NCBI GenBank assembly: GCA_963921795.1
Contig: OY997641.1
Location: forward strand, 73,363,272 to 73,427,271
Length of the DNA stretch: 64,000 nt
DNA from: Nannobrachium achirus
Lineage: Eukaryota; Chordata; Actinopteri; Myctophiformes; Myctophidae
Direction: 5' to 3'
The notes beneath the pieces were generated by a model, which did not search any database, had not been told where the DNA came from, and saw nothing but the letters and a program-made list of their open reading frames with translations. Below, piece after piece: positions 1 through 64,000 of this stretch. A program made the position numbers and the translations under genes. How positions within the stretch are numbered: position 1 is the stretch's first letter; each line of letters opens with the position of its first letter.

Positions 1-2
1 GC

Positions 3-701
3 CTCACAGAAACAGGACATAGACTCCTGCCCTATGAGCCTCAGGGCTGGGCAGTGGGTTGCCTTTGGCCAAAGACAGAACTTAAAGTGGATTCTGTTCA
101 TGACCTGTGTTGCACTCCTGCAGAAAAGAGCAAAGGGATGCTCTTCTTCCATGCCTTCACTGGCTGCGATGTTGTTTCAGCATTCCGCGTAAAGGGGAAG
201 AAGTCTGCGTGGCAAACCTGGAATGTTTGTGATGAGGCTTCTGGTGTCTTCAGCAAACTCAGCCATTACCCACCTGTAGTGGATGATGAAGACCTGAAAA
301 CCTTGGAGAAGTTTGTGGTCATGATGTACGACCGATCCAGCACAGCTGAAGGTGTCAATGATGCGAGGTTGGACTTGTTTGCTCGGAAGCAGAGGCCATA
401 CGAAGCCATTCCTCCAACGCAAGCAGCACTGAAGCAACATGTGAAGCGCGCTTCCTATCAAGCGGCCTGCATCTGGAGTCAGTCAACAGTATGTCAACCA
501 GAAATGCAGACTCCTGACAACTGGGGCTGGACCAAGAAAGGAGATCTGTGGCAGATTGATTGGACTGAGCTCCCACCCATTGCAGAGAGTTGCCAGCAGC
601 TGACCAAGTGTGGATGCAAGTTGGAATGCTGCAGTCGATGCAAATGCTACCACTTTGGTCTGACCTGCACGGCACTGTGCAGCTGCAGGTGCGAGGTTTA
701 G
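3..701 (+). CDS. 3' part of a multicopy conserved protein with an HAFTGCD motif (5' end outside window)
   Basis: The frame is open from the window edge to the stop at 699-701, so this is the C-terminal about 232 residues of a longer protein or exon; the first GTG at 54 is not a convincing start. Recognisable blocks in order are FHAFTGCDVVSAF, the aromatic K-K-S-A-W-Q-T-W block, FVVMMYDRSS, IPPTQAALKQHVKRASYQA, NWGWTK, and a cysteine-rich tail with repeated C-x-C and C-x2-C pairs (about 11 Cys in the last 35 residues). From memory this combination recurs in many uncharacterised multicopy proteins of fish and cnidarians; the function is unknown and I assign none. The Cys tail may bind metal. 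No frameshift or stop interrupts it. A decayed relative lies at 57000-57760 inside a transposon-like element, so this copy too may be mobile-element borne. Confidence 0.6.
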   Translation, partial: LTETGHRLLPYEPQGWAVGCLWPKTELKVDSVHDLCCTPAEKSKGMLFFHAFTGCDVVSAFRVKGKKSAWQTWNVCDEASGVFSKLSHYPPVVDDEDLKTLEKFVVMMYDRSSTAEGVNDARLDLFARKQRPYEAIPPTQAALKQHVKRASYQAACIWSQSTVCQPEMQTPDNWGWTKKGDLWQIDWTELPPIAESCQQLTKCGCKLECCSRCKCYHFGLTCTALCSCRCEV

Positions 702-958
702 AAGCGTTGTAGTCTAGGCCTACTATACTATTGTACTATACTGCCTAGGCCCCCCCAAAAAAAAAAGGAAAGACAAAAAAAAACGACAAAAAAAAACTAC
801 CTCCTGCCTCGACGGGATCATCCAGGGTTTCCTGCAGCACTTTATAGGCCAGGGGGGCCCCCTGGCCTAAAATCTGTCCCCCCTGGCCAAGAGACAAGAG
901 TCAACCTCTCCTTTTATGTTGCGGGCAAAAATAAGAATTAGTCTAAAATAAGGGAATT
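702..958. other. Intergenic, A-rich tracts
   Basis: 3' flank of the preceding gene. It contains A-rich runs at about 757-800 and no recognisable gene. A CCTGGCC-rich patch lies at 845-890. Confidence 0.4.
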
Positions 959-971
959 AATTTAGTTGTGT

Positions 972-1208
972 GAGCGCCTTCCTAGGAAGGTCCTCGATGC
1001 ACGTCCCACTGGGAGGACACCCCGTGGCAGACCAAAGACCAGATGGAGGGATTATATCTCCAGACTGGTCTGGGAACGCCTCGGTATACTCCCTGAGGGA
1101 GTGGAGGAAGTTGCTCGGGATAAGGAAATCTGGAGGTCTCAGTTGGAACTGTTACCCCCGCGACCCGATTCCGGATAAGCGGTTGAAGATGGATGGATGG
1201 ATGGATGG
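972..1208 (+). mobile_element. RTE-clade (Rex3-like) LINE, 5'-truncated 3' end
   Basis: The translated end reads RGRPKTRWRDYISRLVWERLG, followed by a short 3' UTR and a (GATG)n tail at 1190-1208; I know this layout from fish Rex3/RTE elements. The insert is flanked by a 13-bp target duplication AATTTAGTTGTGT at 959-971 and 1209-1221, so both ends are exact. Only the last about 70 codons of the ORF remain, so it is a dead-on-arrival copy. Confidence 0.78.
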
Positions 1209-1221
1209 AATTTAGTTGTGT

Positions 1222-2023
1222 TTTCCGTCATCATGGGCACATTTATGTGTTTTTTATAGGGCAAAATTAAGAATTAATATTACAAATTAAGTGAATTAAT
1301 TACTTGAATTAATTAATTAATTAGCAAAAAAATTCGGCGAGATCCCCCCTGGTCAAGACTTTTTCCTGCAGGAAACCCTGTCATCACCTTATCGTGGTGA
1401 GGCAGTTTGCGTGTCTCCATGACCCCCAGAGCTATGTCGGCAGGAGTCTTGTACTCCTGTATTCCTGGCAGGGTTACCCAAGTCGAAAAGGTCGAAGAAT
1501 AGAGACTAGACAAAGAGTGATCCCACGGCGCTATTATATCTACCATGCATTTTAGCCGCGTCAGCCGCTGTGCATTGAAATCCGCTCTGTTGAGTTACTA
1601 CATTACTACATTAACCCCCCCCCCCCCACACACACACACACACACATACACACTATAAACCTCTAACAATACTAAGATATACACTACCACCCATTTTATC
1701 CGAGTCAGACATAACACAAACCTCTAATTTAGCAGAATATTAGGATTCCGGGACTGATATATGGTACAAGGAAGCCAGTGAGTAAGTCCATGGGTCCAAA
1801 TTTGGATTCTACATAGTGAAAAATGTATGATTTGACACCAAGATCATTCAAATAGGACAGGTCTATGGTATTTTATGGCGGCCATCTTGAAAAATGGCCG
1901 CCATCTTGAAATTTGATTTGGCCAGATGGTTTTATGAAAAGAGCAATCCCTAAGGAGTATGTGTGCCAATTTTGGTGCTTGTATCCGCAAGTGAACGATT
2001 ATTTCTGTTATCTGCCCGGCTAT
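1222..2023. other. Intergenic; C-run plus CA microsatellite
   Basis: No gene recognised. (C)n followed by (CA)n lies at 1613-1648. A short direct repeat of the GCCGCCATCTTGAAA type lies at 1878-1912. An AT-rich block is at 1263-1325. Confidence 0.4.
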
Positions 2024-2095
2024 TAGTTTCATGGTGGTTGGGACACAGCGCGTGGTGAAAAGCTTCTCATATTAAAAGGAGTTAAAAGGCTTCAA

Positions 2096-2312
2096 ATGGA
2101 GTCTGTACGGCTGAAGATAAATGAACACATGACGTCGGTGGGAGAGGAGATATTGTGTGTTTTGGAAAAGCAACAAAGTGTTGATGTTTGTCGCGTGAAG
2201 CTCGATGTCAGAGTGTTTGTGTTGGAGCGCCTCCGTGCGGCCGCAGAGGTCATGTGCAGCCTCTTCCAGAGAGAGATGGATACACTACACAACACCCAAC
2301 TACACACTGCAG
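2096..2312 (+). CDS. Exon 1 of fish-type C2H2 zinc-finger protein (unit A)
   Basis: ATG at 2096 follows a shared leader; the exon encodes 72 residues beginning MESVRLKINEHMTSVGEEIL, with the block ILCVLEKQQSVDVCRVKLDV and a predicted helix FVLERLRAAAEVMCSLFQRE. This opening is typical of teleost multi-finger C2H2 proteins. It stops at the donor CTGCAG|GTATGT (2312/2313) in phase 1, which joins correctly to exon 2 (6776 or 32218) or straight to the finger exon at 36266. The first ATG is chosen because the whole block is conserved in unit C at 59646. Unit A has no matching upstream promoter segment, so this copy may be untranscribed, or may belong to one long gene ending at 37356. The role would be the N-terminal part of a nuclear DNA-binding regulator. 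Confidence 0.72.
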
Positions 2313-2400
2313 GTATGTCTGTTACACACACAACACCACACTACACACTGCAGGTATGTCTGTTACACACCCATCACCCAACTACACACTGCAGTGTCTG
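2300..2400 (+). repeat. 41-bp tandem repeat spanning the exon 1 splice donor (about 2.5 copies)
   Basis: Each unit carries the last bases of exon 1, the donor GCAG|GTATGT and the first intron bases. Donors are at 2312 and 2353; a third copy has lost the GTATGT block. Unit C has five donors in the same array. Confidence 0.75.
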
Positions 2401-2406
2401 TTACAC

Positions 2407-3694
2407 TTAAAGGTAAAATGACATTCTGTTTTTACCAATCATAAAAGTCTTTGCCCTGGTCCTAAAAACATGTTTTAAAATGTTTAAACTTGAAAATCCA
2501 CTCCATGGAGCCGCTCTTATGAGCCCTGTTTAGGTGTCATGAAAAAAGGTCTGTCACCTGAAATACTCTAAACTCACCACCAGGGGAGCCTCTCTCTCCC
2601 ACTCATTCTAACAAAATAAATATTAGTAGGCCTATAGTAGCCGCAAATTGCAACACTAGATTTTTTTTATAATCGGATGAATCTAGGGTTGCAATACCTC
2701 CCATAGGCAGCCAATGCATCAAAACATTGTTTTGCTATCTGATTGTATTAAACGACCTCAAACTCACCAATATTGCGGCTCTATGGAAAGCTTGGAATTT
2801 ACTCTTGCTATCTGCAAAGTGTTTGTTTCTGAAAAATCCACCGTATAATTGTTATGATTTATTTTCTGTCAAGAAATCCGAGCAGATCCATTTAGAACCA
2901 GGTGGTCACAGGACCGTTGAGGGATTTTCCACGAGTGCTTCCAAACTCCAGGACTTAGAAAAAATTATCACCCGAACCAAATTACTTGGATAGAAAGTAA
3001 CTCAACATGTCTACTGTGGATTTTTCTGAAACAAGCACTTTGCAGATAGCAAGAGTAAATTCCAAGCTTTCCATAGAGCCGCAATATTGGTGAGTTTGAA
3101 GTCGTTTAATACAATCAGATAGCAAAAAACTGTTTTGCTTTAGTTACTAGTAACTTTGTAGATTTTGATTATTAATACAAATCAATCACTTCAGCCCTTA
3201 TAGGCCAGCGATTCTCAAACTATGGTACCCAAAGTGGCCACACACACACGCACGCGCACGCACATACAGATCTGCGGCCACCCCTCCAACACACAGAGAT
3301 GCGTGCTCGCATTTGTGTTGCTTTCGCACAAGACAGTGGCTGTGACACAGACACACACAGAACCATGGCAGCTAAAGAGGCTGAGCTAAGCCCTGGCCTG
3401 AGGCATACGCGTCTGCATGATCAGCGGGGAATTGTGTCAATACGAGCCGAGGCGCGGGTGTTTTTTCTTACCCCGGGAACGATGCGTTACCGGAGCCCTG
3501 CGGTTACATATGTACCTTCGCGGAGTTCAATTTAGACCGTCGGCACCGCGGTAACGTTCCAACAACTCCGCTCCGCAATGCAGAAAAACTTCATGGTCCT
3601 TAGTAGTTATAGCAACATATTTTGGCTAAATGCCTCAGTTTAGAGAAACACCTATTGCTTGTGTTATAGCGTTTTACTGTCTGCTCGCTTTTAC

Positions 3695-3732
<38 letters not shown>

Positions 3733-4266
3733 CGCTGTGCACGGTCACAGCAACGACAGAGAGTGTCGGTAAAAGGAGGGAGGTTCCACTTAGCTCTACC
3801 CCGGGCCGGGAGCAGTGCACTGTAGTCGGACACAGCCGACACAGAGTCGACACAGAGAAGGAGGGAGGTTCCGCTGTGCGCAAATACATTGCGATACATA
3901 GCGATTTTCATTATTTCACTAAAGCATAAACGGACCTACTTGATATGAAGGATATTGATGTAAATAAGATATTTGAATGGATAAATGTATTTTATATGCC
4001 CATATTTACAATTAAAGGACAATATAATGTAAGAGGTCACTTCCTCAAAACTTGGGCTGTGGAGAAATAACTCTATGGGAGAAATACAGACAGGGAGACT
4101 GGGAGAGAGGAGGGGGGGGGGGGGTGAATAGACTGTCGATGTATGAGTCCAGCAGCCAATGAACTGCACGTTTGAGACTCATTATGCAGAAACCGGCACA
4201 ATAATTGAGGTCAGGAAACATTAAAAAAAGCTCAAAATTTTTTTTTGGATGTCATGTCCACTTTAA
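2407..4266 (+). mobile_element. Non-autonomous TTAA-target element (piggyBac/Kolobok-like), with nested foldback
   Basis: Ends are TTAAAGG...GGATGTCATGTCCACTTTAA. The empty site is visible in unit C at 60078-60081, where TTACACTTAAACATACC is uninterrupted. A second copy of the same element is at 52064-53549. No transposase is seen. Internal marks are a TG microsatellite at 3700-3728 and a poly-G run at 4112-4122. A foldback at 2730-3127 is present only in this copy. Confidence 0.72.
2730..3127. repeat. Foldback with about 110-bp arms
   Basis: The arm 2730-2839 is the near-perfect reverse complement of 3018-3127, covering TTGCTATCTGATTGTATTAA and GGAAAGCTTGGAATTTACTC. The spacer is about 180 bp. 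It is absent from the sister element at 52064-53549. Confidence 0.7.
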
Positions 4267-4285
4267 ACATACCTGTCTCGGAAGC

Positions 4286-4696
4286 TTAACTCATTGACTG
4301 CCAAGGCCCGAGTTTCCCGAGTTATTACAGTAGTAACAGGGTGCCACAGCCCGAGTTTCCCGAGTTGGAAGCCATTTTGAAAAATGCCTCAAATGTATTA
4401 GGCATGATCGCAATCGCGAAATTTCATGTTTAGCCCCATAACAAACACATCTTTCAAAAGGTCAAAAATGGCTGTTTTGTCTGACTTTGAAGGCTTGTAT
4501 CTCATGAATGCCTGAACGGATTTCCAAGCGGATTTTTTTGTTTGAAAGCTGTTAAAAAGTACTACACATATGGTGCATATATGGTGCATGGGCGTGCACG
4601 ATCCGTGCACTAAAAATTGATCCGTGCACTAGAAATTTAGGAACGTGGCATCCTGGTACTTGGCGGCCATCTTGAATATGGCATTCAATGAGTTAA
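4286..4696. mobile_element. TTAA-flanked MITE, TIR TTAACTCATTGA
   Basis: The left end TTAACTCATTGACTGCC and right end GGCATTCAATGAGTTAA are inverted. Units B and C lack the insert and read GCTTAATTTCAAATATAAAG at this place. The GCCCGAGTTTCCCGAGTT motif is tandemly repeated inside at 4306-4365. Confidence 0.68.
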
Positions 4697-4859
4697 TATA
4701 AAGTGCTTATTCCATGGCCATAGATGTTGCAATTCTCTTCGGGTGGGTACAAGTAACCGTATCTTCAGTAGTGTTCAATAAAAATGCATTTTAATCTGAA
4801 TGGTGGCCATTTTTGGCGTATTTCCTCCATATGTTTTAACTACAAAACCCAGTTGGTGG

Positions 4860-5000
4860 TTGTTTCGAGGTCCCAGTAGACAGAGGCTAACCTGCCGACG
4901 CGAGTGAATGCTAACCTGCTCATGCAGGTGAATGCTAACCCAAAGCCTAAACCCTAACCCCTACCCTTACCCTAACCAGACTACTGGGACCTCGAAACAA
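4860..5000. mobile_element. MITE with telomere-like core, TIR TTGTTTCGAGGTCCCAGTAG
   Basis: Perfect inverted ends enclose a TAACC-rich core of CCCTAACCCCTACCCTTACCC type (about 4945-4978). Longer copies are at 11419-11601 and 60453-60606, at the same position of units B and C, so the insertion predates the unit duplication. Confidence 0.65.
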
Positions 5001-5048
5001 TAGAAATAACAAGATTCTGCCTTTGGTTGGGCAGGTGTACGGCACTCT

Positions 5049-5054
5049 GAAATG
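5049..5054 (+). other. Empty target site of the giant transposon (unit A)
   Basis: GAAATG in the uninterrupted context CACTCTGAAATGGCCACTC. In unit B the same hexamer is duplicated on both sides of the 19.4 kb element. Confidence 0.9.
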
Positions 5055-5085
5055 GCCACTCTTTATTGAAAGATACGGAAGGTAA

Positions 5086-6190
5086 GGGCGGCAGTGGCTC
5101 AGGGGTAGAGAAACTGTCAGCGGTTAACCAGTTAACCGGTTAGCCGACCGTTAAGAAATAACCGGTCATGCTTAACGGTTTCACGGTTAATTTTCAAAAT
5201 AATATGATCGCATATTCCTGGGCCTGCATAGTGTTTTTGGCTATGGAGATGTGATTTTGTCAAACAGACTCTGGGAGGCGCAAGAGAGTAAGTAGTCTTA
5301 CATCATGTCCAATCGAACAGTGAATGAGAGACAGCTGTTTTAGTGTTACGCAGTGGGGTCTGTGCCACAGTGTGGCCCGGGGAGGATCAGACAACGAGCG
5401 TCAGAATACACAAAACAGAACACGTAGCCAACAGAGGTATTTCGGTCTGGGAGCATTTCAAAAGGAAAGGAGTGTAGACGACAGTATCTTTCTCAAATAC
5501 AGCAGCGACATGAGGCAACAGCGATGCTCAATCACAAGCCGTGAGTCGCAGAACGCGACACGTTGTGAGCTTGTAGATCTGCCATTTTCATCTCGGAAGA
5601 GTTTTCTCTGCAGCGCGAGTCAACAGACTTGTACACAACAGAACTCGTCGTCATGTTAATGGTTCTCAATAAAAATGCTCAGCCTAGGCTAGAGCTTGTT
5701 TGTTTGAAAGGCAGAATAGGCACCGCCGCCGACCACTTGTTGAAACGCGCAGGCGATGCTTGTTTATTGATGATTAAGCCTAGAACAATTTATTTTTATT
5801 GTTAAATCCGTCTTTTTTGTTTGTCTTTCAAAGGAGCATAACTAAATGTCTACCATTCGTCTACCAACATTAATTCTGTGTACTTATATATACAATTTTG
5901 GGTTAAAAAAAATAATAATAAAAAAAATATATTAAGGGTAATAATAATTAAAAACCGTTAATTAACCGGTTAATGCTGACGGCAGTGACATCCCTAATTA
6001 GAACACAGAGGGTTCCCGAAGGATTCCCAGTTTGATCCCGGACTCCCTCGGAGTTGGTGTTGAAGAGTCCTTGTGCAAGAACCCCAGGTTGCTCCCGATG
6101 AGCAGGTTGGTGCCTTGAATGGGTGAATGTAAATCTATGTAAAGCGCTTTGGATAAAGTCGCTATATAAATGCACCATTTACCATTTAAG
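5086..6190 (+). mobile_element. tRNA-derived SINE, interrupted by a hAT-like element
   Basis: The head GGCGGCAGTGGCTCAGGGGT has an A-box pattern, a B-box-like TTTGATCCC follows (6028-6036), and the tail contains AAGCGCTTTGGATAAAGTCG. Halves lie at 5086-5117 and 5996-6190. Uninterrupted orthologues are at 31066-31292 and 60690-60920. Confidence 0.65.
5118..5995. mobile_element. Non-autonomous hAT-like element, AACCGGTTAA-rich ends
   Basis: The right end ends in CAGTGACATCCCTA; both ends are full of TTAACCGGTT. Units B and C read GAAACTGTCATTAGAACAC (ACCGTCA in C) uninterrupted. The left terminal about 17 bp of the inverted repeat seems lost, probably through the CTGTCA microhomology. The internal 111-codon frame at 5324-5659 has no recognised domain. 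Confidence 0.55.
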
Positions 6191-6775
6191 GGTACTTCTG
6201 CGGGCCTGAAGAGAATTGTAGAATCAGTGGTCATCGAGTAAGCACTTTATATTTCATATATTTATATTTATAGATCAGGCTTTTGCTGTGGTAGCCTATA
6301 TCCCTACTCTCTCTCTCATAATGTTCATAGGGCTCAATAGTGGGCACGTTTTTCCCACTACATACATACATACATACATCATTGTGTTCATGCTTAGCTG
6401 CACACTTCTCAAAATGAAAATCAAAACATATCGGGCGAGACTGATTCATCAACAAAAGAAGTCATGCCCATATGGGCTGTCCAGATATGGACATGAAAGG
6501 GACAAGGACTGACAGATATGTATGGTCATATCAGTTGGATTGGCGGTGCGACAGAGGTGTGAGTGCTCCATTGTGGCCCAAACTCTTGACCTATAGCAGC
6601 GAAAATAGCTTACATCAGGATGGGGACATCCTGATGTAAGTGTAAAGTGACTGATCCTTTCAACTGAACAAAACATAGTAAACGTCTATACCGTAGTTTG
6701 ATTTGATTACATAATGGTATAATATACGGTTGCTGCATGGTAAGCAAAAGTTCTTTCTACTGGTGATTTCCACAG

Positions 6776-6919
6776 AGCACCACAGGGAGAGGTCTACAGA
6801 GTCTAGAGAGATGGCCTCCCAAACATATTCAACGTTGTCAGAGGAACAGCGAGAGATGGACAAGGGACGTGGACTGTTGGATGCAACGATGCAACCTGTT
6901 GTGAAGTTGTACAGGATAG
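6776..6919 (+). CDS. Exon 2 of the zinc-finger protein (unit A copy)
   Basis: The acceptor GATTTCCACAG|AG and donor AGGATAG|GTATGT bound 144 nt, exactly 48 codons, phase 1 to phase 1. Joined to exon 1 the frame reads E-H-H-R-E-R-S-T-E-S-R-E-M-A-S-Q and continues LSEEQREMDKGRGLLDATMQ. The stretch is charged and probably helical, with no named domain. Reading past the donor meets a stop within two codons. It is nearly identical to 32218-32361 and 63502-63645, and the conservation of frame and splice sites in three units argues that it is a real exon. Confidence 0.62.
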
Positions 6920-7030
6920 GTATGTAGTGTTTTATTTACTTTACCTGTTGTAAAGTTGTACAGGATAGGTATGTACTGTTTTATTCAATATGGTTTAATC
7001 CTGTAGTAATGTTGTGCAGGATAGGTTTGT
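6900..7030 (+). repeat. Degenerate tandem repeats of the exon 2 donor region
   Basis: GTTGTACAGGATAG|GTATGT-like units end at 6919, 6968 and 7024. Unit C has this as a clean 52-bp array. Confidence 0.6.
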
Positions 7031-7686
7031 AGTGTGTTAATGAATACAAGAATTCAAGCCCAAAACACGCTTGCCCCGTGTCAAATGCTGGCGATATTGC
7101 AACGTGCGGCACCAGGTATTCCTAAAAGCAACCTCTATGTCTATGTCTAAACTTATTCCTAAACTTAACCTTAGTAAAACTAGGTCTAAACCAAACCTTA
7201 TTATTAAACGTAACTTCAGTAAAACTATGCTTAAACCTAACCTTCTTCCTTATTCCTTCTGTGGAAAAAATGGGAGTGTGTTTTGGGTTGAGCTTTCCGG
7301 TTACGCTTAATTCTTATGACAATTATTATTATTATGAGAGTGTACAAATGGAACCAAATGGACCCTTACGGGTTGATCTGGTTCCATTTGTACACTCCCA
7401 GAGTTAAACACCCGTAAGGGACCATTTGGAACCCCCCCAAGGAACCAGGGTCCCTGAACCACACCTTGAGGTCCACTGGTGTAGCAGAGTGTTTCCAGCG
7501 AGACAAGATGCACAATGTTTGATCAGAATGGAACTGAGCCTTCATTAGTATCATTAGCTACACCTGTGAAGAAAGTAAGGAAGAGGCCCAATATTTTCTA
7601 TTATGGCTTGCATGGAGCCTAATGGGCTGGTGAGTGGTGCTAGTACCGCTATATTCTAAATAGTCAATGCATACTTGTCCTGTAAC

Positions 7687-8408
7687 TAGGGCTGACCCCA
7701 AAAAATCGAATATTCGAAGCTTCGTTCGAAGGCACGGTATTCGAATTTAAAAAAGAAATTCGAATAATCGTCCGTTTGTCCTTTGGGGGGGCGCGTGCCT
7801 TAGCTTGCGCCTCGCTCCACTCTAGAGTGATAACGTCACCCCCTTCTCATACACGTGTTAACATTAATAACAAGCCAACAACAACAAGAGCAAGCATGAA
7901 GCCATCAGAATGGTCGCCGATGAAGAAAAGAAAAGACAGCGCGCTGTCACATATAACCGCGTGCATGGGTGTTGCACCGACATTGGTTTGTCGGAGAAAT
8001 GTGTGACACCAATGTAACATCACCCAATGCAACTATGCGATGCAGTCGCCTGTGCCGGGCCAGTGTCGGTGTAACATGCATGCGGTTGCTGTCTTCCAAG
8101 TTCCACACGCACGCTGACAGACACACAAGCTTGTTCTTCAACAGGGAACAAACAGCGAAAATTGGATTTTACAAAACGGACCCCGTCAGTGTCGATCCCG
8201 TTTTAAAGAGGAAAAAAGAGCTTAAAACCAACTTGCTAGGGTTATGTTGTCGTGATGTTGATGAAGACAAGTTTATATCTGATCTGCGAGCTCAAAACTA
8301 GTCGCACCCGCATAGTTGTCTGAGTTGTATGAGTGGAACGTTAAATCAGACATACTGCAGTGCAATTATGTACTATAAAATCTACTATTACATTTGCGTG
8401 TACATACT
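7687..8408 (+). mobile_element. hAT element, 3'-truncated copy in unit A
   Basis: It starts with TAGGGCTGACCCCAAAAAAT after CCTGTAAC and is homologous to the complete copy at 33710-35784. It is cut at 8408 by the junction with the next hAT remnant. It contains the empty site CTTCTCAT (about 7844-7851) of the nested hAT seen in unit B. Confidence 0.72.
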
Positions 8409-10306
8409 AGGGTTATACGGTTTCCATTTTTTCTTAACCTCGGTTTAGGCCCCCCCCAAAACCCCGGTACACGGTTTTACACGGTTTTGCTTTAACTGGT
8501 CTGAGGAGTGAGGACAGCTGTTAAATTAATCCAACCTGAGACTGCTATTACAGTCTTTCACCAACAGATGGCTCCCTTCTTTGCCCATTTCACACTATTA
8601 CAGATGAGTGCAAATCATTAATTATTCTTTAATGCAGAGTTGCTGACAAATTAAAACAGCCAGACAACATTTTGACAAAATTACCATTTAGACTGGCTGC
8701 TAGCTATTGCTAAAGGGTAAATTAAAGCAGTTTCCTTTCAGTGTGTTTAAAGAAAGAAGTGACCACGACCAGATCATTATAGGGAGAAACAAACTGCACT
8801 TTATTTTAACAGACGCTGGTCAGGAATCAGTGCTCATGCCTTAGTTGGCCACTTGGCCTATGACAGAAAATTGTAAACAAATATTTATATTGTCACATAA
8901 TGGTATGGTAGGCATGTTTTCCATTCTCCAATAAAATAACACAAAAAAGCTTCTTTAACAATCATTGTAACCCGTTTCTCTGTAAAATCTGACTGAAAAC
9001 AGTTAATAAAGAATTTATAAAACAAATTCACATATTTTCAGAAGGTGCCATTTATTTAGCCTAACAAAAGGCAGCTTCAAGTTTAGTGCAAAATTAACTT
9101 ACATCTTTGTAAACATTGCTGCTAGGCTCAGTAGGCTGTGGCCTATTATTTTCAAGTTATGTAAGTATAATTAGCCCAACAGGCTTTAAGTTTGACAATA
9201 ACAAAGGTGACTTCAGTGTTCAGTACAAATAAAATAATAAAACAAATTAAACCAAATAAAATGCCATCATGGCAAGTATCAGTGCAAGTAGCTGCAGCAG
9301 CACACTCATAAAACATAAATTAAACTAAATAAAATGGCATTATGGCAAGTCTGTGCCCTTTCTAATTAAATAAATGTTGTGGGTCGCTATATTCTTTAGC
9401 CATTATTTAAACACAATAGCCCAGTAAGCCCACTATCACTGTCACAGTGAATCTACTCAAGATTCTTAGCCAAAAACACAAGCATGTCCACTTTTTCTGG
9501 TTTAAGGAGACTTCGTGAGGCGCAAACTACATTACCAGCTGTGCTGAAGACGCGCTCAGAAGCCGTACTGGTGGCACAAACACACAGGTATTTCCTGGCA
9601 ACGATCGCCAATAATGGCAATCGATCTGCGTTGTTTTTCCACCAGACAAGGGGATCTTCATTCCCATCTAGGACGGGTTCTCTCAAGTAGGTAGCCAGCT
9701 CATCTTTTGCCTTTTGCTCTGGGGTTTCAGCTGGCCGGGCGGTTGCAAATGCAACACTTTTTTGGAGCATACTGGCCAGTGACATCTTCTTCTTTTTTTG
9801 TGGTGGCGCCGCAGCAGCGGCGCTCTCGCTCGCAGTTTCCTCCGTAGCCACGGGACCGTCGGGACGTACCCTCCCCGCCAATGCGACCATCTCGGCCTGT
9901 AGATCAGCTTTTATCTCATCCAAATCAACGGCACCGCCCTCGTCCACAAACTTATCCCGGTAGCGAGGGTCAAGCATGGTGCACTTGTGCAGCATCTTCT
10001 GAGCTGCGTCAGCTGAATAATAGTTATTCAGCTTGTTAACAATTCCCAACTTGATGTTCTGCGTTAGTGTGACATCATCTTCTTGGACACACAGCGTGTC
10101 ATCTCGGCACATCTTTAACAGCGGTAGGATACAGGAGCTTGTGACATACTGTTCTGCAGACAGCATGTCTGTGAACGCAGCAGCCGGTTTGAGAGCCTGG
10201 TTTATGGCTGTCAGAACATCTGTGTCACTCCAGGTGAATGTGACCCTGTTGGCACCTCTGTCCGCTGACAGTACTGCTCGAATGGCTGGTTCTTGTTCCA
10301 GGATAC
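8409..10306 (-). mobile_element. Truncated hAT (ZBED-type) element at the unit A/B junction
   Basis: Begins TAGGGTTATACGGTTTCC at 8409 and breaks inside the transposase gene at 10306, where unit B sequence resumes at TATGTCAGTTACACAC. It contains the 3' half of the transposase on the minus strand and a 3' untranslated region of about 1 kb. Both flanks are unit sequence, so the element lies at the duplication breakpoint. Confidence 0.65.
9453..10306 (-). pseudogene. hAT transposase, C-terminal part (5' truncated)
   Basis: The minus frame is open from the break at 10306 to a stop at 9453, about 284 residues. It starts mid-protein at RILEQEPAIRAVLSADR and continues TWSDTDVLTAINQALKPAAAF, CILPLLKMCRDDTLCVQEDD, and MLHKCTMLDPRYRDKF. 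A low-complexity Ala/Lys linker follows. It ends with the hAT dimerisation domain: PLVWWKNN, LPLLAIVARKYLCV, ATSTASERVFSTAGNV and LLKPEKVDMLVFL. These are hallmarks of ZBED/hAT transposases, which cut and paste DNA using an RNase H-like fold. The BED finger and the first catalytic part are missing, so it cannot be active. No internal frameshift was seen, so it is fairly young. Confidence 0.85.
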
Positions 10307-10456
10307 GGTATGTCAGTTACACACACAACACCACACTACACACTGCAGTGTCTGTTACACTTAAACGTACATGTCTCAGAATAGAAGCTTAATTTCAAAT
10401 ATAAAGTGCTTATTCCATGGCCATAGATGTTGCAATTCTCTTCGGGTGGGTACAAG

Positions 10457-11138
10457 TAAGCAATTTACCCCGAGTGAGAGGACATTATGCTCTCATAATG
10501 TCCGCAGTGAGGGTGTTATCGGACGAGGCGCAGCCGAGTCCGATAACACCCTCACTCAGGACATTATGAGAGCATAATGTCCGACCCCGAGTGGTAAATA
10601 GCTTTTCTACCACTTTTTCCCGTATACATGAAAGAAAACACATAGTTGTAACTTGCAAGGATCTTAAGTTACAATCATTATTGCCTATAAAACTTCCGCG
10701 AGACAGCAGATAGTTCCACAAACAACATCTTCTACTCACCAACAGATGGCGCCAACTCCATACTAATCCATGCGTCTAGCTTACAGCTAAGCTAACGTCA
10801 GTTAGAAGTACCGTTCCGGCCGTAAATAGAGGCTGTTCGCTTCCAGAAAGGCATAGGTTCAGAGAAAAGGGGCTTTAAAGTTGGCGGATTGCATTGGATC
10901 CAAATAAATCGGCGACTATAGCATGCACGTTAGTAAACATAGGACCGTTGCCACCGTCATTTGTTGGTTGGGGGAAAGGTGTTCCGACTACCTCCTGAAG
11001 TCCCCGGATGTACACTGAGGTGCATTGATCTCGGACAAGTCCTCATACAACTTTGCGGCAGTTGTTTTGTCATAACCTCCGGAATTTAGCCAATCAGAAT
11101 CCAGTATTTGAACACGTGACTAGAAAAAGTGGTAGAAG
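10457..11138. mobile_element. Foldback-containing insert in unit B
   Basis: Unit C reads GGGTACAAGTAACCGTATC without interruption. The insert holds a palindrome at about 10482-10580 with arms GGACATTATG(A/C)..., and an inverted pair CTACCACTTTTTC (10607-10619) / GAAAAAGTGGTAG. No coding capacity was recognised; the family is unknown. Confidence 0.55.
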
Positions 11139-11418
11139 TAACCGTATCTTCAGTAGTGTTAAATAAAAATGCATTTTAATCTGAATGGTGGTCATTTTCT
11201 GCGTTTTTCCTCCATATGTTTCAACTGATTGATTGATCGAAGAATTTATTAGAAGTTTGCATAGGAAAAGGTACAGTTTCATGACAGTACAGTTCACTGG
11301 TACAAGGTCTACTAAAAGGAGATCCTAGAAAAGACTGAGCTTATTTCCACAGGAAACCATTTAAGTATCTCATATAACATTGAATGACAGACGAACTACG
11401 CAACCCTATCGGTTGGGG

Positions 11419-11601
11419 TTGTTTCGAGGTCCCAGTAGACAGAGGCTAACCTGCCGACGCGAGTGAATGCTAACCTGCTCATGCAGGTGAATGCTAACCC
11501 AAAGCCTAAACCCTAACATTAAGCTTAAACCTAACCCCTACCCTTACCCTAACCATAACCCCTACCCTTACCCTAACCAGACCACTGGGACCTCGAAACA
11601 A
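11419..11601. mobile_element. MITE with telomere-like core (unit B copy)
   Basis: TTGTTTCGAGGTCCCAGTAG / CCACTGGGACCTCGAAACAA ends. The core at 11505-11580 has two blocks of CCCTACCCTTACCCTAACC, longer than in unit A. Confidence 0.65.
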
Positions 11602-11649
11602 TAGAAATAACAAGATTCTGCCTTTGGTTGGGCAGGTGTACGGCACTCT

Positions 11650-11655
11650 GAAATG
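11650..11655 (+). other. Left target-site duplication GAAATG
   Basis: Hexamer before the left end of the giant element, repeated at 31028-31033. Confidence 0.9.
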
Positions 11656-12082
11656 TACGGAGCCCCGCAGTGGCCACCGACCTCCGCAAAAAAGCGCAGG
11701 CGTGGCCACGAGAAAGATCTCGATATAACGGGATCCGCACCCGTACCCACGAGATGCCACTCGTTATCACGACTTGACCAACTCGTGATCACGAGTAAGG
11801 AACTCGAGCCCACGAGATGAGTAATTTGATATTACGAGATAAGGAACTCGTGGGAATGAATTCCACATCTCGTAATTACGAGATAAGGAACTCGTGGGAA
11901 TGAATTCCACATCTCGTAATTACGAGTAGTTAATAAGACCCGCCAAATGCTGCAATCAGAAACAGCTGTGCATCTGCAATCATCACCAGCCGCTTGTATC
12001 CCTCGGTGAGGCTTCCAAAGGACAGAAGCAGACAAGACGAATCTCCTGTTAATCCTGTAAGTTATCTTTTTCTTGTTTGTGT

Positions 12083-13262
12083 TACAGTTTTTCATGATTG
12101 TTAACACACGTTTTTCACTACACTAACAGCTTTTTCAAAACTGCACACACAAAACTGAAAACCTCACACACAAAATGCTAAACCTCACACTCCCTTCCCA
12201 AGATGATCACTTTGCCATCAAATCACTTAACTGTGTTGACAAAATGGAACTTGTGTTTTCATTTCACCTGACACTCCCTTCCCAAGATGACTCTTTGCCA
12301 TAAAATCACTTAACTGTGTTCACAAAATGGAACTCATGTTTTATTTGGTACACACTGCCATATTTTCAAATGACACATACCTTTCATTCAGTACACACAA
12401 CTAAGATTTGCTGCACACTACCAAGCATCTACAGCACAATGAAGTGCAAAATTGAAAACACAATCATTGAATTGGAACACACCATATGAATGACATTGAC
12501 TCTGGAGAATGAGCTATTTATCCTTTTGTAAAATTTCTCAGTGTTGGCCTACTTTTTTATATAGTCAAACATAAAACAGCACACAAATATGCAACCAAAA
12601 AGTTTTATTTGGGTACATGATTTACAGTAGATTTAGGCACCATGCCTCCGGTCAGAGATGGGCACAAAATACAAAAAAGTATTTTGAAAAAAATCTAAAT
12701 ACTTGCTTAGTACTTGGTCTAATATTGACCAGGATAGTGTCACCAAGATACTATCCTGGTGACACTATCCTGGTATTTGTATCTTTGTATTTCAAATAAT
12801 TTTTTGTATTGTGTGCCCATATCTGCCTCTGGTTCCTGTCTCAATGTTCAGTTGTGCAACAACTGAACATTGTGTGTAGTGTTTAGACAACAAGGTGCTT
12901 GCGTAATTGACATCAGACTTGAATGTGTAGAGTTTTGAATAGTTGTGTGTTGTGTGTTGATACTTTGAGATTTTAAGTGAGAAGTGTGTGCAACAACTGA
13001 ACATTGTGTATAGTGTTTAGACAACAAGGTGATGTGTAATTGACATCCGTGTTTTATAGGTTGATGCTTTGAGATTTTACATGAGAAGTGTGTGCAACAA
13101 CATGACATCAGAGTGTAAAGAAGGAGAATCCGAGTCTAATGCATGAAAAGCGAGTGTGAAGTAGTGCCAAATCAGGTCAAGCTATAGGTACATGAAGTGA
13201 AGGTTGTGAAAATTGTGCCAAATTTAAAATTTTTGTGTGTTAACAATCATGAAAAACTGTAA
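12083..13262. mobile_element. Mariner/Tc1-type element inside left inverted repeat
   Basis: TA-CAGTTTTTCATGATTGTT at the left and AACAATCATGAAAAACTG-TA at the right are perfect inverted ends with a TA duplication. No transposase remains. The same insertion is at the mirrored place in the right arm, so it predates the last arm homogenisation. Confidence 0.68.
12656..12828. repeat. Nested hairpin element (also at 29939-30111)
   Basis: GAGATGGGCACAAAATAC and GTATTGTGTGCCCATATC are inverted. The centre has a second short palindrome around CCAGGATAGTGTCACC. No coding content. Confidence 0.55.
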
Positions 13263-13470
13263 TGTTATTCCAAGCGCTATATTACTTAGTAAAAATGTAA
13301 CCCTTACAACTCATATATTGTCATTATATTACTACTGACATTCCTAGTGGTGTGACACTAGAGGGCGATGTAAGCTAGGCTTCCGCTATGTACCCGATGA
13401 CGGTGAAATAAACCACCCACAGTGCATCTCGGAGAAACACTCTCCAGCATTCTTTAACTAATCTGTGGAA

Positions 13471-13479
13471 TATATAAAG
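13471..13479 (+). promoter_or_regulatory. Possible TATA box for inward transcription (left arm)
   Basis: TATATAAAG in a conserved, non-repetitive part of the arm, mirrored at 29276-29284 on the minus strand. Each copy would drive transcription toward the leader-exon cassettes and the gene beyond. Weak evidence: motif and symmetry only. Confidence 0.25.
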
Positions 13480-14454
13480 TAAATAAGACACAACAATAGA
13501 GGATCTATTATTGTTGCAGGCAGTATTTGATTAATAATGACTAAACAAACGTGCGCCTGACAGGACGCAGACCGATGCCGTATTAATCCAGCGTCCATGT
13601 TGTGATCTGCCCAAGCGGTCAGACCCTTTTAACTTTATGATCTTAAAGTTATCATCTTACATATTATACCTCAGTGGGTGTAATATATAAAACTTCTGAC
13701 CATTACCTCTATGGTTCATACGTTGAACTCTATTGTGACCGTGAAATGTCGCATATATTTTCTTAAATTGAGATGTACTTTTCAGAAGACATTTCTGTTT
13801 ACCTGCTATCCTTCACATTCAATGTGCAGATTATTTTTTGCTAAAGAATACCTAGAGGCACAATCTGTATTTCATCTATTACTTTATCAGATTAAATGAA
13901 GACCATTAATCTACCTTATAGTTACTCACAACTAAACCTTTATTGATGTGCTTTAAGTGATTTTCTAATTATTGATGTGAAAGTCAATTTATTAATTTGC
14001 AATGTAGGCATTTAGCATTTGAACAGTACACAGATCAGCAATCAAACTTTATATAGCAAAACAACTTTTATTCAGGTAACAACTCCACTTAAAGCCACAC
14101 TTATAGTTTAAAATGTATTATTAACATGAAATGCTGTATACTTTAGTGAGGCCATTTAGCACCTGCTATTGGCTATGGTGGAGTTAGATAAGTTTATAAA
14201 GGTTTCGTATGGTAAAGAGTATTTGGGGAGTCACATTTGTCATAGGATATAGGTGTTAGATGGATATCTTTTTCAGACCAAAAAAACCCCAAAAACATCA
14301 CTTGTAGCTTTCAGTCATGTCCCTGTGCTGGATAACAGGTAGTGGTTGTTTGCTCTGAGACAACAGGAGTAGTGCTTGTCTGAGCCTGGCGTACGAGGTA
14401 ACAGGTGAAGGCATCAATTCTAGCTCACACGTGTCTTTGTGTATTTGTTTGCAG

Positions 14455-14553
14455 TTGGCGGATTGCAGAAGCCTGGTTCCCGACCCCGCTACTGGACGTC
14501 GGTTTCTGGGTTGCAGACTGACAGATTGCGGGGCCAGGCCTTCAAGGTCACAG
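14455..14553 (+). other. Leader-exon-like cassette A (left arm)
   Basis: 99 nt bounded by an acceptor TATTTGTTTGCAG and a donor GTCACAG|GTGAAT. No conserved reading frame is evident, so it is probably a 5' untranslated exon or alternative leader of the transposase gene. Mirror copy at 28202-28300. Confidence 0.5.
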
Positions 14554-14860
14554 GTGAATATCTATGCATCACGCAGAACACACATTGCAGTCATCTGATT
14601 ACTACACAATCCTAGGGGAGGACTCAATGCCCACATTTTGAACTAACATGAATTGTTTGAATGTAAGATACTTTGATCTCACAAAACAGACTTTGTTTGC
14701 CAAGCACATCATCAGACAACGTAACTTTTTACAAAGAGGTGCCAAGCCCATACAGGGACGCTCCTGTTACCGCTAAAGTTCATCCTAAAGCTGAAATAAA
14801 TATTTGCCTCAGGCATCAAATCTAGCTCACATTTGGGTTTGTGTATGTATTTCTTTGCAG

Positions 14861-14987
14861 TTTGCGGTTCTTTTCTTCGGGACCTCAGGTGTTTTGGCTG
14901 TCCCAGCCTGTACCCGCCCTCGCTACTGGACGTCGGTTTCTGGGGTGCTGACTGACAGATTGCGGGGCCAGGCCTTCAAGGTCACAG
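14861..14987 (+). other. Leader-exon-like cassette B (left arm)
   Basis: 127 nt between acceptor TATTTCTTTGCAG and donor GTCACAG|GTGAAT, sharing its 3' half with cassette A. The cassettes are part of a direct repeat of about 400 bp (14430-15260). Confidence 0.5.
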
Positions 14988-15265
14988 GTGAATATCTATG
15001 CATCACGCAGAGCACACATTGCAGTCATCTGATTACTACACAATCCCAGGGGAGGACTCAATGCCCACATTTTGAACTAACACTAACATGAATTGTTTTA
15101 ATGTAAGATACTTTGATCTCGCAAAGCACAGACTTTGTTTTCCAAGCACTTCATCAGACAACGTAACTTTTTAAAAACAGGTGCCAAGCCCATATGGGGG
15201 CACTCCTGTTACCGCTAAAGTTTATCCTAAAGCTGAAATACATAATTTGCCACAGGCCTCAATTC

Positions 15266-16170
15266 TAAGCCACTCACAATAATAAAGGAAACTTGATTTC
15301 GGGCCATTATATCTCCCCTTTAATAATATCAATCAATAATGCGTTGATTCGAGACCTTTCAACAAGGGGCTGCATGATAATGCATCGGGCAATCATGGAA
15401 TGAGAAACCTAGGCAAACGTGTTGGGAGTGCCAGCCAAAAATGTGCCAAAATGGCTTGTAATGCAGTTTTGCTGGCATTCACAATTGTTGCTTCAAGCAT
15501 TGCAGATTGCACTCCCACACAGTAATAAGGACAAGAGAAAAACACATTGGCCATACACTCAAGGATAAGAAAAGCTAAACAAAAAAATAAACATTGGCCA
15601 TACACTGTCAGGGACCTCAGTAGTATGTGTAGGATATGCAGCCACAACAGCTTGGCACCTTCTCATCATGCTGGTCACTATCCTGGCCACATTCTGCTGT
15701 GGAATGGCATCCCATTCCTCAACAAGGATATGTGACAAGTCAGCCAACGTGGTTCTGTTGGTCACTCTAGCATGCCATGTACAGCTTGACCAAGCGGATC
15801 CTCCCAGCCTCAGTGTTTCCACCAGTTTTGCTGCTTGAAGAAACCACAAACCCAATAATTTGCAGAACCCATTCATGTGGGTGCTAGTCACACACCTGTG
15901 ACTTTGACATGCATGTGACTTTCTGCCAGCATTTGAAGTTCAAAACGTGAGTAAATGCCAGCAGAACAGCATTATTTACAGGCCATTTTGGCACATTTTT
16001 GGCTGGCACTCCCCACACGTTTGCTTATGTTTCTCATTCCACGATTGCCCGATGCATATCATGCAGCCCCTTGTTGGAATGGTCTCGAATCAACGCATTA
16101 TTGATTGATATTATTGAAGGGGAGATATAATGGCCCGAAGTCAAGTTTCCTTTATTTTTGTGAGCAGTTA
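15266..16170. mobile_element. Tc1/mariner-type foldback with transposase remnant
   Basis: TA-flanked long inverted ends: AATAAAGGAAACTTGATTTC left and the complement right, continuing through CGGGCCATTATATCTCCCCT for over 150 bp. On the minus strand (about 15600-15800) a decayed Tc1 transposase C-terminus reads LVEEWDAIPQQNVARIVTSM then RRCQAVV. It sits just upstream of the transposase acceptor of the giant element, in its presumed intron; similar uninterrupted sequence is at 21260-21300. Confidence 0.75.
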
Positions 16171-16243
16171 AGCTCACACTTGTGTTTGTGCCTTTGTTTC
16201 CAGTTGCGGTTTTTCATCTGTGACAAGGAGCAGATCAGTGATC

Positions 16244-17973
16244 ATGGATAGAGACACCTTAATCAAGATTTGTTTCAATTTGGGCATGATTTATGAAGAC
16301 ATTCTGTCAACACTTGCTTGGCATGGGATTATTGTTAGTCCAAGGCAATTAACAAGGATATTGAGAGCATGTGGGTTATACCGTCGCCGATATTCTGACC
16401 TGGATGCTGCTATCGACTTTGTTTTACAACAATTGGAAGGCCCTGGACAACTCCATGGATACCGGTGGATGTACACCAAGTTACTGGAGCACGGTATCCG
16501 GATCCGGAAGGAAGACACGAGAATCCTTCTTTCTCTGCTAGACCCAGTAAACACTGAAGCTCGAAGAAGCCGACGTCTGACACGGAGGCGTTATTTTTCT
16601 AAAGGACCGAATTACATATGGCACGTCGATTCATACGACAAACTCAAGCCCTACGGAATATGCATTAATGGATGCATAGACGGGTATTCCCGTAGGATCA
16701 TATGGCTAAGAGCTGCCTTTACCAGCAGTGACCCAAAGGTTATTGGAGGCTACTTCGTTGAATCAATAGAGGAAACCGGAGGCTACCCAAGACTTCTACG
16801 CACAGACATGGGTACAGAGAATGTTGTGATAAGAGACATCCAAAAGTATTTGCGTCGAAATGATGAAGATGACAGGGCAGGAGAAAGGAGTTACATAACA
16901 GGAAAAAGCACAGCAAACCAGAGAATAGAGAGTTGGTGGGGACAGATGAGAAAGGAAGGGGTAGAATATTGGATTCAGCTTCTGGGAGAACTTAAGGATG
17001 AAGGGATCTTCAACGGTGACCTCTTGGATAAAGCACTTGTGCAGTTTTGCTTCATGGTAATAATTCAGGTAGGTTTCTAAACGGTAGACTGTACCAGCCT
17101 GGATCCACAAACATAATCATCTTACAATGCAACAGAGTCAGAATCTTGTTAAGAACAGGTCTATTATATTGTGTTTCAACAGCCGGCAGTGTAATTTACG
17201 CATGCGTGGTGGATGTAGGCCTACTGCTGCTTGAGGCTATGAAAGATTGCACCAGGCAGTACACATAAGACGATAGGCGAGGTCCAGGAAAGGGTTATTT
17301 TTACCGTTATGTATTCCTTAACTATTGTAAGTTAAAACACCACTAACAACAGTGTTCTAATTTCATCCAAATGCCCATGGAACTGGCAGCTCGCACACCC
17401 AGGGTTAGGGGGTCAGGTGTCAATATCTATTTGTATGTTGGCTACCTTCAATTTAAGAATATTATATCTACAGTATTACAGGATATTCAATTATAGTGAA
17501 ATGGTTGTGACTGATTGATAGGCCAATGAGATAGATACGTAATCGCTGATGTATTTGCATGATCTCTCTCTCTCTCCCCTCCTCTCCCCTCCCCCTCCCC
17601 CCTCCCTCCCCTCCCTCCCCTCCCTCTGTAGAAGGAGTTGGATGAAATCAAGGATGTTTGGAACGCACATCGCATCCGGCCCACCAAGAACGCCAATATC
17701 CCCGCTGGAATACCAAATGTCATGTACTTCGCACCGCACTTGTGGGGCACAGAGGACCATCTTGTTCCCTCCAGTGTTGACCTTGACACTTGTAAAGAGA
17801 GTTGCAAGTTCTTAACTTCAGTTCCATGTGATGAGGACGTATTTGATTTGTGCTCAATTGTAATGGAAGAATCAGGCTTAGAGTTCCCTGTGAACTGTTC
17901 ACATGCACTTGACTTGTATGTATCATTGAGGGATATTATCCGCCCACAAATATTACAGCAGGATATTGCATGA
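16244..17973 (+). CDS. IS3-like integrase-fold transposase of the giant element (two coding exons)
   Basis: Exon 1 is 16244-17068 and exon 2 is 17632-17973, joined at CAG|GTAGGT ... CTCTGTAG|AAGGAG in phase 0, giving about 388 residues. ATG 16244 is chosen over the upstream GTG at 16220 because the conserved start MDRDTLIKICFNLGM begins there, 41 nt after a leader acceptor TTTCCAG. An N-terminal helix-turn-helix-like region is followed by an IS3 OrfB-like segment GYRWMYTKLLEHGI and the integrase core. The catalytic triad is D129 (IWHVDSYD), D188 (RTDMGTEN) and E229 (ANQRIESWW). Exon 2 continues KELDEIKDVWNAHRIRPTKN and GTEDHLVPS, a C-terminal extension present in related fish proteins. It should cut and join the element's ends in the nucleus. 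No stop or frameshift is seen, so it may be functional. Intron 1 has a long CT tract before its acceptor. Confidence 0.85.
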
Positions 17974-18168
17974 ATGTCACTGTTTTCAGCTTAAACGTAG
18001 ACACACACGGGCGACTGCAAAATCCCTCCCACAAATGGAACAGTGACCTCTTTTCTGGTCCGTCATAACGTTATACTGCAGGCCTGTCCATAGCAGTCAA
18101 TGCAATTCAACTGCTGGTTAGCTTACTTTCAAAGTAATCCTGCATGAACTAAAGACTATTTTGATCCA

Positions 18169-18174
18169 AATAAA
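18169..18174 (+). terminator. Poly(A) signal of the transposase gene
   Basis: AATAAA about 195 nt after the stop codon, the first on this strand. Confidence 0.45.
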
Positions 18175-18293
18175 AATATGTTTTCAAAAGCATGGATTGT
18201 CTTTGTCAACACCTATTTTTTTTTTTCTAAAAAGAAAATGTGCTTCAAATTTAATTTGACACTTGAATGAGTTACCCATAATGTTAAAGGAGT

Positions 18294-18445
18294 AGTACAC
18301 CCCCAAATTGACTTTTTTTCTATTGATTACTCATGCCTTGGACACCTGAGTTCAATAGTATTTTTTTATTTTATTTATTGCATTCCTAAGACAAAAAAAT
18401 GGTTTTAGTAAACTTACCCCCATTCATTTTGATAGGGGACCCGCG
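18294..18445. mobile_element. One arm of a TTAA palindromic element
   Basis: Starts TTAAAGGAGTAGTACACCCC and matches one arm of the complete palindrome at 22923-23239 through CTTACCCCCATTCAT. The second arm is missing. Confidence 0.55.
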
Positions 18446-21264
18446 TCAACGCGGTCAACAAAAGACACTGGGGTCTACATGATGGGCTGAGGCGAAATTG
18501 GTACAGTTAGCTGGGGCTTTAAGGCCACTGTGGCCCTTGGGGCATGCAATATCTTTGAGGGACACAAGGCCAAACTGGGGGGCAACGCTAGCCTCTTAAG
18601 TATTGAGTGTTAATATTTTCAGGGATTAAAGTTCTCAGTAAAAATCCCCTATTGGGACATGCTCTGAAAATTATTTTCAGTCTTGGCATTTTGTCTTGCT
18701 TTAACCCCTGTACTTTACAAACTATCTTTTCCCCCATTCAAATATCAATATGCTCACTATTTCAATCTTTTATACATGATAAGCTGATGTGTTTCCATTT
18801 TCACTTTATCTTATGCCTGTATTGCACATTTGAGACACTCTGGACAAAATTTAGTGTCATGTGTCATCTAAATATGAATGAAAGTATTTGCTATCCTTAT
18901 ATTACCATCATGTAATGAGTCTATATCTGTGGTGTCTACATGCAATTCTTGGGAGAGCGTTCTTGAATTGAGCTGTAGGTGGCGCTCTATTAATTCATGG
19001 GAGATGTATATCTTTGTGCCATATTTAAATTGGACATTCTTTAACGTTAAACAACAATAACAAACGGACAGCTTTAAATAATAACATTTATAGGCCAATT
19101 ATGTCTTCTGCACACACATTTAAATTTCATCAAAGCAAAGTGCAACTAATCTCTCCTTTTATTGACACTGGTCCGCAGATGGTTGGTCAAGGTTTACGAA
19201 ACCTTAACTGCGGTGACCCCAAAAATAATCTTATTTGAAGTGGGGACACCACTTAAATTTTTGACTTGATTCCACAGATTGATAATTTGGCGTAGTGATC
19301 TTTTAGATCAGCTAACATCTCATTGTTTGAATTTTTATTACTTAATGACATTTGTGCATAAAAAAGGTCTTGAAAGTATCACAGACCACTTCATAAATTT
19401 ACAGACACCGTTTACCCTTAAACTTGAAGTTGGATTATTTACTGTTCAGGTAAAGTAATTGACATTTAGCTAATCATCAGTGGATCCCACTTAGGGTCCC
19501 AACCCCCAGTTTTTGAACAATTGATCTAGGTTCTCACGTTTCTTAAGCATGGAAATGTTCCAAATGTAATCTTTCCCACAACCACATTCAAGTGCGGGAG
19601 AAAACCATTATTACAGCACACCATGAATATAAAATATACCTCAATGCCTAAATCCTGTGTGCAGCTGACACCTGTAACCAAATGTATATGTAGAAAATTA
19701 GCTAGTTAGACCAACACTGAAGTTCAAATGAACTATGAAGATACCATTTCATTCCATTTTTGATGTATGTGTGTATGTATTACATCTGTAGAATTGCTTT
19801 TGACTTAACAGTATGTCTACACTGCAAAGAACAAGTCCCACAAATCATGGGACCTGTTCAAATGGTCATATAGTGGATGCTATTTCTGTGATACCATCAC
19901 ATCACAGGCCAAACGAGATTTTTATAGGACCTCTAGTCATAATCTATAGGCACATTTTAAACATTCCCCACTGAATCTGCTAATATAATCAAATACTTCA
20001 ATGAGACAATCATGACAAACTGACAAACGATAGCAGACATTCTTTAATGGAATACAAAAGAATAATCAAGCACTCCATAACACATTAATATAAAGTATTG
20101 TACAGAAACCATATGCTTTCAACTTGGTTTACAATGCAATCTTAAAACATTTTTCCAAAAATAAGTCAAATAAATACGGTATCAATACTTCATGAGAAAA
20201 CAAATGTATCATGTCAAAGTATCCTACTGTGTCAAAACAATACAAAGGCAAGAGTAAGGCAAGAAAAGAGAAGAAAAAAAAAGCGAGAGATACAGCAAAA
20301 AAGTACAATTACCCAGTTTTGACTGGATGACTAAAACAAAAATCCCAACATTAATTAACAGTACTATACTTAATCTGGCACATATAGGTTTTAGTGCAAG
20401 AAGCACAAGAATATTCAAACCTTTATTTCCACACAAACATGTTAATTAGTAAAACACATTAAATTCATACATGCAAATTGAACCTGTGTTATAGAAGCAT
20501 TTTTCTACAGGGGGAAAAAAATGCCATCATACACTGATGATAGTGCTGTAAATAAAGTTTCTGGACCCGCTAAAGAAATCTATGAACCTTCTCAATCTAC
20601 AACACATTTTTATCCAAAATGTAGCTTGGGTTATCTAAGCAAAAGGTGTGTTGGCCTGAAAACCTGAAGACCCTTTGCCAAGCTGACTACATTCAGACTC
20701 TCTCAGAGTTCAACACTTTAAGCTACATTATATAAAAAAAACAAAATCTAATAAAAAGAGGGGAAATCAGTCTTACGTTAACTAATGTATTTCAGTTATA
20801 TTCTCAGTCGTAGATGGGCAACTTTGATTCTTGAGAGGGCCACTATATTTCAACACTTCCTCAGAGAGCCACATAGTATATACATGCAATAATACTCGAT
20901 CACAAGCTCAAAGTGTTGCATTGCGACAGCAACACCTTTGTGCTTGTAGATCTGTCATTCATAACATTTCTGTAATCAAGTATTCTTTTAATCCAATGTG
21001 TAATGCATTTCTATTTTCTTATATTATGAAGTTAAATACAAATACACTGGACAAAGCATACCGACTAGACAAAGTCATTAATGAAAATTCTACTATTTTG
21101 CAAATAAGGCCATTCATGTTTGCATGTTTTGAATTGGAACAACGGAAATATCAGTATTTTGAAACTAACCTGCAGAAGGCCACGTTAGGTTTAGGTGGGG
21201 GCCACATGAGTATGGCCTAGGCCTAAAATGACAACCTCACAATTGCTCATTAGCAGGACTTTGC
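18446..21264. other. Unresolved interior of the giant element
   Basis: AT-rich sequence with no gene recognised. Frames up to 129 codons (20831-21220) have no family signature. The segment at 20810-21220 starts GATGGGCAACTTTGATTC and could be an old hAT insertion; this is a guess. Confidence 0.3.
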
Positions 21265-21460
21265 AGCTCACACTTGAGTTTGTGCATTTGTTTGCAGTTG
21301 CTTTTTTTCATCTGTGATAAGGAGCAGATCAGTGATCATGGATAGACACCTTAATCAATTTTCTAAAGGACCGAATTATATTATGGCACGTCGATTCACA
21401 TGACAAACTCAAGCCCTACGGAATATGCATTAATGGATGCATACATGCATACCATAGGCA
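21265..21460 (+). pseudogene. Internally deleted second copy of the transposase 5' end
   Basis: It repeats the leader acceptor (TTTGTTTGCAG|TTG), the leader CATCTGTGATAAGGAGCAGA, ATG GATAGACACCTTAATCAA, then jumps to TTTCTAAAGGACCGAATTAT, GGCACGTCGATTC and GGAATATGCATTAATGGATG. Relative to the intact gene, about 330 bp (about 16266-16592) are gone. No downstream catalytic part follows. Confidence 0.8.
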
Positions 21461-21861
21461 TATGATAGATTCTGTTTCTACAACTTGGATTAAAAAATCA
21501 CGCGTATGTGTTTGTGGAATACAACATGGAGAATGTTGCTATAACATATGCCATCATTTATCTCTTAGAGACCAATGATGAACATCCGATGGAATTGTAT
21601 CAGTCTTCTGATATTTCAGTCAGGCATAGGCTGTGTGAGGCTGTAATCTATGTTCATGTAAATTATGGTGACAAAGCAATGATATGAGAAGGTATTAAAT
21701 ATATATATCTGGATGTGTAAACTACACGAAAAATAACGCTACTGATGTGATGATTGAAGCCATGTTTTGAGGTAACCAAAGTCATTGTTTTATATTGCTA
21801 CTTTTACGTGGGAAGTGAATCGTATTAACTGCTTTCTATACCTTAACAATGTGAATGAAAA

Positions 21862-21890
21862 AATAAACTGATAGAAATGACTGTTTTATT
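21862..21890. terminator. Back-to-back poly(A) signals on both strands
   Basis: AATAAA at 21862-21867 on + and at 21885-21890 on -. The minus one is the first clear signal downstream of the HECT stop (about 2.2 kb away), the plus one follows the deleted transposase copy. This suggests a shared convergent terminator. Confidence 0.4.
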
Positions 21891-22004
21891 GAAATGTTGA
21901 CCAAGTTCACAACAAGTCTGCAGTGCAATGACACAAAACATCAAATAACAAACAGTCCAACAAGAGAACACGAAATTGAACAGTGGACATAAGGCTACAT
22001 TGCC

Positions 22005-22648
22005 TTAAAGGGGTATTTCACTTTCAAAACAACTTTTGGTTATTTTATCATCTAATCAGTCTTTTATGAACACTCTGAACAGTTTTTAATTTGCTTCATT
22101 CAATATTTACATATTTGATGTAAATGTTACCAGCTCCTCCAGGCCCAGGGCCTCTCCCCACACACACACATTGTAACTTCAAACTTCATTTTAACCATGA
22201 CAGATTCATTAAAAACACCCATTATTTTTTCTGGTGACTCATACCCTCCTAATACGTGAGCAGACCGTGTTTTTTCAATAACTTTTTTCATTTATTTTTA
22301 ATAATTATTTGTTTGTATTTAATTTTTTCCATTTTCCCAAATAATTATTAAAAATAAATGAAAAAAGTTATTGAAAAAACACAGTCTGCTCACGTATTAG
22401 GAGGGTAATATGAGTCACCAGAAAAAATAATGGGTGTATTTAATGAATCTATCATGGTTAAAATGGAGTTTGAAGTTACAATGTGTGTGTGTGGGGAGAG
22501 GCCTCCAGGCCTGGAGGAGCTGGTAACATTTACATCAAATATGTAAATATTGAATGAAGCAAATTAAAAACTGTTCAGAGTGTTCATAAAAGACTGATTA
22601 GATGATAAAATAACCAAAAGTTGTTTTGAAAGTGAAATACCCCTTTAA
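22005..22648. mobile_element. Palindromic TTAA element, 644 bp, in array unit 1
   Basis: TTAAAGGGGTATTTCACTTT ... AAAGTGAAATACCCCTTTAA. The arms (about 310 bp each) are nearly perfect complements around a centre near 22325. The target TTAA is duplicated; empty sites are at 23513-23516 and 23790-23793. Confidence 0.82.
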
Positions 22649-22922
22649 GAAGGCCAAAAGATATTTGTGCAATTCTCCTAACGTTTAGGACAAATTATTA
22701 GAAGCCCTGTAGGGAAAAAGAAGTAGTTGGCAGAACATAACGTGTCACAATAAATTTAAAAGGCACAAAAAAAAAGAATGTACAAAACAGGGAAATGCTA
22801 CACATTGTCAGTGCATATAGTGCCTTCAGTAGTGTGCTTAAGGCACTAATCTTTTGTTTTTCTTAACAAACAGTCCAACAAGAGAACAAGAAATTGAACA
22901 GTGGACATAAGGCTACATTGCC

Positions 22923-23239
22923 TTAAAGGAGTAGTTCACCCCCCAAATGATATTTTTTCTATTGATTAGTCATGCCATGGAGACTAGAGTTCAATAATAT
23001 TTTTAGTTTTGTCGCATTCCTAAGACAAAAATGTGATAATAAATTTACCCCCATTCATTCCGGTAGGTGACACGTTTTGAAACGTGTCACCTACCGGAAT
23101 CAATGGGGGTAAATTTACTGTTATCACATTTTTGTCTTAGGAATGCGACAAAAACCTAAAAATATTATTGAACTCTAGTCTCCATGGCATGACTAATCAA
23201 TAGAAAAAATATCATTTTGGGGGTGAACTACTCCTTTAA
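22923..23239. mobile_element. Palindromic TTAA element, 317 bp, in array unit 2
   Basis: TTAAAGGAGTAGTTCACCCC ... GGGGTGAACTACTCCTTTAA. Arms of about 150 bp with a centre near GTTTTGAAAC. It is unrelated in sequence to the palindrome in unit 1 except at the termini, yet occupies the same TTAA of the repeat unit. Confidence 0.82.
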
Positions 23240-24132
23240 GAAGGCCAAAAGATATTTGTGCAATTCTCCTAACGTTTAGGACAAATTATTAGAAGCCCTG
23301 TAGGGAACAATAAGTAGTTGGCAGAACATAACGTGTCACAATAAATTTAAAAGGCACAAAAAAAAGAATGTACAAAACAGGGAAATGCTACACATTGTCA
23401 GTGCATATAGTGCCTTCAGTAGTGTGCTTAAGGCACTAATCTTTTGTTTTTCTTAACAAACAGTCCAACAAGAGAACAAGAAATTGAACAGTGGACATAA
23501 GGCTACATTGCCTTAAGAAGGCCAAAAGATATTTGTGCAATTCTCCTAACGTTTAGGACAAATTATTAGAAGCCCTGTAGGGAAAAAGAAGTAGTTGGCA
23601 GAACATAACGTGTCACAATAAATTTAAAAGGCACAAAAAAAAGAATGTACAAAACAGGGAAATGCTACACATTGTCAGTGCATATAGTGCCTTCAGTAGT
23701 GTGCTTAAGGCACTAATCTTTTGTTTTTCTTAACAAACAGTCCAACAAGAGAACAAGAAATTGAACAGTGGACATAAGGCTACATTGCCTTAAGAAGGCC
23801 AAAAGATATTTGTGCAATTCTCCTAACGTTTAGGACAAATTATTAGAAGCCCTGTAGGGAAAAAGAAGTAGTTGGCAGAACATAACGTGTCACAATAAAT
23901 TTAAAAGGCACAAAAAAAAAGAATGTACAAAACAGGGAAATGCTACACATTGTCAGTGCATATAGTACCTTCAGTAGTGTGCTTAAGGCACTAATCCTTT
24001 GTTTTTCTTAATCCTTTCACTTGAGGAAGAATTTGCATTGCTTATGTGCATGAGGTAGGTAACAAGGCTAAGACGAAACACTAACCACCAACACTAAAAA
24101 CAGCAGCAATGCAATCCTTTTGCCTAAGGCAA

Positions 24133-26745
24133 TTAGACAATATCCATAACCCATATAGAGGGATTGAGGACACTATTGAAATCAAATCGGAGATCTGGAT
24201 AACTGCTGTACCTGATGGGTATCTTTAAAATGCAACCACATGTGTGTGACTGCGGTCTTCGTTCGAATTCAGATGTTTCGATGAACTCGACAGTGATAGG
24301 TTTATCCATTAAGTTAGCCCCAGTGCAAAACCTCAGGAAGTGCTGTAGAGTGTTGACATCCACTTCTCCAAGATATCTCTTCAGGTAGCGCGAAACTGTA
24401 TTCTGTTGTGGATTCATTAGATATGGGAATTGAAGGAGTGCCTTCACACCCCTGGCTGTGGGAGTTTTCTCCTTTATGACACGATGCAGGTCATCTGGTG
24501 GTAACACACTTGCTAAGCGTGCCACAATGGGACGCCAACAATCGATTACATAATTGGGTGCCTGTATAAGAGCCTTGTGCCCCAGCGAAGACAGCAGTGG
24601 GATCAGATTCTCCTCAGTGGGAATGTGATGGCACTCATGTGATTCGAGGGCATCAATCAATGTTTCACCATCAACCGAGCTGAAGTCATCCAGAGCCTTT
24701 TGGATGACCTCTCTCTCATTAACAGACACGTACTTCAAGAAGGTGTCCTTTAAGCCACTGGTGATTGTGCCATAAAGCGCTTCTTCCAGGAACGGAGTTG
24801 CAAGTTTCACCGGGAAATAGCCGGCAACCCTCCACCCTACTACGAGTATTCTGCCAATAGCCTGCCACTCTTCAGATTGATACTCGTGCCTAATAAATGG
24901 AACTTTAACATCACATCCAAGGGTGCATCTATCATAAAAATCTGTCCAGAACTCGGTGAAGCAGTCTCTGGTAACACCGCCTCCCTCTCCTTGTTCTAGG
25001 GAACCATTGGGCAGACGCATTTTTATGACACATACTTCAGCATCTAGAATATCAGGATCTTTGAATTCCTTTATCATATCGTGTAAACAATGTCCCCTCC
25101 GTATGATTAATGTGAAAACATCACTCACAGGATGATGTATGATGTCTGAATGTTCATTCAGAGTAGGCTCATCTGGAGCTGGACTCACGGGTGCTAAGTC
25201 AGGCAGCGCAGCAGGATGGTCTAACACGGCTTCTTGTGACGGCTCATTCAGAGTAGGCTCATTTAAAACTGTTCTCACAGATGGCGTTTCAAGCAGAGTC
25301 GCTGGCTGGGGTAGGTCATTCAGAGTAGATTGATTTAGAACTGGTCTCACAGCAGGTGGCAAGTCAAGCGAAGCAGCAGGCTGGGCTAACACGGCTTGTG
25401 GTGACTGTTCATTCAGGGTAGGCCGATTTAAAAATGGTCTCGCAGGTGTTAAGTCATGCAGCGCTGCAGGTCGGGGTAACGCGGCCTCTTCCGTCAGGTC
25501 ATACAGAGGAACAGGCTGATTAGGAACCGGTCTGACAGGTGGTGAGTGAGGCAGAGTGGATGGATGGGGTAGCACGGCTTCTGGCGTCTCTGGGGTTATC
25601 TGGGGTTGTTGGACAGCCAGATGCCAAGCCATATTTACCATGTCTGATGGTACCCATTGCAATGTGTCAGCTTGCTGAAATGACCTATTTGTCGTCCCAG
25701 GGCCAAATTGTATTTCTGTGTCATTAGGGTCTACGTCCCATGACAACTGACTCAAAGAAACACGCTCACTTCTAGTCAGATCGACTATCCGGGTGGAAGT
25801 CATAGGTATGTCCCCATCTGAAGAGATCGAATCTATGTGTGAATCGCTGATGGGCTCTCCTTCTGGGTCCGACAAACCCTCCAGTTCCTCCAATGAAGGC
25901 ACAACTAGCTGTTCATCTGAGGAAACCCCAGGGCTCCTTTTTTTTGTACACAAGTACAGTCTGAGTATTTTGGCCTGACTTTCCTCGTACAGATTCTCCA
26001 AATTGCGACTTTTGTTAGTGGTATCTACAATATTGCACTCGATTTCTGTACTATAGTAAGACAGCTTGTGTTTTTTACTGGATATGCCGCTGGGGAAAAA
26101 GAGAGATTCAGCATAGTCTTTAATATCTTCTATAGTTTTATCTTTTTCTATGCTTACATTTCTCGTGCCACCGCCTTTGGCTTCTTTGACCTGTTTATAT
26201 TTCTGGTCCTTTTCATCGAAGTCCATCCAACCAAGCTGAACCTTTCTTGTTTTTTTTATTGCATTTCTATTGCCCAAACCTAATCTGCCAGAACCTAATG
26301 CAACTCTTGATTTGGATTTTTTGACAGTTCCAGATTCCACTGGAGACAACAGTTTGTTTTTAAGCCTTTCAACGATGGCGTCTCGCCTGGTCTTGGCATC
26401 AGTTGATCCCTTTAACTGCCTGCAGTATGCGACTGTAGAAATCCGATCACCAGCTTTCGGGAGGTACTTGGAAAGATCGCTGTCGGTCATCACTGGTATC
26501 ACAGAAGCATCAATCTTTGGGTGTCGTTGGGGGGAGGGGGGAAAACACACAGAAAAAAAGGATATCATGATTAGATTAAAACACATTCATGACAGCCTTT
26601 TCGTGTACCTATACACACCCTTTTCCAATAAAAGTGAATTATTGTGACATCAATAAATATGACTTACATTTTGATTGTCCATCTCTTCAATCAGGGCCTC
26701 ATCGATATTCCTGCCCCTCAGAAATAATTTCAGGTCGGCATCCAT
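24133..26745 (-). CDS. HECT-type E3 ubiquitin ligase with SAM-like N-terminus (two coding exons)
   Basis: Exon 1 is 26745-26668 (MDADLKLFLRGRNIDEALIE...), donor AAAAT|GTAAGT; exon 2 is 26514-24133 after acceptor CACCCAAAG|ATT; phase 0; 819 residues. The ATG follows an acceptor-like TTTCCACAG by 7 nt. A SAM-like region spans about 1-70, with IDASVIPVMTDSDLSKYLPK after the junction. A basic/conserved region (70-215) includes VQLGWMDFDEKD and KGGGTRNVS. Acidic then Pro-rich repeats fill 220-485. The HECT domain covers about 490-819, from IIRRGHCLHDM through EGGGVTRDCFTEFW to the catalytic loop SHTCGC (active Cys about 785) and the C-terminus NPSIWVMDIV. It resembles G2E3-like ligases, which move ubiquitin from E2 to substrate through that Cys. 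Open throughout. Its role in the transposon is unknown; host-factor turnover is only a guess. Confidence 0.85.
25140..25600 (-). repeat. Pro-rich tandem repeat inside the HECT coding exon
   Basis: About five degenerate units of roughly 32-36 codons with the pattern RPVLNxPTLNE, then QAVLxxPAAL. All keep the frame. Probably a disordered spacer between the N-terminal region and the HECT domain. Confidence 0.7.
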
Positions 26746-27135
26746 CTTAATGCTGTGGAAAGAAACATTAGAATTTAGAAAGTCATTTTTAAACTGGTTG
26801 AACTTGAAGCACAACTCTACCCTACATTACTTCTAGGCTGTGTTTCTTACTTATTTTGATCCTAAACGACTGATGCCTGTGGTAAATATGTCCTTCAGCT
26901 ATAGGATAAACTTTAGCGGTAACAGGAGCGTTCCCGTATGGGCTTGGCACCTGTTTTTAAAAAGTTACGTTGTCTGATGATGTGCTTGGCAAACAAAGTC
27001 TGTTTTGTGAGATCAAAGTCTCTTACATTCAAACAATTCATGTTAGTTAAAAATGTGGGCATTGAGTCCTTCCCTGGCATTGTGTAGTAATCAGATGACT
27101 GCAATGTGTGCTCTGCGTGATGCATAGATATTCAC

Positions 27136-27479
27136 CTGTGACCTTGAAGGCCTGGCCCCGCAATCTGTCAGTCAGCACCCCAGAAACCGACGTCCAGTAG
27201 CGAGGGCGGGAAAGAGGGTGTCAGACCGCCATTCCGAAACACCGCCATTCCGAACATTGACTAGGGTTAGGGTTAGGGTTAGGGGTAGGGGTAGGGGTAG
27301 GGTTAGGGTTAGTTAGGGTTAGGGTTAGGGTTAGGGTAAGGGTTAGGGTTAGGGTTAGGGGTAGGGTTAGGGTTAGAAGTCAATGTTCGGAATGGCGGTG
27401 TTTCGGAATGGCGGGGTGTAACCGGGAAAGAGGCTGGGACAGCCAAAACACCTGAGGTCCCGAAGAAAAGAACCGCAAA
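27136..27479 (-). other. Leader-exon-like cassette C' (right arm only), split by a MITE
   Basis: Third copy of the cassette, closest to the HECT gene; acceptor and donor are intact but a 206-bp MITE lies in its middle. Confidence 0.5.
27217..27424. mobile_element. MITE with TTAGGG-type core inside the right arm
   Basis: Inverted ends CCGCCATTCCGAAACACCGC ... GCGGTGTTTCGGAATGGCGG enclose about 110 bp of TTAGGG/GGTTAGGGG repeats (27263-27376). GGGAAAGAGG is present on both sides (27208-27217, 27424-27433), probably the target duplication. The other four cassette copies lack it. Confidence 0.75.
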
Positions 27480-27767
27480 CTGCAAAGAAATACACAAAAC
27501 CAAATGTGAGCTAGAGGCAAATATGTATTTCAGCTTTAGGATAAACTTTTGCGGTAACAGGAGCGTCCCCGTATGGGCTTGTCACCTGTTTTTAAAAAGT
27601 TACGTTGTCTGATGATGTGCTTGGCAAACAAAGTCTGTTTTGTGAGATCAAAGTCTCTTACATTCAAACAATTCATGTTAGTTAAAAATGTGGGCATTGA
27701 GTCCTCCCCCCTCCTGTAGTAATCAGATGACTGCAATGTGTGTTCTGCGTGATGCATAGATATTCAC

Positions 27768-27894
27768 CTGTGACCTTGAAGGCCTGGCCCCGCAATCTGT
27801 CAGTCAGCACCCAAGAAACCGACGTCCAGTAGCGAGGGCGGGTACAGGCTGGGACAGCCAAAACACCTGAGGTCCCGAAGAAAAGAACCGCAAA
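27768..27894 (-). other. Leader-exon-like cassette B' (right arm)
   Basis: Mirror of 14861-14987, 127 nt, splice-like sites intact. Confidence 0.5.
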
Positions 27895-28201
27895 CTGCAA
27901 AGAAATACATACACAAACCCAAATGTGAGCTAGATTTGATGCCTGAGGCAAATATTTATTTCAGCTTTAGGATGAACTTTAGCGGTAACAGGAGCGTCCC
28001 TGTATGGGCTTGGCACCTCTTTGTAAAAAGTTACGTTGTCTGATGATGTGCTTGGCAAACAAAGTCTGTTTTGTGAGATCAAAGTATCTTACATTCAAAC
28101 AATTCATGTTAGTTCAAAATGTGGGCATTGAGTCCTCCCCTAGGATTGTGTAGTAATCAGATGACTGCAATGTGTGTTCTGCGTGATGCATAGATATTCA
28201 C

Positions 28202-28300
28202 CTGTGACCTTGAAGGCCTGGCCCCGCAATCTGTCAGTCTGCAACCCAGAAACCGACGTCCAGTAGCGGGGTCGGGAACCAGGCTTCTGCAATCCGCCAA
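28202..28300 (-). other. Leader-exon-like cassette A' (right arm)
   Basis: Mirror of 14455-14553 with both splice-like sites intact; faces the HECT gene. Confidence 0.5.
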
Positions 28301-29275
28301 CTGCAAACAAATACACAAAGACACGTGTGAGCTAGAATTGATGCCTTCACCTGTTACCTCGTACGCCAGGCTCAGACAAGCACTACTCCTGTTGTCTCAG
28401 AGCAAACAACCACTACCTGTTATCCAGCACAGGGACATGACTGAAAGCTACAAGTGATGTTTTTGGGGTTTTTTTGGTCTGAAAAAGATATCCATCTAAC
28501 ACCTATATCCTATGACAAATGTGACTCCCCAAATACTCTTTACCATACGAAACCTTTATAAACTTATCTAACTCCACCATAGCCAATAGCAGGTGCTAAA
28601 TGGCCTCACTAAAGTATACAGCATTTCATGTTAATAATACATTTTAAACTATAAGTGTGGCTTTAAGTGGAGTTGTTACCTGAATAAAAGTTGTTTTGCT
28701 ATATAAAGTTTGATTGCTGATCTGTGTACTGTTCAAATGCTAAATGCCTACATTGCAAATTAATAAATTGACTTTCACATCAATAATTAGAAAATCACTT
28801 AAAGCACATCAATAAAGGTTTAGTTGTGAGTAACTATAAGGTAGATTAATGGTCTTCATTTAATCTGATAAAGTAATAGATGAAATACAGATTGTGCCTC
28901 TAGGTATTCTTTAGCAAAAAATAATCTGCACATTGAATGTGAAGGATAGCAGGTAAACAGAAATGTCTTCTGAAAAGTACATCTCAATTTAAGAAAATAT
29001 ATGCGACATTTCACGGTCACAATAGAGTTCAACGTATGAACCATAGAGGTAATGGTCAGAAGTTTTATATATTACACCCACTGAGGTGTAATATGTAAGA
29101 TGATAACTTTAAGATCATAAAGTTAAAAGGGTCTGACCGCTTGGGCAGATCACAACATGGACGCTGGATTAATACGGCATCGGTCTGCGTCCTGTCAGGC
29201 GCACGTTTGTTTAGTCATTATTAATCAAATACTGCCTGCAACAATAATAGATCCTCTATTGTTGTGTCTTATTTA

Positions 29276-29284
29276 CTTTATATA
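29276..29284 (-). promoter_or_regulatory. Possible TATA box for inward transcription (right arm)
   Basis: Mirror of 13471-13479; would serve the HECT gene. Confidence 0.25.
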
Positions 29285-29493
29285 TTCCACAGATTAGTTA
29301 AAGAATGCTGGAGAGTGTTTCTCCGAGATGCACTGTGGGTGGTTTATTTCACCGTCATCGGGTACATAGCGGAAGCCTAGCTTACATCGCCCTCTAGTGT
29401 CACACCACTAGGAATGTCAGTAGTAATATAATGACAATATATGAGTTGTAAGGGTTACATTTTTACTAAGTAATATAGCGCTTGGAATAACAT

Positions 29494-30600
29494 TACAGTT
29501 TTTCATGATTGTTAACACACAAAAATTTTAAATTTGGCACAATTTTCACAACCTTCACTTCATGTACCTATAGCTTGACCTGATTTGGCACTACTTCACA
29601 CTCGCTTTTCATGCATTAGACTCGGATTCTCCTTCTTTACACTCTGATGTCATGTTGTTGCACACACTTCTCATGTAAAATCTCAAAGCATCAACCTATA
29701 AAACACGGATGTCAATTACACATCACCTTGTTGTCTAAACACTATACACAATGTTCAGTTGTTGCACACACTTCTCACTTAAAATCTCAAAGTATCAACA
29801 CACAACACACAACTATTCAAAACTCTACACATTCAAGTCTGATGTCAATTACGCAAGCACCTTGTTGTCTAAACACTACACACAATGTTCAGTTGTTGCA
29901 CAACTGAACATTGAGACAGGAACCAGAGGCAGATATGGGCACACAATACAAAAAATTATTTGAAATACAAAGATACAAATACCAGGATAGTGTCACCAGG
30001 ATAGTATCTTGGTGACACTATCCTGGTCAATATTAGACCAAGTACTAAGCAAGTATTTAGATTTTTTTCAAAATACTTTTTTGTATTTTGTGCCCATCTC
30101 TGACCGGAGGCATGGTGCCTAAATCTACTGTAAATCATGTACCCAAATAAAACTTTTTGGTTGCATATTTGTGTGCTGTTTTATGTTTGACTATATAAAA
30201 AAGTAGGCCAACACTGAGAAATTTTACAAAAGGATAAATAGCTCATTCTCCAGAGTCAATGTCATTCATATGGTGTGTTCCAATTCAATGATTGTGTTTT
30301 CAATTTTGCACTTCATTGTGCTGTAGATGCTTGGTAGTGTGCAGCAAATCTTAGTTGTGTGTACTGAATGAAAGGTATGTGTCATTTGAAAATATGGCAG
30401 TGTGTACCAAATAAAACATGAGTTCCATTTTGTGAACACAGTTAAGTGATTTTATGGCAAAGAGTCATCTTGGGAAGGGAGTGTCAGGTGAAATGAAAAC
30501 ACAAGTTCCATTTTGTCAACACAGTTAAGTGATTTGATGGCAAAGTGATCATCTTGGGAAGGGAGTGTGAGGTTTAGCAAAACAATCATGAAAAACTGTA
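29494..30600. mobile_element. Mariner/Tc1-type element inside right inverted repeat
   Basis: Mirror copy of 12083-13262 with the same TA duplication and ends. It lacks about 85 bp near the outer end, where ATCATGATTG-type sequence jumps directly to GCTAAACCTCACAC on the complementary strand. Confidence 0.68.
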
Positions 30601-31027
30601 ACACAAACAAGAAAAAGATAACTTACAGGATTAACAGGAGATTGGTCTTGTCTGCTTCTGTCCTTTGGAAGCCTCACCGAGGGATACAAGCGGCTGGTGA
30701 TGATTGCAGATGCACAGCTGTTTCTGATTGCAGCATTTGGCGGGTCTTATTAACTACTCGTAATTACGAGATGTGGAATTCATTCCCACGAGTTCCTTAT
30801 CTCGTAATTACGAGATGTGGAATTCATTCCCACGAGTTCCTTATCTCGTAATATCAAATTACTCATCTCGTGGGCTCGAGTTCCTTACTCGTGATCACGA
30901 GTTGGTCAAGTCGTAATAACGAGTGGCATCTCGTGGGTACGGGTGCGGATCCCGTTATATCGAGATCTTTCTCGTGGCCACGCCTGCGCTTTTTTGCGGA
31001 GGTCGGTGGCCACTGCGGGGCTCCGTA

Positions 31028-31033
31028 GAAATG
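31028..31033 (+). other. Right target-site duplication GAAATG
   Basis: Matches 11650-11655; sequence then continues GGCCACTCTTTATTG as in units A and C. Confidence 0.9.
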
Positions 31034-31065
31034 GCCACTCTTTATTGAAAGATACGGAAGATAAG

Positions 31066-31292
31066 GGCGGCAGTGGCTCAGGGGTAGAGAAACTGTCATT
31101 AGAACACAGAGGGTTCCTGAAGGATTCCCAGTTTGATCCCGGACTCCCTCAGAGTTGGTGTTGAAGAGTCCTTGAGCAAGAACCCCTGGTTGCTCCCGAT
31201 GAGCAGGTTGGTGCCTTGAATGGGTGAATGTAAATCTATGTAAAGCGCTTTGGATAAAGTCGCTATAAAAATGCACAATTTACCATTTAAGG
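31066..31292 (+). mobile_element. tRNA-derived SINE (unit B copy)
   Basis: Uninterrupted version of 5086-6190: head GGCGGCAGTGGCTCAGGGGT, tail AAGCGCTTTGGATAAAGTCG. It begins 38 bp after the giant element. Confidence 0.65.
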
Positions 31293-32217
31293 GTACTTCT
31301 GCGGGCCTGAAGAGAATTGTAGAATCAGTGGTCATCGAGTAAGCACTTTATATTTCAAATATTTATATTTATAGATCAGGCTTTTGCTGTGGTAGCCTAT
31401 ATCCCTACTCTCTCTCATAATGTTCATAGGGCTCAATAGAGGGCACGTTTGTCCCACTACAACCAGACAGGTTAAAAGTATCAATTTCAGACATAATATG
31501 TCTGAAATGTTTTTTATTCAAGAGGTTTTTGGAAATATATTATATTTCCAACAACCTCTTGAATAACAAAAAAAAAAAAAGAAAAGAAAAATGCTGAAAC
31601 TGAACGAACGAAACCACTTTGCACAGTGATGTCCAGATATGGGCATGAAAGGGACAAGGACTGACAGATATGTATGGTCATATCAGTTGGATTGGCGGTG
31701 CGACAGAGGTGTGAGTGCTCCATTGTGGCCCAAACTCTTGACCGGATAGTCGCTCAGTCGTAAGTTGTGACTCATGACATGAGTTTTGTTTGTAGTAGTC
31801 CCATACATACATCATTGTGTTCATGCTTAGCTGCACACTTCTCAAAATGAAAATCAAAACATATCGGGCAAGACTGATTCATCAACAAAGGAAGTCATGC
31901 CCATAGGCCAATGGGCTGTCCAGATATGGGCATGAAAGGGACAAGGACTGACAGATATGTATGGTCATATCAGTTGGATTGGCGGTGCGACAGAGGTGTG
32001 AGTGCTCCATTGTGGCCCAAACTCTTGACCTATAGCAACAAAAAATAGCTTACATCAGGATGGGGACAATTAATTTATCTCTTAGAACAAGTAGTGACTG
32101 ATCCTTTCAACTGAACAAAACATACTAAACGTCTATAGTTTGATTTGATTACGTCATGGTATAATATACGGTTGCTGCATGGTAACCAAAAGTTCTTTCT
32201 ACTGGTGATTTCCACAG

Positions 32218-32361
32218 AGCACCACAGGGAGAGGTCTACAGAGTCTAGAGAGATGGCCTCCCAAACATATTCAACATTGTCAGAGGAACAGCGAGAGATG
32301 GACAAGGGACGTGGACTGTTGGATGCAACGATGCAACCTGTAGTAAAGTTATACAGGATAG
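32218..32361 (+). CDS. Exon 2 of the zinc-finger protein (unit B copy)
   Basis: 144 nt, acceptor TTTCCACAG|AG and donor AGGATAG|GTATGT, same frame and almost the same residues as 6776-6919 (EEQREMDKGRGLLDATMQPV). It is the copy nearest the finger exon at 36266, about 3.9 kb downstream, so it is the more likely partner. Exon 1 of this unit is missing, so a full transcript would have to start at the exon 1 of unit A and splice across the hAT remnant and the giant element, or use another start. Confidence 0.62.
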
Positions 32362-32480
32362 GTATGTAGTGTTTTATTTACTTTACAACCTGTTGTAAAG
32401 TTGTACAGGATAGGTATGTACTGTTTTATTTACTTTACAACCTGTTGTAAAGTTGTACAGGATAGGTATGTACTGTTTTA
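32362..32480 (+). repeat. 52-bp tandem repeat of the exon 2 donor (about 3 copies)
   Basis: Units TTTACAACCTGTTGTAAAGT with GTACAGGATAG|GTATGT repeat after exon 2. Confidence 0.7.
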
Positions 32481-32727
32481 TTCAATGTGGTTTAATCCTG
32501 TAGTAATGTTGTACAGGATAGGTTTGTAGTGTGTTAATGAATACAAGAATTCAAGCCCAAAACACGCTTGCCCCGCGTCAAATGCTGGCGATATTGCAAC
32601 GTGCGGCACCAGGTATTCCTAAAAGCAACCTCTATGTCTACGTCTAAACTTATTCCTAAACTTAACCTTAGTAAAACTAGGTCTAAACCAAACCTTATTC
32701 TTAAACGTAACTTCAGTAAAACTATGC

Positions 32728-33240
32728 TTAAAGTTATAATATGTAACTTTTTTTATAAAACATATCTTAAAATTGTCCTAACTATTACATCGCTAAAGTT
32801 TTAGAACCCCCACTCCGTTCATTTCAGCCCCAAAAGCCTTTTCTTTATATGTTTTCTACTTAGCCGTGACAGGGGCGGGATTTCGCGGCAAAATGACGTA
32901 ATCTGCATCATCCGTATACGTTGTGTATACGTTGGCCAATCACATTGCAGATCATACACACATGATACACTACCGGCCAATCACGTCTCTTCAGGAAATA
33001 GCTTGCTTCAACAGCTTTGTTTGCCCTGGTCTTGAAGTCTAGCCTGTAACTCCCCAACGCCGGTCCGCAGAGGGACACGAGACACCTCCACGGATGCGTG
33101 GCGAGGCGAGCCGGCGAGGCGGACGCGGTGGTCTGAAAGCCCGGTCCGCGGCGAAAAACGGCCGAAAAAAGCAGACGCGACCGCGGTTTGCTATAACGCT
33201 ACTGACCACTAGTTGAGCAACTTACACAGTATAACTTTAA
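32728..33240. mobile_element. TTAA-target element in intron 2 of unit B
   Basis: TTAAAGTTATAATATGTAAC ... CACAGTATAACTTTAA. The empty site is at 7231-7234 in unit A (CTATGCTTAAACCTAACC). GC-rich centre at 33055-33185, no coding content recognised. Confidence 0.75.
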
Positions 33241-33709
33241 ACCTAACCTTATTCCTAAACCTCTGAAAACTATTCCTTCTGTGGAAAAAAATGGGAGTGT
33301 GTTTTGGGTTGAGCTTTCCGGTTACCCTTAATTCTTATGACAATTATCATTATTATGAGAATGTACAAATGGAACCAAACGGACCCTTATAGGTTGATCT
33401 GATTCCATTTGTACACTCCCAGAGTTAAACACCCGTAAGGGACCATTTGGAACCCCCCCCAAGGAACCAGGGTCCCTGAACCACACCTTGAGGTCCACTG
33501 GTGTAGCAGAGTGTTTCCAGCGAGACAAGAATGCACAATGTTTGATCAGAATGGAACTGAGCCTTCATTAGTATCATTAGCTACACCTGTGAAGAAAGTA
33601 AGGAAGAGGCCCAATGTTTTCTATTATGGCTTGCATGGAGCCTAATGGGCTGGTGAGTGGTGCTAGTACCGCTATATTGTAAATAGTCAATGCATACTTG
33701 TCCTGTAAC

Positions 33710-35784
33710 TAGGGCTGACCCCAAAAAATCGAATATTCGAAGCTTCGTTCGAAGGCACGGTATTCGAATTTGAAAAAGAAATTCGAATAATCGGCCGTTT
33801 GTCCTTTGGGGGGGAGCGTGCCTTAGCTTGCGCCTCGCTCCACTCTAGCGTGATAGCGGGACCCCCTTCTCATTAGGGCTGCAAGCGAACCTTCAGGGAT
33901 TCGAACGTTCGTTCGTTACGTTGGCAATCGAAGTTCGAAATTAATGGTTTCAGGTTTTTTTCTTTTTTTTTCTTATTGTTTTTACACGAAAAATAATTAT
34001 CAGAATGTGATAGGCCTATTCAGAATATCACAGTAGTAGAGATAGCCAAATACGAAATAAGTTAGGCCTACCGGTAAACACTAACAGTTAATGGTGACCG
34101 TTATAGTAGTTATAAAATGCACCAGAACAGCTTTGAGCGATCAAAGACCGTCCTCCGCTCCAATTCCGCTCCTGTTTGGGGCCGCGAACCATTACAGCGC
34201 CTCGCTGACACACGCTGGATGACAGTAGTGAGAGCAGCTGAGGTGGATAGAGACAGACGTGTGTGCTCTGAACAGCGAACACCCATCCATGCACCCAAAG
34301 ATTAAACAGCCTTTCGCCTAAGCATGAGCAAAGATGGATTTCATTGCAACCCCCTAACCTAAAGGATTATATAATGCGATTTCTGGGGTTGTTACATCGA
34401 GACTTGTTCAACCCGAACGCGACGCGCTCCGACGCAGCCAGTCACCAAGTCTAATCATCATCCATGCAACTCCGCTATATATTTGAGCCTGTTCGTCAAC
34501 AAACTGTGCAACATTTTCTCCGATTGGGTTGGATTTTCCAAGTGTTAGCCTAGGTGTTAATGCGGCCACGCATCCACGAGTTTTCAATGGATAAAACAGC
34601 GCATTTAAAACATTTCCTACACTGTTTTAGCTGGTTAAAGGTACAGTACGTTCGATGGTTCGAACGTCCGAACGTTCGGTTTTTATTCAATTGAACGAAC
34701 CATCTAAGGTTCGATGGTCCGTTCGGAAAATCCCCCCGAAGTTCGAATCCCTAAATCAGGGCTAGATTACAGCCCTACTTCTCATACACGTGTTAACATT
34801 AATAACAAGCCAACAACAACAAGAGCAAGCATGAAGCCATCAGAATGGTCGCCGATGAAGAAAAGAAAAGACAGCGCGCTGTCACATATAACCGTGTGCA
34901 TGGGTGTTGCACCGACATTAGTTTGGCGGAGAAATGTGTGACACCAATGTCTGAGTAACATCACCCAATGCAACTATGCGATGCAGTCGCGCGTTTCTGT
35001 GCCGGGCCAGTGTCGGTGTAACATGCATGCGGTTGCTGTCTTCCAAGTTCCACACGCACGCTCACAGACACACAAGCTTGTTCTTCAACAGGGAACAAAC
35101 AGCGAAAATTGGATTTTACAAAACGGACACCGTCAGCGTCGATCCCGTTTTAAAGAGGAAAAAAGAGCTTAAAACCAACTTGCTAGGGTTATGTTGTCGT
35201 GATGTTGATGAAGACAAGTTTATATCTGATCTGCGAGCTCAAAACTAGTCGCGCCCGCATAGTTGTCTGAGTTGTATGAGTGGAACGTTAAATCAGACAT
35301 ACTGCAGTGCAATTATTTACTATAAAATCTACTATTACATTTGCGTGTACATACAGTACACGTTGGGACTTGGGAGTTAATCTGTTATATAGAGCTCGTG
35401 ATCGCGCTGCTGCTGTTGGCTGTTGCAGCCGCGATGTGTTACATTACAGACGTGATTTGATTTTGTCAATCCTACTGTACTGCAAAAAACACTTTTCTTT
35501 AATATAGAAAACATTTGTATCATAGCCTATTCTTCTTCTTCTTCGTCGCTTGTTGTTTTTGATGTAATGAAAATAGGGAGCTTTATTATGAGAAAAAAAC
35601 TGGTGTGTTTTCCCTTTTAAAATTGGGTAATTTTTATACACATTTCCTTAACGGTCATCACTTATGTAACCGATAAACTGCCCCCCCCACCTCCCCCCCG
35701 GTCACCGTCGCCGAAGCTTCGAAGTTCGCCCGATTTTGGCGAACGAGCTTCGATTTTAAAAAATGCAATCGAAGGTCAGCCCTA
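33710..35784. mobile_element. Non-autonomous hAT element, 8-bp duplication CCTGTAAC
   Basis: Starts TAGGGCTGACCCC, ends GGTCAGCCCTA; CCTGTAAC at 33702-33709 and 35785-35792. About 1.16 kb without the nested insert. Subterminal TTCGAAGCTTCG palindromes occur at both ends. Short frames such as MKPSEWSPMKKRK are remnants, not a transposase. Confidence 0.8.
33874..34777. mobile_element. Nested hAT element, 8-bp duplication CTTCTCAT
   Basis: TAGGGCTGCAAGCGAACC ... ATTACAGCCCTA, flanked by CTTCTCAT at 33866-33873 and 34778-34785. The unit A copy (about 7844-7851) shows the empty site. Rich in CGAACGTTCG; no transposase. Confidence 0.8.
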
Positions 35785-35792
35785 CCTGTAAC

Positions 35793-35960
35793 GCACAACT
35801 GCCTCTCGATGCTGAACCCCTATCTGCTCCCGATGAGCAAGTTGGTGGCATGGTTTCCTCCCCCATCTGTGTGTGAATGGGTGAAAGCAAAGCAATGCAC
35901 AATCTATGTAAAGCGCCTTGGATAAAGGCGCTATATACATTTACCATACAACAGAAGCTT
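35793..35960 (+). mobile_element. SINE tail fragment
   Basis: GATGAGCAAGTTGGTG and AAGCGCCTTGGATAAAGGCG match the 3' half of the SINEs above in diverged form. Confidence 0.5.
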
Positions 35961-36055
35961 AACACACAAGGCCTTTATAAATAAATATAAGACAATGTTG
36001 CTCTCTACTAACTGTGAGAGATGGCCAACCCACTTTTTCATATAAATATGTTCTC

Positions 36056-36094
36056 TTCTCTTCTCTTCTCTTCTCTTCTCTTCTCTTCTCTCGC
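36056..36094 (+). repeat. (TTCTC)n microsatellite
   Basis: Seven to eight uninterrupted units before a CT-rich stretch. Confidence 0.85.
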
Positions 36095-36265
36095 TGTCTC
36101 TCTTAGAGAGAATGTTTGCAGGAAATGGCTTTTTTTTAATGCATGAGAATAGACTCAGGATTTGGAACTACCAAAGCTATAACACAGAGGAAACACTGCA
36201 TAAAATAACAAAGTACAAACCTTTAATGTTTTTTTCTCTTTTTTTCTCTTTTTATTCTCCCCTAG

Positions 36266-37356
36266 ACTTGGTTTCCCTCCCTGTGTGTAAAGAGGAGCTT
36301 TTCCCTGAACATCAGGAGAGGAGTCCCAGTCTGGAGGAACCACAACCTCCACAGATTAAAGAGGAACAGGAGGAGCGACTACAAGAGGAGGCTGATGGAT
36401 CAACGTTGACATTACTAGCAGTGAAAAGTGAAGGTGATGATGAAAACAGAGAGACAGAGGCTGTAGCCAGCACCTCAACTGAACACATGAAAACACAAGC
36501 TGATGTAGAGGACTGTGGAACATCACAACCAACTAGTGGTGACCAGCTCCTCTCTCCACACTGTTCTCAATCTGACGTCACTGAAGACAGTGATGAGTGG
36601 GAGGAGACCAGGGAAGGTCAGTTGGTTGTAAACACACTGGATTCACACAAGACAAACAATGTGGAAGGACAAACATTGTCTTTAAGCCACAAGCTGTCCC
36701 AGGATCTGCCATTGTCAAAACAAACTCACTCCAAGAACAGCCAAACAGGGAAGAAAAGTTTTAGTTGTACAGTGTGTGGCAAAATGTTTAATTGCAATGA
36801 ACATCTGAAGAGGCACACTGTTGTTCATACAGGGGAAAAGCCCTTTACTTGTACTGTTTGTGGTAAAGGCTGCGGTCGAAGTGATCATTTAAAAACACAC
36901 ATGAGGACTCATACAGGGGAAAAGCCCTTTACTTGTACAGTTTGTGGTAAAGGCTACGGTCGAAGTGGTGTTTTAAAAACACACATGATGACTCACACAG
37001 GGGAAAAGCCTTTTACTTGCACAGTATGTGGTAAAGGCTGTGTTCATGGTGGTGAGTTAAAAGTACACATGAGGACTCATACAGGGGAAAAGCCCTTTAC
37101 TTGTACAGTTTGTGGTAAAGGCTACGGTCAAAGTGTTCATTTAAAAAGACACATGAGGACTCATACAGGGGAAAAACCCTTTGCTTGTACAGTTTGTGGT
37201 AAAGGCTACGGTCACAGTGGTACTTTAAAAACACACATGAGAACTCATACAGGGGAAAAACCCTTTACTTGTACAGTTTGTGGTAAAGGCTGTGGTACCA
37301 GTTGTGATTTAAAAGTACACATAAGGACTCACATAGGGGAAAAGCATACAGGTTAA
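36266..37356 (+). CDS. Terminal exon of a C2H2 zinc-finger protein with seven fingers
   Basis: The acceptor TTCTCCCCTAG|ACTTGG starts the exon; its first two bases complete a split GAC codon, so phase matches exons 1 and 2 (217+144+1091 = 1452 nt, 483 residues). Upstream ATG 36112 lies in the intron and is not used. The linker begins DLVSLPVCKEELFPEHQE and contains PQPPQIKEEQEERLQEE, typical of teleost poly-finger proteins. Seven C-x2-C-x12-H-x3-H fingers follow, joined by TGEKPF linkers; variable helix positions include RSDHLKT, RSGVLKT, HGGELKV, QSVHLKR, HSGTLKT and TSCDLKV. It should be a nuclear sequence-specific DNA-binding regulator. The array ends early: after IGEKHTG a stop appears, and further finger-like sequence continues out of frame. 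No KRAB domain is seen. Confidence 0.85.
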
Positions 37357-37382
37357 AACTCCTTTACTTGTGCAGTTTGTGG
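37357..37382 (+). pseudogene. Out-of-frame start of an eighth finger
   Basis: CCTTTACTTGTGCAGTTTGT right after the stop encodes a finger start in another frame, showing that the array was once longer. Confidence 0.6.
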
Positions 37383-37687
37383 TACGCTCCATGGATTTAT
37401 TTTGTCACTTGGCTTCTCAGTCTGGACAGTTTCCTTTCTCCAAGGGGAGGTGAGACATAGAATGCGAGTGGAATCCAGACATGGCTTTTTATTGGTCTGT
37501 GGTGGGGGTGGGACAAATACACCAGTGTGTATTGGCTGGCTGATGACGTAGCTACCCTAATTTACTCTGATTTGTTGGAACAACATCCAATCAGCAACAA
37601 CGTCGCCTCCGTCAAAACTGATATACGAGTCAACTGAATCATGGCCAGACTGAGAAGCGAAATGATAAAACTGATCCACGAAACGTA
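37383..37687. mobile_element. 305-bp MITE inserted in the former eighth finger
   Basis: Imperfect 43-bp inverted ends TACG(C/T)TCC/TTCG...CTTCTCAGTCTGG and CCAGACTGAGAAG...CGTA. Finger-like sequence is present on both sides. Confidence 0.6.
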
Positions 37688-37785
37688 GTGTAGCAGGCTG
37701 GCACCCTGGCTTCATACAGGCAGGCAAACCCTTTAGCTGCGGTTTGTGGCAAATGCTTGGTCAAGATAAGGAGGATTCAAATAAC
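37688..37785 (+). pseudogene. Zinc-finger remnant downstream of the MITE
   Basis: AAACCCTTTAGCTGCGGTTT then GGCAAATGCTTGG corresponds to a degraded TGEKPFSC...CGK segment, frame-shifted. Confidence 0.5.
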
Positions 37786-39660
37786 TGTATTATGGATGTC
37801 TTAATTAATGCCAGGTCTTGTGGAGGTGTGACCAATGCCATTCTGCTATTGTGGGTGCGGAATTCTGCACACTGCATCAAAGCAGTTCAAGGTAAAACGG
37901 CCCTGAATTATTCATGGGTGTTGGGTGTTACTTTAATCAAACCAATCAGAAAGAGTATCAGCTGCCATTCCCTTTAAGATCAGTGCAAGACATGCGTTAA
38001 GCAGCGAGACCAAAAGAATAAGAAACGTCATATTGAAAGGAGAAATGTCCAAGTGCATGCATCGCCATAATCATATATGTCACCTTACTTTACCTGCGCC
38101 CCAAACCAATGCACACTTTAGAAAACTGGTCGCATTAGCACTAAACTCCGAGCAGTGAGCTGTCAACAGTAGCAGAATGCGCTCCTAGACTCACTCAGTA
38201 TATTCACAAACATAATAAAAACAATACCGAATGAATGTAATACACGTGACGCCGACAGCATACGTTTACATTTGTAAGATATATTTTAATTTATACTTTT
38301 ATTTTTTTCCCCCCAACTTGGTTTAGTCTTATTCATAAACTGAACCGGTATTATCAAGTAAACCAGATCGAACCGGTAAAACCGGAAACCGTCACATTGT
38401 CAGTTATCATCCACATGTTACTGATTCTAGAGAATGTCATGACGTTCACAGACTATTAATTAGTGCTGCTGAGCAGTGTTAACTATTCAGCTGCACTTAG
38501 GTTCTCAAATCATTGTATTTATACAGACTAACATCTCAGAGGTAAACACATTGACACAAGACATTGAAACTCACGTCTTCTCATTATAGTAAAATCTGAA
38601 TCATAGAGATTTGTTGAGAATTAAGAGAGTGGGAGCCTCCCGACTCCAGACATTTCAGGACATTAGAGGGAGGAAGGGAACGCACACTCACTCACTTCAT
38701 TTGTTTTCTTTTAAGCTACGGAAAAACACCTCAACCATTTCTCTGATGATTGTCATTATTATTTCTGATTTGTTTGCTGTACATGTTTGGTTTCTGATAT
38801 CTGACTGTGTTTTGCATAGTATTGTCATCTAATGTTTCAATGAATTGAGTACAAAGGACCCCAATAGAAGCAAGCCATAGTGCTTTGTTGGGTTAAAATC
38901 CTCTTTCCACCTTGTATTGAACTTTACTTTCCTGTGCTTTTTTTTTTCTTCTTCTGTGAATTACTAATAAAATATATAAAAAAAAAAGGTTTTCACTGCT
39001 ACAGATGTTTTATTTTTGTTATATATCACACCAGAAATGTTCAATATGATAATATGATTTTCTATACGTTCAATCTTTCTTTATATTTTGAGATGTTTTG
39101 GCTTTTTCTATCTAATTCCTAAACCTCGGAAACCTATTCCTCCTGTGGAAAGAATCTGGCCGAGTGTGTTTTGTGTCGAGCACTCAGTTTACCCTTAATT
39201 CTTATGACAATTATTATTATCACAGATAGAAATTGTGAAAATGCAGATTTCTTTCATCAGCTTACCAGTTTTTATAGCGTTGTTTGTTGACTGCATTTGA
39301 TGCAGTATTAACAGACTTTTTTTTCTTTTCTTTCCTTCTTTAAAAAACGTTACTGTCCTGATCCACAGAACAGAATTCAGTGCAGAAGAGGAAGTAAGCT
39401 CTGTATTGGCACCTTGCCTCTAAATTAACACAAGAGATAATTAATTCCATCATTATTCTGCTTTATGTGTTTACAGCAGAGAAGATTTAAAACGCCCATA
39501 ATCCAGTCAATCACGGTGATGATTAATGGAAAGAAGTTAAATCTATTATTGTATCCTGGGGTGCCCGCTGACCTAGCGGTCCAGGTGCATATACCACATA
39601 GGCTCTGATGCATGAGAGCGTGTCACAGGTTTGAAAAAGAGCTCTAAAAGTGCACCTAAA
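37786..39660. other. Intergenic, fragment of unit intron
   Basis: No gene recognised. 39117-39215 is a diverged copy of the unit intron segment at 33250-33345 (CTAAACCTC...CTTCTGTGGAAA... ACCCTTAATTCTTATGACAA). 38335-38395 has CCGGTAAAACCGG-type motifs seen in hAT ends. AT-rich elsewhere. Confidence 0.4.
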
Positions 39661-40432
39661 TAAACTCAGCACAAAAAGAAAGGAAACATATTCATAATTA
39701 ATTATATCTCCCCTCTAATAATACCAAATTGTATTGGGTTTTATATCATTGTTATCGTTGATTCGTCACCTTTACAACGAGGTACAGCTTGTAAGCATCG
39801 GGCATTCGAGGCATGAGCTACACAGCCAAACGTGTGGGTGGTGCCGACCAGAATTTGCCAAAATTTGGTCCATTATATTTCCCCTTTAATTATGCCAAAT
39901 GGTATTGTGTTTGATATCATTGTTATCATTGATTCGTCACCTTTACAACGAGGCACAGCTTGTTAGCATCGGGCATTCGTGGAATGAGCAACACAGCCAA
40001 ACGTGTGCTGTGGGTAGCGCCCCTCCAAAAATGGTCAAAATGGCCTGGCAGGCCTGCAATACTGTTCTTTTGGTGCATTTGGAGAATTGAATGACTGCAC
40101 TCTACCACAGTAATAAGGAAAGAAAAAAACAACATATATTGGCCATTTTTACACTTTGTTAATGTTAAGCTCAGTGTCAGGGAAGCCCAAAACGAGAGTA
40201 AATGCCAGAAGAACAGTGTATTGCAAGCCATTTTTACAGAATTCTGGTCGGCGCTACCCACACGCTTGGCTGTGTAGCTCATGCCTCGAATGACCGATGC
40301 TTACAAGCTGTACCTCGTTGTAAAGGTAACGAATCTACGATATAAATGATATAAAACACAATACAATCTGGTATTATTAAAGGGGATATAATTAATTATT
40401 AATATGTTTCCTTTCTTTTTGTGCTGAGTTTA
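39661..40432. mobile_element. Tc1/mariner-type foldback, TIR AAACTCAGCACAAAAAG
   Basis: TA-bounded ends TAAACTCAGCACAAAAAGAA / TTCTTTTTGTGCTGAGTTTA are exact, and similarity extends through ATTATATCTCCCCT and CATGAGCTACACAGCC. The left arm is followed by a second, diverged arm copy (39870-40030), so this is a composite of two related elements. No transposase. Confidence 0.75.
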
Positions 40433-41824
<1,392 letters not shown>

Positions 41825-42579
41825 GCATTTAGTAAAACATTTTTTAAATAGTTCAAATAGCTGATCTACAACTAGCTGATCTACAGCTACCGCATATAAA
41901 CAAACAATCAGGATTTGACGGTGCCTGAGCAGCAAGAGGCATGCGCAGGTGAAGCGGACCAGAGCATGATCTACAAGCTCACAACATGTCGATGTAGATT
42001 TTTTCACTCATAATAATGTACATTGTAATCTACATGTGAGCCTCTGAGCTACTTCTATTTGAAAATGTAATAAAAATATTTGAAAAGAAAGATTATACTA
42101 AGATCCCAATGGCAATTATTTTTGCCACTTCTAGTTTTTCCCCCTGAAATGACACCACTCTCTGGATCCGATTTAAACAATTTGCTTCTCAAAATAAATG
42201 GCAATTTAAAACTTGACTGAATTAAAGAATTCATTGTTTCCGTTAATCAATTCAAAATTAATGTAAAAATATCAACAAAACATGTTGATATATGTAAGGC
42301 TGGCCCGACTCACATTAACAGCCAGTATTAAAACTGGTACCCTTGTCAAACCTTCAAATGTAATTACTGAGTTTCTGCCAATAAATAATGAAGTTATACC
42401 TTTTTGTCATAGTGTATTATTTAGATATTATCATTAGCATACCCCATAATCATAGAACTTTCCGACAACGCCACCTCTGTAAAAGAGGAAAAGGCTCACT
42501 GGAGAAACAGTGCCTTTTGTAACCAAGGACCACAGGTTCGTATACGGGCAAATACCAGAGCAATATAACCCTTGAGAGA
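41825..42579. other. Intergenic
   Basis: No gene or clear repeat recognised; AT-rich. Confidence 0.3.
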
Positions 42580-43770
42580 CTGGACCAGGACACATCAATA
42601 GAAAAGTATAACAACGTTTTATTAGCTAATTACAGGGGGCTTCTATACGCCATAAAAATACAATATTCAAAATAAAAATAAAAGAAACCTATCCCTCCTA
42701 CGGCGCCTCTAATCTAAAAACCTACAAAATCAACAATAAAACCAAATAGCAGTTCTCCTCCCTTAACGTTAACACTAATTTTAAGTGCAGCAGCGCTGGG
42801 TGGTTAAGCCGTTATAATAAGCCTCTTAAAATACAGAATAACGGCTTAAAAGATATATATACGGTAATAGGGATTAATTAATTACACAGTTCTATATAGC
42901 GATAGCAGAGCGCAAGGCACAATATTTATCTAAAGCGGTATGGAATTAATAATGAGATAAGCAGAGCAAAATGATTCTATATTCTAAGCAGGTATATATA
43001 CAGAGACAGCAGTGCGGTGCGTGCAGAGGGACCCGGTCAATCTTCGGTAACAGCTACGTCGTCTGGCCCCAATCTGCGGACACAGAACAAATGGCCAGTA
43101 TCTTCGTTTTCTCCTAAGTATTGCCAAACTATAGGTCGGTGACTAGATGACAGTGGTGCACAGAAGTTCTACTCACACCCGGGCAGCCGAGTGGCTGCCG
43201 CTGCGTGGATTACGCGCGCGCACCACTGAAGTCACGGCGGACGCGGACCCCTCTCTTTCGTCTGACTGGAACGGCCTGGACTGGACCCCGTCGCCGCTCA
43301 CTGGATTCGGTTCACTGGAGTTGGCCCGGATCGCCGCCCGGTCTCGCCGATACTCCGTTGTCTGGATACAATCGTGTCGCTCTGTACAAAGTACTCGTTC
43401 GCACACTTCAAGTTCAGTTCAGTTCAATCGGTTCACATGCTCGCACTTCTAGCCAGCTGCTTGTCTCGCACTTCTAGCCGGCTGCTTGTCTCGCCCTTCG
43501 GCTGCGCTCACATCATTTGGTCCGCTCTGCTCACACGTCTGTCTCCCTCGCCGTTTACCATCAGAGTGATCCAGAGTCTACTCATAAAGGCCGCCTCTCT
43601 GTTCCACCAAGCTCTCATTGGTTAGTGATGACATCAGTTCGCCCATATTGGCCGAGCTGCTGGGCCTAGTTACCCTATCAGTTCTCTCTTCAAGTCACAC
43701 ATGCACACAGAAGGAGGAGTTAGTTCAGGGAAAACAGCGTTAATAAACACAAAACAAAATACATTTATAC
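42580..43770 (-). other. Possible solo LTR or gene 5' region, unresolved
   Basis: On the minus strand there is a GC-rich part with two GCTAGAAGTGCGAGACAAGC-type repeats (43445-43490), TATATATA-like sequence at about 42992, and AATAAA at 42618-42623. This order could be a long terminal repeat, but I could not find matching ends or a target duplication. Frames at 43147-43477 are overlapping and unconserved. Confidence 0.25.
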
Positions 43771-45168
43771 AGGAACATAGGTAAATAAAAGAAAATAAAT
43801 ATAATTATCAGAAAAAAACGATATATACATTTTGAATGGATGCTGTAATTCTATTGATCTGTTACAGAGGATTAAATTACTAAGCAGTTTTTTCTTTGAA
43901 ATTATATTTTAAGTCTGTTTAAAAAGGATGTACTTTACCATTCACTTAGTCAGGGGACTTGATTACTTCATAGACATCTGTGTTGCCTAAAGGTAAATAA
44001 GCATAAATTTGGTGCCTATAAATGTTATTTCAATTTAATTAATTCCATTAATTTATATTAAAAATAACCAGATGTCAGAAATGTTCTTGACCGATGTGAT
44101 TGGTTTAAAGACTGACCATGCTGTAGTGGGCAGTACACATGATCAGTAACTCCACTTTGATTGGTCCTCTGGTCTGCAGCTGAGGCCCTGATTGATGTCC
44201 TCATACTCAATGGGCTTGTAATTAAAATAAAATAAACATTTATCAGAAATGGCATAATCAAGATGTAATCTACTGCTGTCATGCATGTTGATGAATAGAC
44301 AGAGTAGTGTACTTACGTGATATAATCTCGATCTGTAAATTAAAAACAATACGTTATACATATTATTTGATATCAAATAAAAACATATAAGTTATTTGTC
44401 AGTATGTTTTCTTCATGTTAAAGCAATCTGACACTTTGGCAGAGGAATGTTTTGGTTGTTTAACTACCTTGTCATGGAGAAACTAGTCCAATTAGGGAGA
44501 TTGCTGCATCACACAGGTGATTAGAAATGAACTAGCCTGGGAACGATGCAAATAAGGAATGCATGTCCTGCTGTTATATGCAATACCCGTTATACCCATT
44601 GGGTGGTTCTGGGAAGTCTTTGTGCAATCACAAACATCTGGGGGGTAGCTAGTCTTCATACCCAATCCAATGACACCTAGTACTTTAAAAAACGAATAAG
44701 GAATACATTTGAGCTGATCATATTATTTTTCATTGACATCAGCAAAAATCTTGGGCTGCCAGCATTAACAGCCAATAGCCACTTTTGTTTTTTGGTAAAT
44801 TCTAGTCTGCAAGGCGCGCGGGAACTAATAAATCTCAGGGTGGGCTGGGCTGAGCTTTGAGACATGCACGCACGCGCCGCATTGCGTGTCCGTGCGTCTC
44901 TGTGCGTGTCTGTGCACGCACACACGTTTTTTTTGCGGATTTGGGTGATTTCTATAGCGGTTTTGGGGGACTTTTATCACGGTTTCGGTCGGTGATTTCC
45001 CCCCCACGCAATGGTATAGCAAGGAGCCACAGACAGACAGGCAACACACACACACACACACACACACACTACTGCCCTGCTCAGTTTCACCAACAGTGTG
45101 TTTCGAAAATATAAAACCCCCAGCCATGCAGAATAATAAACGACAGTGCAAAGCCCACATCAGAAAAT
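43771..45168. other. Intergenic; CA repeat
   Basis: No gene recognised. (CA)n at 45046-45069; GCACGC/GTGCGT-rich block at 44864-44925. Confidence 0.35.
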
Positions 45169-46234
45169 AGGCCTGGGGCCAATTCTGATATCTTCACAAA
45201 TTGGTACCACCCAAGGTGACCGTAAATTTTTTACATTTTTGACTTCCTACATGTCTCTAGTTTACATTTTGGTATGATAACCCTTTCTGAGACCCAGCTT
45301 AATTGATGTTATCAGCCGCTAGAGTCGTCTCCCATCGACTTTCTATACAGGAGGAAAATACCCAGAAAACTTTTTTTTTCTGGGTATTTAAGTAGGATGT
45401 GAGGGGTCTAACTAGGGGTTTGTCATGATGCTGAATCCATTGCAAGCATTTGTTTTGCACGAAAAACATTCCGTGGGCTAGAAATGGCCTCAGAAAACAA
45501 TACACGTATGGGTGAGTATTCATGTTAGTTGGAGGCCTTAGGGTTTTTTTTTCTCGTGCTAATCAGTCTAAAAGTGCAAAATTTTGTTACAGATGTAGCT
45601 CAGGGCATGCTCTAATGATTTAGCTAGGGCGCCCGAGTCGGCGACCTTCGGGGTCACCACAGCACCCACAAAACTCTGAAAAGTGATGACTCATCACTTT
45701 TCATCACTAAAGTCGATGGGAGCCCAACTTGATTTGGCCGCTGTGGCGACCCCGAATGTCGCAGACTCGGGCGCCCTAGCTAAATCATTAGAGCATACCC
45801 TGGGCTACATCTGTGCAAAATTTTGCACTTTTAGACTGATTAGCACGAGAAAAAAAACCCTAAGGCCTCCGACTAACATGAATACTCACCCATACGTGCA
45901 TTGTTTTCTGAGGCCATTTCTAGCCCACTGAATGTTTTTTGTGCAGAACAAATGCCTGCAATGGATTCAGCATCATGACAAACCCCTAGTTAGACCCCTC
46001 ACATCCCACTTAAATACCCAGAAAAAAAAACTTTTCTGGGTATTTTCCTCCTGTATAGAAAGTCGATGGGAGACCGACTCTAGCGGCTGATAACATCAAT
46101 TAAGCTGGGTCTCAGAAAGGGTTATCATACCAAAATGTAAACTAGAGACATGTAGGAAGTCAAAAATGTAAAAAATGTACGGTCACCTTGGGTGGTACCA
46201 ATTTGTGAAGATATCAGAATTGGCCCCAGGCCTA
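45169..46234. repeat. 1.07 kb near-perfect palindrome
   Basis: TAGGCCTGGGGCCAATTCTG at the left is complementary to the right end CAGAATTGGCCCCAGGCCTA, and homology runs to the centre near 45690. Arms differ by scattered substitutions. No coding content. Probably a foldback DNA transposon. Confidence 0.82.
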
Positions 46235-47000
46235 AAAGGGTTAGAGAGAGCACATTATATTATAATTATAAGTCAATCTTCTTACCTTGTTAAAACCTCA
46301 CTTTATCCTTGATAGCGAATGAACTGTCCATGATGTCATGCAATAATCCCTTGGTATTAAAGTGATGTGTTGCAAAATAATGAAGCAAAACACACAGTCC
46401 ACCATAAAGTAATCATGTTTGTGTGTTTACTCCTGCACCGCGCGCGTTGTGATTGAAACCTAGACTGCTTCCGGGTAGGTTTCCCTAGCAACCTAAAACG
46501 GTGGGGGCCAGGCATAGGGGCCAGGGTTGGGCAAGGAGGTAGGGAGCGCTTGGTTGTATCTTCTTGGACCGCGCGGAGGTGCCGAAAGTCGGGGGGACGA
46601 AGATTTACTATTCTATAACTCGGTAACGGCGCTGAGTCTGCTCATGCGACTGGAGGGGGCTCAGGGAGGGCTGACCAGCTACCAGGGGGGGGGCTCTAGC
46701 CCCCGTAGCCCCCCCCCTTCCCACGCTACTGACTTATGATTTGTTGTCATATCTCAAGAACTGTGTGACCATTGGTCATATAACTTGGTGTTCTGTGTTC
46801 AGATAACCGAGGCCGTTCCAATGGCACCATGAACTGTACCATAAAAGAAAAAAATTGTATCTGCTGCTTTTGTGGACAGCCGGCCATATCTCAAGTTGAG
46901 AACGTAACTGTGCCTTGTATCTTGCATTGCTGGATTCAGCATTCAAATGCCTTTCCAATTTGCATTTTAACCTTTCATAGGAACAGGGGGGTTTGTTTTT

Positions 47001-47066
<66 letters not shown>

Positions 47067-47100
47067 TGCGTGCGCGAAATACAAATATTAATATCAAATA
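46235..47100. other. Intergenic with a unit C leader fragment and TG repeat
   Basis: 46563-46598 (TTGGACCGCGCGGAGGTGCC...GTCGGGGGGAC) repeats the unit C leader at 59444-59480, so a fragment of a ZNF promoter region lies here. (TG)n at 47004-47061. No gene. Confidence 0.5.
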
Positions 47101-47444
47101 TAGCTGCAAGCAGCGATAAAGTGTCCAAGGCATAAAAAGCAGGAAAGCAAAAAGGCATCAAGGGAAAGCAAAGAAGAATATCAAAGAAAAACTAGAAGCA
47201 GTGTTCTTCCGAACAGGACTCCGGCAGGTCAGGTAGGTTTTTTTTTGGCCTACTATAATAGGCCAAAGTGAAAAGGGTGCCACGTGTTCTTGGGCCTTTC
47301 ACAGCAATCTGACGCTGCATGCGGGATTTGAAGCATTTTGCTAGTATGTCGCAGGGAGTTACTCCCAATCCAACCCTTGATGCTGAGTTTCAAGCAGGGA
47401 GGCACTGGGTCCCATTTTTTAGAATCTTTGGTATGACACGACCC

Positions 47445-47510
47445 AGGTTTGAACCCGGATCTCCCAGTCTTAGAGCCGACACTCAAACCACTAGGCCACT
47501 GAGCTGGTAC
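47445..47510 (-). other. tRNA-like segment 1
   Basis: The minus strand has GGTTCAAACCTGG as a B-box-like element and CCTAGTGGTTTGAGTG as an A-box-like element; acceptor stem pairing is poor, so it is a tRNA-derived remnant, not a working tRNA. Confidence 0.4.
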
Positions 47511-47749
47511 ATGATATCATTGCAATCCTTGGAAATCACAACATAGGTGTAGACATGACAGTTTGTATTATAATGCTTGTTTCAGGATTTATGATGCATA
47601 ATACATTATTTAGTAATGGCGGATATTCAAATACGCATCAAGGGGGGTTAGGGGACATTTTTAGGAAGGCTCCATATCAGACATTGTTCAAGGAACCAAA
47701 CTGTAAAGTCTACCAAATGTCATGGTTTTATGCTTTTATAAACCCCAGG

Positions 47750-47814
47750 CGAGATTCGATCCAACGACCTTCTGCATGAAAGGCATATGCACTGACCACT
47801 ACACTAGGCAGCCA
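47750..47814 (-). other. tRNA-like segment 2
   Basis: Minus strand GGCTGCCTAGTGTAGTGGTC, then TGGATCGAATC. The A- and B-box pattern is retained; the fold is degenerate. Confidence 0.4.
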
Positions 47815-48010
47815 CAGTATCTATTAACCATGTTTGTTTAAAAAAAAAAGTCTATGTAGGCTGAGTGCCTTGATTTTATTGATTTCTTTTTTATATTTTG
47901 GAGGCTTGGGGTGAAATCAATCTGAGTAAATGTAATCGGAGTATTTCTGACATTTTTGAGTGATCATATTTTCTTTTACTCAGAACAGAAAAAAAACGGA
48001 CGGTAGAGAA

Positions 48011-48525
48011 GGGCTCATTTTAAACATGAACGTGATCTGGAGTTAGATCAGACGTGTCAACATTAAAGAGTTTGACATATGCACATGCCATGGGCATCCA
48101 GGATGTTAATATCAACTCAACCCGATGTGGGATTTGAACTGACAACCATCCGTATACCAGGCACAGGCACTGACCACTACACTACGGCAGTCACACATAA
48201 TGGACCTGTCATTTTTCTAAAAAAAGAAAAGAAAAAAGAAAAAGTTTCATGTAAATCTACAGTAGTTGTGGGGCTCATTTTAAACATGAACGTGATCTGG
48301 AGTTAGATCAGACGTGTCAACATTAAAGAGTTTGACATATGCACATGCCATGGGCATCCAGGATGTTAACATCAACTCAACCCGATGTGGGGTTTGAACT
48401 GACAACCATCCGTGTACCAGGCACAGGCACTGACCACTACACTACGGCAGTCACACTTAATGGACCTGTCATTTTTGAAAAAAAATAAAAGAAAAAAGAA
48501 AACGTTTCATGTAATGTACTTGACG
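48011..48525. repeat. Two-copy 260-bp tandem repeat, each with a tRNA-like segment
   Basis: GGGCTCATTTTAAACATGAA starts copies at 48011 and 48271. Each contains, on the minus strand, CGTAGTGTAGTGGTCAGTGC and CAGTTCAAA(T/C)CCC (48128-48195 and 48388-48455). Confidence 0.75.
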
Positions 48526-49859
48526 CCTTCTTTCAAAATGATATAGCGCCCCCCTTTGGCCAATTGGGGTAAGATTGGTTTCAGTGATATTTGGACTAAC
48601 CCTCTACAGTAGTTCATCATGAAAATTTTACTTTGCATGTATGTTTTAGAGGCAGAAGAATAATTTGCATAAAACTTGCAATATTCATTGAATTATTAAA
48701 AAAGCATGTTTAAATTTTTAAAAAATCCGATCTGACAGATCTTTAGATATTGGTCCAAAGTTCATGTAAAAAAAGTTCCGTGCACGTGACGCGAAAGTTC
48801 CGGAATAAAAGCGGGTTTAAGTGTTTTACAAACTGCTCAAAATGGCGGAAAATCTAAGGGCGGAGCTTACTTAACAAAGACACAGATGTCTTCAGCTTGA
48901 GTCAAGGCACGCGTGTAAGCAAGTTGCATGTCTTCAAACGAAACGAGGCATGACTTATGCCCCTTTAAAGTTTGAGTTTTCAAACGCTTTGTATAGCGCC
49001 CCCCTTTGGCCAATTGGAGTAAGATTGCTTTCAGTGATATTTGGACTAACCCTCTACATATTTGCCAAATGCCATGAACGTGTCACTTTGCATGTATGAT
49101 TTAGAGGCAGAAGAATAATTTGCATAAAACTGCAACATTGAGTGAATTATTAAAAAATAATGTTTCGCTTTAAAAGAAATCCGGCCGCTGTGCGATGACC
49201 GCATTGGTCCAAAGTTCATGTAAAAAAAAGTTTTGCGCATGTTACGCGAAAATCCCAGGAGGAGATAGATTTTGACTGTTTTTCATATAATTCAAAATTG
49301 TGGGAGAAGTAAAGGTCAGAGGTCAAAAGTCAGAGCGTAAAAGTTGTTCGGCATGAGGAGACGCATAAGTGTATACAGGTTTCATTGCTGTACCTGAAAC
49401 AGGGCATGAGCTACACCAGTTCAAAGTTGGCATTTTTCAAAGGCTTCCTACAGCGCCACCCTTTGGCCGATTGTTGTGAGCTTCGCGTTTTAGCCGTTTG
49501 GCATAGTCCTCTGCCATACTGCCGAGTTTCGTAAAAAGCGACTGCACGGTCTAGCCGCTAGAGCAAAAGTGGCGGAATAATAATAATAATGAGAAAGTCC
49601 AATATCAATGAGTGGCCATTTGCCACTTCGTGGCCTTGGCCACTAATAATTCAACGTTAAGACAACCCGGTTCGAGAGTGGTGTCTTTGGATCGGTCTCG
49701 GTGAGACGGACGCAATCGCAATGGCACCTTCCTGGTTTACGTAGGACTAATAAGGGACTAATAAGGGAACCACAGTCCCCGGACACACCATACAGCTTCT
49801 GGAGACATTTCTGGAGTATGGGTGTGTGGGTGGAGAATGGAGATCATCTCTGTGGTGGG

Positions 49860-51010
49860 GCACAGAGGTAAGGTGAGTTCAGGCAAGGACTGCCACACAG
49901 ACTGTCTTCTTTCCCTTGCCAATGGCTGTGTTGCTCCCCATTAAAGCATGGAATGCTGGCAGTGCCATTGCCTTTGATGGTCCCTGGCTGTGAGCAATGG
50001 CATGTGCTGAAATATACCTGGTAAGAGAAAAATGATTCAAAAGAAGGGGAATGTCAGACAAATTCACTTCATCCTGGGAGAACACCAGATCCCGTCAGTC
50101 ATTGAAAAGCCGGTGATGAGCCTTGGAAATGTCTTCAACTGCACTCTGAATGACAGAGATTCCATCAAGGCAACCAGTGCTGACCTGGAGGGGCTCCCTG
50201 GAAGATTCATGGCCTGTGTCTACCAGCATGAAATGCTCCCAAGAATCCTCTGGCCTCTACTCATCTACGTATGATCCTCATGATGGCTGAATGAAGATGG
50301 CTGGGATTGCCATGCAGCCTAAGCAAAATTGGGCACCAATAAACTCAGGCTCTGTTTCAGCTCAGTCGGGGAGGAGTTTGTGGCATGGGCACAGGAATAT
50401 CTGCAGTACACATCCTGAGCACACAGGTACATATCCTGAACACATCCATCGCTTAAGGAATCATCAAGGGGATCAAGCAAAGGTATCTATCTATCTATCT
50501 ATCTATCTAGCCGATACTCCCAAGCCACAGCTAAGGCCATTCATAGTGTCAAGGAAGGGAAAAGGCCAGAGAAATCACCAAAGAACTGCTCTGCTGGTTT
50601 GCTTTCCACAGCCTGAGACTGGAGAGGCAGCTGAAAATTCCACTACACATCACCCAGTCCAGATTGAGACCTGACATAATCTTGGTCTCAGAGGCCACAA
50701 AATAACTATTTTTGCTGGAGCTGGCGTTTGAGGATGGAGGAGGCTCAAGAAAGAAATGAATACCAGGAGCTGGTATGAGGAATGGATGGAGTACCAGGTT
50801 TATGGCAGTGGAAGTGGGCAGTCTGGAATTTGCCAGTCACTCCCTAAGCACAGCTACGCCACACTGTGCGTAACAGTTGCCAACAAAGAAGAGCCATAGA
50901 CAACAATGGGGAGGCATCAGAAAAAGCCTCCAGATTAAGAGAGGAGAGCAGTGGGGACAGAAGCATGACACTTAACGGGGTCTGATCAGCTTCGGTCGGG
51001 TCACCTGAGA
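49860..51010 (+). pseudogene. Decayed LINE-like reverse transcriptase, C-terminal part
   Basis: Frame 50032-50274 reads MIQKKGNVRQIHFILGEHQI, then VMSLGNVFNCTLNDRDS, GLPGRFMACVYQHEMLPRIL and WPLLIY. This order matches the region after the polymerase domain in a non-LTR retroelement group I have seen in fish and cnidarians (slogan SLG...LPGRFK...WPL). Frameshifted pieces further on (50690-50900, with EATK and VCVTVANKEEP-like segments) fit the C-terminus. Stops and shifts are frequent and a (TATC)n repeat lies at 50484-50508. It is dead; the clade is not assigned. Confidence 0.5.
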
Positions 51011-51149
51011 AGGCTGACTCTTGCAACACCCAGTGACTCTAGGAAACAATACTGATGATGTGTCCAAGTTTGCATCAGTAAATGGTTTGTTAACTGTTAA
51101 TGAAATGTGATCAATTATTTCACCTACATTTTGAAGGTAATGAGAAAAT

Positions 51150-54100
51150 TATGAGAAAATATTTTTTTGTCTTGAAACCAATTTAATTGGATTCCTTGAC
51201 CCCAGAAATGTACACTTTGACATCAATTTTATCATTATATCTCTATCAGAAGCAAATATATAGGCTCATTAGGCTGTGTTGTATTGTTGTAAATGATGGC
51301 TGCCATTTTTTTACGTGCATTTCAGAAATGAAGGGTGATCTAATTTGTCTCTTTGGATCATTTCTTTCCTATTACCCTAAGGTACTTCCTTGCCAAAGGG
51401 GGAGAAAATGGAACGTTACTGTGTTAAAACATATATTTTCTTATATAAATTTGCATATTTTACCCCTGTTGAAACATATTTTTTCTTATATAAATTTACA
51501 TATTTTACCCCTGTATACATATTTCTTTAGTTTTTTCATTGAAACCTATTGCATTGGATTACTAGACCCCCAAAATTTACACTTTGACACTAATATCATT
51601 ATTATAGCTTTAACAGAAGGAAATATATTGGTTCTGCTGTATTTTTTTGAATTGTGGCGTCCATTTTTAAAATGGCTGTATAAAAAAAGGAAGGGTGCTC
51701 TATCTTGTCTCTTTGGATTTGTTTTTTCCTACGGCCCTAAGATACTTCCATACCAAAGGAAAAGTAAATCAAAGTTACCCTGTTAAAACATAGTATTGTT
51801 TATGAAATATGCATATTTTACCCCCCGCTGTCATGTTAATTAGTGAAGTATAGGGTTTTTCGCATTGAAACCTGTTTAATTGAATTCCTAGACCCCAAAA
51901 ATGTACACTTTGACACCAATATTATTATTAAAGCTCTAAGAGAAGCAAAGATGGGGTCTGGTGTAATAGTGGTTTATTGTTGGCGGCCATTTTTAAAATG
52001 GCTATAGATAGAAAATGAAGGGTGATCTAACTTGTCTCTTTGGATAAATAGTTTCCTATGGACCTAAAGGTCAAATGACATTCTGTTTTTACCAATCATA
52101 AAAGTCTTTGCCCTGGTCCTAAAAACATGTTTTAAAATGTTTAAACTTGTTAAAACCTGTTGAAAAAAGGTCTGTCACCTGAAATACTCTATATTCACCA
52201 CCAGGGGAGCATCTCTCTCCCACTCATTCTAACAAATATTAGTATGGTGCAGTAACTAGGCTACATGTACTTGAGTACAATTTTGAGTATTTGTACTTTA
52301 CTTGAGTATTTCCAATTTTCAATTCTTATACTTCTACTCCACTATATCTCAGAGGCAAATGCACTTTATCTCTCCACTACAATCATTTGGAGGCTTTAGT
52401 TACTAGTAACTTTGTAGATTTTGATTATAATACATAATCAATCACTTCAGCCCTTATAGGCCAGCGGTTCCCACACACACACACGCACGCACACATACAC
52501 ATACGCACGCGCACACACCTACAGATCTGCGGCCGCCCCTCCAACACACTGAGAGATGCATGCTGCAAATTCAATGTGGATCGGCTGTGTGCTCGCATTT
52601 TCGTTGCTTTCGCACAAGACACAGCAGGACACAGACACACACAGAACCATGGCAGCTAAAGAGGCTCAGCGGGGAATTGTGTTCAAAATACGAGCCGAGC
52701 CCGAGGCGCGGGTGTTTTTTCTTACCCCGGGGACGATACATTACCGGAGCCTTGTGGTTACATATGTACCTTCGCGGAGTTCAATTTAGACCGTCCGCGC
52801 CGCGGTAATGTTCCAATAGCTCCGCTATGCAGAAAAACTTCACGCGCGGTCCTTTGCCTCAGTTTAGAGAACCACATTGTCCACATATTGCTTGTGTTTA
52901 TCATAGCGTTTTACTCTCTGCTCGCTGGCCCGTGCCATTGGGTGTGTGTGCGCTGTGCACGGCCACGGTCACAGGCAAAGACATAGCCTAGTGTCGGTAA
53001 GAGAGGGACGTTCCACTGAGCTGAGCTGTACCCGGGGAGCAGTGCACTGTGCTCGGAAACAGAGGAGGAGGGAGCTTCCACGGAGCTCTGTACAAACCCG
53101 GGGAGCAGTGCGCAAATACAATGCGATACAATAGCGATTTTAATTATTTCACCAAAGCATAAACGGACTACTTGATATGAAGGATATTGATGTAAATAAG
53201 ATATTTGAATGGACACATGTATTTTATATGCCCATATTTACAATTAAAGGACAATATAATGTAGAGATTACTTCCTCAAAACTTGGGCTGTGGAGAAATA
53301 CAGACAGGGAGAGAGTAGAGCCCAGGAGGAGGGGGGGGGGGGGGGGGGGATTAGACTGTCGACGCATGAGTCCAGCAGCCAATGAACTGCACGTTAGAGA
53401 CTCATTATGCAGAAATCGTCAAAAAAACAACAGGGGAACGACTGCAAGTTAAAAGTTGGTGTTTTTTTGGTGTAATTGAGGCCAGCCAGGAAACATAAAA
53501 AAAGCATAAAAAACTCAAAATGTATTGTTGGATGTCACCACCCCTTTAAGGTACTTCCATACCAAAGGAAAGGTGAATCGAAGTTTAGGGGGAGGGGTGG
53601 GGGGGTAACTTACCCTGTTAAAACGTGTTATTTTTCATGAAATTTGCATATTTTACCCCCCGCTGTCATGTTAATTAGTGAAGTATTGTGTTTTTTTTAT
53701 TGAAACCTGTTTAATTGGATTCTTTGACCCCAAAAATTTCCACTTTGACACCAATATTATTATTATAGCTCCAACAGAAGCAAAGATATGGGGTCTGGTG
53801 TAATAGTGGTTTATTGTTGGCGGCCATTTTTAAAATGGCTATAGATAGAAAATTAAGGGTGATCTAACTTGTCTCTTTGGATAAATAGTTTCCTATGGCC
53901 CTAAGGTACTTCCACACTAAAGGAAAGGTGAATCAAAGTTTAGGGGGAGGGGTGGGGGGTAACTTACCCTGTTAAAACGTGTACTTTTTCATGAAATTTG
54001 CATATTTTACCCCCCGCTGTCATGTTAATTAGTGAAGTATTGCGTTTTTTGAATTGAAACCTGTTTAATTGGATTCCTTGACCCCAAAAATTTACACTTT

Positions 54101-54290
54101 GACACCAATATTATTATTATAGCTCTAACAGAAGCAAAGATATGGGGTCTGGTGTATAGTGGTTTATTGACGGCGGCCATTTTTAAAATGGTTATAAATA
54201 GAAAATGAAGGGTGATCTAACTAGTCTCTTTGGATAAATTCTTTCCTATGGCCCTAAGGTACTTCCATACCAAAGGGGACCTTTGCATCA
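51150..54290 (+). repeat. About 350-bp satellite-like tandem repeat, interrupted
   Basis: Five diverged units carry CCCTAAGGTACTTCC, ATTTTACCCC, GTGAAACC-like and TTTGACACCAATATTATTAT blocks in the same order (start points about 51130, 51540, 51770, 53552, 53903). The interruption is the TTAA element at 52064-53549. Long frames here are repeat artefacts. Confidence 0.7.
52064..53549 (+). mobile_element. Second copy of the TTAA-type element of 2407-4266
   Basis: Shared ends (CTAAAGGTCAAATGACATTC ... GGATGTCACC...CCCTTTAA) and interior (CTTCAGCCCTTATAGGCCAG, AGAACCATGGCAGCTAAAGA). It splits a satellite unit between CCTATGGACC and GGTACTTCC. A poly-G run lies at 53330-53351. Confidence 0.7.
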
Positions 54291-54968
54291 TGACTTGAAG
54301 TAAAATGTGTCTTACTGCCTCTACTATAAGGGAACCAGAGAAAGGCAATGGGGAAGTTCTCAAAGAAATATACAGCAAATGTGCTGGGGAATTTGTTGGT
54401 TGAAAAACTGAAACTAAAATAATCATAAAAAAATCTAAATATGGGCCTAAAAATTAACAGACAGTTTCCTTGTACTCAGGGGAGTAAGGTGCACCCAGCT
54501 GTGCAGTGAATTTGAATGATAATATTGATGAATATATTCAATATATTAATATATTAAAAATAAGATGTTTGTGAAAAAGTGAAAAAAATTGAATAAGGGC
54601 GCTGCGACGTTGAGGAAGTGACGGCTAAGACGTGCTCGGAATTCCGAACGCAATGGTGCGCCATTCAAGGACGCCGGACGCACCATTCGGCCGGTATCGC
54701 ACATTCCCCACCGAAAAAAATGAAAGAATAGCATATATGCTGAATCTTGAATAACTTCCCGGAAAGATTCTTCCATATGTAGCACCCCACAGTTAGTATC
54801 AGCCATGAAACAGCGACAACAGCCCTGCTAATCGGGCTCAGCCCTATTAGCACGACTGGTTGTGCGTTGGACTGGCGAGTGGGAGTCCCGGGTTCAATCC
54901 CTGCTTCCGCCTATCACTACACATACAAAAATGTTATTTGCATTACGATCGCGTCGTCGAAGTACATA
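54291..54968. other. Intergenic with a tRNA-like segment
   Basis: 54850-54912 on + has GGTTGTGCGTTGGACTGGCG and CCCGGGTTCAATCCC, resembling tRNA A- and B-boxes, but no full fold. No gene otherwise. Confidence 0.35.
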
Positions 54969-55335
54969 TGTGGCGGAGAGAGTCGCAGCCCCAGCCTGAA
55001 GCCTCAAAAGTCTAGTATCTGCTCTCATTCCATAGGGATATACCTTTGGAGTAATGGTTAAGATATTGGACTTTCACACGGGAGACCCGGGTTCGAAGCC
55101 GGGTGGGGAGGTCCGGATCACCTCCGTTACATTGGTGCCGTGACCCTGATCCGGGCTTCCCCATAGGTGGAGGTCAAAGGGGGGTGAGTGTGGCGGAGAG
55201 TCGCAGCCCCAGCCTGAAGCCTCAAAAGTCTAGTATCTGCTCTCATTCCATAGGGATATCCCTTTGGAGTAATGGTTAAAATATTGGACATTGACTTCGA
55301 AGCCGGGTGGGGAGGTTCGGATCACCTCCGTTACA
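54969..55335 (+). mobile_element. TRIM-like miniature LTR retroelement with tRNA-like sequence in the LTR
   Basis: LTR 1 is 54969-55131 (TGTGGCGGAGAG...CTCCGTTACA). It is followed directly by TTGGTGCCGTGACCC, a primer-binding-site type used by animal LTR elements. Then come 57 bp ending in a purine tract AGGTCAAAGGGGGG, and LTR 2 at 55189-55335. CATA flanks both sides (54965-54968, 55336-55339). LTR 2 has lost about 16 bp. Inside each LTR is GGAGTAATGGTTAA...CCGGGTTCGAAGCCGGG, a tRNA-like A/B-box region with a perfect T-arm stem in LTR 1. No coding sequence. Confidence 0.75.
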
Positions 55336-55339
55336 CATA

Positions 55340-55800
55340 TAACTTGTTTGATTCACTTCGGGAAGTTTGGGGCGTGACAACTGTTATGTTATGTTATTGC
55401 TACTCATACATATGTTGTTTTGCATATTATTGTAGGCTATAGCCTATTGTCTTTTGTCATTGAATGTCTCGATGAACTGATGCAATGGAAATGAGTCCTG
55501 GCTTTGTTTTATTTTTTTATTTTTTATTTTTTTTACAATGTCGTCAATTAAATGAAGTCCCCTCACATCTGTGGGCAAATTACATCCTGCACATAATTCC
55601 ACATCAAACTCTGCTCTGAGTCTAATGATCATTACATCCTGATGTGAAAGAAAATGTGTCAAAAGAATAAAACATGAAGGTTGTTATGCAGTTTTTTCTT
55701 TTTCTTTTTACCCCCTGTTCTCCCCAATGTAGTAGTTATGCCAAATGATTCTTCCCCACACTCATTTCTCTCTTTTCACTGCTGTTGTATCCTACTGACT
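55340..55800. other. Intergenic
   Basis: No gene recognised. 55447-55500 resembles 40520-40540 and 40905-40920 weakly (CATTGAATGTCTCGATGAAC, ATGGAAATGAGTCCTGG). Confidence 0.3.
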
Positions 55801-55808
55801 CACTAGTG

Positions 55809-56151
55809 CAGGGGTTTTCAAAGTGGGTGACGGGGCACCCTGGGGTGCCGCGACAGCAGTCCAGGGGTGCAAGATCATTTGATGATATTTGGAATTTACT
55901 CCAATTATTACTTAATTAACAATATATATTTAGTATAATTTTAAACTTGAAGTAGGCCTATAGAGCAATTTTCAGTCAGTTCAAAGTCTTAACCAAAATG
56001 GCTATTAGGCCTATCTCACAACATAATCACTAAAATATGCTATGAACATAAGGTGCTGGGAGTGAAAATTATGAATATAATGTAGGGGTGCCTCGGATGA
56101 AAAGAATATTTATAGGGGTGCCCTGAGCCAAAACAGTTTGGGAATCCCTGC
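55809..56151. mobile_element. hAT MITE, 8-bp duplication CACTAGTG
   Basis: CAGGGGTTTTCAAAGTGGG ... GTTTGGGAATCCCTG. The left duplication is CACTAGTG (55801-55808). The right one is split by the next element: CACTA at 56152-56156 and CTAGTG at 59174-59179. Confidence 0.75.
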
Positions 56152-56156
56152 ACTAT

Positions 56157-59100
56157 AGTGCGGTATGTTATGTCCAAAAAACAGCTCCCGTAGGATTTTT
56201 GTGCTAAAATTGATTTTTTTGCAGATCTTGGTTCTATAGGGTCCAAACTATCAGAAAATGACGGGGGTCAAATTTTCAGACCCCTCCCTCATTTCCTGGG
56301 GGCGGGTCACTTCAGTTTGGGCCCTATTCGGCTATGTATCCCCAATTTTCCATCTATTTTTTTGCTAATGTTGATTTGTTTGCTGTTTTGGCTTCTATAG
56401 GGACCAACCTATCAGAAAATGACGGGGGTCAAATTTTCAGACCCCTCCCTCATTTCCTGGGGGCGGGTCACTTCAGTTTGGGCCCTATTCGGCTATGTAT
56501 CCCCAATTTTCCATATATTTTTTGCTAATATTGATTTGTTTGCTGTTTTGGCTTCTATAGGGACCAACCTATCAGAAAATGTCGGGGGTCAAATTTTCAG
56601 ACCCCTCCCTCATTTCCTGGGGGCGGGTCACTTCAGTTTTGGCCCTATTCGGCTATGTATTCCCAATTTCCCCATAGGATATTTTTTGCTAAAATTGATT
56701 TGTTTGCTGTTTTGGCTTCTATAGGGACCACCAAACTATCAGAAAATAATGGGGTTCAAATTTTCAGGCCCCTCCCTCATTTCCTGGGGGCGGGTCACTT
56801 CAGTTTTGGCCCTATTCGGCTATGTATTCCCATAGGATCTTTTTGCTAAAATAGATATTTTTTGGCTGATTGGCTTCTATTGGGACCAAACTATCAGAAA
56901 ATGACAGGGTTCACATTTTCAGACCCCTGTAGGAAGATCTTCCAGGTGTCCCATGGCATGATCTGATGGAGGAAGATTATTCTGTCAAAGTTCTTATAGT
57001 TGATGCCATGGGTGTTCTTCAGAACATGAAAAAGACACCAAGCATGCTGAAGCTGTAAGATCTTCAAGATACATTCAACAAAAGCATCATAATGATGATG
57101 GCTGGCTATGTTGAGGGTCGAGTTGTCTTTGATAGGTATATGGATCAGTCATTAAAAAATAAGACTCGGCAGAAGAGGGCAACTAAATCTGTAGAATACA
57201 AAGTCTTCATCCAGAGATGAAGCTCACTATGTCCATCAAGGAACTCTTGACTGCTTGATCAACCAAGGAGAAGTTGATCTGTGTGTTAGGCCAGGGACTA
57301 CTTGATTATTTCTCAAGGGACAGTTCTTTCATGCTCGTTGTCATATATGATACCTTCCTTCATCAAGGGACATTTTGAGGAGGTGCACACATGAAGAGGC
57401 TAATACTCTGATTCCTAATCAGGTCCTTGCCTCTGCTGTTAATGGTGCCTTGCGAGACATAATGTGTTTGATCACCTTACACAGATGTCCAATTGCCCTG
57501 AGCCCTGAGTAGAGCTTCCACCAATTGAAGAGAATTGATGGAATTCAGAGAGAGGAGGGTAAGTTCCAGTTAGGAGTCTTGCCCTACCTGTTCTAAAGGC
57601 AGTACTTGAGCTCATCAAATGTGTCTGCAAAGCAGGTTGCAAGGGACAGTGCAGCTGCTCAACAATCACCTGTCTTGCACTCCTCTCTGCAAGTGTTATG
57701 GCACTGGAGACTGTGTGTGCCAACAGTATAAGGGAGAGCATAGAAACAGTGATGATGAATAGATCCTGTATTTGACAAGAATAAAAACAGGCCAGAGGTA
57801 AATGCTACCCCATCCATCCAGGATATCAGTCTTAAAATGTAAACCCTGTCATTTTCTGATTGTCCCTATAGAAGCCAAAAGAAATCAATTTGAGCAAAAA
57901 TAATCCTATGGGAATACATAGATGAATATGGCCAAAACTGAAGTGAAATGATGAAGGGGTCTGATCATTTGAACCCCATCATTTTGTGATGGTTTGTTCC
58001 AGCCAAAACAGAAACATTTTAGCCAAATAAAATCCTATATAGGGATACATATCCAAATAGGGCCAAAACTGAAGTGACCCCCCAGGAAATGAGGGAGGGG
58101 TATGAAAATGTTAACCCTGTCATTTTCTGATAGTTTGGTCCCCATAGAAGCCAAAACTGCCAAAAATATCTATTTTAGCTAAAAGATCCTATGGGAATAC
58201 ATAGCAGAATAAGGCCAAAACTGAAGTGACCCGCCCCCAGGAAATGAGGGAGGGGTCTGAACATTTTAACCCCATTATTTTCTGATAGTTTGGTCCCTAT
58301 AGAAGCCAAAACAGAAAACAAATCAATTTTAGCAAAAAGATCCTATGGGGAAATTGGGAATACATAGCCAAATAGGGCCAACACTGAAGTGACCCACCCC
58401 CAGGAAATGAGGGAGGGGTCTGGAAATTTGAACCCTGTTATTTTCTGATAGTTTGGTTCCTAAAGAAGCCAAAACAGCAAACAAATCAATATTAGCAAAC
58501 AAACCTATGGAAAATTGGGGATACATAGCCGAATAGGGCCAAAACTGAAGTGACACACCCCCAGGAAATGAGGTAGGGGTCTGAAAATTTGACCCCCGTC
58601 ATTTTCTGATAGTTTGGTCCCTATAGAAGCCAAAACAGCCAAAAATATCTATTTTAGTAAAAAGATCCTATTGGAATACATAGCGGAATATGGCCAAAAC
58701 TGAAGTGACCCGCCCCCAGGAAATGAGGGAGGGGTCTGAAAATGTGAACCCCATTATTTTCTGATAGTTTGGTCCCTATAGAAGCCAAAACAGAAAACAA
58801 ATCAATTTTAGCAAAAAGATCCTATGGGGAAATTGGGAATACATAGCCGAATAGGGCCACAACTGAAGTGACCCGCCCCCAGGAAATGAGGGAGGGGTCT
58901 GAAAATTTTAACCCCAACATTTTCTGATAGTTTGGTCCCTAAAGAAGCCAAAACAGCAAACAAATCAATATTATCAAACAAACCTATGGAAAATTGGGGA
59001 TACATAGCCGAATAAGGCCAAAACTGAAGTGACCCGCCCCCAGGAAATGAGGGAGGGGTCTGAAAATTTGACCCCCGTCATTTTCTGATAGTTTGGTCCC

Positions 59101-59173
59101 TATAGAAGCCAAAACAGCAAAAAAATCAATTTTAGCAAAGAAATCCTACGGGAATACATAGCATACCGCACTA
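56157..59173. mobile_element. 3.0 kb DNA element whose inverted ends are tandem-repeat arrays
   Basis: Both ends read TAGTGCGGTATG inward with a 3-bp duplication CTA. The left end (56157-56935) holds about five direct repeats of about 160 bp (TATCAGAAAATGACGGGGGT, CCCTCATTTCCTGGGGGCGG, CCCTATTCGGCTATGTAT). The right end (57835-59173) holds about eight in the opposite orientation. The centre has a decayed gene. Transposon class uncertain. Confidence 0.72.
57000..57770 (+). pseudogene. Decayed member of the HAFTGCD gene family
   Basis: Frame-shifted pieces in order: VVFDRYMDQSLKNKTRQKRA (57122), HPEMKLTMSIKELL (57211), TKEKLICVLGQGLLDYFSRD with LVVIYDTFLH (57267 on), HEEANTLIPNQVLASAV (57390), GVLPYLF and SAAAQQSPVLHSS (57570-57690). 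From memory these blocks precede the HAFTGCD segment in the same multicopy family as 3-701. At least four stops or frameshifts make it non-functional. It lies between the repeat arms and may be the relic of the element's own gene. Confidence 0.55.
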
Positions 59174-59220
59174 CTAGTGAATCAGTCTGTCAGTCATTCA
59201 GTGACAGTTACACATCTCCT

Positions 59221-59320
59221 CCACCAGGGGGCAAAAGGCATTAAAGCAACAGTGCCTGTATCCATTATTGCGCATGCGCTAAACACGTTGATCCGGAAGC
59301 CGGATCTTCCGGAAGTAGAA
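59221..59320 (+). promoter_or_regulatory. Promoter-like cluster upstream of ZNF unit C (CTCF, NRF1, ETS motifs)
   Basis: CCACCAGGGGGC at 59221-59232 matches the CTCF core. TGCGCATGCGC at 59269-59279 matches NRF1. CCGGAAG / CTTCCGG / CCGGAAG within 59293-59315 match ETS sites. No TATA box. This is the usual make-up of a broad vertebrate promoter. Exon 1 starts its coding part 330 bp downstream. Confidence 0.55.
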
Positions 59321-59645
59321 TGTTTCTGGCGTGGCGTTTCCACAACAAAGGAACTGTTGGTGTTTCATGGTGGTTTTGGGACGCGACCAACAAACCTAAG
59401 TATAAAGGTGGTTGCCGGGGGGCAAGGAGCTCCGCTGTGTTCACTTGGACCGCGCGGAGGTGCCGAAAGTCGGGGGGACAGGACATAACTCGACTCGCTC
59501 GCTTTAGCTCGGTGGCGGTGTCTCACGTGGATCAAGTCACTTGATTCAAGTCCGCTTGAGTGTTGTTGGTGTTTAGTTTCATGGTGGTTGGGACACAGCG
59601 CGTGGTGAAAAGCTTCTCATATTAAAAGGAGTTAAAACGCTTCAA

Positions 59646-59862
59646 ATGGAGTCTGTACGGCTGAAGATAAATGAACACATGACGTCGGTGGGAGAGGAGA
59701 TATTGTGTGTTTTGGAAAAGCAACAAAGTGTTGATGTTTGTCGCGTGAAGCTCGATGTAGGAGTGTTTGTGTTGGAGCGCCTCCGTGCGGCCGCAGAGGT
59801 CATGTGCAACCTCTTCCAGAGAGAGATGGAGACACTACACAACACCCAACTACACACTGCAG
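59646..59862 (+). CDS. Exon 1 of fish-type C2H2 zinc-finger protein (unit C)
   Basis: Same 72-residue start as unit A (MESVRLKINEHMTSVGEEIL), with V for R and N for S as the visible changes (KLDVGVFVLERL, VMCNLFQRE). Donor CTGCAG|GTATGT at 59862/59863, phase 1, matching exon 2 at 63502. It lies behind the promoter-like cluster and is probably the expressed copy. The reading frame stays open through the whole downstream donor array to 60104, so use of later donors would add Thr/His-rich residues; the donor at 59985 keeps the phase. Confidence 0.75.
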
Positions 59863-60064
59863 GTATGTCTGTTACACACACAACACCACACTACACACTG
59901 CAGGTATGTCTGTTACACACACAACACCACACTACACCCTGCAGGTATGTCTGTTACACACACAACACCACACTACACCCTGCAGGTATGTCTGTTACAC
60001 ACACAGCACCACTACACACTGCAGGTATGTCTGTTACACACACAACACCACACTACACACTGCA
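59850..60064 (+). repeat. 41-bp tandem repeat with five copies of the exon 1 splice donor
   Basis: Identical GCAG|GTATGT donors end at 59862, 59903, 59944, 59985 and 60024. Units are CTACAC(A/C)CTGCAGGTATGT plus TACACACACAACACC. Unit A has two donors. Confidence 0.85.
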
Positions 60065-60452
60065 GTGTCTGTTACACTTAAACATACCTGTCTCGGAAGC
60101 TTAATTTCAAATATAAAGTGCTTATTCCATGGCCATAGATGTTGCAATTCTCTTCGGGTGGGTACAAGTAACCGTATCTTCAGTAGTGTTCAATAAAAAT
60201 GCATTTTAATCTGAATGGTGGCCATTTTCGGCTTATTTCCTCCATATGTTTCAACTGATTGATTGATTGATTGAAGACTTTATTAGAAGTTTGCATAGGA
60301 AAAGGTACAGTTTCATGACGGTACAGTTCACCGGTACAAGGTCTACTAAAAGGAGATCCTAGAAAAGACTAAGCTTATTTCCACAGGAAACCATTTAAGT
60401 ATCTCATATAACACTGAATGACAGACGAACTACGCAACCCTATCGGTTGGGG

Positions 60453-60606
60453 TTGTTTCGAGGTCCCAGTAGACAGAGGCTAACCTGCCAACGCGAGTGA
60501 ATGCTAACCTGCTCATGCAGGTGAATGCTAACCCAAAGCCTAAACCATTAAGCTTAAACCTAACCCCTACCCTTACCCTAACCAGACTACTGGGACCTCG
60601 AAACAA
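60453..60606. mobile_element. MITE with telomere-like core (unit C copy)
   Basis: TTGTTTCGAGGTCCCAGTAG / CTACTGGGACCTCGAAACAA; core TAACCCCTACCCTTACCC. Confidence 0.65.
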
Positions 60607-60654
60607 TAGAAATAACAAGATTCTGCCTTTGGTTGGGCAGGTGTACGGCACTCT

Positions 60655-60660
60655 GAAATG
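60655..60660 (+). other. Empty target site of the giant transposon (unit C)
   Basis: GAAATG in CACTCTGAAATGGCCACTC, uninterrupted. Confidence 0.9.
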
Positions 60661-60689
60661 GCCACTCTTTATTGAAAGATACGGAAGGT

Positions 60690-60920
60690 AAGGGCGGCAG
60701 TGGCTCAGGGGTAGAGAAACCGTCATTAGAACACAGAGGGTTCCCGAAGGATTCCCAGTTTGATCCCGGACTCCCTCAGAGTTGGTGTTGAAGAGTCCTT
60801 GAGCAAGAACCCCTGGTTGCTCCCGATGAGCAGGTTGGTGCCTTGAATGGGTGAATGTAAATCTATGTAAAGCACTTTGGATAAAGTCGCTATATAAATG
60901 CACCATTTACCATTTAAGGG
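60690..60920 (+). mobile_element. tRNA-derived SINE (unit C copy)
   Basis: Same position and sequence as in unit B. Confidence 0.65.
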
Positions 60921-61593
60921 TACTTCTGCGGGCCTGAAGAGAATTGTAGAATCAGTGGTCATCGAGTAAGCACTTTATATTTCATATATTTATATTTATA
61001 GATCAGGCTTTTGCTGTGGTAGCCTATATCCCTACTCTCTCTCTCATAATGTTCATAGGGCTCAATAGTGGGCATGTTTGTCCCACTACAACCAGACAGG
61101 TTAAAAGTATCAATTTCAGACATATATTTCCAACAACCTCTTGAATAAAAAAAAAGAAAAGCTGAAACTACCGAACGAAACCACTTTGCACAGTGAAATC
61201 GATGGTTAGTTAATCGAAGGATAGTCGCTCAGTCGTAAGTTGTAACTCATGACATGAGTTTTGTTTGTAGTAGTCCCATACATACATCATTGTGTTCATG
61301 CTTAGCTGCACACTTCTCAAAATGAAAATCAAAACATATCGGGTGAGACTGATTCATCAACAAAAGAAGTCATGCCCATATGGGCTGTCCAGATATGGGC
61401 ATGAAAGGGACAAGGACTGACAGATATGTATGGTCATATCAGTTGGATTGGCGGTGCGACAGAGGTGTGAGTGCTCCATTGTGGCCCAAACTCTTGACCT
61501 ATTGCAGCGAAAATAGCTTACATCAGGATGGGGACAATTAATTTATCTCTTAGAACAAGTAGTGACTGATCCTTTCAACTGAACAAAACATAC

Positions 61594-62399
61594 TTAAAGG
61601 ACCTACACCATGAATTTTCACTTTTTCTATTTTAAAACCTTTTTTTGGGGTCCCACTGGCACCTTCTATCCTCACAAAGTCCTATTTCTGACCGTTGTGT
61701 CTTTCTCTGGTTTTGGGCAGACAGAGATGAAAAGCTTTCCACGGGTTCTCAGAACAGTGCTGTTCTGAGAGTTGACGAGAGTGAAAAAAAATAAAAAATA
61801 AAAAAATGCAATGCAGAGTCAAAAAAAAAAATTTTTTTTAAAATTTTTTTTTTCAAAACTTTTCAAAAAAAAACATTTTTTCAAAAATCTTTTTTTTCAA
61901 TTTTTTTTTTCAAAAAACTTTTTCAAAAACTTTTTTTTTCAAAAAACTTTTTCTTTTTCAAAAAACTTTTTCTTTTTCAAAAAACTTCTTTTTTTTTCTG
62001 GAAAAACCCCACTAGATGCGCCCCTGAGCAAACAGAGGCCGTTTTGGTATTGCAGCTGGAGAGCCTCATTATAGTAGAGCTAGAACAAACAAAAAGAATG
62101 GTCAGAGTGTTTTTTGAGGGTTAAAACCTGTCTAATGCCTCATTCACACTACAGATATATAGTTGAACGTTTTGCTTGGTAATTCAATGTAATCTCAATG
62201 GAAACCAGCTTTAAAGCTTTCAAAGCTTCGTTCTCAGGATGGCCTGTATCTTTAAAGCTGGTTTCCATTGAGATTACATTGAATTACCAAGCAAAACGTT
62301 CAACTATATATCTGTAGTGTGAATGCAGCTTAAGACTCAATTTTGAGCATATATTTATACAAAAAATATAGTTTTAAAAGCATGGTGTAGGCCCTTTAA
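61594..62399. mobile_element. TTAA-target element in unit C
   Basis: TTAAAGGACCTACACCATGA ... GCATGGTGTAGGCCCTTTAA. Units A and B lack it (CATAGTAAACG/CATACTAAACG). It contains an A/T homopurine-pyrimidine run with (TTTTTCAAAA)-type repeats at 61820-61998, and a hairpin at 62141-62332 with about 80-bp arms (ACGTTTTGCTTGGTAATTCA). Confidence 0.75.
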
Positions 62400-62406
62400 C
62401 GTTTAT

Positions 62407-63421
62407 AGTTGTCTCCACCAGCCGAAGGCATGGGGGAGAGTATGTTTTTTCCCCTTTGTCCGTTGGCCTGGTCGCTGCCAAAGTGAGCACACACATTCCC
62501 TGGATGCCAATCTAGAACCTCTGCCCCACATTTTTCAAATGGGCCTTTTCTAGCGCCACCTAGTGGCCGATGTTCACAAAAAAAAATTCTGTGCGCTACT
62601 CTTACAGATTTTGGCCAAAAATCCTACAAATCAGTAGGCAGTATCTCGACAGTCATGTGATCGACACGGATCTGTCCGATTTTGCATATTCCATCCTGAT
62701 AAGATTGGCTTCCAAAGTTTGTAGGATTGAGCCGTTTTGAACAAAATGCCTCAAATCACAAATGCAAAGTGCAATTATCATGAAATCGCGCACACACGTT
62801 CCCACTAGGCCGAGGAAGAAATGCCACTTATTGATTTTTAAATCAGCCTCATGGTGGCGCTATAACAGGCCGATTTGTGGTTTTACATATAACTCCACCG
62901 TTTCAAACTTTGTAAGCGCACTCCCTAGAGGCTAAGGATAAACCTTTGCCAAATTTTTGGATATTACTCCTTGAGATTTTATCCAAAAATCACGCAAATC
63001 GGTACACAGTAACTCTATAGTCATGTGATCAAGTTCGATCCGTCTGATATTTCATATTCCATCCTGATTGGCTAATATTAGCTTCCAAAGTTTGCAGGAT
63101 TGCTCAGTTTTTGAACAAAATGCCTCAAATCATCAACGCAGCTTGCAATTACCATAAAACTTGCCACACATATTCCCACTAGGTCAAGGTACAAATGCTA
63201 CCTTTTTCACATTGGCCTGTTATAGCGCCACCAGCAGGTAGACTTGAGAAAAACACATTTTTGGAACACAATGCTTCAAATCATGCATGCAGCGTCCGAT
63301 TGCCATGAATGATCTAACGTGAAGAACGTATGCCACCCTTTTTACATTGGCCTATTATACAGTAGCACCACCAGGACGCACGGCCTGGTGGAGACCTGTG
63401 CTCGGAAGAGCACTGCTTCTA
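62407..63421. mobile_element. 1.0 kb insert with GTCTCCACCAG ends in unit C
   Basis: Units A and B read straight through (TCTATAGTTTGATTTGATTA in B). Ends GTCTCCACCAGCCG / CGGCCTGGTGGAGAC are inverted. TAGCGCCACC-type motifs recur inside and resemble those of the repeat at 47101-49650. Family unknown. Confidence 0.55.
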
Positions 63422-63501
63422 GTTTGATTTGATTATGTCATGGTATAATATACGGTTGCTGCATGGTAACCAAAAGTTCTTTCTACTGGTGATTTCCACA
63501 G

Positions 63502-63645
63502 AGCACCACAGGGAGAGTTCTACAGAGTCTAGAGAGATGGCCTCCCAAACATATTCAACGTTGTCAGAGGAACAGCGAGAGATGGACAAGGGACGTGGAC
63601 TGTTGGATGCAACGATGCAACCTGTAGTGAAGTTGTACAGGATAG
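63502..63645 (+). CDS. Exon 2 of the zinc-finger protein (unit C)
   Basis: 144 nt, acceptor TTTCCACAG|AG, donor AGGATAG|GTATGT, phase 1 to 1; reads EHHRESSTESREMASQTYST after joining to 59646-59862. One visible change from unit A is S for R in the first part. Together with exon 1 and the promoter cluster it forms the intact 5' half of a gene whose finger exon is outside the window. Confidence 0.65.
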
Positions 63646-64000
63646 GTATGTAGTGTTTTATTTACTTTACAACCTGTAGTGAAGTTGTACAGGATAGTTA
63701 TGTACTGTTTTATTTACTTTACAACCTGTTGTAAAGTTGTACAGGATAGGTATGTACTGTTTTATTTACTTTACAACCTGTAGTAAAGTTGTACAGGATA
63801 GGTATGTACTGTTTTATTTACTTTACAACCTGTAGTGAAGTTGTACAGGATAGGTATGTACTGTTTTATTTACTTTACAACCTGTAGTAAAGTTGTACAG
63901 GATAGGTATGTACTGTTTTATTTACTTTACAACCTGTAGTAAAGTTGTACAGGATAGGTATGTAGTGTTTTATTTACTTTACAACCTGTAGTAAAGTTGT
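63619..64000 (+). repeat. 52-bp tandem repeat with repeated exon 2 splice donors (at least 7 copies)
   Basis: Unit AACCTGTAGTAAAGTTGTAC plus AGGATAG|GTATGTACTG and TTTTATTTACTTTAC. Donors end at 63645, 63749, 63801, 63853, 63905 and 63957; the second copy (63697) has GT changed to TT. The array continues past the window end. Confidence 0.9.

What the first reader, a model, noticed from the sequence alone, without database searches (positions are those of the whole stretch)
11656..31027. A 19.4 kb IS3-like eukaryotic transposon with multi-kilobase inverted repeats and a HECT ubiquitin ligase gene
Seen: identical outer ends, 6-bp duplication GAAATG, two empty sites in paralogous units (5049-5054, 60655-60660), and a centre with exactly two spliced, convergent, open genes. 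Known: D,D,E integrase folds move DNA; HECT proteins are E3 ligases. Inferred: the ligase travels as part of the element rather than being a captured bystander, because it lies symmetrically to the transposase and shares the same kind of arm-derived leader. A transposon that ships its own ubiquitin ligase would be a new kind of host-manipulating system.
Basis: partly seen in the sequence, partly recalled or inferred. Interest (0 to 1): 0.92.

Follow-up and report, generated by a model that had tools for sequence, protein, structure and literature searches.

The report
Jumping gene carrying a ubiquitin ligase
A 19-kb fish-type DNA transposon of the known IS3EU kind carries, besides the enzyme that moves it, its own conserved ubiquitin-tagging enzyme, and further copies elsewhere in the genome carry the same gene.

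Summary
Window 11656-31027 is a 19,372-bp transposon with long inverted arms, a 6-bp target duplication (GAAATG), two empty paralogous sites, and two convergent spliced open genes: a DD40E transposase (388 aa) and a HECT ubiquitin ligase (819 aa). Ends (TACGG..CCGTA), duplication length and transposase type fit the published IS3EU superfamily. The HECT gene is not a bystander. A second copy (23,802 bp, duplication ATTTCC) has both genes intact. A divergent third (23,039 bp, GCTTTT) keeps the plan, and against the first only coding exons still align (HECT-domain dN/dS 0.12-0.17). Four more end-bracketed elements hold HECT remnants. Of 13 HECT loci of this kind found in the genome, 7 lie between such ends (6 of these with exact 6-bp duplications) and 2 more beside a transposase. 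Relatives occur in other fish, frogs and a sea star; locus tags are adjacent in two fish. The predicted HECT domain matches solved HECT ligases and keeps the cysteine. The arms of the two close copies look homogenised within each copy. No paper in the open-licence library holds both 'IS3EU' and 'HECT'. The ligase's target is unknown. Verdict: new variant of a known kind.

The parts
11650..11655 (.). target-site duplication GAAATG, left copy
11656..15251 (+). left arm of the long terminal inverted repeat (starts TACGGAGCCCCG; holds tandem blocks)
16244..17068 (+). transposase exon 1 with the D,D,E triad (D129, D188, E229; DD40E); PF24764 3.9e-23
17632..17973 (+). transposase exon 2 (to the stop codon)
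   Evidence: homologues
21265..21443 (+). partial duplicate of pieces of transposase exon 1, a remnant inside the element
24133..26514 (-). HECT ligase exon 2: beta-grasp-like part, proline-rich linker, HECT domain with HTC motif
26668..26745 (-). HECT ligase exon 1 (26 aa)
   Evidence: homologues
27516..31027 (-). right arm of the long terminal inverted repeat (ends CGGGGCTCCGTA)
31028..31033 (.). target-site duplication GAAATG, right copy
5049..5054 (.). empty target site GAAATG in a paralogous unit
60655..60660 (.). empty target site GAAATG in a second paralogous unit

Best explanation
This is an autonomous IS3EU-type DNA transposon whose cargo is a dedicated HECT-type E3 ubiquitin ligase. 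Shown by sequence: 6-bp duplications, empty sites, shared TACGG ends, several independent insertions with the HECT gene or its remnant inside, purifying selection on both genes between two subfamilies, and a predicted HECT fold with the active-site cysteine. Inferred: the transposase pairs the ends and inserts the element with a 6-bp stagger. Inferred: the ligase takes ubiquitin from a host E2 onto its C-lobe cysteine and passes it to a protein chosen by its N-terminal region, most likely a host factor that restrains the element (silencing or repair), less likely the transposase itself. Inferred: the long inverted arms are kept alike within a copy by gene conversion or hairpin copying.
Against: No activity, transcript or substrate was tested. 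The window's HECT match is below Pfam's cut-off (22.1 against 23.9 bits). Four of 13 HECT loci were not tied to ends or transposase, and one of the 6 strongest of 15 transposase loci has no HECT match within 20 kb. One of the 7 bracketed elements (C2:14.96) lacks an exact duplication. Between the first and third element dS is larger for the HECT gene (1.1-2.2) than for the transposase (0.5-0.6), which hints that the genes do not always travel together over long times; trees of the two proteins differ in detail, though distances correlate (r 0.80 for 7 pairs, 35 of 5040 permutations reach it; r 0.79 for 6 pairs, 20 of 720). The two near-identical copies differ by 7 replacement and 4 silent codons in HECT, too few to prove constraint. 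No Repbase IS3EU protein was at hand for a direct comparison.
Confidence: 0.78

Rival explanations
1. The HECT gene is a host gene captured by chance in one element and carried as a passenger without a role in the element's life.
For: HECT matches are numerous in this genome (141 matches to PF00632), and transposons do capture host exons (general knowledge).
Against: The gene stands in the same convergent arrangement in elements whose HECT proteins are only about 57% identical, under purifying selection; its remnants lie in elements of further subfamilies; and it neighbours the transposase in other fish.
Confidence: 0.05
2. The HECT protein is an element-encoded regulator of the transposase itself: it ubiquitinates transposase to limit copy number, so the two convergent genes form a self-limiting pair.
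For: The two genes are paired in opposite orientation in the window, C9 and C23 elements. The window's subfamily has few copies: 2 full copies found.
Against: No interaction evidence. Low copy number has many other causes.
Confidence: 0.2
3. The HECT protein has lost ligase activity and serves as a DNA- or chromatin-binding helper through its N-terminal region.
For: Pfam's HECT model matches only the C-lobe. The N-terminal part has a fairly confident beta-grasp-like segment (about residues 107-216 of the frame) and is as constrained as the HECT domain (dN/dS 0.16 by one method, the other method failed).
Against: The predicted HECT fold is complete with both lobes, the TC of the active-site motif is in 32 of 37 rows with gaps in the rest, and the HECT domain is under purifying selection.
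Confidence: 0.1
4. The element is a remnant of a self-synthesising, virus-like element such as a Polinton rather than a plain DNA transposon.
For: Large size and long inverted repeats (general knowledge of Polintons); 6-bp duplications are also given for Polinton in PMC10045372.
Against: Of the 13 frames of 100 aa or more in the element only the transposase and HECT frames have a credible Pfam domain; TACGG ends; short end-only derivatives with 6-bp duplications. One scan of viral contigs for the HECT protein found no relative; the transposase was not scanned there.
Confidence: 0.03

Closest known systems
[quoted passage not shown] PMC10045372, passages and one section seen)
   Same: TA..TA ends, usually 6-bp duplications, IS3/IS481-like DDE transposase without an HHCC zinc finger
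   Different: The paper's text holds no HECT or ubiquitin; arms here are about 3.5 kb
TET/JBP-bearing IS3EU families of fungi (PMC12730594, passages seen)
   Same: TAYGG..CCRTA ends, 6-bp duplications, transposase with an accessory enzyme gene (alpha-kinase) in opposite orientation
   Different: Accessory genes are a dioxygenase and an alpha-kinase in fungi, no HECT or ubiquitin in its text; here a HECT gene in animals
Ginger1, Mutator and Helitron elements with OTU or Ulp1 protease domains (PMC2836005, passages seen)
   Same: Transposons encoding enzymes of the ubiquitin/SUMO pathway
   Different: Those remove ubiquitin or SUMO; this one has the fold that attaches ubiquitin, as a separate gene
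HECT E3 ligases such as UBR5, HUWE1, NEDD4, E6AP
   Different: About 14% sequence identity, own N-terminal region with a beta-grasp-like segment, encoded by a transposon

Membership tests
IS3EU superfamily | TA..TA ends (TAYGG..CCRTA in the fungal families) | tested here: met
   TACGGAGCCCC..GGGGCTCCGTA in the window copy, the C9 copy and the C23 element; definition from PMC10045372 and PMC12730594
IS3EU superfamily | 6-bp target-site duplication | tested here: met
   GAAATG, ATTTCC, GCTTTT, GCCGAG, CATTGC, ATTAGG: exact in 6 of 7 large elements (not C2:14.96); exact in 6 of 7 short paired-end derivatives fetched
IS3EU superfamily | IS3/IS481-like DDE transposase core; first D 100-300 residues from the N-terminus; no HHCC zinc finger | tested here: met
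   PF24764 integrase core 3.9e-23, PF00665 weak, no zinc-finger family listed; D129, D188, E229 kept in 119, 119 and 120 of 120 homologues; feature from PMC10045372 section 3.3
IS3EU superfamily | groups with Repbase IS3EU transposases in a tree | not testable with these tools
   no Repbase protein sequence was available
HECT E3 ubiquitin ligases | bilobal HECT fold | tested here: met
HECT E3 ubiquitin ligases | catalytic cysteine in the C-lobe (HTC motif) | tested here: met
   TC in 32 of 37 rows, gap in 5; that this cysteine is the catalytic one is by analogy, motif recalled from general knowledge
HECT E3 ubiquitin ligases | score above Pfam PF00632 cut-off | tested here: inconclusive
   window 22.1 bits against 23.9; 3 of 10 relatives scanned are above it
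HECT E3 ubiquitin ligases | transfers ubiquitin in vitro | not testable with these tools
   needs the bench
Polinton/Maverick | DNA polymerase, protease and capsid genes | tested here: not met
   13 frames of 100 aa or more in the element; Pfam scan of all 13 gives integrase core and HECT only, apart from one sub-threshold match at E 0.036; gene list of the family recalled from general knowledge

The most novel reading that the evidence does not exclude
A widespread animal lineage of IS3EU transposons has carried its own E3 ubiquitin ligase since before fish, frogs and echinoderms split, or has spread it between them, and uses it to destroy or rewire a host silencing or repair factor; its inverted arms are rewritten from one another in each copy, so the arms act as a self-repairing end and promoter module.
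Probability: 0.35. Interest if true: 0.85.

Novelty: new variant of a known kind. Interest (0 to 1): 0.62.

Why it matters
Transposon-encoded enzymes that edit host control (dioxygenases, proteases) are informative: they point to the host pathway that matters. A conserved HECT ligase paired with a transposase offers a direct handle. Find its substrate and one may learn which vertebrate protein limits DNA transposition. It also suggests that some 'uncharacterised' HECT genes in fish annotation are transposon genes. The matched arms give a natural case of concerted evolution inside one element.

Tried and rejected
The full-length HECT model from 11 sequences was poor (pLDDT 44); its Foldseek search gave no match at E 0.001 or better (ubiquitin-like folds are among the weak rows), so the beta-grasp-like segment stays a lead. 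Sequence searches of the PDB found no HECT relative for the protein or its alignment; the fold comparison did. A relative of the HECT alignment in viral contigs: none in one scan with two peptide patterns. Divergence of the HECT gene between the two close copies was first suggested by the 96% piece; the codon alignment showed that most of it came from the copy number of an 86-aa proline-rich unit (1 against 3). Congruence of transposase and HECT trees: distances correlate, but the pairs from Paramisgurnus and Astyanax are tied only by a shared contig length and Oryzias melastigma by tags 8 apart, so this is weak. A search for TA ends with a 6-bp duplication around the C8:69.9 and C14:57.17 elements found none. 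Literature: nine searches touch the question. None holds both 'IS3EU' and 'HECT'; two others returned nothing; the rest were seen as listings, capped, and show no title about a HECT gene in a DNA transposon. Passages of three papers were read (PMC10045372, PMC12730594, PMC2836005). bioRxiv and Repbase are not held.

Full report
What is there. The element spans window 11656-31027 (19,372 bp), flanked by GAAATG on both sides. It begins TACGGAGCCCCG and ends CGGGGCTCCGTA. Two arms in inverted orientation, about 3.5 kb each with tandem blocks, make up over a third of it. The joined flanks align through two empty paralogous sites in the window, so the insertion is real.

Other copies. A search of the 1.66-Gb genome with the first 275 bp found one further copy: C9:30152247-30176048, 23,802 bp, duplication ATTTCC. 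Its transposase coding sequence is identical to the window's (825 of 825 and 342 of 342 bases). Its HECT protein is open (991 aa) with three copies instead of one of an 86-aa proline-rich unit. A divergent element at C23:5420457-5443495 (23,039 bp, duplication GCTTTT, ends TACGGAGCCCCC) has the same plan. Between it and the window element only exons align (a transposase remnant aside). dN/dS over the HECT domain is 0.12-0.17, over the linker 0.48-0.67, over transposase exon 1 0.14-0.16; over the N-terminal part it is 0.16 by one method, the other failed. dS is high, so the ratios are rough.

How regular the pairing is. A genome search with the HECT protein gave 30 matches, which I cluster into 13 loci. 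Seven lie between inverted TACGG ends: the window, C9, C23, C2:14.96, C4:68.90, C8:65.44 and C13:60.56 Mb. Exact 6-bp duplications flank 6 of these 7; C2:14.96 has none. In the last four the HECT matches are pieces, most with stops. Two more loci (C8:69.9 and C14:57.17 Mb, themselves about 99% alike) lie beside a transposase. Four (C416, C2:36.47, C19:56.04, C16:30.5) were not tied to either. Of 15 transposase loci (my clustering of 25 matches) 6 lie within 20 kb of a HECT locus; of the 6 strongest, 5 do and C8:68.26 does not. Short paired-end derivatives without genes exist; 6 of 7 fetched have exact 6-bp duplications. The genome tool calls its counts lower bounds.

Other species. The HECT alignment found 68 proteins, scoring only the 7992 candidates that share most words: many fish, and Bombina, Xenopus and the sea star Patiria. 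In Sarotherodon galilaeus (ACER0C_022284/022285) and Boleophthalmus (NL108_007791/007790) the HECT and transposase locus tags are neighbours; both proteins are also listed with a contig of 6,730 bp. In Oryzias melastigma they are 8 tags apart, in Dissostichus mawsoni 260. Paramisgurnus and Astyanax share only a contig length, which is weak. The tool gives no genomic context, so these are inferences from names and contig lengths.

Arms. In the stretch before the tandem blocks, the two arms of the C9 copy agree at 2395 of 2395 positions and those of the window copy at 2734 of 2738, besides two length changes. Across the four arms 6 sites set the two copies apart in both arms, none sets left from right, and 4 lie in one arm only; 3 of 5 length changes are shared by both arms of a copy, including one of 445 columns. 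The numbers are small but all in one direction: the arms evolve in concert within a copy. In the C23 element the arms have diverged (83 of 3405 positions, 16 gap runs).

Reading. The superfamily is known: IS3EU has TA..TA ends and usually 6-bp duplications (PMC10045372, passages and section 3.3 read). Fungal IS3EU elements have TAYGG..CCRTA ends and carry TET/JBP and alpha-kinase genes, the latter opposite to the transposase (PMC12730594, passages). Ginger1, Mutator and Helitron elements carry OTU or Ulp1 domains, and the authors suggested that the ubiquitin pathway takes part in transposition (PMC2836005, passages). A HECT ligase would add the attaching side of that pathway. What it attaches ubiquitin to is not known; a host silencing or repair protein is my first guess, the transposase my second.

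Limits. The larger dS of the HECT gene than of the transposase between the two subfamilies is unexplained and may mean module exchange. The literature search covered open-licence PMC papers only; none holds both 'IS3EU' and 'HECT'.

Noticed in passing
window 21265-21443: A second, partial copy of pieces of transposase exon 1 (96 and 85 bp, 92 and 95% identical) lies inside the element; it is also in the C9 copy, and the C23 element has an inverted transposase fragment of its own.
   Followed up: partly
window 22004-24011: Nested near-perfect inverted repeats and 277-nt tandem units in the centre of the element, with stretches starting TTAAAGG; that they are MITEs is a guess.
   Followed up: no
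L053-L058 (G000 C14:57.16-57.19 Mb and C8:69.90-69.93 Mb): An about 99% identical stretch of some 26 kb on two chromosomes with a transposase nearest to a zebrafish protein (79-80% over most of it, 61% in the last part) and a HECT gene on each side of it in opposite orientations.
   Followed up: partly
G000 C5:66.56-67.24 Mb: A dense array of HECT-domain pieces (dozens of matches), apparently a host gene expansion; none of it matched the transposon HECT protein.
   Followed up: no
L067-L073 (G000, seven stretches): Short derivatives of 329-686 bp whose two ends differ: one end resembles the window subfamily (CCCCGCAGTGG) and the other the C23 subfamily (CCCCCTAGTGG).
   Followed up: partly
window 9456-10316 (-): A hAT transposase C-terminal piece (PF05699 7.7e-22).
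   Followed up: partly
window 36046-37356 (+): An open frame with C2H2 zinc fingers.
   Followed up: partly
P0141 (Bombina bombina): A HECT protein of this family predicted as fused to a run of C2H2 zinc fingers (1060 aa); could be a gene-model error or a real fusion.
   Followed up: no
HECT gene, first against third element: dS of the HECT gene (1.1-2.2) is about two to four times that of the transposase (0.5-0.6) on the same elements, hinting at module exchange.
   Followed up: no
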